Shown in pieces: positions 1 through 64,000 of a DNA stretch of 64,000 nucleotides. The notes under the pieces are model-generated. The model was not told where the DNA came from. It did no database searches and worked only from the letters and a program-made list of their open reading frames with translations. The first letter of the stretch is position 1, and each line of letters opens with the position of its first letter. The DNA is from Schistocephalus solidus (Eukaryota > Platyhelminthes > Cestoda > Diphyllobothriidea > Diphyllobothriidae): positions 1-64,000 of the forward strand of contig WEDG01004562.1 in assembly GCA_017591395.1 (NCBI GenBank), given 5' to 3'. A program made the translations under genes and the position numbers.

Positions 1-2035
1 TTATCTCGGTCTAGGGCGTTCTTTAATTCACTGCCTACCATATTTTCATGTGACATTATTGAAGTTGTCCTGATATTAGCGTTATCTAATTTTGTGGTTT
101 TTGGTGTATTCCTTTGCAGATTGCCACTGGTTGTTTTCTTGGGATGCAACTACGGGCTTGTTAGAACACCCAAGATGAGAGGATGTGATTTGTGGTTCGC
201 TTTGGTCGTCGTCCGTAGGATTTAGAGACTGTGCTCCTGTTATCCGGTTATTATGAGTATTCGCGTCCAAACATTGTGAGTTGTTACATATTGTAGTTTT
301 TGGTACTTTTGGTGCTTTGGTCACTGCCATTTTAACTGTTATATTGCTAACCTATTTCGTCGATTATTGTTAACTTGCAAGAGCTTCCTTAAGTTTGTAA
401 GCTCATTTTCACGTTTTTGAACTTTTAGTAAAATATGAGAACATCCCACACAAGATTCGTCCACGTAGCCAACTGATTTGGCTGCCATTAAGCTTTTTGC
501 GCGCTTTGATTTTCCTTGGTTGTAAGTATAAACTGATCAACGGCCAGTCGTGGATGCCTTAGCAAGCTCAACAGGCTTTCCTTTAAAGGAAGTGTCATTA
601 CTGGGTATCCTGCTAGCAAACAATTGTTTTGAGTCCATAAATGTTAAAAACACTGCGTATGCATATGTTCTCTTTTGGGCGTATAACGAAACATTTAAAA
701 TGGTGTTGGAGTATGGCGAGTATTTACAGCAATATGAGACAAAATGCGCCTTCTTGTTCAAAAACGCTTTAAAAGAATCTGTAATTGATATGCAAACCGC
801 CGTAGATATATAGATACATGTTTTATTTGAGTTCCCGGAAGGGCACTGTCGTTGGATAAAAATCAATTAAAATAAGTGCAAAATCGTATACAGTTAAGGT
901 TGAATAGTAGATCAGCTATTGGCGATGACAATTTACACAAATCAGTGTGGTCAAAAATTAGGTGAAAGAGCTGACAATGAAAAAAATCCTTGGGCATTTT
1001 AATGGAAGAGGCATATCTTGCATGGGGTTGGTGGAATTTTAAGGAGCAAAAACTGTCACTTTTGGGTGAAAAACATACGCGTTAGGTAGGACCGACTTGC
1101 TGGTGAGAGGGTATGAGCTTTCAAGGATGTTAGACAGGGGAAACCTTCGCCGGCATTATCCGTAAGCTTAGGGTCGAACGAAGAAATGATAAACGAGATC
1201 GTGAATGTCATGGCAGAATTGCCAAAGAAAAAACCACGATACTCTCATTGCTGATTTCTCAGACCACCAACAAAGGAGCCTGAAACGATCGTCAACAGTC
1301 TGAGAAGGTTCGATGCCACGACACTGCTCCACGAGGGCATATGAAGCAGTAGAGTAGGTTGCTTCTGAGCGTAGTACGAAAGGGTAATGGGAGATCTGAT
1401 AATTGAGTCAGAAGAGATCAAAAATAATGCGCTCAGGGGTGCTAGTTGGCACGAAACTCGATAATTCATCTGAGGGCTGCACAGATCAGCATTCAGGTTG
1501 TAATTCTGATGATGGTTATTGGCATTCAAAACGGAGGTGATTCGAAACGAGCGCGCAATACGACATACTTGTATGGCGATCATGTTTTCGGAGGTTTGGG
1601 TTATGAAGACATCATATTTCGTGGGAGAAACGACGCATGGAAGATAGAATTTGGAGACGGTCTTCTAAATTCCCGATGAGCTTTTCTCGGGGTCATGGAA
1701 AAAGCTGTTCAGGAAGGAAGAGGAAAATGAAAGGTTAATTGAATCAGTGATAAGATAAATGTGAAATCTTCTCTTTAATGTAGACAGGTAATTTGATAAT
1801 CTTATATCGATTGGCAAGTTATTCAAAAGAAAGCAATACCTGGAAGCAAATAACAGAGAGCGTTTATATGTGGAGGATATAGGAGGCGTATAATCAGTGA
1901 AGAGCTACATAGATTGAATGGACGACTAACGGGGGGTTAGGGCTGGAATTCGGGGAATATTTGAACTTTTAATAACGCAATAAAGGAGGCAGAACACAGC
2001 ATCCATTCTTCAAACCTATATAAATTTAAGGTTAT
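1..2035. other. Unassigned sequence
   Basis: I recognise no gene. A minus-strand stretch at about 82-490 reads, with breaks, as a Cys-containing, Lys/Glu-rich peptide that could be a LINE ORF1 remnant, but nothing confirms it. The plus ORF at 550-813 (87 codons) has no motif I know. The region 1,000-1,900 is full of stops in all frames. Confidence 0.4.
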
Positions 2036-2745
2036 TTAGCTGGCACCAATTCGAGTACGAGGTAGTTGAAAGTGTTTGATGTAAGACATTCCGAGTAAAA
2101 TGTTTTTGGAACGACTACACTCGGTCATTAAACAAAAAAATGGACAGCAATGTTCGAGAATGGGAAGGACAAACGTTTGTTTAAGTATTAATCTAATTCC
2201 AGGAAGATAGAAATTATAAGAGATAAAGCTACAATTCTGGGCAGCTTTGACCGTAATTCTATCGGCATGAGGCAACCGATCTAAATTATTATTGTAGCTT
2301 AAACCTAAGTCCTTGACGATGGAACATTCAGTCATAGGGGTGCCTGGAAAAATTACGGGTTTTGGTAGTCTTTCAAGCCCGAAGCACGTGTAACGACACT
2401 AAGAAGGTGAGAATTCCATTTGCCACGTTGAGCTCCACGCGAAAGAGCAAGCAAGTCTGCATGCTTCTAAGCATCGTTGGCCGAAGATTTAGAGAAAACA
2501 TATACGCATTTAAGATCGTCCACATAAATAAAAGACTGAGTGTTTAACCACTGATGAAATATCATTAATGAAAGCACAAACAAAAGAGGACCTAGCACGG
2601 TGCCTAGACGGACACCCCTTACAATAGGGGTCTCAGCTGAACATGAGGACCCCACTAAGACCATTTGTTTACGTAAGTTAAATATGACGTAATTAAATCG
2701 GTAAGGGGACTAAGAAGTCCTAAAGCTTCTTACTCAACTATAAGT
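2036..2745 (-). mobile_element. LINE reverse-transcriptase fragment (CR1/jockey-like), inverted half
   Basis: Read on the minus strand from about 2,664 down to 2,036, this gives decayed reverse-transcriptase motifs in order: a GxxxGTVLGPLLFVL block (palm motif before the catalytic pair), then YVDDLK (the [FY]xDD active site), then, after stops, VKDLGLSYNNNL and LPILEHCCPFF, all usual for the RT and thumb of CR1/jockey-type LINEs. It has several stops and frame changes, so it is dead. It lies back to back with the next feature, which begins about where this one ends in the protein, so the two together may be one twin-primed insertion. Confidence 0.6.
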
Positions 2746-3290
2746 CTCCTATTGATAAGACAATATTTGGAAAAATATATGGGATGCTTAAACGCTCATA
2801 CGGGGCGAACGTGGCTGAAAAATAAATACAAACTGCTGGAAAGGGTTCAAAGGAGGGAAATTAAAGTCACGAAGGGTCTAAAGTCTTTATCATACAAATG
2901 CAGACTTGATACATTTAACATTTTCCCTCTTGAGTACAGACAGATTCGAGGCGATCTCACGCTAACAAACAGACTCTTAAGGAATCAGGTCTGTGCTCTA
3001 CAATTCTAAGTTTTTTTATTGGCCACACAACTAACCTGCGTGGAAATTCTCTCAAAATTCAAAGGACCTTCTCCCACCTGAATGTTCATCACCACTCGTT
3101 TTCGCAGCAAGTTATCGGTGCCTGGAAGGGACTCCAAAAGGGCATCACACGGGCAGACACGACAGACACATTCAAACATACACTGAATTTATATTTGCTT
3201 GAAAAATACCGCTCCTTCTTACAGGAAGACACTGCTACATCATACCAAAGCTTTGCACATACATACAGAGAACGGTGATATCTATGATTT
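2746..3290 (+). mobile_element. LINE 3'-terminal fragment (CR1/jockey-like), sense half
   Basis: The + strand encodes the usual end of a CR1/jockey-like ORF2: a KLLERVQRR block, then KGLKSLSYKCRL, NIFPLEYRQIRGDL and LTNRLLR (roughly 2,824-2,985), followed in other frames by a degenerate tail to about 3,290. No start, stops after 3,006. It abuts the inverted RT fragment on its left. Confidence 0.6.
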
Positions 3291-4972
3291 AAAATAGGTA
3301 ATAAGCGGTTCTTCAGGATGACTATGCGTAGATTCCACTGTTATGAAACCATTTTCTTTCTACGTGAAAATGTTACTCACTACTTTGCAGTATTTCAACT
3401 GCAATATCTTAGCTACCGCTTTCAGTAGGGTCTTCAAAGGCAATGCCTATTACCCTCAAATATACTAAACTATTCTGAACTAAAGACTGTAAGTATTCAA
3501 ATTTAGGCTTCTTAACTTCCTCAGAAATAAGTGAGTTGAAGTTTGGTATGAATGTGTGACCTGAAAGTTATTAGCTTAGGTGAATGAGCGCAAAGTATTC
3601 GCAAGCTTTCAACAAACACTCAGTGATCTGAAAACATTGAATTAGTCACCTCGGCCACTGCAGAGGTAACTTCTGCTAGCTCAGGTAACGCATCTGCAGA
3701 CCTTCGGTTCATCAGTGGGGCCACCAGCGTTCCCTAGGTTTCTTCCTAGCATATACCCCTTTTTTCAACGCGGAGTTTCATGATTGTCTCAGAATGTAAC
3801 CCAATAATTTCGTCAATCATTCACCTGGGAAGTATTTGCTGCAAATTCTGTGCATGTTCATATCTCGCCTATTTTCTTTAATATATATAAATATCAATCT
3901 TTAATTTTATTCTTCCTATGAAAATTCGTCTGAAGGAGGCAGTCCTACATACACCAGCTCGGTGCACCCAAAATATGACCATTCTAGCCCGTTAAGTCTC
4001 TCCTGTTCAACCGGGAAGTTGAAAATTTCAAACACAAAGCCTGAGTCAAGGACTGATGGTTGAAGTGCATGCAGTTAGTAGGCAATCCATGCTTGCTATT
4101 TCAAAATATTTTACTCAGTACATTAGATCCGACATATTGTATCGGGGAGCTCACAACACTTTTGACAGAGAACATGGTTATAGGGCTCCAAGTGTAGGTA
4201 ATATTTACAAAAATTTCACGATTTTCATGAATCCCCTTAAATGCCCGAGAGAAGTATCCCAGTGCTACTACATTGCTTAGGTCCCGATCGATTGACAGAC
4301 ATTCGGTTATCCACATAGCAGTCCAAAATGGTTTATGAGCAGTTTTGCGGTTCGAATGTATCAATAGGTGGATGTTTCCCGGCTTGTGACCTTTTTGTTC
4401 CCAAAAACGAAGAGAAACGCACAGATCATACCTACATACTAAGGTCAAGTTCTGTAAACAATTGGTGTCTTTTAGGTTTTAGGAAACCCGTTTAAAGGCA
4501 AGGATAAGCAGGCCTCACACATAAATAATGCAGATCGACCGCAAAGGACTGATGTATTACCATAAGTAGTATTCCGCCAGAAACGTTAGAATATTGGGTG
4601 GAGAAGATGAAGTATTCTGACCCCTTTCAATCTATAAATACAACGCACTCTAATGAAAACCGAATATTACAAAACGAAGGAAACAAGATAAACCTGTTTT
4701 ACCCATAGACTGAAAACGGATATGCGAATGATTACGCTTAGTCAGGACACATTAGATTAAAGCATTTAGGTAAAATAAGGTGGCCACACGCCATGCAATT
4801 CGTTCCCTAAAAGACGCAAATTTTCGAACATCGCACTCAGCCGCTTGTGCTTTAAACATCGCACAAAATGCGTACACGCAAGTTATATTGCCTTGAAGAA
4901 ATGACCGGTGTTTAAAATAAGGCCTAATTGGGTTCAGTTACGAACTATTGTATTTTATCGAAAACCGTCAAA
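3291..4972. other. Unassigned, with one relic hammerhead repeat
   Basis: No gene seen. On the minus strand 3,645-3,720 resembles the lengthened-stem-II hammerhead repeat at 16.0 kb: CTGATGA (complement of 3,709-3,715) is flanked by a CCCA stem I strand, but the GAAA segment is mutated (complement of about 3,647-3,652), so it is a relic. The remainder has only short, unconvincing ORFs. Confidence 0.4.
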
Positions 4973-5105
4973 TCGAAATAACGACTTAATGACAGGTCAA
5001 TTAGTTAAGGCTTAACGTAACGGACAGCGGAGACGGAAACTATGATACAAAATATTTTCCGTCTCTGCCTTAAATAATTGACCTTTCATTAGGTCGTGAT
5101 TTCGA
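4973..5105. repeat. Imperfect inverted repeat, possible MITE-like hairpin
   Basis: The left arm (about 4,973-5,038) begins ATCGAAATAACGAC and contains GGTCAATTAGTTAAGGC and GAGACGGAAA. The right arm, read as reverse complement from 5,105, begins ATCGAAATCACGAC and contains GGTCAATTATTTAAGGC and GAGACGGAAA. The arms differ at a handful of positions and by a small insertion in the left arm, with an AT-rich loop around 5,040-5,053. Confidence 0.6.
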
Positions 5106-5884
5106 TGCGCTCGGAATCAAAGTCGGATAGGAAAGGCTTTGACACTTTCGAGTCACGCCATGCCATTAAAAAGTGACATCGTGTCACGGCTTCAGGTAAT
5201 ATATATTCGTTTACGGTTCAATTCTCTGTGTGGTAAAACAAAATACAGTCAGACAAGTTTATTTCTTACTTCTGTGGCAAAAAACCTCAGGAATTTGCAA
5301 AAAAAGTAAAACTGACTTCGTTCTTTATTTATGCAAAATAGTGCGATTCCTTACACTTGACTTTACCAGATTTTCATTGGCCTAAGATTAGATTTTCCAG
5401 ATCCAAAAGGAATTTATTTGAAAACTTTCTTGATTATATTAATAATCAATCAGTATCAGTATATTTGAGTGAGAAATAAGTAAGTAACCGTTAAAAGCCA
5501 TATTTGAACATGCGTGTTGTTGTTTCAAAAAATACTATCTCAGTTGGTTGGCGAGACCAATGGATATGAGCCAACTGAGTGAAACATAAATGAAAAAGAG
5601 AAGACATTGAAAAAAAACCCAGTGATTTTTAGGAGAAAAAAGCTGTCACCCTTGAGGGGTGTCCAACGGGGAGGCATCGCGGAGGTCACCTGGATCATCA
5701 CCGAAGTGCAGAAGATGCAGCCAGATGCTCCCTTACTGATTGCAGAGTCCGCCAAGTGGTTTCAAAGGCAGAACTATCCACCCAGATCGTCCTTGGTCCA
5801 CTGTGGTTCGAACCAAGGGAGAACTTTCATAGGCCACATGGACTATGGCCACCAGGTTCGGCTGATGCGAACCAAGTTGCGCAG
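5106..5884. other. Unassigned
   Basis: No gene recognised. The stretch 5,150-5,310 has a loose likeness to 32,150-32,310 (GTGACATCGTGTCACG versus GGTGTCATCACG, then GTGTGGTAAAA and a CATAAATTTGCAA-like block), so both may hold an old shared repeat. An open frame at 5,607-5,888 lacks any domain I know. Confidence 0.3.
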
Positions 5885-6341
5885 ATAGTTCGACCGTCGA
5901 TTTCGACGATGTCCACTGTATGCTCCACGGGAGGGTGGTGCAGAGACGGTGAATTGCGCGTGAATTAGTTTTAAGTGATAGTAGCCTTGTGCTGCAGCTA
6001 CTGCACTCTCTCCTCCTCCCCCACCTGAGCCCGGTGTCATGACAGAGTCAAGAAGACCGGAGGCGGGAGAGGACGCAGGTGGCTGGCGCTGCCGGAGCTG
6101 CCCCTGGGCGTACCACCACACCTGGCTCGGATCCCACGGAGTGGGAGTGCCATAAAGGCCACATTAAGAAGGAGCCATTGCAGCCTGACACTCAGTCCGC
6201 CAGTCAGCCACTCCACACAAAACACATATTGGGCCGACAACGCGGTCCGAGTGTTCCCGTCAGTTGGCAACCTTCAAAGCCACGGTTTTTAGCGCACCGT
6301 GAAAGTTTCAAGCACGTCAAATTGTTTATAGTGAGGAACAT
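5885..6341 (+). repeat. Repeat X, sense copy
   Basis: Starts GTTCGACCGTCG, then the GACGATGTCCAC / ATGCTCCA block, a C-rich CTCTCTCCTCCTCCCCCAC stretch and a purine-rich partner. The same ~220-bp opening recurs at 27,251, 27,633 and reversed at 42,591-43,034. The second half (about 6,110-6,341) matches the reverse complement of the 42.6-43.0 kb copy but not the 27-kb copies, so X has alternative right halves. No coding capacity; class unknown. Confidence 0.65.
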
Positions 6342-6920
6342 GCCCGCGCTGTCACCGCACCTTCCGCGCGGGAATCAGCCTAGTCGGACGTCTTCGGACG
6401 CAATGCATCAACGATCCGACAATGCAAAATTCTACGTCAACTTCTGTCAACCCTCCCTCGTAATCCCCCACCCTCACCCCTGGCATCAATTCCATTAGAC
6501 CAAACATCATCGAGACCACATCACAATGCTCAGCACGTGTTACCACCACTACCACCACCGCCACCACCACCACCGCCACCACCACCACTACCACCATCAG
6601 CGATGGAGACTCTATCCTAAACTGTCCACATTGCAACCGCACATTCACCTCACGCATCGGCCTCGTCAGTCATTTGCAAATCCATCGTACAGAGACTGGT
6701 GAACAAGTGCCTGGAGCTCCAACGAACAGCAGAGATCACCGCCTCCACTGCCCTCACTGTCCTCGTGCATTCAATCATCGCATAAGCCTTTTCGGTCACA
6801 GGCGCATCCATGACAGCGGAATTCACCGCAATGCCGACAACACTGATACACCATACACACCCTCCGTACACGTACGGCTTTCAGTTCATGTTGTAGCACG
6901 CACCATTATATCGATCTAAC
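6342..6920 (+). mobile_element. 3' end of zinc-finger LINE (fragment) with (CCA)n tract
   Basis: Matches the C-terminal part of the LINE at 38-42 kb: a shared TCTTCGGACGCAATGCA block, then two C2H2 fingers. Finger 1 (about 6,613-6,690) reads [21 protein letters not shown]; finger 2 (about 6,745-6,815) reads CPHCPRAFNHRISLFGHRRIH, each with the C-x2-C-x12-H-x3-H spacing. A (CCA/CCG)n microsatellite at 6,541-6,597 sits where the complete copy has unrelated Pro-coding sequence. It lacks the RT and endonuclease. Confidence 0.75.
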
Positions 6921-7192
6921 CTTCGCTAGAAAGCCTTCATGGATTCCCACATAACAACACCCAGAAGAAGATTATTTCAAGCTTTGACCACTCTTTGGAG
7001 AAAAATTACTTCCGAGTGTCTAGCCTAGCCCCAGTCACACGTTATTTGAGAGGATGACCTCTCAAGTTCATTGTTGTTGCTAACTCAAAGAAATCCCCTC
7101 GAACAAGACATCATTCCTATACGCGTAGTAATCGAAATGTTAGTACTTGGTCTCCAAAAAGCTGTCAATAGCGCAAGGGAAGGAGATTGTCC

Positions 7193-8632
7193 TTAAACAA
7201 CCGGCTTCATAAGGCTGTGAGCCCTGTCCAAGGACAAGTTTGGTTGCTCGCCTTTGCACCTTTTCGAGGATGGTGAGGTCCTTTGCCGCCCAGGGCCTCC
7301 CAGCTTAAATAGCGGACTACAACTGCGGCAGCTGAAAACGCTCGTTTGACGAAGTAGAGAATCGACATCGCTGACTTCGCTAACTTGGCGCAATGTAGGT
7401 AGGATTTAATCGAGGGCGTGATTCAGACTCCCAGGTCCTTTTGGGCATCCACTTCTTTGAGTGGAGTGCCATTCAGACTGTAAACCGTACGATTCGAAAG
7501 ATTGCTTTTCCCGACTCGTATGATGTCGCACTTGCTCTCATTAAACGGCAAGAGCCAGTGATTTGACCATTTCTGGAAACAAGTTAAGTTTGCCTGCAAG
7601 TTCTCTTCGTCAGCCGCAGTTTTAATGACACGCCAAAGTTTGAGATCATCGGCAAACATGGCAATATCGCAGTCCAGTTCGTTGGCACAATTGCTGATGC
7701 ATACAATGAACAAAATAGGGTCGAGAACAGAGCCTTGGGGAACACCACTCTCAACCTCAACATTGACAGACTGCTTGTCGCTGATATGGACCGTTTGTGA
7801 GCGGCCAATTAGGAAGTTTTCTATCCATGTCAGAAGTCTACCTTTTACTCCTAAGTGGTTGAGTTTCTAAAGAAGGGGTGATGCGGCACGCTATCGAAAG
7901 CCTTTTGAAGTCGATCTAGACTGCGTGCACCGTATTTTTCTTATCAATTGCCTCAGTCCAACGTTCTAAACAGTAGATCAAATATGTTACGCAGGACCTA
8001 CCTCTACGGAAACCATGCTGGACCTCGGAAAGCAGATGGTTATGTTCTAGGAACTGCATTAGTTGTTGCTTAATTATTTTTTCCATGATTTTGCAGTAAA
8101 CTGAAGTAAGGCTGACGGGTCGATAATTGTTTGCTGAGACCCGACTTCCACCCTTATAAAGCGGCGTAATCCATGCGGGATTCCAATCCACTGGTAGACC
8201 TCCGGTCTCGAAGGATGTTTGGAAAATCGTAGAGAGTGGTTTTGCCAACTCTCCCGCGAGCTCTTTCAAGATCTTGGCAGGTACTTCATCGGGACCCGCT
8301 GACTTAGATTCCTTTAACCCCAAAAGTTCCTCGAGGACAACAGTCTCGGTGAATTGAACAGTCTTGACTATTGTTTTCACTTCGGAGACATCGGCAGGGT
8401 AATCGCATTTCGATTAATTTGTGAAAACTGACCGGAAAAATTCAGAAAGATGATCAGCCTTCGCACCGTCTTCAATAAGTTCTATGCCCTCGGCGGTCCT
8501 CAGCAGGGGTATCGGATCCTTGCTCCATGTATTCTGCCTGAGGTAACCGTGAAACAGTTTCGGGTTCATGGTAGTCCGGATACCCTCGTAAGTTCATCGA
8601 GCACAGCAGGCAGGCCAAACCAAGACAAAATC
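7193..8632 (-). mobile_element. CR1/jockey-like LINE, RT region, decayed
   Basis: Minus-strand reverse transcriptase. The open part (8,380 down to 7,916) carries SAGPDEVPAKILKELA, NNYRPVSLTSVYCKIMEKII and QHGFRRGRSCVTYL, the conserved fingers/palm blocks of APE-type LINEs; the IDFK and FADDLKLW blocks follow near 7,910 and 7,640 after frame changes, then SLNGTPLKEVDAQKDLGV near 7,430. Several frame breaks make it non-functional. It is the same family as the LINE at 44.6-47.3 kb (for example SAGPDEVPAKILKELA versus SPGPDVIPAKLLKELA) but clearly diverged. Its right end meets a Penelope-like fragment of opposite strand at about 8,632. Confidence 0.85.
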
Positions 8633-9660
8633 CAGTGACAGAACAGCCAAAAGTCTGGCATGCGCTGCCATATATTGACGGCGTCTCTGAGGCAGTTTCC
8701 CGCCTCCTCAGGCTGTTAGGGGATCGGAATCGCCCATCGACCGGATGCAACCGTTTGAAATCTTTTCATGAGAGAGAAACACCCCTTTCACGAGGTGAGA
8801 CGTCAAACGTCATCCACAGGATCCAATGTGACTCTTGTGAAGTTAACTACGTCGGAGATCCAGGGAAGCGTTTGCAGACCCGTGTTACCGGACACGTGCG
8901 GGCAGTGAGGAGAATGGATCCATTGTTCCTGGTGGCGGAACACTGTGCAAACTCTGGGCACACGTTTGCCTTCTAGAACGCCAAAATCTAGAATCCAGGA
9001 AATGACCGCTTAACCAGGGAAACAGGAGAAGCCTGTCACACGGAGACTACGTCAATCAACTGTTGTGTCGCCCTTCCGGCAGCCTACCAAGCCCTCCAGG
9101 CGCAGCTCAGCAAAAGTAAGAGCAAATACGAAACAAGCCAAACGTGAATACAACCACGGGTGAACCTAGGATGGACATGCACGTAACCACGCCACAATCC
9201 AGGGCCAACGAATGCGTCATCATCAATAATTTCGCATCAACCACAATCCCGACAGACAAAGAGACATGCAGTCAGAAGGACACAAACCAGGAATAGCAAC
9301 CCAGGTCACCAATGAAGGTCACTGCGGACGCGGATGAGGGCTGCAAACGGTCAAACGCCACCCCTCGACGAGAGACATGCCAACTGATAGCAATTACCCT
9401 CCTCCCCCCTCCTTCACCCTGGTGACTCCAGAGATGCTTCACGTGTGTATGCGGGCGATGAACGCCAAAGCCAATTACGGACTCCCCCTACCTGTCCTCC
9501 CTACTGTTAATGTAAACCCGTACAATCAACACTGTGTTAAAAAATGGCTGTCACCCCCTATAAATACTGTGCGACGCAGTACGATACTCACCTTCGACGA
9601 TGGAAGCTTGCATGCTTTTGAAACGTCAGGAAAATAAATCTATAGTCTCTGAAGTCAATC
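8633..9660 (+). mobile_element. Penelope-like element fragment, GIY-YIG end
   Basis: The open frame 8,635-8,976 encodes the linker and GIY-YIG endonuclease end of a Penelope-like element: VIHRIQCDSCEVNYVGDPGK then RLQTRVTGHVRAVRR and HCANSGHTF, matching the layout of the better copy at 13.5 kb. Beyond the stop the translation continues degenerately to LPAAYQALQAQLS (about 9,080). The 3' part (to about 9,660) has the GACGATGG / GAAACGTC pair common at 3' ends of these elements. RT is absent, so it is 5'-truncated. It is a different subfamily from the 12.2-13.9 kb element. Confidence 0.7.
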
Positions 9661-9699
9661 TTTCTTCTCATTTATGTCCGCGGACGCGCATTTCCACTT

Positions 9700-9906
9700 C
9701 TTAGTAGCGCCTGGGGTTGGGTATGGCTGGCTGATGACGGCTAATAATCCAGAAATGGTCATTCCAGTCTCCTTTGTCTTTGTCGGTCATGTTATTCGGC
9801 CTATATCCTTAGCTGCCTTGCGGCTACTGGCGGGGCTCGAGTTGTAGCCCCAAGGCACAACGGGACGAGTGAGTCCTGTAACCGATCGGTGAGCGCCAAA
9901 CTACCA
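9700..9906 (+). mobile_element. S2 SINE copy with hammerhead core
   Basis: Member of a tRNA-headed SINE family (S2) found about ten times here. This copy lacks a clear tRNA head but keeps the body: TATGGCTGG, the hammerhead, CTTTGTCTTTGTCGG, a GGCGGGGCT block and the end CCGATCGGTGAGCG. It runs directly into a (TA)n tract. Confidence 0.75.
9725..9769 (+). ncRNA. Hammerhead ribozyme candidate in S2 (type I)
   Basis: CTGATGA at 9,731-9,737; stem II GGCT/(A)TCC with AATA loop; GAAA at 9,752-9,755; stem III AT/AT closed by GGTC (9,755-9,762); cleavage would follow T9,763; stem I GGCTGG (9,725-9,730) pairs with CCAGTC (9,764-9,769), one G-U. One stem II base differs from the consensus (TCC for GCC), so this copy may be weakened. 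Fold only; no activity shown. Confidence 0.6.
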
Positions 9907-9908
9907 TT

Positions 9909-9910
<2 letters not shown>

Positions 9911-9954
<44 letters not shown>
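9911..9954. repeat. (TA)n microsatellite
   Basis: Uninterrupted TA dinucleotides between an S2 copy and the hammerhead array. Similar tracts recur at 11,044-11,089, 11,257-11,278, 11,620-11,651, 20,463-20,490 and 30,773-30,815, often at repeat ends. Confidence 0.95.
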
Positions 9955-9955
<1 letters not shown>

Positions 9956-10100
9956 CAAGTGCGTAACACTCACTAATGTGGTAAGGATCTCACTCGATCC
10001 CATTTGTCCGCCCGCCAGTTACCTACCGGCGATAAACGAACGTTGTGTCATAGGACACATACCATATATATAGCACAAATATGTTGCTAAGAGTGCAACA

Positions 10101-10158
10101 GGCAAGACGCAGACAGCTGTTTCACGGTCATTACCGATCATCAGTAGCATCATATGCC
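10101..10158 (-). ncRNA. Hammerhead ribozyme candidate, array copy 1
   Basis: Minus strand. Same core as copy 3 (10,513-10,569) with one extra C in the stem I strand before CTGATGA. GAAAC, AGCT loop and GTC are all intact; the cut would fall after the complement of G10,112. Confidence 0.75.
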
Positions 10159-10330
10159 TTTGTGCAGTGAGGGTACATAAACAAACCAAACAAGTGCGTA
10201 ACACTCACTAATGTGGTAAGGATCTCACTCGATCCCATTTGTCCGCCCGCCAGTTACCTACCGGCGATAAACGAACGTTGTGTCATAGGACACATACCAT
10301 ATATATAGCACATATGTTGCTAAGAGTGCA

Positions 10331-10389
10331 GCAAGAAGACGCAGACAGCTGTTTCATGGTCATTACCGATCATCAGTACATCATATGCC
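10331..10389 (-). ncRNA. Hammerhead ribozyme candidate, array copy 2
   Basis: Minus strand. CTGATGA, GAAAC and GTC intact; the proximal stem I pairs GATGTA with TGCGTC. Stem II has one change (ACCAT for ACCGT), and the distal stem I has a small insertion relative to copy 3. Predicted cut after the complement of G10,344, 232 nt from that of copy 1. Confidence 0.7.
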
Positions 10390-10512
10390 TTGTGCAGTGA
10401 GGTACATTAACAAGCCAAACAAGTGCGTAACACTCACTAATGTGGTAAGGATCTCACTCGATCCCATTTGTCCGCCCGCCAGTTACCTACCGGCGATAGG
10501 TACAAGGCACAA

Positions 10513-10569
10513 GGCATATGATGTACTGATGATCGGTAATGACCGTGAAACAGCTGTCTGCGTCTTGCC
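10513..10569 (+). ncRNA. Hammerhead ribozyme candidate, array copy 3 (best)
   Basis: All core elements present. CTGATGA at 10,526-10,532; stem II CGGT/ACCG with AATG loop; GAAA at 10,547-10,550; minimal two-pair stem III (AC/GT) around an AGCT loop; GTC at 10,556-10,558 with the predicted cut after C10,558. Stem I is built from GATGTA (10,520-10,525) with TGCGTC (10,559-10,564), six pairs including two G-U, an internal loop TAT opposite T, and GGCA (10,513-10,516) with TGCC (10,566-10,569). The internal loop facing a stem II tetraloop is the usual place of tertiary contact in natural type I hammerheads. Confidence 0.85.
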
Positions 10570-10742
10570 TGTTGCACTCTTAGCAACATATTTGTGCTAT
10601 ATATATGGTATGTGTCCTATGACATAACGTTCGTTTATCGCCGGTAGGTAACTGGCGGGTGGACAAATGACCGAGTGAGATCCTACCACATTAGGAGTAG
10701 TGATGGCACAACCCGCTCGCCGAAATGAGCATATATGATGTA

Positions 10743-10790
10743 CTGATGATCGGCAGACCCTGACTGTTGCGCTGCTGTCGCACATCTTTA
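10743..10790 (+). ncRNA. Decayed hammerhead, array copy 4
   Basis: CTGATGA (10,743-10,749) and the start of stem II (TCGG) remain, but the GAAAC segment reads TGACTG and the stem I strand is altered, so it should be inactive. Confidence 0.55.
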
Positions 10791-10955
10791 GCAAACATAT
10801 TTGATATATATATGGTGGTCGTGTCCCATGACATAACGTTCGTTTATCGCCGGTAGGTAACTGGCGGGCGGACAAATGGGATCGAGTGAGATCCTTACCA
10901 CATTAGGTAAGTGTAACGCACTTGTTTGGCTTGTTTATGTACCCTCACCGCACAA

Positions 10956-11014
10956 GGCATATGGTGTACTGATGATCGGTAATGACCGTAAAAACAGCTG
11001 TTCTGCGTCTTGCC
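10956..11014 (+). ncRNA. Decayed hammerhead, array copy 5
   Basis: CTGATGA (10,969-10,975), stem II CGGT/ACCG and stem I GGCA/TGCC are kept, but GAAAC has become AAAAAC and GTC has become GTTC. Core mutations imply loss of activity. Confidence 0.65.
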
Positions 11015-11048
11015 TGGTTGCACCCCAGCAACATATTTGTGTTATATA

Positions 11049-11091
<43 letters not shown>

Positions 11092-11099
11092 TGAAATAA

Positions 11100-11245
11100 T
11101 TTCTGAAATTATTAAGTGCAGGAAATGGAGTCAGATTATTCGGACATGACTTTTTAGGGTCACACAGCAGCAGAAACATCGGCGAAACACGTGTCTGGGC
11201 TTTTAGCTAGTACCTATGTCGGATGTACGGTATAATATATGTGCC
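11100..11245 (+). repeat. Truncated long-stem-II hammerhead repeat
   Basis: 11,160-11,245 matches the reverse complement of 15,975-16,065, including the 3' half of the hammerhead: GGC, GAAAC (11,184-11,188), ACGT loop, GTC (11,193-11,195) and TGGGC. The 5' half with CTGANGA is missing; instead 11,101-11,160 matches 16,160-16,215 in the other relative orientation, so the copy is rearranged. Confidence 0.65.
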
Positions 11246-11278
11246 ATATATATATGCCATATATATATATATATATAT

Positions 11279-11600
11279 GATAGTGTGGGGTCTCACCGAT
11301 CTGCTTTAAGGAACATGCATGTTCCGTTGTGCCCTGGAGCTCAGACTAGAGCCCCGCAGGCGGTCGCATAGCGACGTGTAGCATATGATTGAATGGAACC
11401 GACAAAGACAAGGGAGACCGGAATGGCCATTTCTGGCTTATTAGCCGTCATCAGCCAGTCATACCCAATCCCAAAGTGGCACACCTGGGATTCGAACCCG
11501 CGACCTTTGATATTTCAGTCAAACGCTCTACCATTGAGCCACGGGCTCGTTGTTTTGTCGTTTGTGATCGGGAATATGATGATAGTGTGGGGCTCACCGA
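11279..11600 (-). mobile_element. S2 SINE, most complete copy, tRNA-Phe-like head
   Basis: Read on the minus strand: a leader, then a tRNA-like head at 11,546-11,479 with A box TGGCTCAATGG, anticodon region GACTGAAATATC (close to a tRNA-Phe with GAA anticodon) and B box GGTTCGAATCC; then the hammerhead, CCTTGTCTTTGTCGG, a GTCGCTATGCGACCGCC hairpin block, GGGCACAACGGAACATGCA and the end GATCGGTGAG. The A and B boxes imply Pol III transcription. The tail of another minus-strand copy begins at about 11,577, so copies lie in tandem. Confidence 0.85.
11416..11460 (-). ncRNA. Hammerhead ribozyme candidate in S2 (type I)
   Basis: Minus strand. Stem I GACTGG (complement of 11,455-11,460) with CCGGTC (complement of 11,416-11,421); CTGATGA (complement of 11,448-11,454); stem II GGCT/AGCC with AATA loop; GAAA (complement of 11,430-11,433); self-complementary ATGGCCAT stem III; H17 is T. 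Compared with the 9.7-kb copy, stem I differs at two places and both changes keep pairing. Confidence 0.7.
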
Positions 11601-11615
11601 TCTGCTTAAGGAACA

Positions 11616-11651
<36 letters not shown>

Positions 11652-11655
<4 letters not shown>

Positions 11656-11890
11656 CAAATGCTTCACGTCGCTACATGACCACCTCTGAATGCTCTAATG
11701 TGAGCTCCAGGGCACAACGGAACATGCATGTTTCTCAAGCAGATTGGTGAGCCACACACCGCTATCGGTGAGCGCCCAAAAACCATATGCTTCACGTCGC
11801 TACGCGACCGCCTGCGAGGGCTCTAATGTAAGCTTCAGAGCACAACCGAACATGAATGTTCCTCAAGCAGATCAGTGAGCCGCACACCGC
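11652..11890 (+). repeat. Two tandem S2 tails
   Basis: Two copies (11,652-11,770 and 11,781-11,890) of the S2 3' part: GCTTCACGTCGCTAC, a GCTCTAATGT block, GGGCACAACGGAACATGCA (with changes) and the end CAAGCAGAT..GGTGAGC. Neither has the head or hammerhead. Confidence 0.7.
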
Positions 11891-11959
11891 GTTTTAAGCT
11901 TGGAGACTCCTGGGCGGCGATGTACCTCAACATCCTCGAAAAGGTGCAAATGCGAGCAA

Positions 11960-12212
11960 CCAAACTTCTGCCCGACAGGTCGCGAGTTCAAGCCTCGGGC
12001 GCCGCAGCGCCTGGGTTTGGGTATGGCTGGCTGATGACGGCTAATAAGCCAGAGATGGCCATTCCAGTATCGCTTGTCTTTGTCAGTAAAATCATTCTGC
12101 CTATATCACTTGCTGATCTGTGGCTGCTGGCGGGGCTCTAGAGTTAACCCCAAGGCACAACAGGGACGAGTGAGTCCTGTAACCGATCGGTGAGCACCCA
12201 GCTACCATTGTT
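11960..12212 (+). mobile_element. S2 SINE copy, hammerhead mutated
   Basis: B-box-like GAGTTCAAGCC at about 11,986, then TATGGCTGG, CTGATGA (12,031-12,037), GGCT/AGCC, but GAAA has become GAGA; the body and the CCGATCGGTGAGC end follow. The hammerhead should be inactive. Confidence 0.75.
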
Positions 12213-12224
12213 AATATTCGTTAA

Positions 12225-13850
12225 GTAATAAAAGACCGTACATCTGACTGCATATTTATATCACCTCTGCCATGTATGACTTTCATCAGCGCCATTGATT
12301 TGTTCGCGCAGGGCTTGATATGCAGCTGGCAAATCCATATGTCTATTGATCGATTCCGAGGTCAAGTGCCACGCTTAATGCAGCAGGCGTGAAATTCTAT
12401 GGTCTCCCCAAGGTCCATAAACCAGGAACCCCCCTACCGCCGATTGTTTCTCTAAGAGGTAACCCAACGTTTGGCCTAGCCAAGTGGCTGTTTAAACATC
12501 TCAAATTTCTAACCCAGGCTTCTACAACAACAGTCCACTCAGCTGAACAATTCATATGAATGTTACCGGGTATTCGACTTATGGAAGAGGAACTGATGGT
12601 ATCTTTCGATTTAACGTAACGTTCCATCTCAATCCCAAAAATTTCGCAGTTAAAACCATACAAGCCCTGCTTGAATAACCATATAGCGAGACGGACACGA
12701 AACTCAAAATAAGGCACCTTGCCGTCCTCGTGAAATGCTGCTTGAACACATTCCTTATATTTAATGAAACCGTGTACGAACAGGTCAAATGTACCTCGTT
12801 GGAGTCGCCATTGTCCGCCCTGATTTCTGGGGCAGTATTGCTGAGACTGAAGGCACTGGCTTTCGACCACTATCGACCTCGATTGTGGGTACGGTATGTT
12901 GATGACACATTTGTCATCATCAGTCGGGACACGATTGAAGATTTCACAAAGAATCTGAACTCGATCTTCCCCGACATCCAGTTCACGATATAAGAAGGAA
13001 AAGACTGTCAGTTGCCGTTTCTCGACGTGCTGGTATGTATGTATGTATGTATGGGGCGATGGAGAACTCAAAAGACGGTTTACAGGAAGGCGACGAATAC
13101 CTCTCGCATTCTGATTTATTTTAGCAACCACCCCCTCTAGCACAAACGCAGCTGCGTGAGAACACTGTACCGTCGAGCGGAAATCCATTCCACCAAACCA
13201 GCCGACAAGAAGACAGAGGTCCCGTTTCTGCGGAAACTCTTAACTGTCAACGGATATCCTGGGGGTTTTGTTGAGAAATGCAGGCTAGAAGCAAAGAGAA
13301 TAAATCCGAAGGGGCAGCCAAAACCAAAGTGCAGGCGAGCATTTTCTTACACAGCTGGTATATCCGAAGAATTCGCTAAACTTTTGAGCGAATTTGGGAT
13401 TGGCGTGGCTCACAGACAGAAAGCGACAATCCACCGGCAACTCATGCTATCTAAAGACACAATTCCCCTTAACCAAATATCCGGCCTCATTTACCGGATA
13501 GACTGCCATAGTGGTTGAGTAATTTATGTTGGCGCAACCGGAAAACGGGTTTGCATGAGAATGCACGAGCACGAGCTTGCTGTGAGACGGAAGGATAAAA
13601 TCTCCGTGGTAGCCGCTCACGCGACCTCGCCAGGGCACGACTTTGACTTTTGCAGAGTGAGAATACTGGGTCAGTCAGACGACTGAATTTTACGCCTGCT
13701 GCAGGAAGCGTGGCAATCGACCGCGGAATCGATCAATAGACATATCAATCTGCCAGCTATATATTAGGCCCTGAGCGAAAAAACCAATGGCGCTGATGAA
13801 GGCCATACTCGGATGATGCAGTGAACGGTACAGTCTTTTATAGCTTAACG
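12225..13850 (+). mobile_element. Penelope-like element with inverted 3'-end copy
   Basis: A 5'-truncated Penelope-like element. From about 12,378 the + strand reads AGVKFYGLPKVHKPGTPLPP, the usual RT opening of the family; after frame breaks come SPLSALISGAVL and the active site RYVDDTFVI (YVDD at 12,895-12,906), then PFLDVLV. A (GTAT)n tract at 13,033-13,054 interrupts it. The linker and GIY-YIG endonuclease follow (13,156-13,690): GLIYRIDCHSG, a TGA stop at 13,516-13,518, then VIYVGATGKRVCMRMHEHEL. Last, the C-terminus and 3' region (13,700-13,850). The left end (12,225-12,375) is the 3' region repeated in reverse. Stops and frame shifts make it dead. Confidence 0.85.
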
Positions 13851-13854
13851 ATGG

Positions 13855-14190
13855 GCTCACGTGAGATTCCTAAACGTCCTGCCAGCAACTGCAAGATGGC
13901 TAATGATATAGGCAGAATAACATGACCGACAAAGACGAGGGAGAATGGAATGGCCATTTCTGGCTTATTAGTCGGCATCAGCCAGCCATACGCAACTCCG
14001 CCCGTTGGGCACCAGAGGCTCGAACAGGTGACCTGTTGGTTAGAATTTGAAAACTCAACCCACTGTGCCACGAGCTCGTTGTCTTGTCGGGTTTGATCGG
14101 AAATATTAACTGTGGTAAGTAGACGCTCACCGAATGTTTAAAGGACTCACTCTTCCCGTTATGTCTTGGGGTTCACTCTCGAGCCACGGC
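13855..14190 (-). mobile_element. S2 SINE copy, hammerhead mutated
   Basis: Minus strand: tRNA-like head (about 14,076-13,998, B-box-like CTGTTCGAGCC), TATGGCTGG, then CTGATGC in place of CTGATGA, stem II, GAAATGGCCATT and the GTCTTTGTCGG body. The A9-to-C change in the core should abolish cleavage. Confidence 0.7.
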
Positions 14191-15029
14191 ATCCTTGGCG
14201 GTCTGTGGCGAGGATAACTCGAATACATACATCCCTCTAGTAATATGGATCAATAGCAGACCAGATCACACTCGTAAGGCCGCCTCTCTAAAGAAAATAT
14301 GGAAAAGACGACCAGATAGGGAATTTATTTGGAGAATACTGCCTTTGAGTAACGAGTTTACCAAAAACTTTATTGAATGGAAGACGTGAAGCATTTGGAT
14401 TTTCTGGCTGCTATAAAGTGACAGTTATTCCTTGTTATTCTGCCTTTTTTCCTTCAGTCATGGATTTCCGTGCGCCGGCTACTGAGAAACTATCCATGCT
14501 TTGAATTTACCCTACAGTCCACTATTGGATGTAAAAACAAATGTTTTCCGTGATAGGCTTCAAACCCGTTGCCAACTGTCCAGTCGTGAAAGTTACAAAA
14601 GAAGAACTCAGGGTTACCTGCAACAAACCGGAAATGCGTTTGCTCGATTGTGAACAAATGTCAGGCAATGGCGCACATGTTGTTAGACGACAGTCCCTAC
14701 TATTAAGCAAGCATTATGATCTGTTTCTCGTATTTTATCGGAGGGTCGTTTCGCTTTAAGTACTGGTGTACTGGAAAGCTACCTCCCTGGTCTTTTTCGG
14801 AAATCCCTTCTGAGGCATTTAAGCATCGATTCTATAAGCAGACTTGCTTGGTCAGATAAGCAGTCTTGCTTCTGGCGGGCAAAACAGCGTAATTCAAGCA
14901 GATGTAGGGAAATGGTGACGACTTAGTGTAACCAGATGACTAGTCCAGGGACTACTCGCTTTTGAAAGATTAAAACTCCCACATGTCACGGTCACAACTA
15001 ATTTCTTGATAGTGGTCGTTTATGTAGCC
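14191..15029. other. Unassigned
   Basis: No gene or repeat recognised. Short ORFs at 14,195-14,389 and 14,541-14,759 have no family features. Confidence 0.35.
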
Positions 15030-15170
15030 CCACACCGGCGGAAGGTTAGGTGAAGGGTTAGGTGTAGGGTTAGGATCAGTGTTGACTTCAGTTTCATGCG
15101 TTAGCATTAGGGTTAGGTAAGGGCTTCAGCTATTTTGAACGTAAGGTTCGAGTAAGGTTTAGGAGTGGCT
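15030..15170 (+). repeat. Degenerate telomere-like tract
   Basis: Repeated GGTTAGG, AGGGTTAGG and GTTAGGTGAAGGG words, i.e. decayed TTAGGG-type units. Related CCTAA-type tracts lie at 23,840-24,010 and 61,140-61,300. Confidence 0.5.
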
Positions 15171-15254
15171 AAGAGGAAGTTTCAGGTTTCGAACAGGGAC
15201 CCATTTCTGAAATTTAGCGCGATGCCGCTTGTATTCGCGAGGAGGTTTCGTTTA

Positions 15255-15420
15255 GAATAACATGACAGACAAAGACAAGGGAGACTGGAATGATCATTTC
15301 TGGCCTAGTAGTCATCATTATCAGCCAGCCATACCCAAACCCAGATGCTGCGGCGCCCGAGGCTCACACTCACGACCTGTTGTTTATAAGTCCCACGCTC
15401 TAATTCACCTGTTCTACCAG
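15255..15420 (-). mobile_element. S2 SINE copy, hammerhead broken by insertion
   Basis: Minus strand. GGCTGG stem I and CCAGTC partner kept, but CTGATAATGATGAC shows a small insertion/duplication in the core. Stem III reads ATGATCAT instead of ATGGCCAT, a paired change that keeps it self-complementary. Confidence 0.7.
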
Positions 15421-15959
15421 GTGGGGGGCAACTGAACGATTTTCTTAATCAGTTTTCCGGGCGATCTCAGTTCTGTCTCCTCGGATAGAGATCTGTGTAG
15501 ATTGTGTAGATTTACTGACTCTAGCCAGTTAGATGCTTTCTCTGATATATTAACCCAGAAAATTCATGATTCCATTTCAGTTGGTCACAATTGCAGGGTT
15601 ACATTTTTGTCAAGTATTTACTCCGGATCTGGTTCAACTTGTCTGCATAAATGTTGTTGTTTGGCGGTTGACATGACGGCGAAACTTAGTGGTATGCTTT
15701 TGCAACCATTCTGAGAGGGTGCTCGGTAAGCCTACATGTGGCCTTAGAAAATATCGTTGAAGTAGGTACCGGAAAATGTAAGAAGATTCAAAACAACCAT
15801 CATTTCGAATAAAAAGCTTGAACTTCTACACTGGAGTATCTGGCAAAGACGTTATACCGTACTTCCGAAATTTCAATGAACATTTGCGTCAAAGACAATC
15901 AATCACTGTAGAATAACCACGCAATGCTCATTCTAAAAATAGGTAGTACTACAAGTAGT
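15421..15959. other. Unassigned
   Basis: Nothing recognised; short ORFs only. Confidence 0.35.
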
Positions 15960-16220
15960 GTGAATCTTATATGGCAAAGATGTTATACCGTACTTCCGAC
16001 ATAGGTACTAGCTAAAGGCCCAGACACGTGTTTCGCCGATGTTTCTGCTGCTGCGTGACGCAGCAACAAGGGGTTAGGCTCCTCAGTGGGTCCCCCAGCG
16101 TTCTCTATACGGTTTCTGATTCATGGACTCCAGAGAAGAATCGGGAAAATAATGTCTGAAAGTATTAAGTGCAAGACATGGAGTCAGTTGATTCAGACAT
16201 GACCTTAAGGGTCAGACCCG
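15960..16220 (-). repeat. Long-stem-II hammerhead repeat
   Basis: Minus-strand repeat shared in part with 11,100-11,245, 62,945-63,030 and, weakly, 3,645-3,720 and 21,590-21,700. It ends GCTAGTACCTATGTCGG and carries the hammerhead described next. 16,160-16,215 is a block also found at 11,101-11,160 in changed relative orientation. Confidence 0.65.
16017..16092 (-). ncRNA. Hammerhead ribozyme candidate with lengthened stem II
   Basis: Minus strand. CTGAGGA (complement of 16,080-16,086) fits CTGANGA. Stem I CCCA/TGGG (16,087-16,090 with 16,019-16,022). Stem II begins GCC/GGC (16,077-16,079 with 16,035-16,037) and then extends through 39 nt holding a strong internal hairpin, TGCTGCGT/ACGCAGCA. 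GAAAC is the complement of 16,030-16,034, loop ACGT, GTC the complement of 16,023-16,025. Every core base is present. Confidence 0.75.
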
Positions 16221-17370
16221 AAATTATCCCGCGGTGGCTGATGGACTTCGGCCAAAATATTTCTAGACCTAGAATATCCTGATTTACTCAAAGTGGGAGT
16301 TTATTTTCTGAGGACAGTAAAAAGCGACAAATAAAAGCTGCACCAAAGACAACACAAACGGTACGCTCACTTATAATGCGATTTCCGTTGAATGAATAAA
16401 TAGAAAAACGTCTCAAAATGTGCAAAATGCCACTTATCAGGATTTGTAACATAAAAGACGCATTTAATATATGACAAGACGTACAAATTTATAATTCCAA
16501 CTCACGTTGTGTGTTTACTGGTCTACTATTTTCCGCATTAGTTTTAACTGAAGCAGCGAATTCCTTGTGCTCTACCGAAACATGCCTAGGGAGATTATCG
16601 GCTTTTGAGAGACTACAATTTGGGAAATTCTATTTCTAGGCCTCGCAGCAAAAACTACTGAAATATTGGCAACAGTAGCTCAAGTACCAAAAACGCGTAA
16701 TTAAGTAAATACAATCTATGAATATTTTTAATTAAAAAAAGAAATCTTAATTAAGAAGTGAGGCAAACAGACGCACTAATAGCTGAAAAATATTCCACTG
16801 GAAACCTAAATCATTAGCACTCGTTTGCTACCATACATCTACTGGCTTCATCAAATTTCTATCTAAACTTGAATAAGTCAGCTTTTTCTCACAATAAATT
16901 GGAATCAACTACATAGTTTATTTTTTCCCAACCAACATTTTCAAAGTCTGCCATCTTGTTTAGTTCATTGTTAGTTAGCCTTTCTCTGATAATCCAGGCA
17001 TTGTAAATGAGGTCTGAATACAGTTCAAGACAGCTACATGTGCTCACCATGTGCATAAGAAAACTCGTATAGAACAGAAAAAAACATAGTATGCCCACTG
17101 AAAGCTTTTAAAACGGATTCCAAGGTAGCTCGTGGACAAATGATGAGGTGATCACTGGAACAGACATGTCTGTATTCTGATGACTCTAGCAGCGGGTTGG
17201 GCTACCCAACTCCGGGCCAGGCACGTTGGTCATGCGAAGGACACCTCTTAGCATGAATAATCTACGCAGGCTTCCTCAACCTCCGAAGATGAATGGCCAA
17301 AATTAATGCTTGAAATGTTAAGACGCAACTATACTCCGTCCCACGCCGGTAGACGCTGCTGCTTTCGGTC
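16221..17370. other. Unassigned
   Basis: AT-rich sequence without recognised genes. The minus ORF at 16,889-17,098 (69 codons) has no known features. Confidence 0.35.
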
Positions 17371-17500
17371 TTGAAGCTCATGTGGCTAGAGCGTTGGATG
17401 TACTAAAGCCTTCCCCTTGCTGTATTCAATTCGACTCCCACCGAGGTCTCCGACTTTTTCACAAGTGGGTCAAATGTATTTACGAGATACTTGAACCGAT
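17371..17500 (+). mobile_element. S1 SINE (tRNA-derived), diverged copy
   Basis: Shares GGCTAGAGCGTTGGATGTAC, TAAAGCCTTCCCCTTGCTG, ACCGAGGTCTCCGA and TTTTTCACAAGTGGGTCAAA with the better S1 copies at 29.4-29.6 kb. The B box is mutated (CAATTCGACTCC) and the A box is poor. Confidence 0.7.
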
Positions 17501-18180
17501 CAACGGCCAACAGGAGGGGGACTTGCCTCACCGAGCAGCACCTACCGATGGCAGATGGATAGAATCAGAGCTAAAAATTTCAATTCGACCATGTTTTGAC
17601 AGGCACTCCGCTTCAGCACTCCGCCTCAGCAACCGCGAAGAAGTTTGTTAATGGTTGTTAAATGTGAATGACAGCCTGGGAGAAGCGGTCGGTCTCTCGC
17701 ACAACAGTCACTCGTTCGCTATCCCCAGCCTTCCTTCTATTTTAATTTATATAACTAAAAAACCGCTGAGACTTGTAATGCTCTTATGGCTAAACCCAGA
17801 CTTGATTTTATGACACGTTTCCATTCGCTGACCTGGCGTAGAGGGGCCATGATCAACAGATAGACGTGGTACTATAACCACGCAAAACTCCTGTACGTTT
17901 AGGAGAGTTATGCAGATAAGTCATTACTGTCCTAGCTTATGGCATTGACGGCAAGCTGCCGAGAATTTTGAAACATAGTTGTTAAATTAATTTTTTCTAA
18001 AATCCAGCCAGAATGAGGGCAGTTTTAACGGGGTGGAACCTTGCTCATAAGACCGTGCAAAGTTAACGATAGACCGTGACCTCTCAGCATGTCTAGCTGA
18101 CGATTGGGGATTAAACCCTCGCCCACTTATTGTCTGAGGTCATGTAGCCGTCAGTTCATTTCTACCACGAGCTTAAAACC
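17501..18180. other. Unassigned, upstream of tetraspanin A
   Basis: No gene recognised. It would include any distal promoter sequence for tetraspanin A. Confidence 0.35.
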
Positions 18181-18251
18181 TATAAAGGCAGACTGCATAC
18201 GTTATTTGAGAAGTTGCATCAGGTGAAAACTTGGGTTGTGTAACAGTCTCG
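18181..18251 (+). promoter_or_regulatory. TATA-like box and non-coding exon 1, tetraspanin A
   Basis: TATAAAGG at 18,181-18,188; a start of transcription about 30 nt on (~18,211) is expected. A donor TCG|GTAAGC follows at 18,252, and the next acceptor (GTTTTAG, AG at 18,469-18,470) lies six bases upstream of the ATG. Tetraspanin B has the same plan (TATAAAAG, short leader exon, GTAAGC donor), which supports both. Confidence 0.55.
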
Positions 18252-19829
18252 GTAAGCACGCAGATCGTTTTACAAAAATTGTTAAATTTTGTCTCTAGTA
18301 GACTTAAGAGTATATTGTTGGAAACATTAATTGCTTTCTTATTTCGTAAGTATTTTGTTATTCAAATACTACCCAACGTTCCCAATATTCTCAAAAATTC
18401 TTTATTGTTGATGCCACGATTTTCCTCTGTCAAATGCTAGCGAATCTTAAATTGTCTCTCCACGTTTTAGATAAAATGAAATTGTGTTGTGTAGTTTCAA
18501 CCTTACTGAAATTCGTCATTTCTACATTGAATGGAATCTTGGGGGTAAGATAACGGCCAAAAATTCAATTGATTTAAATATTCCTTTTATTGCTGATTTA
18601 TGCTTTTGCGTTCCCTTTTAAACAAGCATATTCACCAGGTATTTTGCACAGGAAAACCACATGCTTTAAAATCTATATTATTTGGGCAGCTTGGATTCCT
18701 AATTTTGGCGCTCTTTGGGATACTACTGAAGACTTCTGCACCATTCGTTCGGTCCATCCTCGACAAAGCCTTCAGTCTTGGCGCGAAAATCAGCGACAAA
18801 GAAGCCGAGGAAATCACCACCTTCATTCTCAACAATTCGAGTGAGTTTGCAGATGAGTTTTTCGTGTCAAAATGAGTTCTCGAGGCAGAAGATTCATTCT
18901 AAAGGCATTTTACACTTACATTTTAGCCGGCGTCTCTGTCATACTAATCTTAGTTGGTCTGTCTCTGGCTATCCTGTGTTTTTTCGGTGCCTTCGCCTCT
19001 TGTTGTGGCTGTGGAATTCTTCTCAAGATTGTAAGTTAGCTCCTTTGTTGTCTATTTTCTGGGAAATTCTGCTCCCGTCCTTGTCTCTCGACTTCGTTAG
19101 CCTGCATAAGTAAATGATCGCCGTCAGAAAGGTTCCTTCCGGGTCCACCTTGCTGATCGATCTGTAATGGCAGAGATCAGGGAACAGGAGTGAGCACGTG
19201 GGTGTGGACGCAAGGTCTCCCAACCACAGTGTGTGGCTAAGCAAAGAAATTAGACTTTTCTTGTGTATTAAGAATGACAAGGTTGAGGAAGCTTTCCTTC
19301 GCTAAATGTTTCTACGAACGCCCTTGGAATTTCTGTTTAAAGTAAAGCGTAGAAATGGATGGTTATTTCGGGTTCTGATTACGACTTCAACCGAATACCT
19401 TGGCCAACGCTGTGCACCTCCGATTGACGATCAGCCAAATCCAAATATGTATTTGTTCGTGCGACTATATCATGAGCATTTCTGCCCCAAGGCATGATCA
19501 AGTAGCCATTTAAAGGATGAACCTGATCGCAACGTCACAATGGTAATGTTAGCAAATAAAAAATTACAAAAATTAGTAAGATAAGTAGCAGTGCATTTAA
19601 AGCCCCAAGCACATTTTGACTGGAAGTAGATTCCATCGAAGTTATTTACATCAACGTATTGTTATGCATCGGGAAACTTGCGAAGGCAGATGATAAGTCA
19701 AGTAAACATGTTTTAAGGTGGATTGCCCAAAAAGGTTCAGTTCCATATACGAACTTCTTTACCTTTGAACGAACCCTTCGTAGAACTCATGCTGCTGTAA
19801 GCTGAATTGGAAAGAACACATATTTTAAG

Positions 19830-20235
19830 AAAAGAAGGTTGTTTCCTCTCCGGAATCAGGTTTTATTTCATCTGAGCTTTCGAAATCTTTATGGAGTCCA
19901 TCGTCAGAGATAAAACAGCAACATATATAGGGGGTTGGGGCCAATCAGAAACCAATGTCACCATTCCAAAGATAGCTGCTCAAGTCTCTGGATGCCGGAG
20001 CCAGATCGATAAATCGATTGATTGAGAGCTCAGTGGAGGCTCGGGCTTTAACCGATTTCTGACATGACTTTCTTCGGGCGTGAGCGATTACCTTCATGGC
20101 TGCGAAGTTAAACGGGTAATCCACTTTGCAGATTTGGGCAGCCACTTGCGATAACCTGTCACTCCGTCCCACACTCAGCTCATGCTCGTGTAGGCGCGCA
20201 CTATGATTCGGTTGAGCGAACAACCTCCACGTTAT
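19830..20235 (-). mobile_element. Penelope-like 3' fragment in tetraspanin A intron 3
   Basis: Minus strand: SARLHEHELSVGRSDRLSQV (end of the GIY-YIG domain), NFAAMKVIAHARRKS, then STELSINRFIDLAP, and a 3' region with the CTGACGATGGACTCCAT motif usual for these elements. RT and the GIY core are missing. Antisense to the host gene. Confidence 0.75.
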
Positions 20236-20254
20236 ATAAACATATATATTTGAT

Positions 20255-20462
20255 AGTGTTTTGCTCACCGATCTGTTTAAGAAACATGTATGTTCCGTTG
20301 TGCCCTGGAGCTCAGACAAGAGCCTTCGCAGGCGGTCGCATAGCGACATGTAGCCTCTGTTGATAAAGTGGAACCGACAAAGACAAGGAAGACCGGAATG
20401 GCCATTTCTGGCTTATTAGCCGTCATCAGCCAGTCATATCCAATGCCAAGTTTGGCACACCT
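20255..20462 (-). mobile_element. S2 SINE copy in tetraspanin A intron 3
   Basis: Minus strand, nearly the same as the 11.3-11.6 kb copy from TTGGCATTGG through the hammerhead, GTCTTTGTCGG, the GTCGCTATGCGACC block and the GATCGGTGAG end. The tRNA head is replaced by a (TA)n tract (20,463-20,490). Confidence 0.8.
20391..20435 (-). ncRNA. Hammerhead ribozyme candidate in S2 (type I)
   Basis: Minus strand, core bases as in the 11,416-11,460 copy: stem I GACTGG/CCGGTC, CTGATGA (complement of 20,423-20,429), GGCT/AGCC stem II, GAAA (complement of 20,405-20,408), ATGGCCAT stem III, T at the cut site. It is antisense to tetraspanin A, so it would act only in a minus-strand transcript. Confidence 0.7.
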
Positions 20463-21589
20463 ATATATATATATATATATATATATATACTAGAATGTGA
20501 ACATTCACTTCTATTCGAGAAAGAATATTTGCATGGAGATCATTATTTTGTAAAGATACATGACACTGAACGAGCTTGTTCACGCATTGTTGCACCCTTA
20601 TGCATGTAGCTTAAAGGATACGTTTTCAAATCGCTTTTAAAATCAAACAATCAAACGCCACTTGTGCTTACAGTTATCTTAAGGTTTTACCAGTTCACAG
20701 TACTTATAAGTATGAGCGGAATTTTTTTTTCTAAGCGACAAAGAAAAGTCATTTTTGCTACAAAACATTGGTTCCAAATTTTGCCAACCTGTTTCCGAAT
20801 GGTGATATCACAAATTTTATTACATTTTCTTCAATATATTACCTTTTAGTATGGTTGTATTCTCCTCGTCCTCCTCATTGTGCAAATAATTGCAGCCGCC
20901 GTCATCTACTCGGATCCCTAGCAAGGTGGGTTTTCCTGCTGACTACTATTCATGGAATTCATTTTAGGGCAACTAACATCCACTACTTACATTTTCAATA
21001 TTTTATTTCGAAACCTTTTTTCTCCGATACTTCACTACGCCATCTTCTAAGACGGAACGATCGTGTTTCCTTACAGACTTCAAAATTTATTATTGAAGCT
21101 ATGAAGGAATTGCTGAAGTATTTTGACGACCAAAGCAAACTAGGGCACGCTGCGAATATGATCTGGACGTTTGTAATGACGGTAAGCATTGGTTTCCGCA
21201 CAGCGAGCCTTTTAATGACCAAATCTGGACGTTTATCCTCTCGTTACCCCTTGTGCCATCTCTCACCAGCATGCTTCTCTCGTTTCCTTAGTTTAATGGG
21301 CGTTGCTGCGGTATGGATGGAGCGAATGATTTTCAAACAATTGCCAATTCACCAGGTAAGTAGAAGGCCCTCACAGTCGACAGAAAATCTCGTAGTAGAC
21401 TGCACCCATAATTTGTTCATAAACGACAGGCATAGACCCTTGAATTCAAAAAAATCCGTAAGTATTTTTATAGGAAGGGAAATATCTAGTACAGATAGAC
21501 AGGAATACATGAGGATAAACACAGAGCATGATAAACGTTCATCTTCTGCAGCTCGTGCTTATAACTGGACTGTATATACCAGGAAATAA

Positions 21590-21720
21590 ATCGGATGAAC
21601 CAAAACCCGGATCCAGAAGACAAAAATAGGCGAAACGTGTGTTTTGTCTTTGAGCTAGGACCTATGTTGTCAGCATGCTGAATCGTGCGACATTTCAGTT
21701 TAGTTTAGTACTTATGTTAT
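21590..21720 (+). repeat. Relic of hammerhead-like repeat
   Basis: Within the intron after exon 6 of tetraspanin A. GGCGAAACGTGTGTT and the following GAGCTAGGACCTATGTTGTC resemble the 16-kb hammerhead repeat, but CTGATGA is CGGATGA and stem I does not pair. Confidence 0.4.
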
Positions 21721-23591
21721 GTGGTTACATCAAAAAGATCTCCCAGTGAGAACGTCTACTATTAGAGAGCACCTGGGTATGCAAAAACAATCGGACTTGA
21801 ACTTAAACATTTTAAGCAGACGAACCGAATACAATTCGTATTATTGCCTTATAAACCTTTTAATTACTGCCGAAATACTCAAGATGTGTACCAGGGGCAC
21901 ATGCTTTGATTTGTTATATGTTAAGCCATTTCCTGACGTGATTAAAATCCACACGTAAAACACTTCACAACCAGGTAAATATCCTAACGCTCTTAGGAGG
22001 AAATGAGTAGTCAGTAAAAACATTAATAATAAATAATCTCACCGGTTTTTTAAATAAGAAGTCATCAGAATTTTATATCCCATACTACATATCCATACTA
22101 AGTGACCTGTAAATATGGCGCTTTATTTTTGTTTGAGAGAATATTCAAAATCGGACAAAAATCACTTTGTTTAAGAAAGCCGAGTTATAGTAGACTTGAC
22201 TGCCTACTTCATATAAGTTTGCATTTTAAAGGAAAAAATATTTTTGAAAGTAACCTGTACTATGGGTTCTTTGGGCTATAATTAGAGTTGGCAGTTCTGA
22301 CACGGGCTTCGCCTGTGGCAGCTACTTCGCACAGCAGTCAGGATGCATGAGAAGAAATACAATGTTTTTTTAATCTATAATCGTCTTGCTATTGGCAGTT
22401 TATGAGTAGCATGTGATTAGTCTACTGAAGGTGAAAGAAACGTGACTCAAGCGGTCGTGTGAAATTTCGAAACAAACCTGATGAAACCGGTCGCATAGAC
22501 TTCTGACTACCTTAAAAGGTTGCAAACTGCTATCTTTTCAGTGGCTCCACCTGCCTGTTGTCCGCGAAAGACGACCAACTGTACATTCGCAGCGGCAAAA
22601 ACAGAAAACACTCCAGGCTGTAGAGAGAACATTACAAGGTTTACTTATGACCACCTGAAGGTCTTCCTCTTTGTCTTTGTGGCTGCAATTCTCATACAAG
22701 TAAGTTAATGTACTTTTTAAAAGTTTACGAAGTAGACAGCGCCTTTTATATGCGCGGCTACCTTGTACGTCCAGAGAACACCACCTAAGCTGCACGAAAT
22801 AATGGCCCGCATACGCGTGATTAAATATTGCCACCAAATCAGCGGGTGAATTACGTAAGGCGCGTAACTAATGACATGTCGATGGCTCTGAAAGCGAAAA
22901 TTTGCGATTCGTGATACGTGGTACGCCTAGAGAACACAACCTTAGGTGAGTTGTATTCGTGAAAGAATGTGTCAACCCAAAGACAAGGACTGACGTTGAG
23001 TGGTTTCGGTGCAGAACGGAAAAACTTCTGGGGCCATGGGGGGAAGGTGTCATCAAATCCCTTATATGTTTGCTTTTGGGAGACTTCCCTCTTTTTACTG
23101 CCAACTAGGATTCAAAGCCAGTACTGGTGTAATGAGAAGTGAATTTTACTAGCAGATTGGAATAAAAATACAATAGGTGTGAAAAAACCTTTCTTACGAT
23201 CGGATATGTGGTCACACTTTGAAAACTAAAGTTAATTACTCCAGTTATAGGAAAATGGTGGTAGTCAGGGCTTTATGGACGGAGTTAATGCAATTGGCAG
23301 CTAACTGTTTTCCGAAAGCGAAAGCAAGGTATTATATTCAGGCCATTAGTTTGTTTAAATATGTCAATAAGGCGCTAAAACGCGAGCGCGCAATTTAACC
23401 TAGTGGAAAATTGAAAGTGGAAATGGGTGCAAAAACTTAAACGGTGAACATTGGTTGGATATTCCGAGTGAAATGATCTTACCAAGCGATGACCAATCAC
23501 GATAAATGCAAAACAAAGCAGAGTTTATCGGTATATCCACCTTTCGTGGCAGAGCGAGACTGAAGATATGATTAAAGTTGACAACTCTGAT

Positions 23592-23668
23592 TGGCAGCCA
23601 TGTTGGAATTTGAACCTGTGCCAGCAAGTTGAAGGTTTTAGTACAGCCAACGCTCAAAGCACACTTGT
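23592..23668 (-). mobile_element. S1 SINE, inverted half of a head-to-head pair
   Basis: Minus strand: GAGCGTTGGCTGTACTAAAA, CCTTCAACTTGCTGGCACA and GGTTCAAATTCC (B box). It faces the + copy at 23,683 across about 15 bp. In the last large intron of tetraspanin A. Confidence 0.65.
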
Positions 23669-23675
23669 GTGTGGG

Positions 23676-23815
23676 TCTGGTAACTTAGTTGGCTAGAGCG
23701 TTGGCTGTACTAAAGCCTTCCCCGCCTGCCACCATGGGTTCGAATCCTACTGAGGCCGCCGAGTTTTTCGCAAGTGGGTCAAACGAATTATTCATATCTG
23801 CCAAAATCCCCTACA
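23676..23815 (+). mobile_element. S1 SINE, sense copy
   Basis: TTAGTTGGCTAGAGCGTTGG (A box region), TAAAGCCTTCCCC, GGGTTCGAATCCTAC (B box), GAGGCCGCCGAG and the tail GCAAGTGGGTCAAACGAATT then ATATCTGCCAAAATCCC. Confidence 0.75.
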
Positions 23816-23839
23816 AACTATTACTGTCCATTCCCTAAC

Positions 23840-24010
23840 CTTAAACCAATGTCTACAGATTAACCCTTACACCGGTCCTAATCCTTACCTTACATCCTTA
23901 CGCTCTAGGTAAAAACTTAAATCCCAAACCTCTAGTCCAAACGCTTAACTGCCTAATCTTAACCTCTAACATCAATCTCAAACCTAGCTTTAACACTTAC
24001 CCTTAACCAT
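23840..24010. repeat. Degenerate CCTAA-rich, telomere-like tract
   Basis: Many TTAACCCTTA, CCTAATC and CTTAACC words in no fixed period, directly after an S1 SINE. It is the opposite strand sense of the tract at 15.0 kb. Confidence 0.45.
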
Positions 24011-24524
24011 TAAACGAAACACTAGCCAAGTGCTACCCAGAATGGTAGGCGTGACAGGGGAGGGGTGAAATTGAAGGGTGGTTAACTTAGGCCCATCCTA
24101 CTGAAGGTAGTTCGTAGTAGTATATACTGGGTGGAGCCACATATCCTATCGTTACCAAACTTGAAAATTTTAGTTTAATCCACTATGCTGCACATGTTGC
24201 GGGAGAAGGAGAAAAATTTGTTTAGAGGAGGTCATGGATACCTAGTTCCTACACTTCGCAGAGAAAATGAAATCGTTTTGTCTTCAAAATAGATTTGCAC
24301 CTATAAGTAACAATTAATGATGAATAGTCAGCCAGCCAATTCAGGCTCCTGTGTTTCAAAATTTAATTTATTTCTTTGCAGGCTGCTCTAGTCGTTGTCG
24401 TTGGACTCGCCATCTTTCTATAGAAAATCGGTTTCTTCTGCAAACGGCAGAAATCAGCCTTTTTTCAAACAGGCGAATACTCTTTTTCTATTTGTTTTTT
24501 TGCTTTCTTTTACATTCATGCAAG

Positions 24525-24530
24525 AATAAA
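24525..24530 (+). terminator. Poly(A) signal, tetraspanin A
   Basis: AATAAA about 100 nt after the stop codon at 24,421-24,423. Confidence 0.6.
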
Positions 24531-24545
24531 GTATCTTGCTCACAC

Positions 24546-25312
24546 ATTCCTTACTTTCAATAAGCCTTTAGGACATAAAAGATGGGTAGGAAGTAGCATT
24601 GGTGAAAAATCTGAGATCCGAAAATCACTGGTAGTAAGTGCCGTCGTTTCAGCAGAGAATAAGCCATACGCTCAGCTGGAAAAATTGACTGGACGGTTAG
24701 ATACGGATCATGCAAATTCAGTTTGATTTCACGACATAATTGCTCAAAATACTTCCCCATAAATCTTTAAAAAATAAACGGAATCAGCCTTAAAATTAAT
24801 AACTGGATAGGCAGATACAATCAGACTATTTGAGGGACCTGGTACAGCAAGTTCTGACACTTGGAATCCGCGTACTTGCCTCCATCCTGTTTACAAAAAG
24901 GATGTTTATCAAATGTCGAATTTTCCTGCCGGAGTTATTTTGCGCAGCCAAGAACACAGATATTGGTCTCACCTGCTGACTTACCGAGGTCTGTAAAAAA
25001 GCTGATTCATACGTAGATGCTAATTTTTAGATCTGAAAATGAACGAAGGTAGACCATTAATAATACCATCACCCATATCCCTCCTGACATCTCGATACCA
25101 TCATCCTCCACTAGTTCAGGGACATGTTTAACATTTACACAATGTATAGACTGCTGGAAATAGTAATGGTGGTAACGTTTATTTGGGCAAAAATGTATAC
25201 TTTCTTCAAGTTTTATGATGTGCATTCAATTCAAACCCTGCAGCATGTTTCCTAATATGAACAAAACAGTCGCGTGTCTACTGTGTCGCATAAATAGTCA
25301 TACATTAAGAAC
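24546..25312. other. Unassigned
   Basis: Nothing recognised between the tetraspanin A 3' end and a Penelope-like fragment. Confidence 0.35.
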
Positions 25313-25880
25313 GTGTCTGAACTCGTTGAAACACGCCTAGGGAAGCATAAAATTTACGTGGCGCACAAACCCACAACTACACTTCGAAATCAGCTTGTAC
25401 ACCCTAGGGATAGGCTTGGCTATTTAGATAAAAAAGAAGCAGTTTACGAGTTCTCATGTAACTTTTGTAATGTGGTATACTGCGGCCAACTCGGTCTCTA
25501 CACGCCTACACGAACATGAGTTGGCTGTAAAGAGACGAGACCACCTGTCTCAAGTTGCCAAACATACACTAGAAACTGGGCATAAATTTGCATGGGACGA
25601 AACTCGCATTGTTGGCTTCTGCCCATCGAAGAGAGGCTGGAAATGCTTAGAGGCCATTCATTCTGATGACCCTTGCATTACTTGGATGCCGTGTACAACA
25701 ATCTCAAGGAAAAGTGGAAAATGTGGAAGCTAATCCAAACGAGATGTTCACCCACAATTAGAGCAAATTGAGGGATTGATTCAGCAATGTCGATTCTTCC
25801 GGTACGTTTTAAATTTGAACTGTTTTTTTGCACACTTACCAAGTCTGACGATGACCTGGGAGCCAGCGTCGAAAATTTAC
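25313..25880 (+). mobile_element. Penelope-like fragment, GIY-YIG end
   Basis: The + strand reads VYEFSCNFCNVVYCG (GIY-YIG core), and after a frame change RLHEHELAVKRRDHLSQVAK and TGHKFAWDETRIVGF. The 3' region has TCTGACGATGACCTGGGAGC at about 25,843, the place of the GACGATGG motif in the other copies. No RT. Confidence 0.75.
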
Positions 25881-27109
25881 CCAATTAAATTTCATATTAT
25901 TTCCCAAAGAACTTCCTTGCTTTTAATTATACTTCTTGGGTTGCCTGTCTTCCAAAAGTCATATATACATAACTCTGAACACATGCTTCGCCGGAGATCA
26001 AGATTGCATAAAAGCATTTTTCATGTGTAGGCTATAATTTTAAACCTATAGGAGAAATAATATTCATAATCAATTTTCAGTATCATTTAAACGGCCATTC
26101 TTCAAATACCAAGGCTTCAGAGTGTTTTGGCTAGCTAGCACCTCGTTGCTGCTTTGACCGTGGACGTTGACAAAATGCACTTCGCTACGACGCTAGTGGC
26201 TGTATCCGTTGCCACAGACCTCACAAAGAGTGGGCACAGAGTGGGTGAACAGCTACTGAGATTTGCGAATTTAAAGCTATATTTAATCCCTGGTGTTTAT
26301 CGTATATATATATCGGTTTATCGGTTACTCATCTACACAATTGCGTCTTGCAGGTTGTAAGTGTAGTTTTGGCGCCTTGTTTCCGCACTGTTTAATGCAC
26401 TCAATTTGCACAGTAGAGCCGCAAGGCACAGAACTATGGCATGCAAATGAGTAGATTTCCGAAGGTGCATTTTTCCGGGCACATTCTCACGCTTTGTTTA
26501 ACAGAAGAGCAAACTGCCATAGCAACGTGGTTTTCGACAGTCAGCATCACTCCTGACCCACAGTTTCTACGACGGATCCCCATCTTCAGTACGTCGGCTC
26601 ACAGACACTTGAGACGTCATGGCAGCTCATGACCTTATTAATAAGCCATGTGTTGTGAGATGGGTCGTTTGCACTTTGCGGGCGCCCCAGTTTGCACCGA
26701 CTCGAGACACATCGCGCCACGATTCAGTTAGCGTAGGCCTCCCTTATAGGCTGGCCACATGAGGCGCGTGGACGAGTTAAGTGACCTTGATAGAGGCGTG
26801 CATGGGACCAGCATGCGTGCGTGGGCGTTGAACAAGGGGATGACAGCTTACTATTTACTCACACGACTGCAAAACTTTCCCTGCTATATAGTGCTTGGTG
26901 AATTGTAAACAGTGCAGCCTACGTTTATGCTGCTCTTGAAGACGAGCCACATAGACACTGCAGACAGATAGTCGTGGCAGGCGTATTCGTCACCTGCAGT
27001 CCAGCCAGCAGAACAGACCTGACGAAATTGAGAGGTTGGCGGCTTGTCTCCGACCCTTAACAGACGCTTTCCAGCACTACGAATTCTCTCACTTCTTGCA
27101 GTCGCTGGG
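25881..27109. other. Unassigned
   Basis: No gene or known repeat recognised. Short ORFs at 26,154-26,360 and 26,441-26,632 carry no motif. Confidence 0.35.
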
Positions 27110-28300
27110 AATATTTATTGTTTTTACTACAGCAAAGTGAAATAGTTAAAATCTGCCAGCAAGTGTGCTACACAGAGCAGATTGGACGCATGCTTGGTTC
27201 GCGCATACACGAACATAAGCTGGCAGATGGGGTGACAGATTATCACGACAGTTCGACCGTCGTAGTCCGACGATGTCCACCATATGCTCCATGGGAAAGT
27301 GGAGCAGGGACGGTGACTTGCGCGTGATTTAGTTTAAAGTGATAGTAGACTTGCGCTGCATCTACCGCACTCTCTCCTCCTCCCCCCACCTGGAGCCCGG
27401 GGTGTCAAGACAGAGTCAAGAAGACCGGAGGCAGGAGAGGACGCAGGTGGCTGGCACGGCCGGGTCCCCTAAGTCCGAGCCGCCCCTATGCGTGCCACCA
27501 CACCTCCCATGTTCGGCATTTGTTATGGCAGCGCAACCCGAATAACGCCTGCTGTGCCCTAATGTGGCCCCCCGTGTTGGTCCAACGCATCTACCACGTG
27601 GCCCGTTTAGGGGGCAAACACACACGACGACAGTTCGACCGTCGTAGTCCGACGATGTCCACCGTATGCTCCATGGAAGGGGGGAGCAGGGACGGTGACT
27701 TGCGCGTGAATTAGTTTTAAGTGATAGTAGCCTTGCGCTGCAGCTACCGCACGCTCTCCTCCTCCCCCACCTGAGCCCGGTGTCAAGACAGAGTCAAGAA
27801 GACCGGAGGCGGGAGAGGACGCAGGTGGCTGGCGCGGCTGGGTCACCTAAGTCCAAGCCGCCCCTATGCGTGCCACCACACCTCCCATGTTCGGCATTTG
27901 TTATGGGAGCGCAACCCGAATAACGCCTGCCGTGCCCTAATGTGGCCCCTGTGTTGGTCCAACGCATCTACCACGTGGCCCGTTTAGGGGGCACGACAGA
28001 CACGGCAGACAGACACACGCGGCTACCCACACCTACGAACCGGGTCAGAAATTCAACTTTGCAGCCACGAAGGTAATCGCCCACGCCAGAAACAAGACAA
28101 GCTGAGAATTGATTGAAGCCTGGGCCTCCGATGAGAACTCATTCAATCGATTTATCGATCTGGCACCGACGTACGGAGCCCTACACAGGCACCTCTGGAT
28201 GGGCCTTACTGGTTTTTGGTTGGCCCCTTCCCCTTTAACCACTACTTGATTTTTTGCTGTTTTTATCTCTGTCGCTGGACTCCAATAAGAGCTTGAAAGT
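27110..28300 (+). mobile_element. Penelope-like fragment split by repeat X
   Basis: Left part (to about 27,243): CYTEQIGRMLGSRIHEHKLAD, a GIY-YIG piece. Right part (from about 28,025): GQKFNFAATKVIAHAR then NSFNRFIDLAP and a 3' region with TTTATCTCTGTCGCTGGACT. Set against the copy at 19.8-20.2 kb (HEHELSV..., FNFAAMKVIAHAR, SINRFIDLAP) the two parts are almost contiguous, so about 750-780 bp of X sequence was inserted. Confidence 0.75.
27251..27991 (+). repeat. Repeat X, tandem dimer
   Basis: Two units starting GTTCGACCGTCGTAGTCCGA at 27,251 and 27,633 (period 382 bp), each ending near CCCGTTTAGGGGGC. Flanks share CACGACA (27,244-27,250 and 27,992-27,998), a possible 7-bp target duplication. 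Units include CACCTGAGCCCGG and GCGCAACCCGAATAACGCC blocks. No coding capacity. Confidence 0.75.
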
Positions 28301-29019
28301 TCACACGAATGAAGACATGCTTCCCGCGAGCGCACAACCTTCTTCTCTTCTACTCATATACACACCTGCAATGCGAACGTTTGCTTTAGTCAATGTCCTA
28401 GGTCCCCATGGCATTAAGGTCCAACAGAAGAGGATGGAGTGAAGTTGGCAGTCAAAAATGTTCCTCGGCCGTCGCGAACGCTATTGAGGTTCTTATACTA
28501 ACGCTTCTGCTGTTTGACACTGAAACACATAGAATACAGTTCTTTTCATGTCTATGCAATTTCGAAGCAACTGACTCCGCGGATAGTCCTTTGACAATCT
28601 TAGAAAGGAAACTCTTGACTAGCGATCATGACTCTCTACTCAGGACGTAAAGTCAGGTTGGGACAGAAAAACGCATCACTTGCTTCCTTCAATGAAACTG
28701 TTCAACATCTACTTGGCCAAAGAACATAATTTTCTTTTGACTTGACCTTTCTGTAGTATCCTTGTCCCTTCTTTTGAAAATTGTAAACATACCTACTTGC
28801 TACGATCTTAGAGGTCAGTCTTGCCATGTAAGCTTGAGCACGGAGTTTCTCGAGTGTGCTCCTGCCGTCACTGAATCGGAAATGAAGGATGTTTTGGAAA
28901 GGAATGAAGACCGCTTCCTGTCAGGTCTTTTTAGTGACTAGGTCGCCTTTACTTACTTGAGGGGCAATTGTTTCCTGCACCAGTCTATGGACCGGCTCAG
29001 AAAATGATTGGGGGTATGA
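28301..29019. other. Unassigned
   Basis: Nothing recognised; ORFs at 28,254-28,442 and 28,408-28,650 lack family features. Confidence 0.35.
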
Positions 29020-29295
29020 GAATGGGGATCGAGACAGCTCAGCGCACTTTCCACCGAATGCAATCTGACACGCTTGAAACCGTCATTGTGTGCTAAAAGC
29101 CGTGGCTCATAAGGTTGACAAAATGGCTCGATACCTTGGACTGCAGAAACTTCTTCTTAAGGTTTCCTTTATGGCCCTCCCACTTCATGGGATCCAAACC
29201 AGGTCCGGTGAGAATTCCGTCGCCAGTCTCCTAGACTTGGTTATGACATCAGGCCCAGACGGTTGGGAAGAGAGTGAGGTAGATTCAGCACCCAT
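29020..29295 (-). repeat. Repeat X, diverged reverse copy
   Basis: CAGCTCAGCGCAC, CAATCTGACACGCTTGAAAC, CTTCTTCTTAAGGTTTCCTT and TATGGCCCTCCCAC correspond to the reversed X copy at 42.59-42.80 kb. The GTTCGACC end is not clear. Confidence 0.55.
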
Positions 29296-29306
29296 CTAAC
29301 ATCAAT

Positions 29307-29453
29307 AAAGTCTAGGGGAGGATTTTGGCAGATTTGAATAAGTCCTTTGACCAACTTGTGAAAAACTCGGTGGCCTCTGTGGGATTCGAACCCACGCCAG
29401 CAAGGGGAAGGCTTTAGTACATCCAACGCTCTAGCCAACTGAGCTACGAGGCC
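29307..29453 (-). mobile_element. S1 SINE, inverted half of a head-to-head pair
   Basis: tRNA-like head on the minus strand (29,453-29,371) beginning GGCCTCGTAGCTCAGTTGGC, with B box GGTTCGAATCC and closing AGAGGCC; the tail runs to about 29,307. The anticodon arm does not fold well, so I call it SINE, not tRNA. Confidence 0.75.
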
Positions 29454-29515
29454 TCACCGGGAGCCGTGAGTTTAATCATACCTGGGTCAAGTTACCTATC
29501 CACGGCCCCAAGTGG

Positions 29516-29632
29516 GGCCTCGTAGCTCAGTTGGCTTGAGCATTGGATATACTAAAGCCTTCCCCTTGCTGGCGTGGGTTCGAATCCCACAGAGGCCACC
29601 GAGGTTTTCACAAGTGGGTCAAACGAATTAAA
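29516..29632 (+). mobile_element. S1 SINE, sense half of the pair
   Basis: Head 29,516-29,597: same A box, CCTTCCCCTTGCTGGCG and B box GGTTCGAATCC as its partner, from which it differs at only a few bases; tail CACAAGTGGGTCAAACGAAT. A 62-bp spacer separates the pair. Confidence 0.75.
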
Positions 29633-29764
29633 ATAATTATTTTTCACTAAAAACCTGAATTTAAGATAATGGCTACATTAAAAATCAACCAAATAAGACT
29701 AAATATAAAAGTGCATAAGGAGGGAGGGGCACATGAAAACAAGAAAATAATACAGAAGAGTAAC

Positions 29765-30730
29765 AAATGTACAAGATCAGTACTTCGTAAAGTGTCCATT
29801 TGCATTTATTACAGCACAAAGTCTGTTTGAGTATGCAGCAGAAAATCAAGTTTTTATTACATCGAAAGTCCTTTCTTTGCCTTATGCAAATTTCTCTTGA
29901 TAATTTTAAAAAGCTTTTCGATTTGATTTGACTGTTCGCCTGAATAAAAGTAGATTACAGGCTATACGTGCAGATACTGGCTGTGGACTAAAAAGTTAGA
30001 TTATCGTTGTAAACTTCATCATCAATGAACTGGGGCATTATCACGTAAAGTTATAGTGTCCATTCATTGTCGATGTATGCGGTTAAAGCCAAAGGAGTCT
30101 TTTTTAATGTGAAGGAACACCACGCTAATAATAGTCTCCATTTTCGACCGCCAGATCGGTCGTTCTCCAAATTTGATGGCCATCTCAACTATCAGAGGTC
30201 GGCAGTTCTTGAAAGATACTGTCGATTTAGTGTGTTCTAGGGGGACGTTTTTCCTAGATATGACCATCGGTTCCAATTTTCTGGCTTATCCAAAAAAAGA
30301 ACTCATCGCAGAAATAAATGCTCTTGCAGAATGAGGGTCTATAATCAAAATACTTCTTAGGAAAACGGCTTGTGGCATTTGCTTGCTGCAGCTCAAATTC
30401 CTTCATCCTCTTACTGATTATGTCAATAGAGAACCTCGGCAGATAGTCCCTGCGAATGGTCCCAATGGGCATATAATTATACTTTTTAAGAGTAAGACGA
30501 ATAAAATCACCGTCCTGCTTACTTGTGAACCATTTTGGTCCGCCCTGTTTACTTCTAGGAATGGTGCAATCATTAAGAATGCACCACAGAGTGACCTTAC
30601 TGATATAGAAAAAAACAAGTTAACGACGCACGCGGCACGCCTTCTGCTGCAAGATTCCGTATTCGTTCATAGTCAAATGCAGACAGCTGTTGTCTGGACA
30701 ACTTTCTCTTAAGGCGTGACTGAGAGCCAG
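29765..30730 (-). mobile_element. Tc1/mariner-type transposase relic
   Basis: Minus strand, broken by frame shifts and stops. In order: a helix-turn-helix region (AFDYERIRNLAAEGVPRA, about 30,670), KVTLWCILNDCTIPRSKQGG, GTIRRDYLPRFSI, an acidic catalytic block (YFCDEFFFWIS, about 30,305), then TLRDNAPVH (about 30,045, the second catalytic Asp) and, after stops, EKLFKIIKRNLHKAKK (the usual PIE-xxF-xxIK region). The order fits a DD3xE transposase. I see no clear terminal inverted repeats. Confidence 0.7.
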
Positions 30731-30768
30731 ACATATAACTTTTAATCGTGGACGGAACAGTGTTAGTA

Positions 30769-30772
<4 letters not shown>

Positions 30773-30815
<43 letters not shown>
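30773..30815. repeat. (TA)n microsatellite
   Basis: TA dinucleotides just upstream of the transposase relic, creating a false Tyr-Ile ORF. Confidence 0.9.
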
Positions 30816-30817
<2 letters not shown>

Positions 30818-30859
30818 TAGCTGTCTTAACTTATGAAAGCTTATGGATTTCATTAGTTG

Positions 30860-32317
30860 CGGCCGTTATGCGACATCATCACACGCTGCGTTCACCAAAG
30901 TTTTACATTAATTAAGAAATGATCATCAGGAAAAGTTATGTTTATTGTGGTATACTCCTTAATATTAAATTGTTTAGAAAAACATTTTTTAAGAAAAGGT
31001 ATCGATTACGAAAAGGTAAAAAATCAACCTAGTTGATAAACTTAAGTTTTGAGTGTAAAGGAAACCTGTCCATGCAATTAAACGAGTGAATAAAGTAGAT
31101 AAAGTAGAATTATATTGAAAATCGTTTTTTCATAGTTTTCCACATACATATTCATCAAGATGAAGCGCAACGAAAAGTATGGCCATCACCAAGCAGCCTA
31201 ACAGGCGAATGTACATTCCAACACCGTTCCACGACAATCGACAGATTTTTTCTTCCGTTTGTTCATTTTCATAGATGCGTTTGACCAAGGCAACCAGATT
31301 TTCGATTGATGGCGCCGATAGGGACGTCCCAGGAATAAAATATTTCATAAACTCACATGTTCACAGGCCGGTCACTAACTTAGAAATTTAAAAAGAATCG
31401 TCAGATGCAATCGTAAACAAACCATTTTGTGCATATAAATATGACGTTTCTATTGTTATATTTCTTTATAACTATTTTGAGTTTTCTATCACGATGAATT
31501 TCAGATCGTCTTTGAAAATATGGTGAATTCTTAACGATTTTCAGTGTATTCAGTCGACTGCCGATAAATGTAGATTCCGTTCGATGTGTTCGGTAAAACC
31601 TTCAAATAAGATATTTCTTAAAAGCATTTACCGAAGTTGTGACGTTTGGGCATTCGTTCTAGTGCAGACGCCGTCGGGGTCATATTTGCAGCTTCACTCA
31701 AATATGAAAACTCGCTGCCGAGAAAAATGAACGTCAACAAGAAAGGCCGGGGAAACGTATACCTATAATTAGTTTAAAACTTTCTATAATAAGTAACCTC
31801 TTTCAAAAGCGCTAACATTAGATTTTTCGCTGTTGAATGTCTGCGTACTTAACGTTTTTCCAAGGTTAAGTCAAGGAAAAACTGGGAACGTTTGACCAGT
31901 TTGTCGACTTTCCTAAAAAGAATGGATACACTTTCTGGTAAAAATTAAAGAACTCTCCTTTCTATTTCTATTGGCGCGTTTTTCGATATATTTGCTTTTT
32001 CTCATTCTAGTTCGAATATTTCAAACGCACACGAAAGTGGCCGAATACATACTAAGCTTTTGCTCTAAAATGTCAATATTTTGTCCCTTCCGTTTCAAAT
32101 TTCCTTATTAATTTATAGTCAACTGTAAACCAAAATTTTCTTGACAGGCTACGCGTACGCCACGACAGCGAAAAGTGGCGGTGTCATCACGTCTTGTATA
32201 AATGCGCGTTTCTCACTATCGGTGTGGTAAAAAAAAGTACATTCACAACAGTTTATTACAGCGTTTAATGGTAAAAAACATCATAAATTTGCAAGAATTA
32301 ATTTTCTAGACCAAAGC
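30860..32317. other. Unassigned
   Basis: AT-rich sequence without recognised gene. The minus ORF 31,130-31,348 (72 codons) has a hydrophobic middle but no family features. Confidence 0.35.
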
Positions 32318-35300
32318 TGCCCACGTTTTTCCGAAAACAATGTGATCTCTCAAACCTGAATTGACCTGATTTTCGTGAAAACAAAACAAAATTTTCCATT
32401 CTCCGAAGGGATATATTCTACATTTTTCCAGCTTATATTGATGTTAATTCATAGCACTGCGCACAAAAACAAAATGATGTGATCAGCAGCTTTTAATAAT
32501 GTAGGAAAATTCCTGGATAGAAAGAAGTGTTGGATTATGCCCCATGTAGCCCCGATATCTCATTAATAAACCGATCTGAAGTGAGTTCTTCATTATCGAC
32601 CAGCTTTTTGTGCATCAATTTAATACAACAAATATAACTAATAACTTAAAATGACTGCCCTGCTACAACCCCAAATTCCGATAAAGACATTTCAGGAGTT
32701 TAGTAATCTATTTTATATATTTATAAATGGGCATATAAAGGGTCAGTATTACCATCTCAGTCACAATACATTACGTGTAAAATAAGAGAACTCCAGGAAA
32801 GGAGACTCGAACTGTCACCATATTAAATGTATATTTTAATGTAAATCCACTAACCCTTATTTATTAATATTTATTCTGGCTGCGTGAATGGAAGAAGATA
32901 TTTCGCTGAAAATTTCGGAATGCTACTTTCACAAATACCTGTGCGTCCCTGTCAGAGCCCACAATTAAGGCTTGCTGGCAGTAGTCTGCCTAAAACTGAG
33001 CGAACCAATCTGCTGTCTGCAGCACTGTTCTAGTTAGCAGGTATCCAAGCCTGAACCTTTTATTGATTTAATGCGCGGGACTTGACGTCGGCTTATCGCC
33101 TGTTGTGTGTAGTTGCCAACGTCGCAACGCCCACGCGCGGTTCGACTGAGCCGCCTCTGGCCCAATGACGTGAAGGCTCGTGGGTTGGGGAAAAATTCAC
33201 ACTGTGGTAAGACTATGGTTTTTTAAATGCCAATTTCGCGGTTAAGCTGCACCTGCATAGTGCACACTTGCGGTCACCTCATTCAAATGAAAAACATTGG
33301 GTCATCTGTTTTCATCCCAGAAGTTTTAATGTAATTCGCAGATGACACCGTTGACAAGCTTTCATTTTCTGTGTATCGAGGGCTCTTTTTCTTCAGTAAG
33401 ATTTCTGTGTGGTTTTTTAGAGGTTGAGGACTACACTTAGTTACCGGGTATGCTTTAAATGCCAGCGTTTTTGAGAGACTGCACTTCTGCAATAACTTTC
33501 TTTCAGAACTTTTAAAATTAGATATTTCTTATGGGTGTTTGTGGAGGAACTTTATCAGTTCGATTTTAGAAACGGATGAATCCACCAGAAAACCCCTGTA
33601 GAACGTTGATGGAGTTACTGTTTAGCCGAATCTCTCGCTGATGCCTCAGAAAGTGGCAAATGTTTGGGTTTAAGCTGATAACTATGCAGCAAATATGGTG
33701 ACTCCTTCTATATGTATTAAGTTATCACCACCAGTTGGAGTCTGCGGAATATTGCGCGGTTAGTCCAGCATATATCATATTTTTTGACAAAGCGCTAAAA
33801 AAAAGTTCCTGTATCAAAAGGATTTAATATAATTTTGCACACTAATTCCTTAGGGAATAAAACAAGGCTCAACTGTAAATCCTCGTGGTCCACCTACGAT
33901 AAGAAGTGTCCGAAGTGTTCTCTGTGCTATGAGATTCGTCAACACCACCTATCACTCACTAATTTACAACCAACAAATTATCAGAAACTGGATTCCAGTG
34001 ACAAAAAGCATGTGTGATAGGAAAATATGCAGTCACATGGATATTGCCTCCCCCGATGTATCCAACTAACAGTCGAAAAGTGGGTATTTTGCCTTGGATA
34101 AGAAATTGATTCTAAAGCCCATGCAAACGAAATCCAAACGAACAGTTATCATGCTATGGTTGCTAGTGAAGCAGAACGCCGTTCACGGTATAGCATTTTT
34201 TAAGGACGGAGCAGGCTCTCTGAATCCATACCATAGCATCTTTATACATTTGAATTCAATGCGTGATAAGCGTTTCCAATTACGATGGCGTTGTCTTGTG
34301 CATTCGCTTGAGCTGTAGTTTGTAAGTTGCAGTCGAACCAAGATCTTATGATAAATACCATTTCTAATGGTTTTATTACTGATTTACAATATCGGTAGTC
34401 AGCCTCAAAGTTGTCACCAATGCAATAGCTGCTGCGTGTATAGAAAGTTTGTTTGCGATTAGGTTAACAAGTGAAACGTGGGCATGTAAAAACCACAATT
34501 TTTAACTCTTTATGCTTGCAGTATACTTACATACACTTCCAGATCGTGTGTCATGGAAGAATAATGCCTTCCGAATGTCTGTTATGGCTGTGAGGACCCA
34601 GAAGTGCCCCACCTCTCCACGTGCAAACGAGAGGTAATAGGATACCATATGGATCACGTAATTAGACAGAACTTCAATTTTTAAGCCTAGCCAAAGTTTT
34701 TACCGTCTCTACTTTACCTCCTTCAGAAGACTTTTCATGTTTGGACCAAATACTCTCACGCAACTTATGTCATGTCTTGTGGACAATTACGTCGTTGAAC
34801 AATGGATTAATTCCATATCTGGGGAGTTTGAGCTATGCCGCTTTTGATTAGCGAATAATTCGAGTCGAGTTGTGAACTGTTCTCATAGTTATAAAACTGA
34901 TGCAAAATAACAAGAATGACAGGGGAGACGAAAATGACCTTTTCGGGGATATAAGTTGCCAACAGCAGGCCGTAGGCAACCCTGAGACTAGTGTCTGGCT
35001 GATGACGCTTATGAGCCGGAAACGAACATTCCAAACTCCCTTGTCTTTGCCGGCAAGCATACTCTGTCTATGATACTAGCCGCTGTGTGGCGGCTGGCGG
35101 GGCTTGAGAGTAAGCCCCAAGGCACCGCGGAATGAGTGAATTCCGTTAGCGATCATTAAGTGTTCGTTAACGAACGTCAGAAAAGTGCTCGTAGCCAGCA
35201 ATGCAGCCAACCTCGTCCGCGTATATGGTGTTCATAATTCAGCCCTTCTATGGACCATTTCGAGTTCCGTCCGAAATGGACAAGAATTCCAAAATCACCC

Positions 35301-36008
35301 GTTGCGGTCGAGCGGAACTAGTAGCATCCAACCACTTCAAGGTGGCTTGTGCCCGGCCTTTTTCAACCGTCCCAGCAAAGGAGACTTCTCCACCCGCTAC
35401 AATACTTCGTGCCATTTCCCAGCCTCACTTGATAACCCTGTACCATTCCCCTCCCCCCTACCCCACCAACACCCCTCCATTCGCGCAGTGATCGTCTTAT
35501 GGATTTCCCTGATGTTTACCAAGTCGCCCATTATGCCAACGCCTTTTAAGTTTTCCTCACATTAGTAATTTTGGATGCAGTTCTCCGGGAAAGGGTTTTT
35601 TAGTGAAAAAAAGCTTTTCGTTTTAGTTTGTTGAACACTCCCATGAAAAACGTGACACAAACCAATCTAGAATTTGATAATAAGCTCCTTTTATTGACTA
35701 GTTATTTTCTTCTCACTTTTACTGGCCTATATAACTTTGGGATGTTTACGGCTCACGTAAAAGGAGAGACAGATAGGTTTACTATTACCTCACCGGGTTT
35801 CTATGTCCCAACTGAAAAGATTTCTAGTCGAATAAAAAGTACTTGAAGGGCATACTTGCTCCCTCCTGCAACCCGCATTATCGATTATGGACGAATGTCC
35901 TCATTCCTGCCCAAGGACTCACCCCGGCAATTTCTCCGCTGAATTCTGAAGATGAACCATCAGTGGTATGGGTAGCCCTTCTTAGCGAAGTAAATCAGTG
36001 TGACGGCA
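32318..36008 (+). repeat. 3.7-kb direct duplication, copy 1
   Basis: From TGCCCACGTTTTTCCGAAAA to GTAAATCAGTGTGACGGC, this stretch is repeated with a few per cent difference at 36,639-48,047, where two insertions split it. It contains an old S2 SINE (34,905-35,165) but no gene I recognise. ORFs such as 34,094-34,318 (74 codons) survive in both copies, but so does the surrounding sequence, so this is not evidence of coding. Confidence 0.85.
34905..35165 (+). mobile_element. S2 SINE, old diverged copy
   Basis: CTGATGA at 34,999-35,005, then a shortened stem II ending AGCCG before GAAAC, ATTCCAAACTCCCTTGTCTT, GGCGGCTGGCGGGGCTTGAG and GAATGAGTGAATTCCGT. Stem I no longer pairs fully. The AGCCG|GAAAC reading differs from AGCCA|GAAAT of other copies as expected for CpG decay, hinting that the ancestor had a longer stem II. 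Duplicate at 44,133-44,385. Confidence 0.7.
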
Positions 36009-36638
36009 GTTGTTCGAGTTCCAGTCGATTGTCAGATGGTGACCACCTTCAAAAGACGGCCACTGAATTGTTCCTTTGTCGGGAAGCGGTCGATTATTCG
36101 GCACGGGTACAAAACAGTATTCCCGGTAAATGCGATCTCTCACTTGATTCTGCCAGCCGCTAGAATGCGTTCATTGCACATGCATGCGGTGCCGTGGATG
36201 TAAAATTTCCAATGTACGCAAGAAAAGATGGTTCAGAGATATGGCTCAAGAGTTTAGGGTTTTAGCCATTCATGATATTAGGTTCTACTGCATTAAATCT
36301 ATAGGAGCTTCGAATGAACTTCTGTTTCACTCGATTTTGTACTTTAAGTGAACACTTTTTAATACTTACTTTCCTTTGTCTCCTTTCTTAAAACAGCGAA
36401 TAGTTTTTCGTATCCACACTGTAAAAGCTAGTGAGGTTTGTTCTCAAGGTGGTTGGTCATGCCGGTTCGGATCCCAGCAGAGTGGGAATGCCATAAAGAC
36501 CACATAAAGAGGGAGCCATTGCAGCCTGACTCCAAGTTAGAGATTAATGTCTGAGAAAATTACAAAGCAGAAATACCAAATGACATCGTTTTCACACCTA
36601 TTTGGTTCTGAGCCTGCGCGTGCCATCACATGCTCCCA
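36009..36638. other. Spacer between duplication copies
   Basis: Unique here except for a repeat X fragment at about 36,450-36,535 (TTCGGATCCCAGCAGAGTGG, GCCATAAAG, GAGCCATTGCAGCCTGAC), matching 6,125-6,190. No gene recognised. Confidence 0.5.
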
Positions 36639-38026
36639 TGCCCACGTTTTTCCGAAAACAATGTGATCTATCAAATCGGAATTGACCTGATTTTCGTGAA
36701 AACAAAACAAAATTTTCCATTCTCCGAGGGGATATATTTTAAATCTTTCCAGCTTATATTGATGTTAATTCTTAGCACTGCGCACAAAAACAAAATGTTG
36801 TGATCAGTAGCTTTTAATAGCGTAGGAAAATTCCTGGATAGCAAGAAGTGTTGGATTATGCCCCATGTAGCCCCGATATCTCATTAATAAACCGATCTGA
36901 AGTGAGCTCTTCATTATCGACAAGCTTTTTGTGCATCAATTTAATACAACAAATATAACTAATAACTTAAAATGACTGCCCTGCTACAACCCCAAATTCC
37001 GATAAAGACATTTCAGGAGTTTAGTAATCTATTTTATATATTTACAAATGGTCAGTATTACCATCTCAGTCACAATACATTACGTGTAAAATACGAGAAC
37101 TCCAGGAACGGAGACTCGAACTGTCACCATATTAAATGTATATTTTAATGTAAATCCACTTACCCTTATTTATTAATTTTTATTCTGGCTGCGTGAATGG
37201 AAGAAGATATTTCGCTGAAAATTTCGGAATGCTACTTTCACCAATACATGTGCGTCCCTGTCAGAGCCCGCAATTAAGGCTTGCTGGCAGTAGTCTGCCT
37301 AAAACTGAGCGAACCAATCTGCTGTCTGCAGCACTGTTCTAGTTAGCAGGTATCCAAGCCTGAACCTTTTATTGATTTAATGTGCGGGACTTGACGTCGG
37401 CTTATCGCCTGTGGTGGGTAGTTGCCCACGTGGCAACGCCCACGCACGGTTCGACTGAGCCGCCTCTGGCCTAATGAGGTGAAAGCGCGTGAGTTGGGGA
37501 ATCATTCAGACTGCGGTAAGACTATGGTTTTTAAATGCCAATTTCGCGGTTAAGCTGCACCTGCATAGTGCACACTTGCGGTCACCTCATTCAAATGAAA
37601 AACATTGGGTCATCTGTTTTCATCCCAGAAGTTTTAATGTAATTCGCAGATGACACCGTTGACAAGCCATTTTCTGTGTATCGAGGGCTCTTTTCTTCAG
37701 TAAGATTTCTGTGTGGTATTTTAGAGGTTGAGGACTACACTTAGTTACCGGGTGTGCTTTAAATGCCAGCGTTTTTGAGAGACTGCACTTCTGCAATAAC
37801 TTTCTTTCAGAACTTTTAAAATTAGATATTTCTTGTGGGTGTTTGCGGAGGAACTTTATAAGTTCGATTTTGGAAACGGATGAATCCACCAGAAAACCCC
37901 TGTAGAACGTTGATGGAGTTACTGTTTAGCCGAATCTCTCGCTGATGTCTCAGAAAGTTGCAAATGTCTGGTTTTTAGCTGATGACTATGCAGTCAATAT
38001 GGTAACTCCTTTTATATGCATATAGT
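36639..38026 (+). repeat. 3.7-kb duplication, copy 2, segment a
   Basis: Matches 32,318 to about 33,710. Similarity stops at about 38,026, where the zinc-finger LINE begins, and resumes at 43,037. The minus ORF at 37,620-37,889 (89 codons) has a broken counterpart in copy 1. Confidence 0.85.
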
Positions 38027-41000
38027 ACTCGGGGTGTAGGGGTACAAGTTAGGGGTAGCACCACACATATAGCATTTGGTCACTCCATTTGTCTCGTACA
38101 GGTGGTGAATGCTCCTGTGGCTGCCTCTTACTGGTTCTTCCCAGCGGCCTCACCCCGGGCAAACGTCATAACCGGTGGGCTATGCCAGGTGATCGTCTCC
38201 GGTGTTGTGTGTGCCTCAACACCCGGTATGTCTGACTGCCGAAATTCCCAACTCCACCCTCTCAAAAAGTCATACGGTGGGGGCGACAGCAACCCCGTAG
38301 GCGGCCCAGGCCAACTCGGGTCGTTTTATCACTAAAACAAAACCGTGACCCATAGTGGAGTTCGGCAGCCGTCTGGGATGTCCGAGCAGCCCTATTTAGG
38401 GACTGCACTGCTTGCCTCCTCGTGGAGGAAGGGGCTAGAAAAGGTGCCCTAAACAAATGCTGGTTATCACGTATTCTGCAGGCGACTGCGGCTCGCAGAT
38501 CACAAAATACGCGGTCGTAAAACTCAAACAAACAACAATACCCCACGTCCCCATCCCCCTTGCCATACCCTCCAGGCTGCTCGGGTAAGTCCACTCACAC
38601 TAGCATCCTGAAATGTTCGTTCCCTTTTAGACGATCCTAGGAGCAACCGGCCAGAACGGAGGACGGCGCTAGTCGATCGGGAACTGGCGCGCTACAAGGT
38701 GGACATTGCTGCTCTTAGCGAGACCCGAGTCTCTGAGCAGGGTCAGCTGGAGGAGTTGGGTGCCGGCTGCACCTTCTTCTGGAGTGGCCGGCCAAAGGCA
38801 GAGCGACGCTGGTATCACATTTGCCATCCAAAAAGACATCGTGGGACCTCTGCTGCAGGGTATAAATGATCGCCTGATGAGCCTCCACCTGCCTCTTCGG
38901 GGAGATTAGTTCGCCACCATCATCAGCGCCTACGCTCCTCCATTGACGAGCTCGGATGCGGCGAAGGACAAATTCTTCGAGAACCTGCATGCCCTGCTGG
39001 CGACTGTGTCGAAGGTGGACAAGTAAATTGTCCTTAGTGACTTCAACGCCCGCGTCGGGACAGACCACGCTGCCTGGCAGGGAGTGCTGGGTCCCCACGG
39101 TCTCAGTAGCTGTAACGATAACGGCCTCCTTCTTCTGTGCACGTGTGCGGAACAGCGTCTCCTGCTGACCAACACCTTCTTCCACCTTCCGACACGAGAG
39201 AAGGCCACGTGGATGCACTCTCGGTCGCGGCGCTGGTATCTACTGGACTATGTTCTCGTCCGGAGGCGAGATTGACAGGACGTGCTGGTAACCAAGGCGA
39301 TCCGCGATGCCGATGGTTGGACAGATCACCGCTTTGTCATCTCCCAGATGAGGCTCCGACTGCAACCCCCGACGAAGGCCCCAAGGTAAGCTACCACCTT
39401 GCTCAATTTTTTGACTTCAGCAACCAAATAACCGATAAACTGGAGGACCTGCATGCTCCAGATGATAATGCTACCGTGGAGGCACGATGGTGTCAATTGT
39501 GAAATGTCATCCAGTCCACCATCCTCGAAGTCCTCGGACGCGCACGCCGTCAACACCAGGACTGGTTTGATGACAATGACGCCGACATCAGCAACTTACT
39601 CGCGGAGAAGAATGGACTACACAAAGCCTACGCGGACCTTCGGACTGACGCCACCAAAGCAGTCTTCGTCAGAAGCCGGCGCCTTGTACAGCAACGGCTG
39701 CGGGAGATGCAGGATGCCTGGATGATCCGAAAGGCTTAAAAAATCCAGGGGTATGCGGACCGCAATGAGATTAAAACTTTTTCAAAGCCATCAAGGCCAT
39801 CTTCGGCCCGTTTATCAAGGAGACCGCACCGCTGCTCAGCTCTGACGGCACAACACTGCTAACAGAGAAATCGCAAATTCTGAAGCGCTGGGCCGAGCAC
39901 TTCAGAAGTGTCCTTAATTGCTCATCAGCCATCTCCGATGCTGCCATTGACCGGCTCCCTCAAATTGACACGAACAATGACCTGGATCTGCCGCCTTCCC
40001 TACCAGAAACCATCCGGGCCGTGCAGCAGATTTCCAGCGGTAAAGCACCGGGATCCACCGCAATCCCACCAGAAGACTACAAGCATGGTGGGCCCCGGAT
40101 AATATCCGAACTCACAGCACTCTTCCAGGATATGTGGCACCAAGGTAAAGTTCCTCAGGATTTGAAAGACGCGACCATCGTCCATCTCTACAAACGGAAG
40201 GCAAACCGGCAACTCTGTGATAATCACAGAGGCATCTCGTTGCTCAACATCGCTGGGAAGATCTTCACACGTATCCTTCTTAATCGTCTGAACGGTCACC
40301 TAGAGCAAGGCCTGCTCCCTGAAAGCCAATGTGGCTTCCGCCGACACCGCGGATTAACCGATATGATCTTTGCCGCCCGCCAGCTACAAGAGAAGCGCCA
40401 GGAGATGTGAACTCACCTATACACTACCCTCGTGAATCTGACGAAAGCCTTTGACACGGTGAATCGTGACGGACTGTGGAAAGTCATGCAGAAATTTGGC
40501 TGTCCTGAGCGGTTCACGCACATGGTGCGTCAGCTTCATGACGGGATGACGGCGCGCGTCACTGACAACGTGACGGTATCCGGAGCATTCGCAGTGACGG
40601 AGTGAAGCAGGGCTGCGTATTGGCTCCCACCCTGTTCAGTCTCATGTTCTTGGCTATGCTGATGGACGCCTATCGTGATGAGCAGCCTGGGATCCGCATC
40701 ACCTACAGAACTGACGGGCACCTTCTCAACAGTCGGCGTATGCAGGCGTCAACGCACGTGTCTACGAATTGCTCTATGAATTGCTCTTCGCGGACGACTG
40801 CGCCCTTAAAACCGTGGCGGAGTAGGACACGCAATGAGTATAGACCTCTTCGCCGCCGGCTGCGCCGATTTCGGATTAACAATCAGTACAGCCAAAACGG
40901 TTGTCATGCACCAGCGCGGAATACAATGCTCCCCGAATCAATGTCAACGGTGCTCAACTCCAAAACGTGGAAACCTTCGCTTGTCTAGGAAGCACGTTGT

Positions 41001-42290
41001 CGCGCAACACGAGAATCGATGACGAGGTTGCCCAACGGATCTCCAAAGCTAGTCAGGCCTTCGGCCGGCTACAGGCCTCCGTGTGGAATCGCCACGGTAC
41101 TCACCTGAACACCAAACTGAAGATGTACAAGGCCGTCGTCTTGTCGACACTCCTTTACGGAGCGGAAACCTGGACCGTCTACTCGAACCAAGCCAGGAAG
41201 CTGAATCACTTTCATCTCAGCTGCCTCCGCAGAATACTGAAACTGAGATGGCAAGACAGGATCCCGGACACGGAAGTCCTGGAGCGGACCGGAATCCTCA
41301 GCATCCATGCCATGCTGAGGCAAGTGCAACTGCGATGGAGCGGTCACCTGGTAAGAATGGACGACGAGCGACTACCCAAACGACTTTTCTACGGAGATGT
41401 CGCTACGGGTGCTCGCCGACAGGAAGGTCAAAAAAGACGCTACAAGGACACTTTGAAGAAATCGCTGAAGCAAATGCAAATGAACCTGGTGACCTGGAAG
41501 GACCTCACCCAGGATAGACTGGCATTGAGTAGATCCGTGAAGACTGGCTCAGCAATCTATGAGGCCAACCGGATCGTTAAAAGAGCGGCACGAAAGTCAC
41601 CAGTGCCCCGGACCAACATCGTCGATGCCCAGGCCCTGTCAACAGGCCCGCGCTGTCAATGCAGGAATTGGCCTGGTCGGAAATCTTCGGACGCAATGCA
41701 CGAACGATCCGACAATTCCAAATTTTACGTCAAATTCTGCCAACATTCCTTTAGACTCCCGGAGCAACAACACACAGCAGTGGTCGCCGCCTCCACTTCC
41801 CTCACTGTCCTCGCGCATTCACTCATCGCATGGGCCTATTTGGTCACATGCGCATCCATGACAGCGGAATTCACCACAATGCCGACAACACCGATACACC
41901 ATGCACACCCTCCGCCCCTGCCATTCCTAATGCCACTGCCATCCCCACTACCTCAAATAACATCCCCCCAGCCTCTACCGATTTCTCCTGCCCACACTGC
42001 GCCCGCAACTTCAACTCTCGCATCGGCCTGGTCAGTCACCTGCGAATCCATCGCACGGACGCTGGTGAACCAGTGTCTGGGGCTCTGACATACAGTCGAA
42101 GCCCCGTCCTTTACTGCCCTCACTGCTCCCGCACATTTACACACCGCATGGGCCTATTAGGACGCATTCGCCTCCACGACAACCTGCGGTAAACCACCGG
42201 AGGCTTCGTCACATAAGCGCCCGACATCTACACTAATACATAGACAGCACCCTCACAATAATCATATTGCACCTAATAAAATCACGGTTT
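38027..42290 (+). mobile_element. LINE with endonuclease, RT and C-terminal C2H2 fingers
   Basis: Nearly full-length non-LTR retrotransposon with frame breaks. APE-type endonuclease (about 38,640-39,390): [73 protein letters not shown] (about 39,740-40,900): SSGKAPGSTAIPPEDYKHGG, NHRGISLLNIAGKIFTRILL, ESQCGFRRHRGLTDMIFAAR, TKAFDTVNRDGLW, LLFADDCAL (active site). C-terminal region in one long frame (40,901-41,700): [34 protein letters not shown]. Then, after a frame change at about 41,750, three C2H2 fingers (about 41,796-41,866, 41,985-42,055, 42,112-42,182) of the form CPHC-x3-F-x4-GL-x2-H-x2-IH. The 3' UTR ends near AATAAAATCACG (42,283). Inserted into duplication copy 2. Confidence 0.9.
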
Positions 42291-43036
42291 CCTAGAAACC
42301 GCGGCTTGGAAGGCTGCCAATCTGACGCTTTCACCAGACCACGCCGTCGGCCCAGTGTATGTGCTGTGTGTGTCGAGTGGCTGACCAGTGAACTGGGAGT
42401 CAGACGGCGATGGCTCCTCCATATCCCCTGAGTAGGTAAATCCTGGCATGTGCGTTATGAATGTCAGGTCGTGCTGTGGCGCGCGAAGACGGGTACGCCG
42501 ACCCGTCAGCCAATGCGCCCACTCCCACATTAGTTAACTGACCGGTTCGGACCGCGGTTTGACTGCGGGGGTGGGGGAGAAAGTGAGGTCGACAGCTCAG
42601 TGCATGTTCCTCACTATAAACAATCTGACGCGCTTGAAACTATCACGGTGCGCTTCGAAGGTTGCCAACTGACGGGATAACACGACAGCGTGGTCAGCCC
42701 AATGTGTGTTTCGCGTGGAGTGGCTGACTGGCGGACTGAGAGTCAGGCTGCAATGTCTCCTTCTTAATGTTGCCTTTATGGCACTCCCACGCTGTGCGAT
42801 CCGAGTCAGGTGTGGTGGTACGCCCAGGGGCGGCTCGGGTCGCATCAGCCACCTGCATCCTCTCCCGCCTCCGGTCTTCTTGACTCTGTCTTGACACCGG
42901 GCTCAGGTGGGGGAGGAGGAGAGAGTGCGGTAGCTGCAGCGCAAGGCTACTATCACTTAACTAATTCATTTGCAAGTCACCGTCCCTGCACCACCCTTCC
43001 GTGGAGCATACGGTGGACATCGTCGAAGTCGATGGT
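42291..43036 (-). repeat. Repeat X, reversed tandem copies
   Basis: 42,591-43,036 is the reverse complement of 5,885-6,335 (TCTTGACTCTGTCTTGACAC, GGTGGGGGAGGAGGAGAGAG, ending GGACATCGTCGAAGTCG). 42,300-42,590 is a more diverged copy of its inner part (GGAAGGCTGCCAATCTGACG, GAGTGGCTGACCAGTGAACT). Together with the LINE they form one 5-kb insertion in the duplication. Confidence 0.7.
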
Positions 43037-44556
43037 CGCGGTTAGTCCAGCTTATATAATATTTTTGGCAAAGCAATAAAACAAATCTGTATCAAAGGAT
43101 TTAATATAATTTTGCATATTAATTCCTAAGGGAATTAAACAAGGCTCAACTGTAAATCCTTTCACTCGCTAATTTATAACCAAAAAAATTATCAGAAACT
43201 TATTTCGTGTGACAATTAACAATTGTGGTAGAAAGAAATGCAGTCACATGGATATTGCATCCCCCGATATATCCAAATAACAGTCGAAAAGTGGGTATTT
43301 TGCCTTGGATAAGAAATTGATTCTAAAGCCCATGCAAACGAAATCCAAACGAACAGTTATCATGCTATGGTTGCTAGTGAAGCAGAACGCCGTTCACGGT
43401 ATAGCATTTTTTAAGGACGGAGCTGGTTCTCTGAATCCATACCATAGCATCTTTATACATTTGAATTCAATGCGTGATAAGCGTTTCCAATTACGATGGC
43501 GTTGTCTTGTGCGTTCGCTTAAGCTGTAGTTTGTAAGTTGAAGTCGAAACAAGGGCGTATTTTAAATAACATTTCAAATGGTTTTATTACTGATTTAATA
43601 TAGGTTGCACGCTATCGGTAGTCAGCCTCGAAGTCGTAACTGATGCAATAGCTGCTGCGTGTATAGAAAGTTTGTTTGCGATTAGGTTAACAAGTGAAAC
43701 GTGGGCATGTAAAAACCACAATTTGTAACTCTATGTGCTTGCAGTATACTTACATGCACTTCCAGATCGTGTGTCATGGAAGAATAATGCCGTCCAAATG
43801 TCTGTTATGGCTGTGAGGACCCAGAATTGCCCCACCCCTCCGCGTGCAAACTAGAGGTAATACCATACCATATGGATCACATAATTAGACCGAACTTCAA
43901 TTTTTAAGCCTAGCCAAAGTTTTTACCGTCTCTACTATACCTCCTTCAAAAGACCTTTCATGCCTGGACAAAATATTCTCACGCAACTACTTTCATATCT
44001 TGTGGACAATCACGTCGTTCAACAATGGATTATTTCCATGTCTGGGGAGTTTGAGCTATGCCGCTTTTGATTAGCGAATAATTCGAGTCGAGTTGTGAAC
44101 TGTTCTCATAGTTATAAAACTGACGCAAAATAACAAGAATGACAGGGGAGACGGAAATGACCTTTTCGGGGATATAAGTTGCCAACAGCAGGCCGTAGGC
44201 AACCCTGAGACTAGTGTCTGGCTGATGACGCCTCTGAGCCGGAAACGAACATTCCAAACTCCCTTGTCTTTGCCGGCAAGCATACTCTGTCTATGATACT
44301 AGCCGCTGTGTGGCGGCTGGCGGGGCTTGAGAGTGAGCCCCAAAGCACAACGGAATGAGTGAATTCCGTTAGCGATCAGTAAGTGTTTGTCAATTAAAGT
44401 AAGAAAAGTGCGTAGCCAGCAATGCAGCCAACCTCGTCCGCGTAGATGGTGTTCATAATTCAGCCCTTCGATGGACCATTTCGAGTTCCGTCCGAAATGG
44501 ACAAGAATTTCAAAATCCCCCTTTGCGTTCGAGCTGAACTAGTAGCAGTCAACCAC
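43037..44556 (+). repeat. 3.7-kb duplication, copy 2, segment b
   Basis: Resumes at CGCGGTTAGTCCAG, matching 33,755 to about 35,335, with a deletion of about 50 bp near 43,160. Contains the second copy of the old S2 SINE (44,133-44,385). Ends at TAGCAGTCAACCAC (44,543-44,556), the target-site duplication of the next LINE. Confidence 0.85.
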
Positions 44557-47341
44557 GCGTTTCGAATTTGGGTTCAAATTTCTGACCTCTAAGTAATTTA
44601 TTTTCTTCAATAATTTGGCCAACTGTCCACTTTATTAGCTTTCCGGTATCAGAAACTGGATTCCAATCAACGATAACTTCGTCCTCACAACTTTTCAACG
44701 GACTTTCGCAGAACTCGGACTTTCATCGAGTCCGCTCCCCTCGTGTCGATTGTTTGAGAACCGAGACAAGCAACTTCTTCAAAGGCTGAGTTACTCTTCT
44801 AAACTTATTCGTTGAATGCATCATACGTCGAACATACTTGATAAAGATCTCTCTTCCGAATTCATCTACCAATATACCAATGTCCAAAGCCTACTCCCTA
44901 AATCAGATGAGCTTAATTTATACGTGTTCCAAACTTCACCAAATATAATCTTCATAACTTAAACGTGGCTGACCACGAAGGTGGACGATCGTGAAGTTGC
45001 CATCCCCGGTTTTCAGTTATTCAGAAAAGATAGAGCAGGACGTCATGGTGGGGGTGTGCTGACTTATGTCAGATATGGCCTGCTTGTGTCAGAAAAAAAG
45101 GAAAAGCTCGCGTGCGAAACTGAAGCCATCTGGCTCACCATCAGAACGCCGGGGTCTCAAGCACTTGAGATCCTAACGGTCTACCGACCACCGAGGAACG
45201 ATCCACAAGCAGACAGTATACTGATAGATTAATTAGAATCGTTTGCTAGTCGATCCGAAGTTATGATTATGGGCGACTTTAACGCTCCAAATATCGATCG
45301 GAATCTGAGCTCGGCACCAGGCTCAGAATTAAACTTCGATCGCCGCCTCCTAGAAGCTATACACAAACGCTTCTTAACTCAACACGTCCTGTCTCCGACC
45401 AGAATACGCGAGGAGCAACAAGCTAATTGTTTGAACCTTGCATTGACAAAGGCGCCTGGCAGCGTAGATGTTGTGCACTGTCTATCCCTACTGGGCAAAA
45501 GTGATCACGTAGTCCTACAATGGGAATATTCACTCTTCTCTGTCCCCGATCGAAGCATCACAGTCAAACGCAACCTATGACGTGGAGACTTTACACAAAT
45601 GAAAATTGATGTGCGCCATTTAGACTGGAATTAAACATTCACCGGGTGTATTCTAGAGGATTTGTTGCAATTTAAGGCCGTATTACAGGGACTTATCACC
45701 AACTACTGTCCTAATTCGAAAAAAAGGTCACCAACAGGCCCTAGTGGCTAACGTCCACGCTGAAGAGTGAAGTAAACTGCAAGCGAAAGCTGTGGCAAAC
45801 TTATCTAAGGGAAAAGACCGTCGAATCGCTGACGAAGTACAAGACGCAGAGGAACATGATAAAAGGCCTGGTTTATAAAGCCCGCCAAAGTTTAGAGAGT
45901 AACTTTGTAAACCGTGCAGCAAAAAACTCGAAGCTCTGCTACAACTACATTAGGCAGTGCACTCGAAATAAAGACCCCATCCCTTTGTTGAAAACGGATG
46001 AAGGCGTCGAACTTTGCAAGGACGAGGAAAAGGCTGAGCATCTATCTGAGTTCTTTCAATCGGTTTTTACGAGGGAAGCCAATGTAACCGCTGATAACTA
46101 TAGTGTGGAAGAGATCCCGACAATTGACTCAGTGGTCATAACAGAACCTATTGTTCTGTAAGAACTACTGAAGCTGGACGAAACCAAATCGCCAGGTCCT
46201 GATGTAATACCGGCAAAGTTGTTGAAGGAGTTGGCCAAAGAGTTGGCAGAACCTTTGTGTCTTCTCTTCCAAGTTTCCCTCGCTGCAGGCAGATTGCCAC
46301 CCGAGTGGAAGACCGCGTGGATTTCCCCGATACATAAAAGTGGTAGCCGGGCTTCCGAAAATAACTACAGGCCGGTAAGTCTCACCTCCATATGTTGCGA
46401 GATTATGGAGCTATTCATCAAACGTGAACTGATGGAGTTTCTGGAGCGGCATCATCTTCTCTCTGACGCGCAGCACGGATTCCGCAGAGGGAGGTCCTGT
46501 TTAACTTATTTGCCCTACTGTCTGGAACGATGGACCCGAGCGGTCGATGAAGGAAAGGTAGTGCACGAAGTCTACATAGACTTCAAGAAGGCCTTTGATA
46601 GCGTGCCTCACCAACGTCTCCCTACACAAACTCAACCGTATTGGGGTAAGGGGCAAGCTTTTGAAGTGGATCGAAAACTTCTTGATTGGGTGATCTCAGA
46701 TTGTCCGTCTTGGCGATCAACAATAAGCGGAGGTGGCGGTTGAGATTGGGGTTCCTCAGGGCTCCGTCCTTGGCCCTATCCTCTTCCTTATATATATTTA
46801 TGACTGCATAACTGGCTTGGACTGTGACACCGCCATGTTTGCTGACGATATAAAGCTTTGGATAGTCATATACAACGCACCTGATGAAGAAAGTCTACAG
46901 ACAAACTTGCATCGACTCGAGGAATGGTCGCAAAACTGGCTCCTCCCATTCAATGCTACCAAGTGAAATATTCTGTGATTCGGCAGAACCAGCTCCGGGC
47001 ACCAGAGAATTAACTATCTGGACGGCACACCACTACCAGAGGTAGAGGCTCAGAAAGATCTATGATTATGGATCACGCCCACACTGAACCCATCGTTCCA
47101 TTGCTCAAAAGTAGACAAATCTGCCATGTCAAGCTTGTATCTAATTAAGCGAGCGTTTGCAAAGTTCGACAAAGAGTGCTTTTATAAGGTCTTCGGGATA
47201 TTCGTGCTACCACAATTGGAATTTGCCATACAAGCCTGGAGACCGTGGTCTGTCAAAGACCACAACACCCTTGAGAAGGTCTAAAGATGTGCAACCAAGC
47301 CTGTTCAAGGTCAAAGCTGTCTGCCTTACGAGCCCAACTTA
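44557..47341 (+). mobile_element. CR1/jockey-like LINE with 14-bp target duplication
   Basis: Endonuclease part: LFRKDRAGRHGGGVLTYVR (about 45,020), EILTVYRPPRNDP, IMGDFNAPNIDRN (45,266), SDHVVLQWEYS (45,499). Linker: YNYIRQCTRNKDPIPLL. RT: SPGPDVIPAKLLKELAKELA, NNYRPVSLTSICCEIMELFI, QHGFRRGRSCLTYLPYCLER, YIDFKKAFDSVPHQRL, GVPQGSVLGPILFLIYI, MFADDIKLW (46,833). Frames change at least at 45,236, 45,580-45,730, 46,160, 46,630 and 46,970, so it is dead. It ends at LPYEPNL, inside the ORF, with no 3' UTR. TAGCAGTCAACCAC flanks it at 44,543-44,556 and 47,342-47,355; copy 1 of the duplication has the empty site (TAGCATCCAACCAC at about 35,322). Confidence 0.9.
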
Positions 47342-48047
47342 TAGCAGTCAACCACTTCAAGGTGGCTTGTGCCCGGCCCTTTTCAACCGTCCCAGCAAAG
47401 GAGACTTATCCACCCGCTACAATACTTCGTGCCATTTCCCAGCCTCACTTGATAACCCTGTACCATTCCCCTTCCCCCCCTACCCCACCAACTCCCCTCC
47501 ATACGCGCATTGATCGTCTTATGGCTTTCCCTGATGTTTACCAAGTCGCCCATTATGCCGACGCCTTTTAAGTTTTCCTCACATTAGTAATTTTGGATGC
47601 AGTTCTCCGGGAAAGGGTTTTTTAGTGAAAAAAGCTTTTCGTTTTTAGTTTTTTTGAAATACTCCCATGAAAAACGTGACACAACCAATCTAGAATTTGA
47701 TAATAAGCTCCTTTTTATTGACTAGTTATTTTCTTCTCACTTTTACTGGCCTATATAACTTTGGAATGTTTACGGCTGACGTATAAGGAGAGACAGATAG
47801 GTTTACTATTACCTCACCAGGTTTCTATGTCCCAACTGAAAAGATTTCTAGTCGAATAAAAAGTACTTGAAGGGAATACTTGTTCCCTCCTGCAACCCGC
47901 ATTATCGATTATCGATTATGGACGAATGTCCTCATTCCTTCCCAAGGACACCCCAGCAATCGCTTCCCTGAATTCTGAATGTGAACCATCACTGACCATA
48001 TCAATGGTAACGGTAGCTCTACTAGGTTAAGTAAATCAGTGTCACGG
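47342..48047 (+). repeat. 3.7-kb duplication, copy 2, segment c
   Basis: Matches about 35,322-36,008, from CAACCACTTCAAGGTGGCTT to GTAAATCAGTGTCACGGC, with small indels (for example a doubled ATTATCG near 47,905). Confidence 0.85.
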
Positions 48048-50867
48048 CATGCAAAAAGAGTCTTATAAAAATAAAGCCTTCTCGAATAAAACGAAAAAAA
48101 CTTTGCATTAGACAAATTCGCAGAACGAAAGGTTTCATCCTGTTATACCAAATAGCGTACAAAATCGTATCAATCTCCAGAAACGTCCGAATCTTCAAAA
48201 ACCTGGCCTGTTTTCGTTCAATCCAATAGAGTTGAATTAAAATATTTTAGTCACATGTTTTCTCAGCCGCAAATTAATAAAACAAACAAAAATATTAACA
48301 TCAAATATATGCTAAAAGATCTGCTAAAATTAAAATCACGAGATTCCCTGTGCTAGTTAATCTCCTGTATGTCATTAGTTGACCAGTAAACACATGGAAT
48401 AATTACGTATTTTATGCGTGAACATAAAATAAAAATGTAATAAGTTAAAATATATTTTTGATCACATTAAATATATTAGCAATAGGTAAATATCTTTCTC
48501 GAAACAGTGGCCCGAACTTGCCAGACTAAGACCTCAAGAATAAATTACAACTTTGCTGACGCTTATTACTTTTCTTAGGCTTTAAAAAGCAGGTACTTAG
48601 ATAAGGAAACTGTTTTTAAGCTGTAGAGTACATTATAGTGTGTTTCAGTTAAGACTCCAGATATAGCACCGAATAGTTTTAACTGAGAGATTGTTTGTTG
48701 TTGATTTCCCCTTGTGGGGTATTTTGGAGGTTGAGTTAGAAGGTTTGGCGAATTAAACACCGAACCTCACGCCACCTTTTGAAAAAAACGGTATAAAGGA
48801 CACTTCTGCTAATTAGCAAATAAACACGACCTTTTAACGAAAATGAGCTATAACTACTTGGGGATGGAAAACCAACAGTAATATGGAATCTTCAGGTTCC
48901 TAGAATAATCAACTTTTTAAGAGCTGCTTCAATGGTTCCTCGAATATCTCTGTTAAATATGGCTGAAATTGAGGGCAAAATTTGTCGATTTAGGAAATGA
49001 ACTGGTAGATCAAATTTTGTGCGGACTTTCCCCTTGCTGTAAATATATTTCTTTGAATAACTTTGCAATGTCATGTAATTTCGGGATTACAGGTAACAAA
49101 ATCTACATTTTCTATACGGTTCTCAGACAGACGTTTTCGTTAAAAGAAATATTTTTAAATTTCAAATTTGCTTGACAGTTTGATGGTCGCGAATGTCATC
49201 TTCTACCACGTATCCACCGGAGGAGGGATCGGGTGCAGTGGCTGACCAATCAAAACAGCCCATCAAATTGTACCGCACACGTCTGCTTCGCGTTTCGTGT
49301 TCTCGCCGACACGAGTAGTGCTTGGCTGGGATTTCATCTGGGTGCATGTCAAGCAGAGGCAATTCCTTAAATGGTAGAAACGGGATTCTATCTTGGTTTG
49401 TTACCGTACGACGCAACTACAAGGGTTTATACTCATCGGTGGGTCCCCAAGCATTCCCATGCTACTTCCGACTGGCATATTCTGTTTGCTAAAGATGATT
49501 TCCAGTGCCGTAAACAGCTGGTAGTGTATTTGGAGTGGACATACGCACCTGCCCATTGCTGTTGAGTAAAAAAGCGGTAGAAAAGCAGAGACTGGTTATT
49601 TTTCGGCATTTGTTTTTCTTCCAAATGTATGTTATAAGTAGATTTGCAGACATATGCTCTGTGCGTCGGCTTAGGGTTGAGCTTTTACGGCAAATTGTAG
49701 GACGACTTAATTCGCGAATCTTACGCCTCAGATGTGCGAGCAGCAATACCTGCCCCAAAGGCAGCCATTTCCTTAGAAGAATAAAGATAAACACGTTCAA
49801 AATACTTACGAAATTTAAAATGACTATAAACATAGTATACCACACAGGAATACTCACGGTTGGTTACCAGAGGCATACACTACTTTCCAGGTTAACAGTC
49901 TTGACGAGGTTAACGCACTAAGTGTGCGTAACATGTCATCTCTGGTGTTTTAGAGTGCACCTGGAGGTTGACTTGCCACGAAAGTTTACAGGGACTGTTC
50001 AGGCTTATCTTCGCAGTTTGAGGGCAACGCCATCGAGATAAAATCTTGAAGGTGGTATAAATCAGTGCCTGAATTGATGGTAGACGCTTACATAACCCCT
50101 GCTCATGGAGGTTTGTGCCAGCGACCTGGAGGATATAACATGCTCCTGAGGCTCTCTGACTCTTCCATCCTTCGTAGAAGCCTTAAAGAACCAAATCAGA
50201 AGCCCCTCCTACTTTAATTCTAGTTGCATCTCTATGTTTTCATGCCACCCCTTCGGTGTTTGAATATTGTAATTCCGAGCCTCGGACCACGAGCCTAGGG
50301 GTTGGTGCAGTCCGGAAATGTATCCTTGTAGGAAGGAAACAGGTTGATCGAGGTGGCAGGTAGTGCCGTGGTCTTCGCTCTTGGACATGTAAAACTGCAC
50401 CTCCTTGTCAAAATGTAAACCCTCTGTGGCTACCGATCTCCCTCGTTCCCCCATCCCCCCGCCCTCCGCTCAGTAACCTTCCGTCCGCAAAGATAAAGTC
50501 AGGATCTACTTTAAGAGCATAAGCAGCAGTTTTGTGCTTCAGCGTGCTTCCCTTCAGTTTGCGTCGAAGTCAGTTTTTGTCAAAGGAATTATTAAAAGCT
50601 GCCAAAATCCTCTCAGGAGTGCTCTCTCTCAATGGATAATTAAAGGCGTTTGTTTTGGAAATCTAAGTAAAATATAGAACCTTTTTGGCGTGCCCAGCTG
50701 AGTGACAGGACCTAACAGGTATATCGTGCCCTTAGTGCCGCCTATAAGGAAGCGGCTTCCGCTTGTTGATCCGTTTGGTTGCTAGGCGATGACTTAAAAC
50801 AAAAACAGCACCCCAACATGTCAGTTGTGAATTGGTCGTAGGCGTAGCGTGCTGCTCTAGTAGGGTT
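48048..50867. other. Unassigned, upstream of tetraspanin B
   Basis: AT-rich to about 49,150. No gene recognised; ORFs at 49,489-49,857 (minus) and 49,535-49,921 (plus) overlap each other and have no motif. The last few hundred bases would hold the tetraspanin B promoter. Confidence 0.35.
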
Positions 50868-50939
50868 TATAAAAGCCCTGCGCATTCATAATTGCCAACG
50901 TCGGTTCCAGTTGGCTACACGCTTTGCTCAGCTCACCCG
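50868..50939 (+). promoter_or_regulatory. TATA box and non-coding exon 1, tetraspanin B
   Basis: TATAAAAG at 50,868-50,875 predicts a start near 50,898. The leader ends CACCCG|GTAAGC (donor at 50,940); the acceptor TTTGTTTTAG (to 51,270) lies 11 bases before the ATG. The plan equals that of tetraspanin A. Confidence 0.6.
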
Positions 50940-51281
50940 GTAAGCAAAACCATATGAACAATCATGCATCTTTCTCATGCAGGGCTGAAAGTAATATTCC
51001 CCCGTCCGTGTTCTTAGCACTGGCATTCGCGATAGATGAGCTGATCTTTGCATTTAAGTCCCACAGGAAGCTTTACTACATAGTAATTATCTGCAATTTC
51101 CGTAACATTATAAATCCAGACATCATTCCAAGGTCATAAGGTATACAAGTAGCTTTGAAATATTTTATATTTATTTTGAATAATCTCAAAAGCTTAGGCA
51201 TGTCTGTCTTCAAATATTAAAAACGTTTTCCTGGGATATTTGGGTAATTAATTTTCCATTTTTGTTTTAGCGGACAAAAAA

Positions 51282-54200
51282 ATGTGTTGCGCAATTGCAG
51301 CTTTGCTCAAGTTTGTCATTTCCACAGTGAATGTGGTTTTGGGGGTAGGACATTTTAACATCATTATATTGCATAAACCTTATTTATACCAAAAAAAGTC
51401 CGTCACAATTTTAGTCACATCAAATTTTACTTGAAAAGATGCAAAAATCGCGCACTACTAAGTATAACTTTTTTCCCACAAACAGATCGGATTCCTTATT
51501 GTAGCGCTACTTGGAGTTCTTCTAAAGTCATCTGCGCCCTTCGTCCGATCAATTCTTACTAAAGCACTCAGTTTTGGTGGAAAAATTGAAGATGAAAAAA
51601 TCAAATATCTGACTGATTTCGTCCTTGAAAATTCAAGTAAGCTGGTAAAAACTGCCCGTAAACAATGATAGTGCAAAATAAAGTAGCTACCTTTAATGTC
51701 ATTGGCTTTGGAGGTTCAGTACAAAAGGTTCTTTTCCGCTTGAATTGTAGCTGGCGTCTCTGTCATACTCATCGTGGTCGGTTTGGCTCTGGCCATTCTC
51801 TGCTTCATCGGTGCCTTCGCATCCTGCTGTGCTTGTGGCATTCTTCTTAAAATAGTACATTTCTCTATCATTTTGTGTTATATTTTAAATTTTATTCTCA
51901 ACGGGGCATATTTTGAGTTTAATATGCAGGACTGAGCATGCAATTCCACTAAACGTTCTTCTACTAAACGACTAAAAGTCAACCGAAAAATACATAAAGA
52001 ATATTCAAGTTATTGGAAACGCAGAATACTGTTTTGTGATACATTTTGCATTTTTGTGCAGAATTAAAGCTCGCAAACACACGGGCACAATGATATGCAG
52101 GCGTAGACTATCACAAGACCCGTTTGTCTGAAAATAGTTACCCTCGATTTTCAGTTTAATCATTATAGTCACGTCAAAGACACTGGCATCTCCTCGAGAG
52201 TGGCAAACGGCTCCCATTAAGATAGCCCTGGAAAAGGCTCTTTTCATTTACGTTCTTGTCTATTTTCTGGTTTTGCTTTGACTTATTCTTAGACGAGGAG
52301 AGTTAACCTATCTCTGCTCTTTTTTGTAGTATGCGATAATTCTCGCCATTCTTCTCGTTGCACAAATTATCGCAGTGTCCGTTCTCTTTTCAAATCCCGT
52401 GAAGGTAGGTTCTGGGCTGATTTAATTTTCAAAAAGTACATGTTTGTTACTCCCTTGTGCGTGCGACTGAAGTAGCGCACTTTTAACCTGCTGCCCAAAT
52501 GAATTAAAACATTCGTTGCATTGTTTTAAACTGTGCCATGTCTTTTCATTTTTAGCTAACTCAATCTATTGATTTAGCCATGACGAAAATGCTCGAGTAC
52601 TTTAACAAAGGCGACAAATTGGGTTCGGCCGCAACTACGATATGGATGTTCACCATGACAGTAAGTGTCGACATATTGGACGCTTAATCGTATTTATTGC
52701 AGCGCTTATAGTTATAATAAAAAAAGGAATAGAAGAGAAGAGAAGAACATTGCGGATAAAACGAAGGGAGTCTGAAATGGTCATTTCTGACTCAATGGCC
52801 ATCATAGCTCCGAAATGGTCATTCTAGTCCCCCTTGTCTTTGTCTGCAATGTTCGTCTGCCTCTGCCACTGGCCATGGTATGGCTGCGCACGGTGCTCGA
52901 AAGTTAGGCCTGAGGCAGAGCGGAATAAGTGAGTCCCTTAGCCAATCAACGAACGTTCGTCAACCAATTTTAGAAGTCCCGTAATCAAATCTGTGTCATG
53001 AAGAAATATATATGACACGCTGTTAAAACAACCCCAAATGTACTTTTTCTTTCTTTTTAGTTTAATGGAACATGCTGCGGAATGGATGGTGCAGCAGATT
53101 TCCAAAAAATCTCAAAGATAGCAAGTAGGTATTTTTGACAGCAATCAATTAGAACCTTTTTTCCCTTCATTGTCAAGACGAAACCACCTCAGAATTGTAT
53201 CTTAAATTTATGAAGTTAATCGTTGAATTAGGCCTCGTATATGTTTTTTTATGCGATTAAACGTTGCCTTAGTAAAGAAATAAGCCTTTCTTTCTGTGGA
53301 TCAATGAGCATTAGCCTTTGCATGATAGGGAAAGAGGTTACTTTTATTTAATTGCGTTTGAAAACCATCTCACCTACATTGACCACATTCAATATTCGCC
53401 TCATAGTTGGAGGATATGGATAATTACTCTCATTATTGTAATTTAATTCAAAAGCATTCTTTCTCTGGCTGCCTGATGTATAATTAGATTCACCAACGAA
53501 TGAAAGGGTAGCAAACTGCGAGGCTCATGCGCCAGATGTGCCGATTTAACAGCATTTCACAGCAATGTCTGTGCGACTGATTTCTTGAAGGAGGCTTTGA
53601 TCTACCCGTAGATTTCGAGCACCCCTTTCGGCTTGTGAGAAATGTGCGCCCACAAGAATGCCTTCAGGGGTGTAACTTCGCTAATCGAAGACCTCAAACT
53701 GCTCCAGCTGGTTAAAAAGTTGATTGAAACGTTTGTTCATTTTTTGAAAGTTGTGCAGTTAATTGACCCGTTTTGACTTTGGGTAAAAATATGACATCGA
53801 GTCCAGTAATGGTTGACAAAATAGTGCGGCCACAGTGAAACTGACGTTCTGTTTGAAAGGCAGAATAAAGAGGCAAGCAATAAAAGCCCCGTGCAGTCAA
53901 TGAAGTTAAAATTCGCTTCATCGATAGACCAATTCTCTCGTGTTGAGAACTCTATGCAACAGTCCCAGTATAGTCAGCTATCAAAATTGAAATAGAAATC
54001 ACAATTACCAGTTCAATTGGCATGCAAATCTTACCATTTGTTCTCTCCTTTAATGAACCACATAACACTCAGATTTTAATAACGCCCTACTGGTCTATTT
54101 TTGCATCTTTAAATTTATGCGAGATTTATAGAGCGTTTACATTGTAATTTCAAGGAAAAATCCAAAAAGGGTTGTCGTTAAAATGAATAGTTCTGCTTTA

Positions 54201-55500
54201 AAAACTTGACAGAGATATGAATGACCGATTCACTTGCTCTTTTTCCTACCACGAATACTTCATTTATTTAACACAGACTGATGAAAGTCCATTCATTAGC
54301 CTAGGTTTTAATTGTTTCGCAGAAACTAAAAGCGGTACATATTTTCTGCCCTACATAATAGTCTAAAACAAACCCCTGTTTAGTTCTGTTCTATATTTTA
54401 ATTTAAACAGCGTCGTATTCAGCGTTACAATAAGCTAGCTAGTTTCCTTTGTGAACTCAGTTTATTGCTCAACCCCCGTAAGTTTAAAATCCGTTTCCAA
54501 ACTTAATGTGGTCCAAGTTTGACTTTTTAGAGATGCGTATGTGTACACCTATGACTTACAAAATCAACCATATTTGGAACTTTATTGGATCAAATCTTTG
54601 GCTTATTAAGATGCCCCTACACCCTGTTGCGGAAGCGGAAAACCCCAATGTACCTCTGATGAGGAAACGTTATTCCCTTCATTGTCAAGACCAAAAAACC
54701 TCAGAATTGTATCTTAAATTTATGAAGTTTATCGTTAAATTTGGCCTGATATGTATTTTTTGATGTTTGTCTATTTAAGATGCCCCAGCACCCTGCTGCG
54801 AAAGCGGAAAACCCCAGTGTACCTACGATGAGGCAGCAAAGGAGAATGTAAAGGGCTGTCGTGAGCGCATCAATAACTTTACTTATGATAACCTGAAGAT
54901 GATTATGTATGTGGCCATCGCTGCAATTGTTTTACAGGCAAGTCTTCGTTTGTAAAACCTTATAAATCTTCAGGCTTTTTCGAGACTTGTGAATGAGTCT
55001 TGAAATTTTCGATTTATGTGCAGTCTGCGTTCGTATGCAATGCACGTGCTCCTAATAAATAAAGGTTAACTCGATTTTCTTAAGAGAAGTATGGGACCGG
55101 ACAGTTGCCGGCGTCAGCATGCATGTGTTCGGTATGGCCTTGAATTTCGTCACGAAAAGTCAGTAAGCGCTGAGTCACGAGGGTGCCAGCGCAGATGCTC
55201 ATTTCGTGTTTCACCCTCAACCTGAGAACTGGCGTAAAGTTTAACTCTTTGATCCCAGAATATATGAACATATTTATATATACTACTAACTGCAATGTCC
55301 TGTGGAAATTAGAAGTGCTCATAAACTGGAGAGACATAATTGCGCTCCCAGATTAAATGCATGTCACCATCCACATTCATCATAGTCATTGCTTTTTAAA
55401 CAGTTGTGCACTTATCATTTTTGTGTTTTTAAGTATTATTATCTTTTTCTACTTACAGGCTGCTCTTATCCTGCTTGTCGGAATCGCCATCTTTCTGTAG
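51282..55500 (+). CDS. Tetraspanin B, intact, eight coding exons
   Basis: Four-TM scaffold protein of membrane microdomains; in tapeworms such proteins are common in the tegument. Coding exons: 51,282-51,344; 51,486-51,636; 51,751-51,854; 52,330-52,404; 52,556-52,660; 53,061-53,124; 54,780-54,937; 55,459-55,500 (762 nt, 253 residues). TM1 about 5-32 (MCCAIAALLKFVIS, likely palmitoylated Cys2-Cys3); small loop to ~72; TM2 74-106 with FASCCACGILLKI; TM3 107-126; large loop with CCGMDG (Cys171-172), PCC (193-194), QC (201), GC (214); TM4 about 224-253, end IAIFL. Sequons at N70, N168, N220. All introns start GT except the last, which starts GC (CAG|GCAAGT at 54,938). Exon lengths equal those of tetraspanin A except exon 1 (63 versus 69) and exon 4 (75 versus 76). 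Start chosen as the first ATG after the acceptor, giving the usual very short cytosolic N-terminus. Confidence 0.93.
52716..52960 (+). mobile_element. S2 SINE, diverged copy in tetraspanin B intron
   Basis: GGGAGTCTGAAATGGTCATT, then CCGAAATGGTCATTCTAGTC, CCCTTGTCTTTGTCTGC and AGCGGAATAAGTGAGTCC. The CTGATGA segment is lost (CCATCATAG on the reversed side), so no ribozyme remains. Confidence 0.6.
54611..54666 (+). pseudogene. Partial duplicate of tetraspanin B exon 7
   Basis: Follows an acceptor-like TTATTAAG. It repeats the start of the true exon (54,780): APTPCCGSGKPQCTSDE against APAPCCESGKPQCTYDE. The match ends at about 54,666; then comes a copy (54,673-54,765) of intron sequence from 53,161-53,250. 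If spliced in, the frame would stop within about 20 codons. Confidence 0.75.
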
Positions 55501-55700
55501 AAGAGCGCTGTGTGCCTCAAAGTATAAAACCTATTTTTCAAAAGACTGGCGTAGTGCGTGTACTCTTCTTTTCGGGCAGGGTTCACGTGGGGATGCGACA
55601 TCTCCCTTTCTGCATCTTTCATTATAACATTTTCTTACATACACACCGAGAGACACCACCGATAATTGCAGTGTACGCAACCTGAAGATACTTTTTACTA

Positions 55701-55706
55701 AATAAA
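55701..55706 (+). terminator. Poly(A) signal, tetraspanin B
   Basis: AATAAA about 200 nt after the stop codon (55,498-55,500). Confidence 0.65.
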
Positions 55707-55719
55707 ACTTCTCTATTCA

Positions 55720-57630
55720 ATGGTATTTGTTGTGCGTACAAGGTAAGGTGTTTAGCAGTCAAAATGCGGCTTTATTTTATAGTGGCCATGATATTCAGCA
55801 AAAATTGTTCTGGGGCTTTATAGTACACTAACTGCCCAAATTAAAATTCATATTCATCCATGCCACTTAGATGTTGGGATCAGTGGTGCTATCTGGGATC
55901 AGAATTGGGCTCAAAGACCCTAGGGAAAGCAGGCACGGCAGCATCGAACGAGGGAGCTCTAACAGTTCGTAGTTCTTACAGCTTTTATTTAGTTGAATAA
56001 TGCCTCTTAAGGGTGACATAACCAGTTTGAGATATAAAAACGGTGGAAAAAGTGCATGCAGCCATTCATTTTACAGATAGGACACGTAATAGGCAATTAA
56101 GAAAAGAATGATGATGGTGATGAGGATGAGGAGAGTGACATTACCAGTTTGAGATATAAAATTGGCGGAAGGACACGTGATAGGCAAGTAAGGAAACGAT
56201 GATGATCATGATATTGATGATGATGGTGATGAGGATACTAATGATGATTAATTAATCGCGCATTAGCGCCTGTCTCAGGTAGGCATCTAAACCACTCCAT
56301 TGAACCCAGCGTAAATGTGGACCGGAAGAGGATCTGTGAATCATACTTTATTTAATTTTCCCAGTCTAATTCTTGGTCAATCCTCCCTGAGGACCTTCGG
56401 TCCACGGCATGTGGATTTATTGGGTTTCATATGGCAGTTTTATGGATAAAAGCTATCTGCAGTCACAGATTGTGAGTCCATTAAAAATTAAACTTACGAA
56501 TGAAACATGCAACACCTGTTGCTGATTTCATTATTTATCAGCTAAGTGCTTCGGATTTTCATATTTTTGGCAAAATACTGTTATTGATGAGATGACTACC
56601 TAACCACACGCTATGAATGTCCAACTGACAGAAATGAATCGAACTTTAATTGCCTGTTAATCTTCAAGGGTGCAAACTGAGTTTTGGACTGTTGCCACTT
56701 ACACCTGATAACCATAGACTCCGCTGGGAAAGGCAGGTGTCAATCGGTTGGAATAAGAAACAGTTTTGAGTTTAATGTTTTGCCTTCCCTTAAAGGGCGC
56801 TTTTCAATGGTGCTTTTTGCTTATCTAACATCCTAGTAATAACGGCCAACAAATTATACCCAGTCGATGTAGTAGAGTGGAAGGCTTGGCGACTAACCTT
56901 GTGAAAGGAACGTTGCTCGAGTCTGGCGCTCCTCCTAACCCATACGGCTAATTTTTATCTCGATCACGAGTCCTGGACTCATCATCTTAGATATGATCTC
57001 AGAGGGACGCGGGATGAACAGCGATAGATAGATTCTCATGTAATCGAGGTGTGTTTGTGTCCTGCAGAAGTACTAAGTGATCGTCGGCTCCTTGGGCGTT
57101 GAGGCCCAAGCAGCTCTAGGCGGCATTGGCGATAGCTGATCCTGGCGACTTCATCAACATTACGGTTAAATTGAGAGAAGAAAACATTTTCTCACGTAGC
57201 ATGAGAAACAATTCCTCAGAAGATCGCGCAAAAACGAGAGCCGCCAGTTATTTCAGTCATGATTCACAGTTAGACCCGATCTAGAAACGCTACAAGCTCA
57301 TATCACCCTATGCTCGTAACTCTTTGGGGGTACTTACTTTATCTTAAACCCTAGACACTTTTGTGCAACTTCCTCGTATGAGGGTTTTGAGACGGCACCC
57401 GAAACGTCAGGCCAGTTAGCACCATGTTCCAAGGTTCACCTCATTTTCTTCCTCTAAACCCTAGTATGTGCAGTAATCAAGACACCTGGGGTATTTATGC
57501 TACGTTTGCCCTTGCACTGTGGGCATTTATCAGTCAGACTTCAAACTTATGGTTCATATACCAGATCGGTTCAACTCGTTGTCTTGTCTGTTTGCATCGG
57601 GAATGTTGAAATTCGTTGATGAAGGCGCCC
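55720..57630. other. Unassigned, with a GAT-rich tandem duplication
   Basis: At 56,010-56,250 a unit of about 110 bp is present twice (ACCAGTTTGAGATATAAAA, GGACACGT, ATAGGCAA, then GATGATGGTGATGAGGAT). GACGGCACCCGAAACGTCAG at 57,393 resembles the 3' ends of Penelope-like elements. No gene recognised. Confidence 0.45.
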
Positions 57631-57631
57631 C

Positions 57632-57895
57632 GATCGGTTAGAGCATTGGACTGCTAACCAACAGGTCACGGGTTAGGGCCTCGGATGGGGTACCTCGTGG
57701 GGATTGGTATGGCTGGTTTTTGACGGCTAATGAACCAGAAAATGCCATTCCAGTTCCGCTTATCTTTGCCAACCGTTTCAATCTGCCCATACTACTTACC
57801 TCTTTGCAGCTGTTAGCTGGGCTCCAGAGTGAGCCCCAAGGGCAGAACGAGGTGATTGAGTCCCCGCAACCGATCGGTGAGCGTTAATCAACGAG
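57632..57895 (+). mobile_element. S2 SINE, diverged copy with head
   Basis: GGTTAGAGCATTGGACTGCT, AACCAACAGGTCACGGGTTA, then TATGGCTGG, a broken core (TTTTTGACGGCTAATGAACC), GAAAATGCCATTCCAGTT, the GGGCTCCAGAGTGAGCCCCA hairpin and CCGATCGGTGAGCG. CTGATGA is lost. A further tRNA-like head fragment (GGTCGTGGGTTCAAGCCTCC) follows at 57,960-57,985. Confidence 0.7.
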
Positions 57896-58069
57896 TGACT
57901 AACGAACCCGACATTTGAATAATCCCAATCGAAGCCGGCAAGAAAACGAGCCCGTGATGCAGGTCGTGGGTTCAAGCCTCCGGGTCGAGTATGACCAAAT
58001 GATTTCGGCCATAAATTGTCATTTTCATTGTCTTTGTTGACAATGTTCAGGTGAATGGTGCTTCCCCAC

Positions 58070-61000
58070 CCGTACGTCAGCGAGGCAGATCTCAACTGTC
58101 TGTGTCGAATGATGTGTGTTGCATCGTGCACGACCGTTCTATGTCCATTCTGTGGATCATACAATGGACGTCATCGCATGTTACCGTACATTTCCTGTGT
58201 CGAATCACCTTCCCGCTAGTTGACTGAAAGGCTCGGGGTGTAAAACGGTGCGCACTCCAGACACCGAATTGACACCGGCATCTTATATTAATAATAGCAT
58301 GGCCTGTTACGTTTCAAACGGTCCCCTGTTCTCAATTTTACTTCACTATTAACCATACTTCAGGGAAACGAAGACAAAATTTTCTGAACAATAGAACATC
58401 TTCTGCATTGCCACATTACACTATATCTTTAGTTCCATTTCCCTCCGCATCAGTCCATTCTCGTTCGAGAAGACCAACTAGCCTGCCTTAGGATCTATTT
58501 TAGGTCACTTTGAAGTTGGCATGGCTGCCATGTGACCACAACTATTTATTTTTAACTAGCCTATGGTCATATTTTCTACAGATCACCCACAGAAAGAGAG
58601 ATCGCCTATACTTTGGGATAAGGCGGAGTGTGAATCTAAATAAGTCTTTAAATAAGGTAATATGGTGACAATATGAAAAACTAAAGACAAAATAAAACGA
58701 GGAATCATCCGTCCTCGATGCACAATTTGACCATATGGTCTGCCGGCACCTAAGAACTCTTTCCAGCATTTAAAGAAAAGAGTCCACTCTATGGGATCAA
58801 ACTAGCGTCAGCTTGGAAAAAAAAAAAATTATCAGCCAACTATTAACTGATGTGGTGCTTCTGTTCAGATGGTGCCCTTTTTAGATAGTTATTTAAAAAG
58901 CACTCAGGGTAAATTCTCTTGAAAATATTATATTCTAGTTTGCCTGGTTAACTATGTTTTCTTGCTGGAAAATCGGATGGATCTCGGTGGAGTGAGGCAA
59001 TATAAACACAAAACGTTTTGCTATACTAAATGAGCATCAATAATACGAATCTGTTGTCAGTGTAAGCTTGCGTGAAATAAAGCTTTCTAATTCCTTTTAC
59101 TCAGAAAAGGTTTTGAAGCGGATTTTATCATTCTTCAGATTACCTGCTGGATACAAATATTAGTTGACAATAGCCCTTCACTGCTAATAATTAGCACGTG
59201 AAAAACAACTTATTACACTGGCAAAAAATCTTGTTTGTTTGCATGCTATTCAGAATCCGCGACCGGCTAACTTTAACTGACTAATGGTGTACCGGTTTCG
59301 ATTCCAAAGACTGTGGTTGCGCAAAAAACAGTCAGCGAACGTAGACATGCTTATTCCTGATCGCTTGCTTTATGGATAGTAAATTGTATTCCTTACTAAG
59401 GCATATTATTCGTTCCTTCTCATCATTCAGTTGTTTCACAGATATGGTCTTATGGGTCACCAGGAAGGGTTTGTTAAAGTCAGTAATGTCGGTCGAAAGA
59501 GATACGATTTCAAGGAAATGACCATTCATACTAGTAAAAGGGTATACTGGTTCATATCGTCATACCAAACGATGACGCAGGAAGCTCTCAAGGTGCCCTG
59601 ATTGGTTTAGTAGCATGCAAACTCAGATGGGTATTAAGTCTTACTATTACACTTCTACTCCACAAAATGTAGCCTAAAAGACTACTTTTATTCTATTGTT
59701 TTGTTTTGGTGCGTCAATATAGTACTGCAAGCGTTGGCCAATTTGGTGCTGGTGTAAATGCAGCTATAACCCAATTTATCCACCTGATATTAGCTGGTTG
59801 TATACTAATTGACTATACGCTAGCAACAAAGAGCTGGCTGGTTAGTTGAACATTTAATAAATCAGTTAGCACATATCTTTATTTAGTTATCAAACTTATT
59901 ATTTTCTTACGCTACTGACCTAGATTGTAAGTTATTATGCTCCCAATGCCCGGTATCATCAAGGATTTACGTAAACAATCAGCGCTGTTTTTCTCAAAAG
60001 CATTTCCCAGGGAATTCTTCAGCTTGATACTATCGTTTCGCATAGATCTGGGGTATCTTTTGCTGCCTGTGATATCCTAGAGGCTTGGTAATAATAGCTG
60101 GTTTCGGGGTCATGGCTCAGAACCCGTAATTCTGCAGTACACGCCTGAGTGCAAACCTGATTCCTACATGCGCAACTAACACCGTTTCTGGCATGCGGGC
60201 ACGATTTTGTCTGCGCATTTAGGACCCGCGAAAACGATGTGGTGGGGCGAACCGACGCAGATAACATTCATGTGCCGTTTTCAAGTTGAGTAAAAGTGGT
60301 TTTGCAGAGGCTATTTGCACGTAAAAGCACGTGAAACTAAGCACAGCTAACGGTCGTCCAATGTTAACAGACATATGTGCTTCGCTGATTTCATGTTGCT
60401 GCATGAGACAGCTGAGGTGCCTTCGATTCATCGATAGATTCATCAGCGTTTATTAATTGACTCTCATGAACAAAGTGAAACTTAGGTAAATGTTGCCAAC
60501 TGCCACGTAGATCGCCTTTTGGGAGCTCCTCAACGATAATACGCAATAATAGAAGGTAAAACGAGTATGCTGTCGCCAACTGGCCAAAGCACTACTGCTC
60601 TAGAGCGACCAACTGTGAAGTCACATCACAGTATGCAACAAAACAACCGAGACGTTAACCACGAAATTCTGGGTGTCATCCGAAATTTGGATATTTTGGT
60701 AAACTGACCTACTGGTCTCGCGAACACCCCAGTAGGACTAGGGATTTCTCATCCTCTCCTCTGCATATTATGACGGAGAAAAAATACACAAGTTGGACAT
60801 CGGCATTACAGATCTACTGGGCCAAATGCATGTTAGGCATTCGGAAAAGGATTCATTTATAGGTGTTTGCGGATTGCGAATAGAACAAACAAATATTTTT
60901 GGATTACATCCGCATACATTGCTCACGAGTTGTGAACATTCGCATTATTGAGCAAAGTCAACTAGGACTGTAGATCTGCTCCAAAACTAACAGCAGTTCG

Positions 61001-62944
61001 TAAGACAGGGATGCCTTGTAAGGCCGCCAAAACAGGACACAAGAACAGGAACCGCTCCGCGCACTTAATGTAACTTTTGGGAAAGGTAAAATTACTCGTG
61101 TCGTAACGCCATCACTTAGTCTAACACAAAACTAAACTGTCACCTTAATTGTAATTCTATCCTAATCTAAAGCCTACAGTCAACACCATAATAACCTCAA
61201 CCCTTGGCCTAGTCATGAACTTAACCTCAACTCTGGCTTTAAACTCAAACACAAACCTAACCCTAAACTTAACGCTAACCCCTACCTTAAGTCTTAACAT
61301 AATTTACTCGGAATTTAGCGTAAAGCGACATGCATTGTGGACCGTTTTCCTGTATCCTGGTTAGATGGCCATACAAGGCATCCTGGCCGAGCGGGTAAAT
61401 TGAAGACGTAGCAGCCAGCCCTGGTGCCCTGACAGCTGAAACGGCTGGGTATTTTACCGGAATTTAGCAGACACGTGGTTTGAGGCCGTCCGAAAGAGGA
61501 AGCTATCTGGTCCTGCGACTTCACGTTTTCATTGTCGGAATTAGCAACAAATAGACATTTAAAGGTTTAAATACCTTTATTATGATCACCAATAATTTCT
61601 GCCAAGTATTCACCCAAAGAATACATATTAAACTGCCTTGGGCTCCTGTTACTTTGTTCACCAATTAGTTGGTACAGTTGTTAATTTGTGATATCTTGGG
61701 AAGAATGGAAGCATATGGTATGTACAAGCGTATTGAAATCTCTTATGAGAGTCCCGTTTGAGGTGATTGAGGCAAAGCAGAGATGGGTAACCTGCCCTTT
61801 GGAAAAATAACTGAGAGGTATTGTTGCGTCGATCAATAACCTACCTATCTTTGATTGGCTTATGGCCGACGTAGTCTAATTGCTGCTGCGGTCACGTGAC
61901 TCTCCAAGCCGCCAAAACCAGTCAGTAGCTAATGCAGAAGTCCTTCGGCACATGTGAACTACAGTAGAAGAGCAGTTGTGAGGAGAATGAACACGACTCA
62001 AAGGAGAATGGACGCCATACCGGAAAACGGCACGGAATAGAGAAGGAAATAGTAGTTGAGAAACCCCTTCGTTGATGATAGACAACCGAAGTCTGCGTTC
62101 CAATTAATCAAAACTGAAAGCCAAATCAAAAACTTTGGCTGAACGTGAATATCGACATAACGAGCAATCTCAGTCTAAATGAAAAAAAAAATGATGTGAT
62201 ATTGGCAATATTGATAAGAAAGAGGACTGTCTTATCGTACAGCCCCAGAATGAGATAGGATCACCTACTATTCTGAAGTTCATTAGGTACCGAATCAAAT
62301 AGTTGTCTTTGGCATCCGTGAAATTCCAGGAACAATAAAAGGCAGCTTTTTTCATTGGTTCCGGCGTTATGCCTTCATAATTCAACGGGCTTGACATATG
62401 CTCACTGGCGTTGTGCTTTGGGTCGTTTGAGTCTTCTGTCCCTGACAGAAGCCGGCCTTTAGAAACCATAAAAGAATGACAGCAGCTCTGTAGTCGGATA
62501 ACGCAAGAGATGGCCGTGTCCTTGGTTGAGGCTGGAGTCACACGGCCGTGCCCGCCACGGTCTCACGGTGTGTCCTTGACCGGAACCTGTTCTGCGTCGT
62601 CATGTCTGTGTACGCGATCATCCGAATGCTCTCAGTTCCGATAACTTACGCGCGCGAAGTAGACTTGCGATGCACCTACCACACTCTCTCCTCCCCCTCA
62701 ACTTGACCATCCCTTTACCTACCCTTGTGTGGTACACATAATGGACCTAGTCGGAAATGAAGGTCAACATGTCAGATGATAACTGAGCCTTTAGCTTTCT
62801 GGCTTGTAGAATGCCAGGAACAATTGAAATAAAAGAAAATTGAACTCAAACATTCGGTTCTCGACAGTTTTCGTGCTACAAAGTATGTTTTGCTAATATC
62901 TGGTGGTGAAAATATTTACAATACTGACAGAACAGATGCTAGCT
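58070..62944. other. Unassigned; includes a CCTAA-rich tract
   Basis: No gene recognised. 61,140-61,300 is rich in CCTAA and CTTAACC words (AACCTAACCCTAAACTTAAC), a decayed telomere-like tract. 62,655-62,700 shares GTAGACTTGCG and CACTCTCTCCTCC with repeat X. ORFs such as 62,170-62,541 (minus, 123 codons) have no motif I know. Confidence 0.35.
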
Positions 62945-63030
62945 AACAGCCTAGACTCGGGTGTTTCGACGAGCTGCCTGACGCAGCTGCGAAGGGTTCA
63001 GCTCATCAGTAAATTCCTCAGCATTCCTCG
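62945..63030 (-). ncRNA. Partly decayed long-stem-II hammerhead
   Basis: Minus strand: CTGATGA (complement of 63,003-63,009), GAAAC (complement of 62,963-62,967), a longer stem III loop (ACCCGA) and GTC (complement of 62,954-62,956). Stem I gives four pairs (TTTA with TAGG, two G-U). The inner stem II hairpin (GCAGCTGCGTCAGGCAGC) resembles the 16-kb copy, but its base next to the core is poorly paired. Confidence 0.5.
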
Positions 63031-64000
63031 TGTATTTTTCGGTTTATAAAAGCCAGGTTTCCACACGTCTTGTTTACATTCCGGTAAAAGTAATGCATGA
63101 CCTTGGAGTAAATTCTTAGGAACAGAACTTTTCAGGCTAAGACGGAAACTAGATATGAATATTTGAACTTAAATTGATCAGCGGGACAACCACATAACAT
63201 GCATAAACTGCCAAATGCAGTCAATACTATACAACCATTTAAATATTTATTATACTGAGGGTACGGGCACTAGATAAAAGACTGTAGTCTGGCTTGTATA
63301 ACGGGGAAAAAAAGGAAAAAAGGACTCACATTCGTGCCCATATTTTTTCCAGTTTTATATCATAGGTCTTTTTTAATGACGTCTGGTATACTCGAGCAGG
63401 TAATAGCGATGTTGCTCTCAGAACAGCGACGCAAAAAGTCTTATTCAATGGTGAGAACGATTTACAAGTGAAAATCTACTGACTAACTGAGATACATTGA
63501 AGTTACTGCTGAGCTAAAACACTATGTTAGAAAAACATACCTCAAAGACGTCCCTCTGCACTGAGAGACTATTCATAAGCGTCTTTGGGGTATTCTCGTA
63601 TGGAGGAAAACTCCTTAAAACTGATTGTTTTAGTCAGGTACTGCTGCCTACAGGCCATTGTATAAGCTGAGGTAGGAAGGAAGGAAAAGTAACCGAGTCT
63701 ACACCCTGTCTAATAGTGCAATAAAAACTATCCTCGGTAAGAAAACGGAAACGTATCGGGCAATGGACGCACTTGTTTAATTTTTGAGCTTTCGAACCTG
63801 CCCACGAGAAAAATGTGATCGCAGCAGCAGAATAAGTGGCAAATGCAGGGCTCATAATAGATCGGGAATTGTGCGGGATCAATTTATCGACTGGTTCAGG
63901 TCTCCTCCAAGACCCAAGTCTCGATGAGCGCTCAGTGTGTTGTTCTTTCGGTGTAAGCGAAGTTTAACTCATCATCCGTTTGAGATTTGTTGGCAGTCAC
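63031..64000. other. Unassigned
   Basis: Nothing recognised; the minus ORF at 63,634-63,882 lacks family features. Confidence 0.35.

What the first reader, a model, noticed from the sequence alone, without database searches (positions are those of the whole stretch)
9955..11030. Satellite-like array with a hammerhead ribozyme in every unit
Units of about 232 nt each carry a type I hammerhead with CTGATGA, stem II, GAAAC, minimal stem III, GTC and a two-part stem I. Copies 1-3 keep all core bases. Two tandem minus-strand cut sites are exactly one unit apart, so a read-through transcript could release a 232-nt monomer able to circularise, as known for schistosome satellites, retrozymes and Penelope-like element repeats. 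I cannot tie this unit to a coding element in the window.
Basis: partly seen in the sequence, partly recalled or inferred. Interest (0 to 1): 0.88.

Follow-up and report, generated by a model that had tools for sequence, protein, structure and literature searches.

The report
Ribozyme repeats with paired Penelope-like ends
A 232-letter DNA repeat carrying a predicted self-cutting RNA (a hammerhead ribozyme) sits in this genome, likely a tapeworm's, in arrays whose two outer ends follow the same fixed pattern as Penelope mobile elements in the same genome, which would mean that a Penelope enzyme likely inserts these repeats, an open question for such mobile RNAs.

Summary
The array (9955-11042) is head to head between two (TA)n tracts: two minus-strand ribozyme copies, then three plus-strand copies. 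Three cores are intact, one is mutated, one is lost. No Rfam hammerhead model matches, but a covariance model made only from another hammerhead repeat (family B) finds four of the five (best 40.4 bits); its sequence-only version finds none. The exact 33-nt core occurs 1,140 times in the genome, control 0. By sequence it is an animal-type retrozyme.

The new part is how arrays end. Of 66 mapped 3' ends, 42 run straight into (TA)n, and 41 of these lie at two unit positions; 5' ends scatter. Opposite-strand end pairs within 5 kb are mixed and outward in 11 of 12 cases. A Penelope family in the same genome shows the same rule, one short and one long end, in 3 of 3 pairs. I infer Penelope-type insertion that extends both DNA strands. 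Ribozyme activity, RNA circles and the enzyme are untested, and most arrays are mixtures of units, which speaks against a single monomer circle as the usual template.

The parts
9911..9954 (.). (TA)22 tract, left outer edge of the insertion
9955..10498 (-). minus-strand half array, 2.35 units; its sense 3' end is the left edge, unit position 158, a short form of the 164-type end, running into (TA)n
10098..10157 (-). hammerhead m1, intact core, one extra C in stem I; predicted cut after 10112
   Evidence: 32.5 bits with the family-B model
10336..10386 (-). hammerhead m2, intact core, one C.A mismatch in stem II; predicted cut after 10344
   Evidence: 27.5 bits
10112..10343 (-). the 232-nt monomer that would be released between the two minus-strand cuts (predicted)
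10499..10506 (.). 8-nt head-to-head junction
10507..11042 (+). plus-strand half array, decayed in its middle; right end of the 48 type (unit position 48), running into the TA tract
10509..10579 (+). hammerhead p1, intact core; predicted cut after 10558
   Evidence: 40.4 bits
10733..10788 (+). hammerhead p2, lost
   Evidence: 2.0 bits
10957..11016 (+). hammerhead p3, GAAA mutated
   Evidence: 24.1 bits
11043..11089 (.). (TA)23.5 tract, right outer edge
8575..9384 (+). Penelope-like GIY-YIG remnant upstream of the array
11401..11476 (-). hammerhead motif of family B, used with other B copies to build the test model
11480..11548 (-). tRNA-like head of the same family-B copy
   Evidence: Rfam tRNA 28.2 bits, gathering 29

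Best explanation
The array is one insertion of a retrozyme, a non-coding 232-nt repeat with a predicted type I hammerhead ribozyme, which a Penelope-type reverse transcriptase likely copied from RNA into a (TA)n tract, where it would extend both cut DNA strands and so give two arrays that meet head to head. Steps, all inferred: transcripts of arrays fold hammerheads whose stem III (one pair and a palindromic AGCU loop) favours two ribozymes pairing, so cleavage would work best in dimers; multi-unit RNA, cut or uncut, and for some arrays a circle, is bound by the enzyme; copying starts at one of two fixed unit positions (at the TATATATAT tract 40-48 nt after the cut site, or at about 164); in two-ended insertions one DNA strand starts at each; the two products stop at irregular 5' points and join with little or no overlap. 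Shown directly by sequence: the repeat and its cores, the head-to-head order, the two fixed 3' ends on (TA)n, the one-of-each pattern, and the same pattern in a Penelope family of the same genome. Not shown: the enzyme, ribozyme activity, any RNA.
For: Ribozyme: a model from 16 family-B copies finds p1, m1, m2, p3 at 40.4, 32.5, 27.5, 24.1 bits (E 1.7e-7 to 1.5e-3 over 64 kb; E-values rough), the same alignment without structure finds none at E <= 10. On 4 A and 6 B rows 89.3% of 159 cells pair, slid controls 30-48%. Copies: 33-nt core 625 + 515 = 1,140, reversed control 0. Ends: 42 of 66 3' ends run straight into (TA)n, 22 at unit 46-50, 19 at 155-168, 1 elsewhere; densest 5-nt window 23 for 3' ends (uniform maximum 9) and 7 of 65 for 5' ends (uniform maximum 10). 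Junction strings genome-wide: 156 and 91, controls 0. Order: 18 minus-plus against 1 plus-minus neighbours. Pairs: 11 of 12 opposite-strand pairs outward and mixed, 45% mixed expected. Penelope: (TA)8+ within 600 nt downstream of 15 of 21 pieces, upstream of 2 of 23, LINE pieces 1 of 11 and 1 of 9; one Penelope 3' end 97 times on (TA)n; another family with 7 short and 12 long ends on (TA)n, 3 of 3 same-contig pairs outward and mixed. Literature: a PLE protein extends both strands, prefers AT-rich DNA and starts at two internal RNA sites (PMC11167929); PLEs are head to head with an optional tail on one end (PMC3846280).
Against: No Rfam hammerhead match. The fold of p1 alone pairs the core CUG with CAG of stem III. 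The best predicted A dimer is not the textbook double hammerhead, unlike B's. In one search the number of pairs changing on both sides (8 of 16) is reached by 126 of 500 shuffles, and within B covariation does not exceed shuffles. The circle fold is only slightly more stable than shuffles (z -1.45). Units within an array differ about as much as units shuffled among loci (3.91 against 3.83), against one monomer circle as template. Of the 18 head-to-head cases, read by their outer ends are mixed, 1 (L030) has two ends of the 164 type and 6 cannot be classed. The loci were picked from the top of one search and hold arrays on (TA)n, which inflates the Penelope count; in the window itself 1 of 4 Penelope pieces has (TA)8+ within 600 nt downstream. 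Published work found that ribozyme mutants of a PLE did not change insertion in vitro, so cleavage may not matter for insertion. Target duplications cannot be seen inside (TA)n.
Confidence: 0.72

Rival explanations
1. Inherited tails. The (TA)n is the element's own tail: RNA reads from an array into its flanking TA tract and ends in (UA)n, and any TA-primed enzyme (LINE or Penelope) copies it. The two 3' junctions are two inherited lineages rather than two start sites.
For: Most 164-type ends have exactly the same junction although the unit has no TA tract there. Tailed short elements copied by other elements' enzymes are well known (recalled). Mixed unit variants in arrays fit copying of array transcripts.
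Against: It does not predict that two-ended insertions carry one end of each type (11 of 12), nor that a Penelope family shows the same rule (3 of 3). LINE pieces show no TA preference downstream (1 of 11).
Confidence: 0.17
2. Ordinary satellite DNA. Arrays grew and spread by unequal exchange and duplication; the ribozyme is a relic without a role.
For: Tandem arrays with mixed variants; a four-unit pattern repeated in one array (L027); decayed copies in the window.
Against: More than a hundred dispersed arrays that end at two fixed positions on (TA)n, and 5' ends that vary; DNA exchange alone would not place outer ends so.
Confidence: 0.07
3. A fold-back DNA transposon with TA targets.
For: Inverted halves flanked by TA.
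Against: The two outer ends differ in sequence and the inner junction varies between insertions; single-ended arrays are common.
Confidence: 0.02

Closest known systems
Metazoan non-LTR retrozymes (Cervera and de la Pena 2020, PMC7229834, parts 1-4 of 6 seen)
   Same: Tandem repeats of 150-450 bp with a type I hammerhead in the unit, GC under 50% (45% here), dispersed dimers to long arrays, Penelope elements in the same genome; platyhelminths are named there among hosts.
   Different: Sequence-specific family with no listed match; head-to-head arrays with two fixed ends on (TA)n are not described in the parts seen. Circles and activity shown there, untested here.
Amphibian satellite hammerheads (newt, axolotl HHR_Amex1 and Amex2, as described in PMC7229834)
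   Same: One extra pair in stem III capped by a palindromic tetraloop (as Amex1); U.U mismatch at the base of stem II (as Amex2); there these act best as dimers.
   Different: Different sequence and unit size (232 against about 330-350 nt); a flatworm, by inference.
Penelope-like elements (PMC11167929 parts 1-2 of 4; PMC3846280 passages)
   Same: Head-to-head insertions, partial tandems, two alternative 3' ends with one end longer than the other, AT-rich target, hammerhead close to the 3' end.
   Different: The 232-nt unit codes for nothing; the two 3' ends lie 116 nt apart in the unit, against about 30 nt in the Penelope family.
Schistosome hammerhead repeats (S-mansoni Sm-alpha, S-japonicum Sj-alpha, W-elements)
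   Same: Flatworm repeats with hammerheads; Sj-alpha is called SINE-like in a reference title, as family B is here.
   Different: No sequence of theirs was compared; likeness is recalled, apart from passages of PMC8490949.

Membership tests
type I hammerhead ribozyme | conserved core CUGAUGA..GAAA..UH with stems I, II and III, stem I open | tested here: met
   p1, m1, m2; not p2, and p3 has a mutated GAAA
type I hammerhead ribozyme | match to a curated hammerhead model | tested here: not met
   no Rfam hammerhead hit in the array; family B has a sub-threshold HH9 match, 17.2 bits against 52
type I hammerhead ribozyme | self-cleavage | not testable with these tools
   needs transcription and a gel
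metazoan non-LTR retrozyme | tandem repeats of 150-450 bp with a type I hammerhead, from dimers up | tested here: met
   159 complete units, 115 of 232 nt; array lengths 0.3 to 37.4 units
metazoan non-LTR retrozyme | GC below 50%, no coding frame | tested here: met
   GC 45%; no stop-to-stop frame of 120 aa or more in the array
metazoan non-LTR retrozyme | no LTR, primer-binding site or polypurine tract | not tested
   no dedicated search was made
metazoan non-LTR retrozyme | expressed as linear and circular unit-length RNA | not testable with these tools
   no RNA data here
Penelope-type insertion | AT-rich target | tested here: met
   42 of 66 3' ends directly on (TA)n
Penelope-type insertion | two alternative 3' ends, one of each in head-to-head copies | tested here: met
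   11 of 12 pairs; exception L030 with two 164-type ends
Penelope-type insertion | target site duplication | tested here: inconclusive
   targets are (TA)n, where a duplication cannot be recognised
Penelope-like element itself | frame with reverse transcriptase and GIY-YIG domains inside the element | tested here: not met
   the unit codes for nothing of 120 aa or more; it is proposed as a user of the enzyme, not a member

The most novel reading that the evidence does not exclude
Retrozymes are parasites of Penelope elements: they carry a hammerhead-plus-start-site module that the Penelope enzyme reads, and the enzyme, working as a pair on one RNA, extends one cut DNA strand from each of two fixed start sites, so that every two-ended insertion becomes a head-to-head array with one start of each kind. 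Two unrelated retrozyme families (A, and the tRNA-headed B) and the Penelope elements themselves obey this one grammar.
Probability: 0.55. Interest if true: 0.82.

Novelty: new variant of a known kind. Interest (0 to 1): 0.68.

Why it matters
Which enzyme moves animal retrozymes is given as open in the papers seen: Penelope elements are called a strong candidate (PMC7229834), and the repeats are said to show no motif that reveals the partner (PMC7761336). Here the insertion ends carry such a signature, in a genome with over a thousand exact ribozyme cores and many Penelope ends, so the link can be tested directly with one enzyme, one RNA and a (TA)n target. The rule of one start per strand is also a clue to how Penelope enzymes deal with both strands. 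And it shows a large hammerhead family that Rfam's models do not see.

Tried and rejected
Rfam hammerhead models: no match in the array at any threshold tried. One monomer circle as the template of all arrays: not supported (within-locus 3.91, permuted mean 3.83; per-locus means 3.86 within and 4.97 between). Ends made by the ribozyme: 1 of 66 3' ends lies within 4 nt of the cut and it is not on (TA)n; 2 of 65 5' ends lie within 3 nt. A genome-wide control for junctions at the cut was asked for many times and never answered. Covariation inside family B: not above shuffles. The unit's 25-mer in viral contigs: absent. Pfam did not name the Penelope pieces; the protein search did.

Limits of counts. 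One search used the first 100 of 156 type-48 places and 51 of 91 type-164 places (contigs up to C3568). In one search a text rule filed several true junctions as 'other' (among them L015 +, L047 +, L048 - and the window's right end); the position counts are the ones to use. One search counted family-B spacings on both strands because its site is nearly palindromic, so its 27 spacings and its majority sequence were faulty; redid this with true strands and replaces it. In one search, 28 of 72 B copies were dropped for a broken core. In one search and later, units with more than 25 differences were left out.

Full report
Setting. The window lies in a 603.7-Mb assembly of 8,019 contigs. Its Penelope-type protein piece is most like proteins of Spirometra (64%) and Schistocephalus (62%), so the source is likely a diphyllobothriidean tapeworm; this is inferred from one repeat-borne protein. 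The array spans 9955-11042 between (TA)22 and (TA)23.5. It is head to head: 2.35 units on the minus strand (9955-10498), 8 nt, then plus-strand units from 10507. Identity to the family majority is 98.7, 97.8, 96.4, 87.4 and 91.1% for m1, m2, p1, p2 and p3.

The ribozyme. Cores start at 10144 (-), 10376 (-) and 10526 (+); predicted cuts follow 10112, 10344 and 10558. Stem I has six pairs next to the core, a UAU/U internal loop and an outer helix; stem II has four pairs above a U.U mismatch; stem III has one pair beyond A15.1-U16.1 and a palindromic AGCU loop. Rfam finds no hammerhead here. An independent test came from family B, a second repeat of the window with other helix sequences but the same plan. 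A model from 16 B copies alone finds four of five A copies (40.4, 32.5, 27.5 and 24.1 bits; E 1.7e-7 to 1.5e-3 over 64 kb, rough). The same alignment without structure finds none at E <= 10. On ten rows (4 A, 6 B) 89.3% of 159 cells pair, more than in any of 500 shuffles (mean 72.9%), and slid controls reach 30-48%; 8 of 16 pairs change on both sides, which 126 of 500 shuffles also reach. Within B alone covariation does not exceed shuffles. The fold of p1 alone forms stems I and II but pairs the core CUG with CAG. Two p1 strands are predicted at -50.4 kcal/mol against -44.0 for two single ones, yet not as a textbook double hammerhead; for B they do form it.

How many. The exact 33-nt core of p1 occurs 1,140 times, reversed control 0. 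A similarity search that scored 40 of 592 candidates gave 211 matches, a lower bound. I read 40 sources: the 40 stretches, two of them joined, and the window. They hold 159 complete units between intact cut sites, 115 of exactly 232 nt, mean column identity 99.4%. These loci are the top of one search, nearly all listed on the minus strand, so they lean to young copies.

How arrays end. In unit coordinates (1 = first base after the cut) 66 sense 3' ends and 65 5' ends were mapped. 42 3' ends run straight into (TA)n: 22 at 46-50, 19 at 155-168, 1 elsewhere. The densest 5-nt window holds 23 3' ends (uniform maximum 9) but 7 5' ends (uniform maximum 10). Exact junction strings occur 156 times (48 type) and 91 times (164 type), controls 0. 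Opposite halves next to each other are ordered minus-plus, 3' ends outward, 18 times, and plus-minus once. Among the junction places listed, 12 opposite-strand pairs lie within 5 kb; 11 are outward and mixed, 45% mixed being expected; the twelfth is 2,180 bp long and shares a member with a regular pair. In the fetched loci, read by outer ends, 11 of the 18 head-to-head cases are mixed, 1 (L030) has two 164-type ends, 6 cannot be classed. At 15 of 18 junctions the halves meet within 10 nt, 11 of them with 1-4 nt overlap. The window's array fits the rule: a short form of the 164 type on the left, the 48 type on the right.

Template. Units within a locus differ about as much as units shuffled among loci (3.91 against 3.83), and 67 of 155 substitutions that vary within an array recur in another locus. 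Of 20 arrays with three or more complete units, one is uniform (C191, 37 units); C85 has 11 units of two types; C1484 repeats a four-unit pattern. Multi-unit RNA is thus the likely usual template, with circles likely in a few cases.

The Penelope link. 26 Penelope pieces lie in the sources; (TA)8+ follows within 600 nt in 15 of 21 and precedes in 2 of 23, against 1 of 11 and 1 of 9 for LINE pieces and 20% of random stretches. An array lies within 1.2 kb downstream of 12 and upstream of 4. Because the loci were picked for arrays on (TA)n, these counts are inflated; in the window alone it is 1 of 4. Free of that bias, one Penelope 3' end occurs 97 times exactly on (TA)n in the genome, and a form about 37 nt longer is seen in L010, L020 and L037. 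In L016 a Penelope copy has two inverted 3' flanks 97.9% alike, each with a hammerhead motif, one ending short and one 30 nt longer, both on (TA)n. Genome-wide that short end occurs 7 times and the long one 12 times, controls 0; three contigs hold both within 1.5 kb, and all three pairs are outward and mixed. A PLE protein has been reported to cleave and extend both strands, to prefer AT-rich DNA and to start at two internal RNA sites (PMC11167929, parts 1-2 of 4), and PLEs to be head to head with an optional 31-bp tail on one of the inverted ends (PMC3846280, passages).

Family B. 90 ribozyme copies lie in 25 of the 40 sources; 23 same-strand neighbours are 270-330 nt apart, most often 305 or 302; a tRNA-like head starts at unit position 179. 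19 of 43 3' ends have (TA)4 within 24 nt: 7 at 29-31, 8 at 144-148, 4 elsewhere; the densest 5-nt window holds 9 (uniform maximum 7). Minus-plus neighbours occur 10 times, plus-minus none; three have clear mixed ends (L025, L026, L030), two nearly so (L009, L015), five cannot be classed. Its 5' ends also cluster a little (6 in the densest window, uniform maximum 6). This is a weaker, second case of the same pattern.

Literature. The retrozyme papers seen name Penelope elements as strong candidates (PMC7229834, parts 1-4 of 6) and say that no motif reveals the partner (PMC7761336, passages). Six searches listed no title or abstract that I recognised as describing this pattern; subscription papers are mostly not held, and Luense 2017, Cervera 2014, Forster 1988, Ferbeyre 1998 and Laha 2000 were seen only as references or recalled.

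Verdict. As an element it is a new member of the animal retrozymes with an amphibian-like, likely dimer-prone hammerhead. As an insertion pattern it is a variant not described in what I read, and evidence on an open question.

Noticed in passing
window 9709-9784 (+), 11401-11476 (-), 12009-12084 (+), 13928-14003 (-), 15268-15346 (-), 20376-20451 (-), 57695-57770 (+): Family B: a second hammerhead repeat of about 305 nt with a tRNA-like head and a palindromic AATGGCCATT stem III; two such RNAs are predicted to fold as a textbook double hammerhead. Elsewhere it forms tandem and head-to-head arrays.
   Followed up: partly
window 34980-35051 (+), 44203-44274 (+), 52755-52844: Decayed relatives of family B; two of them keep CTGATGA..GAAAC by sequence.
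   Followed up: no
L028 and L029 (genome contig C191, about 216517-225133): 37 complete retrozyme units without a single substitution between them, what copying round one circle, or very recent spread within the array, would give.
   Followed up: partly
L027 (genome contig C1484): A nine-unit stretch in which a four-unit variant pattern repeats (lag-4 identity 4 of 5, other lags 0), as from a tetramer circle or a block duplication.
   Followed up: no
L016 (genome contig C2781), 1616-2764: A Penelope copy with two inverted, 97.9% alike 3' flanks, intact hammerhead motifs on both sides, one short and one 30-nt longer end on (TA)n, and a retrozyme array in the right-hand TA tract.
   Followed up: yes
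window 29371-29453 (-) and 29516-29598 (+): A pair of tRNA-Ser genes in opposite orientation, 63 nt apart, each with a long variable or intron-like part.
   Followed up: no
window 27245-27993: A 378-nt unit repeated twice, 93% alike.
   Followed up: no
window 7423-8413 (-), 39775-42192 (+), 45745-46743 (+): LINE-type reverse transcriptase pieces; the middle one is followed by a frame with a C2H2 zinc finger.
   Followed up: no
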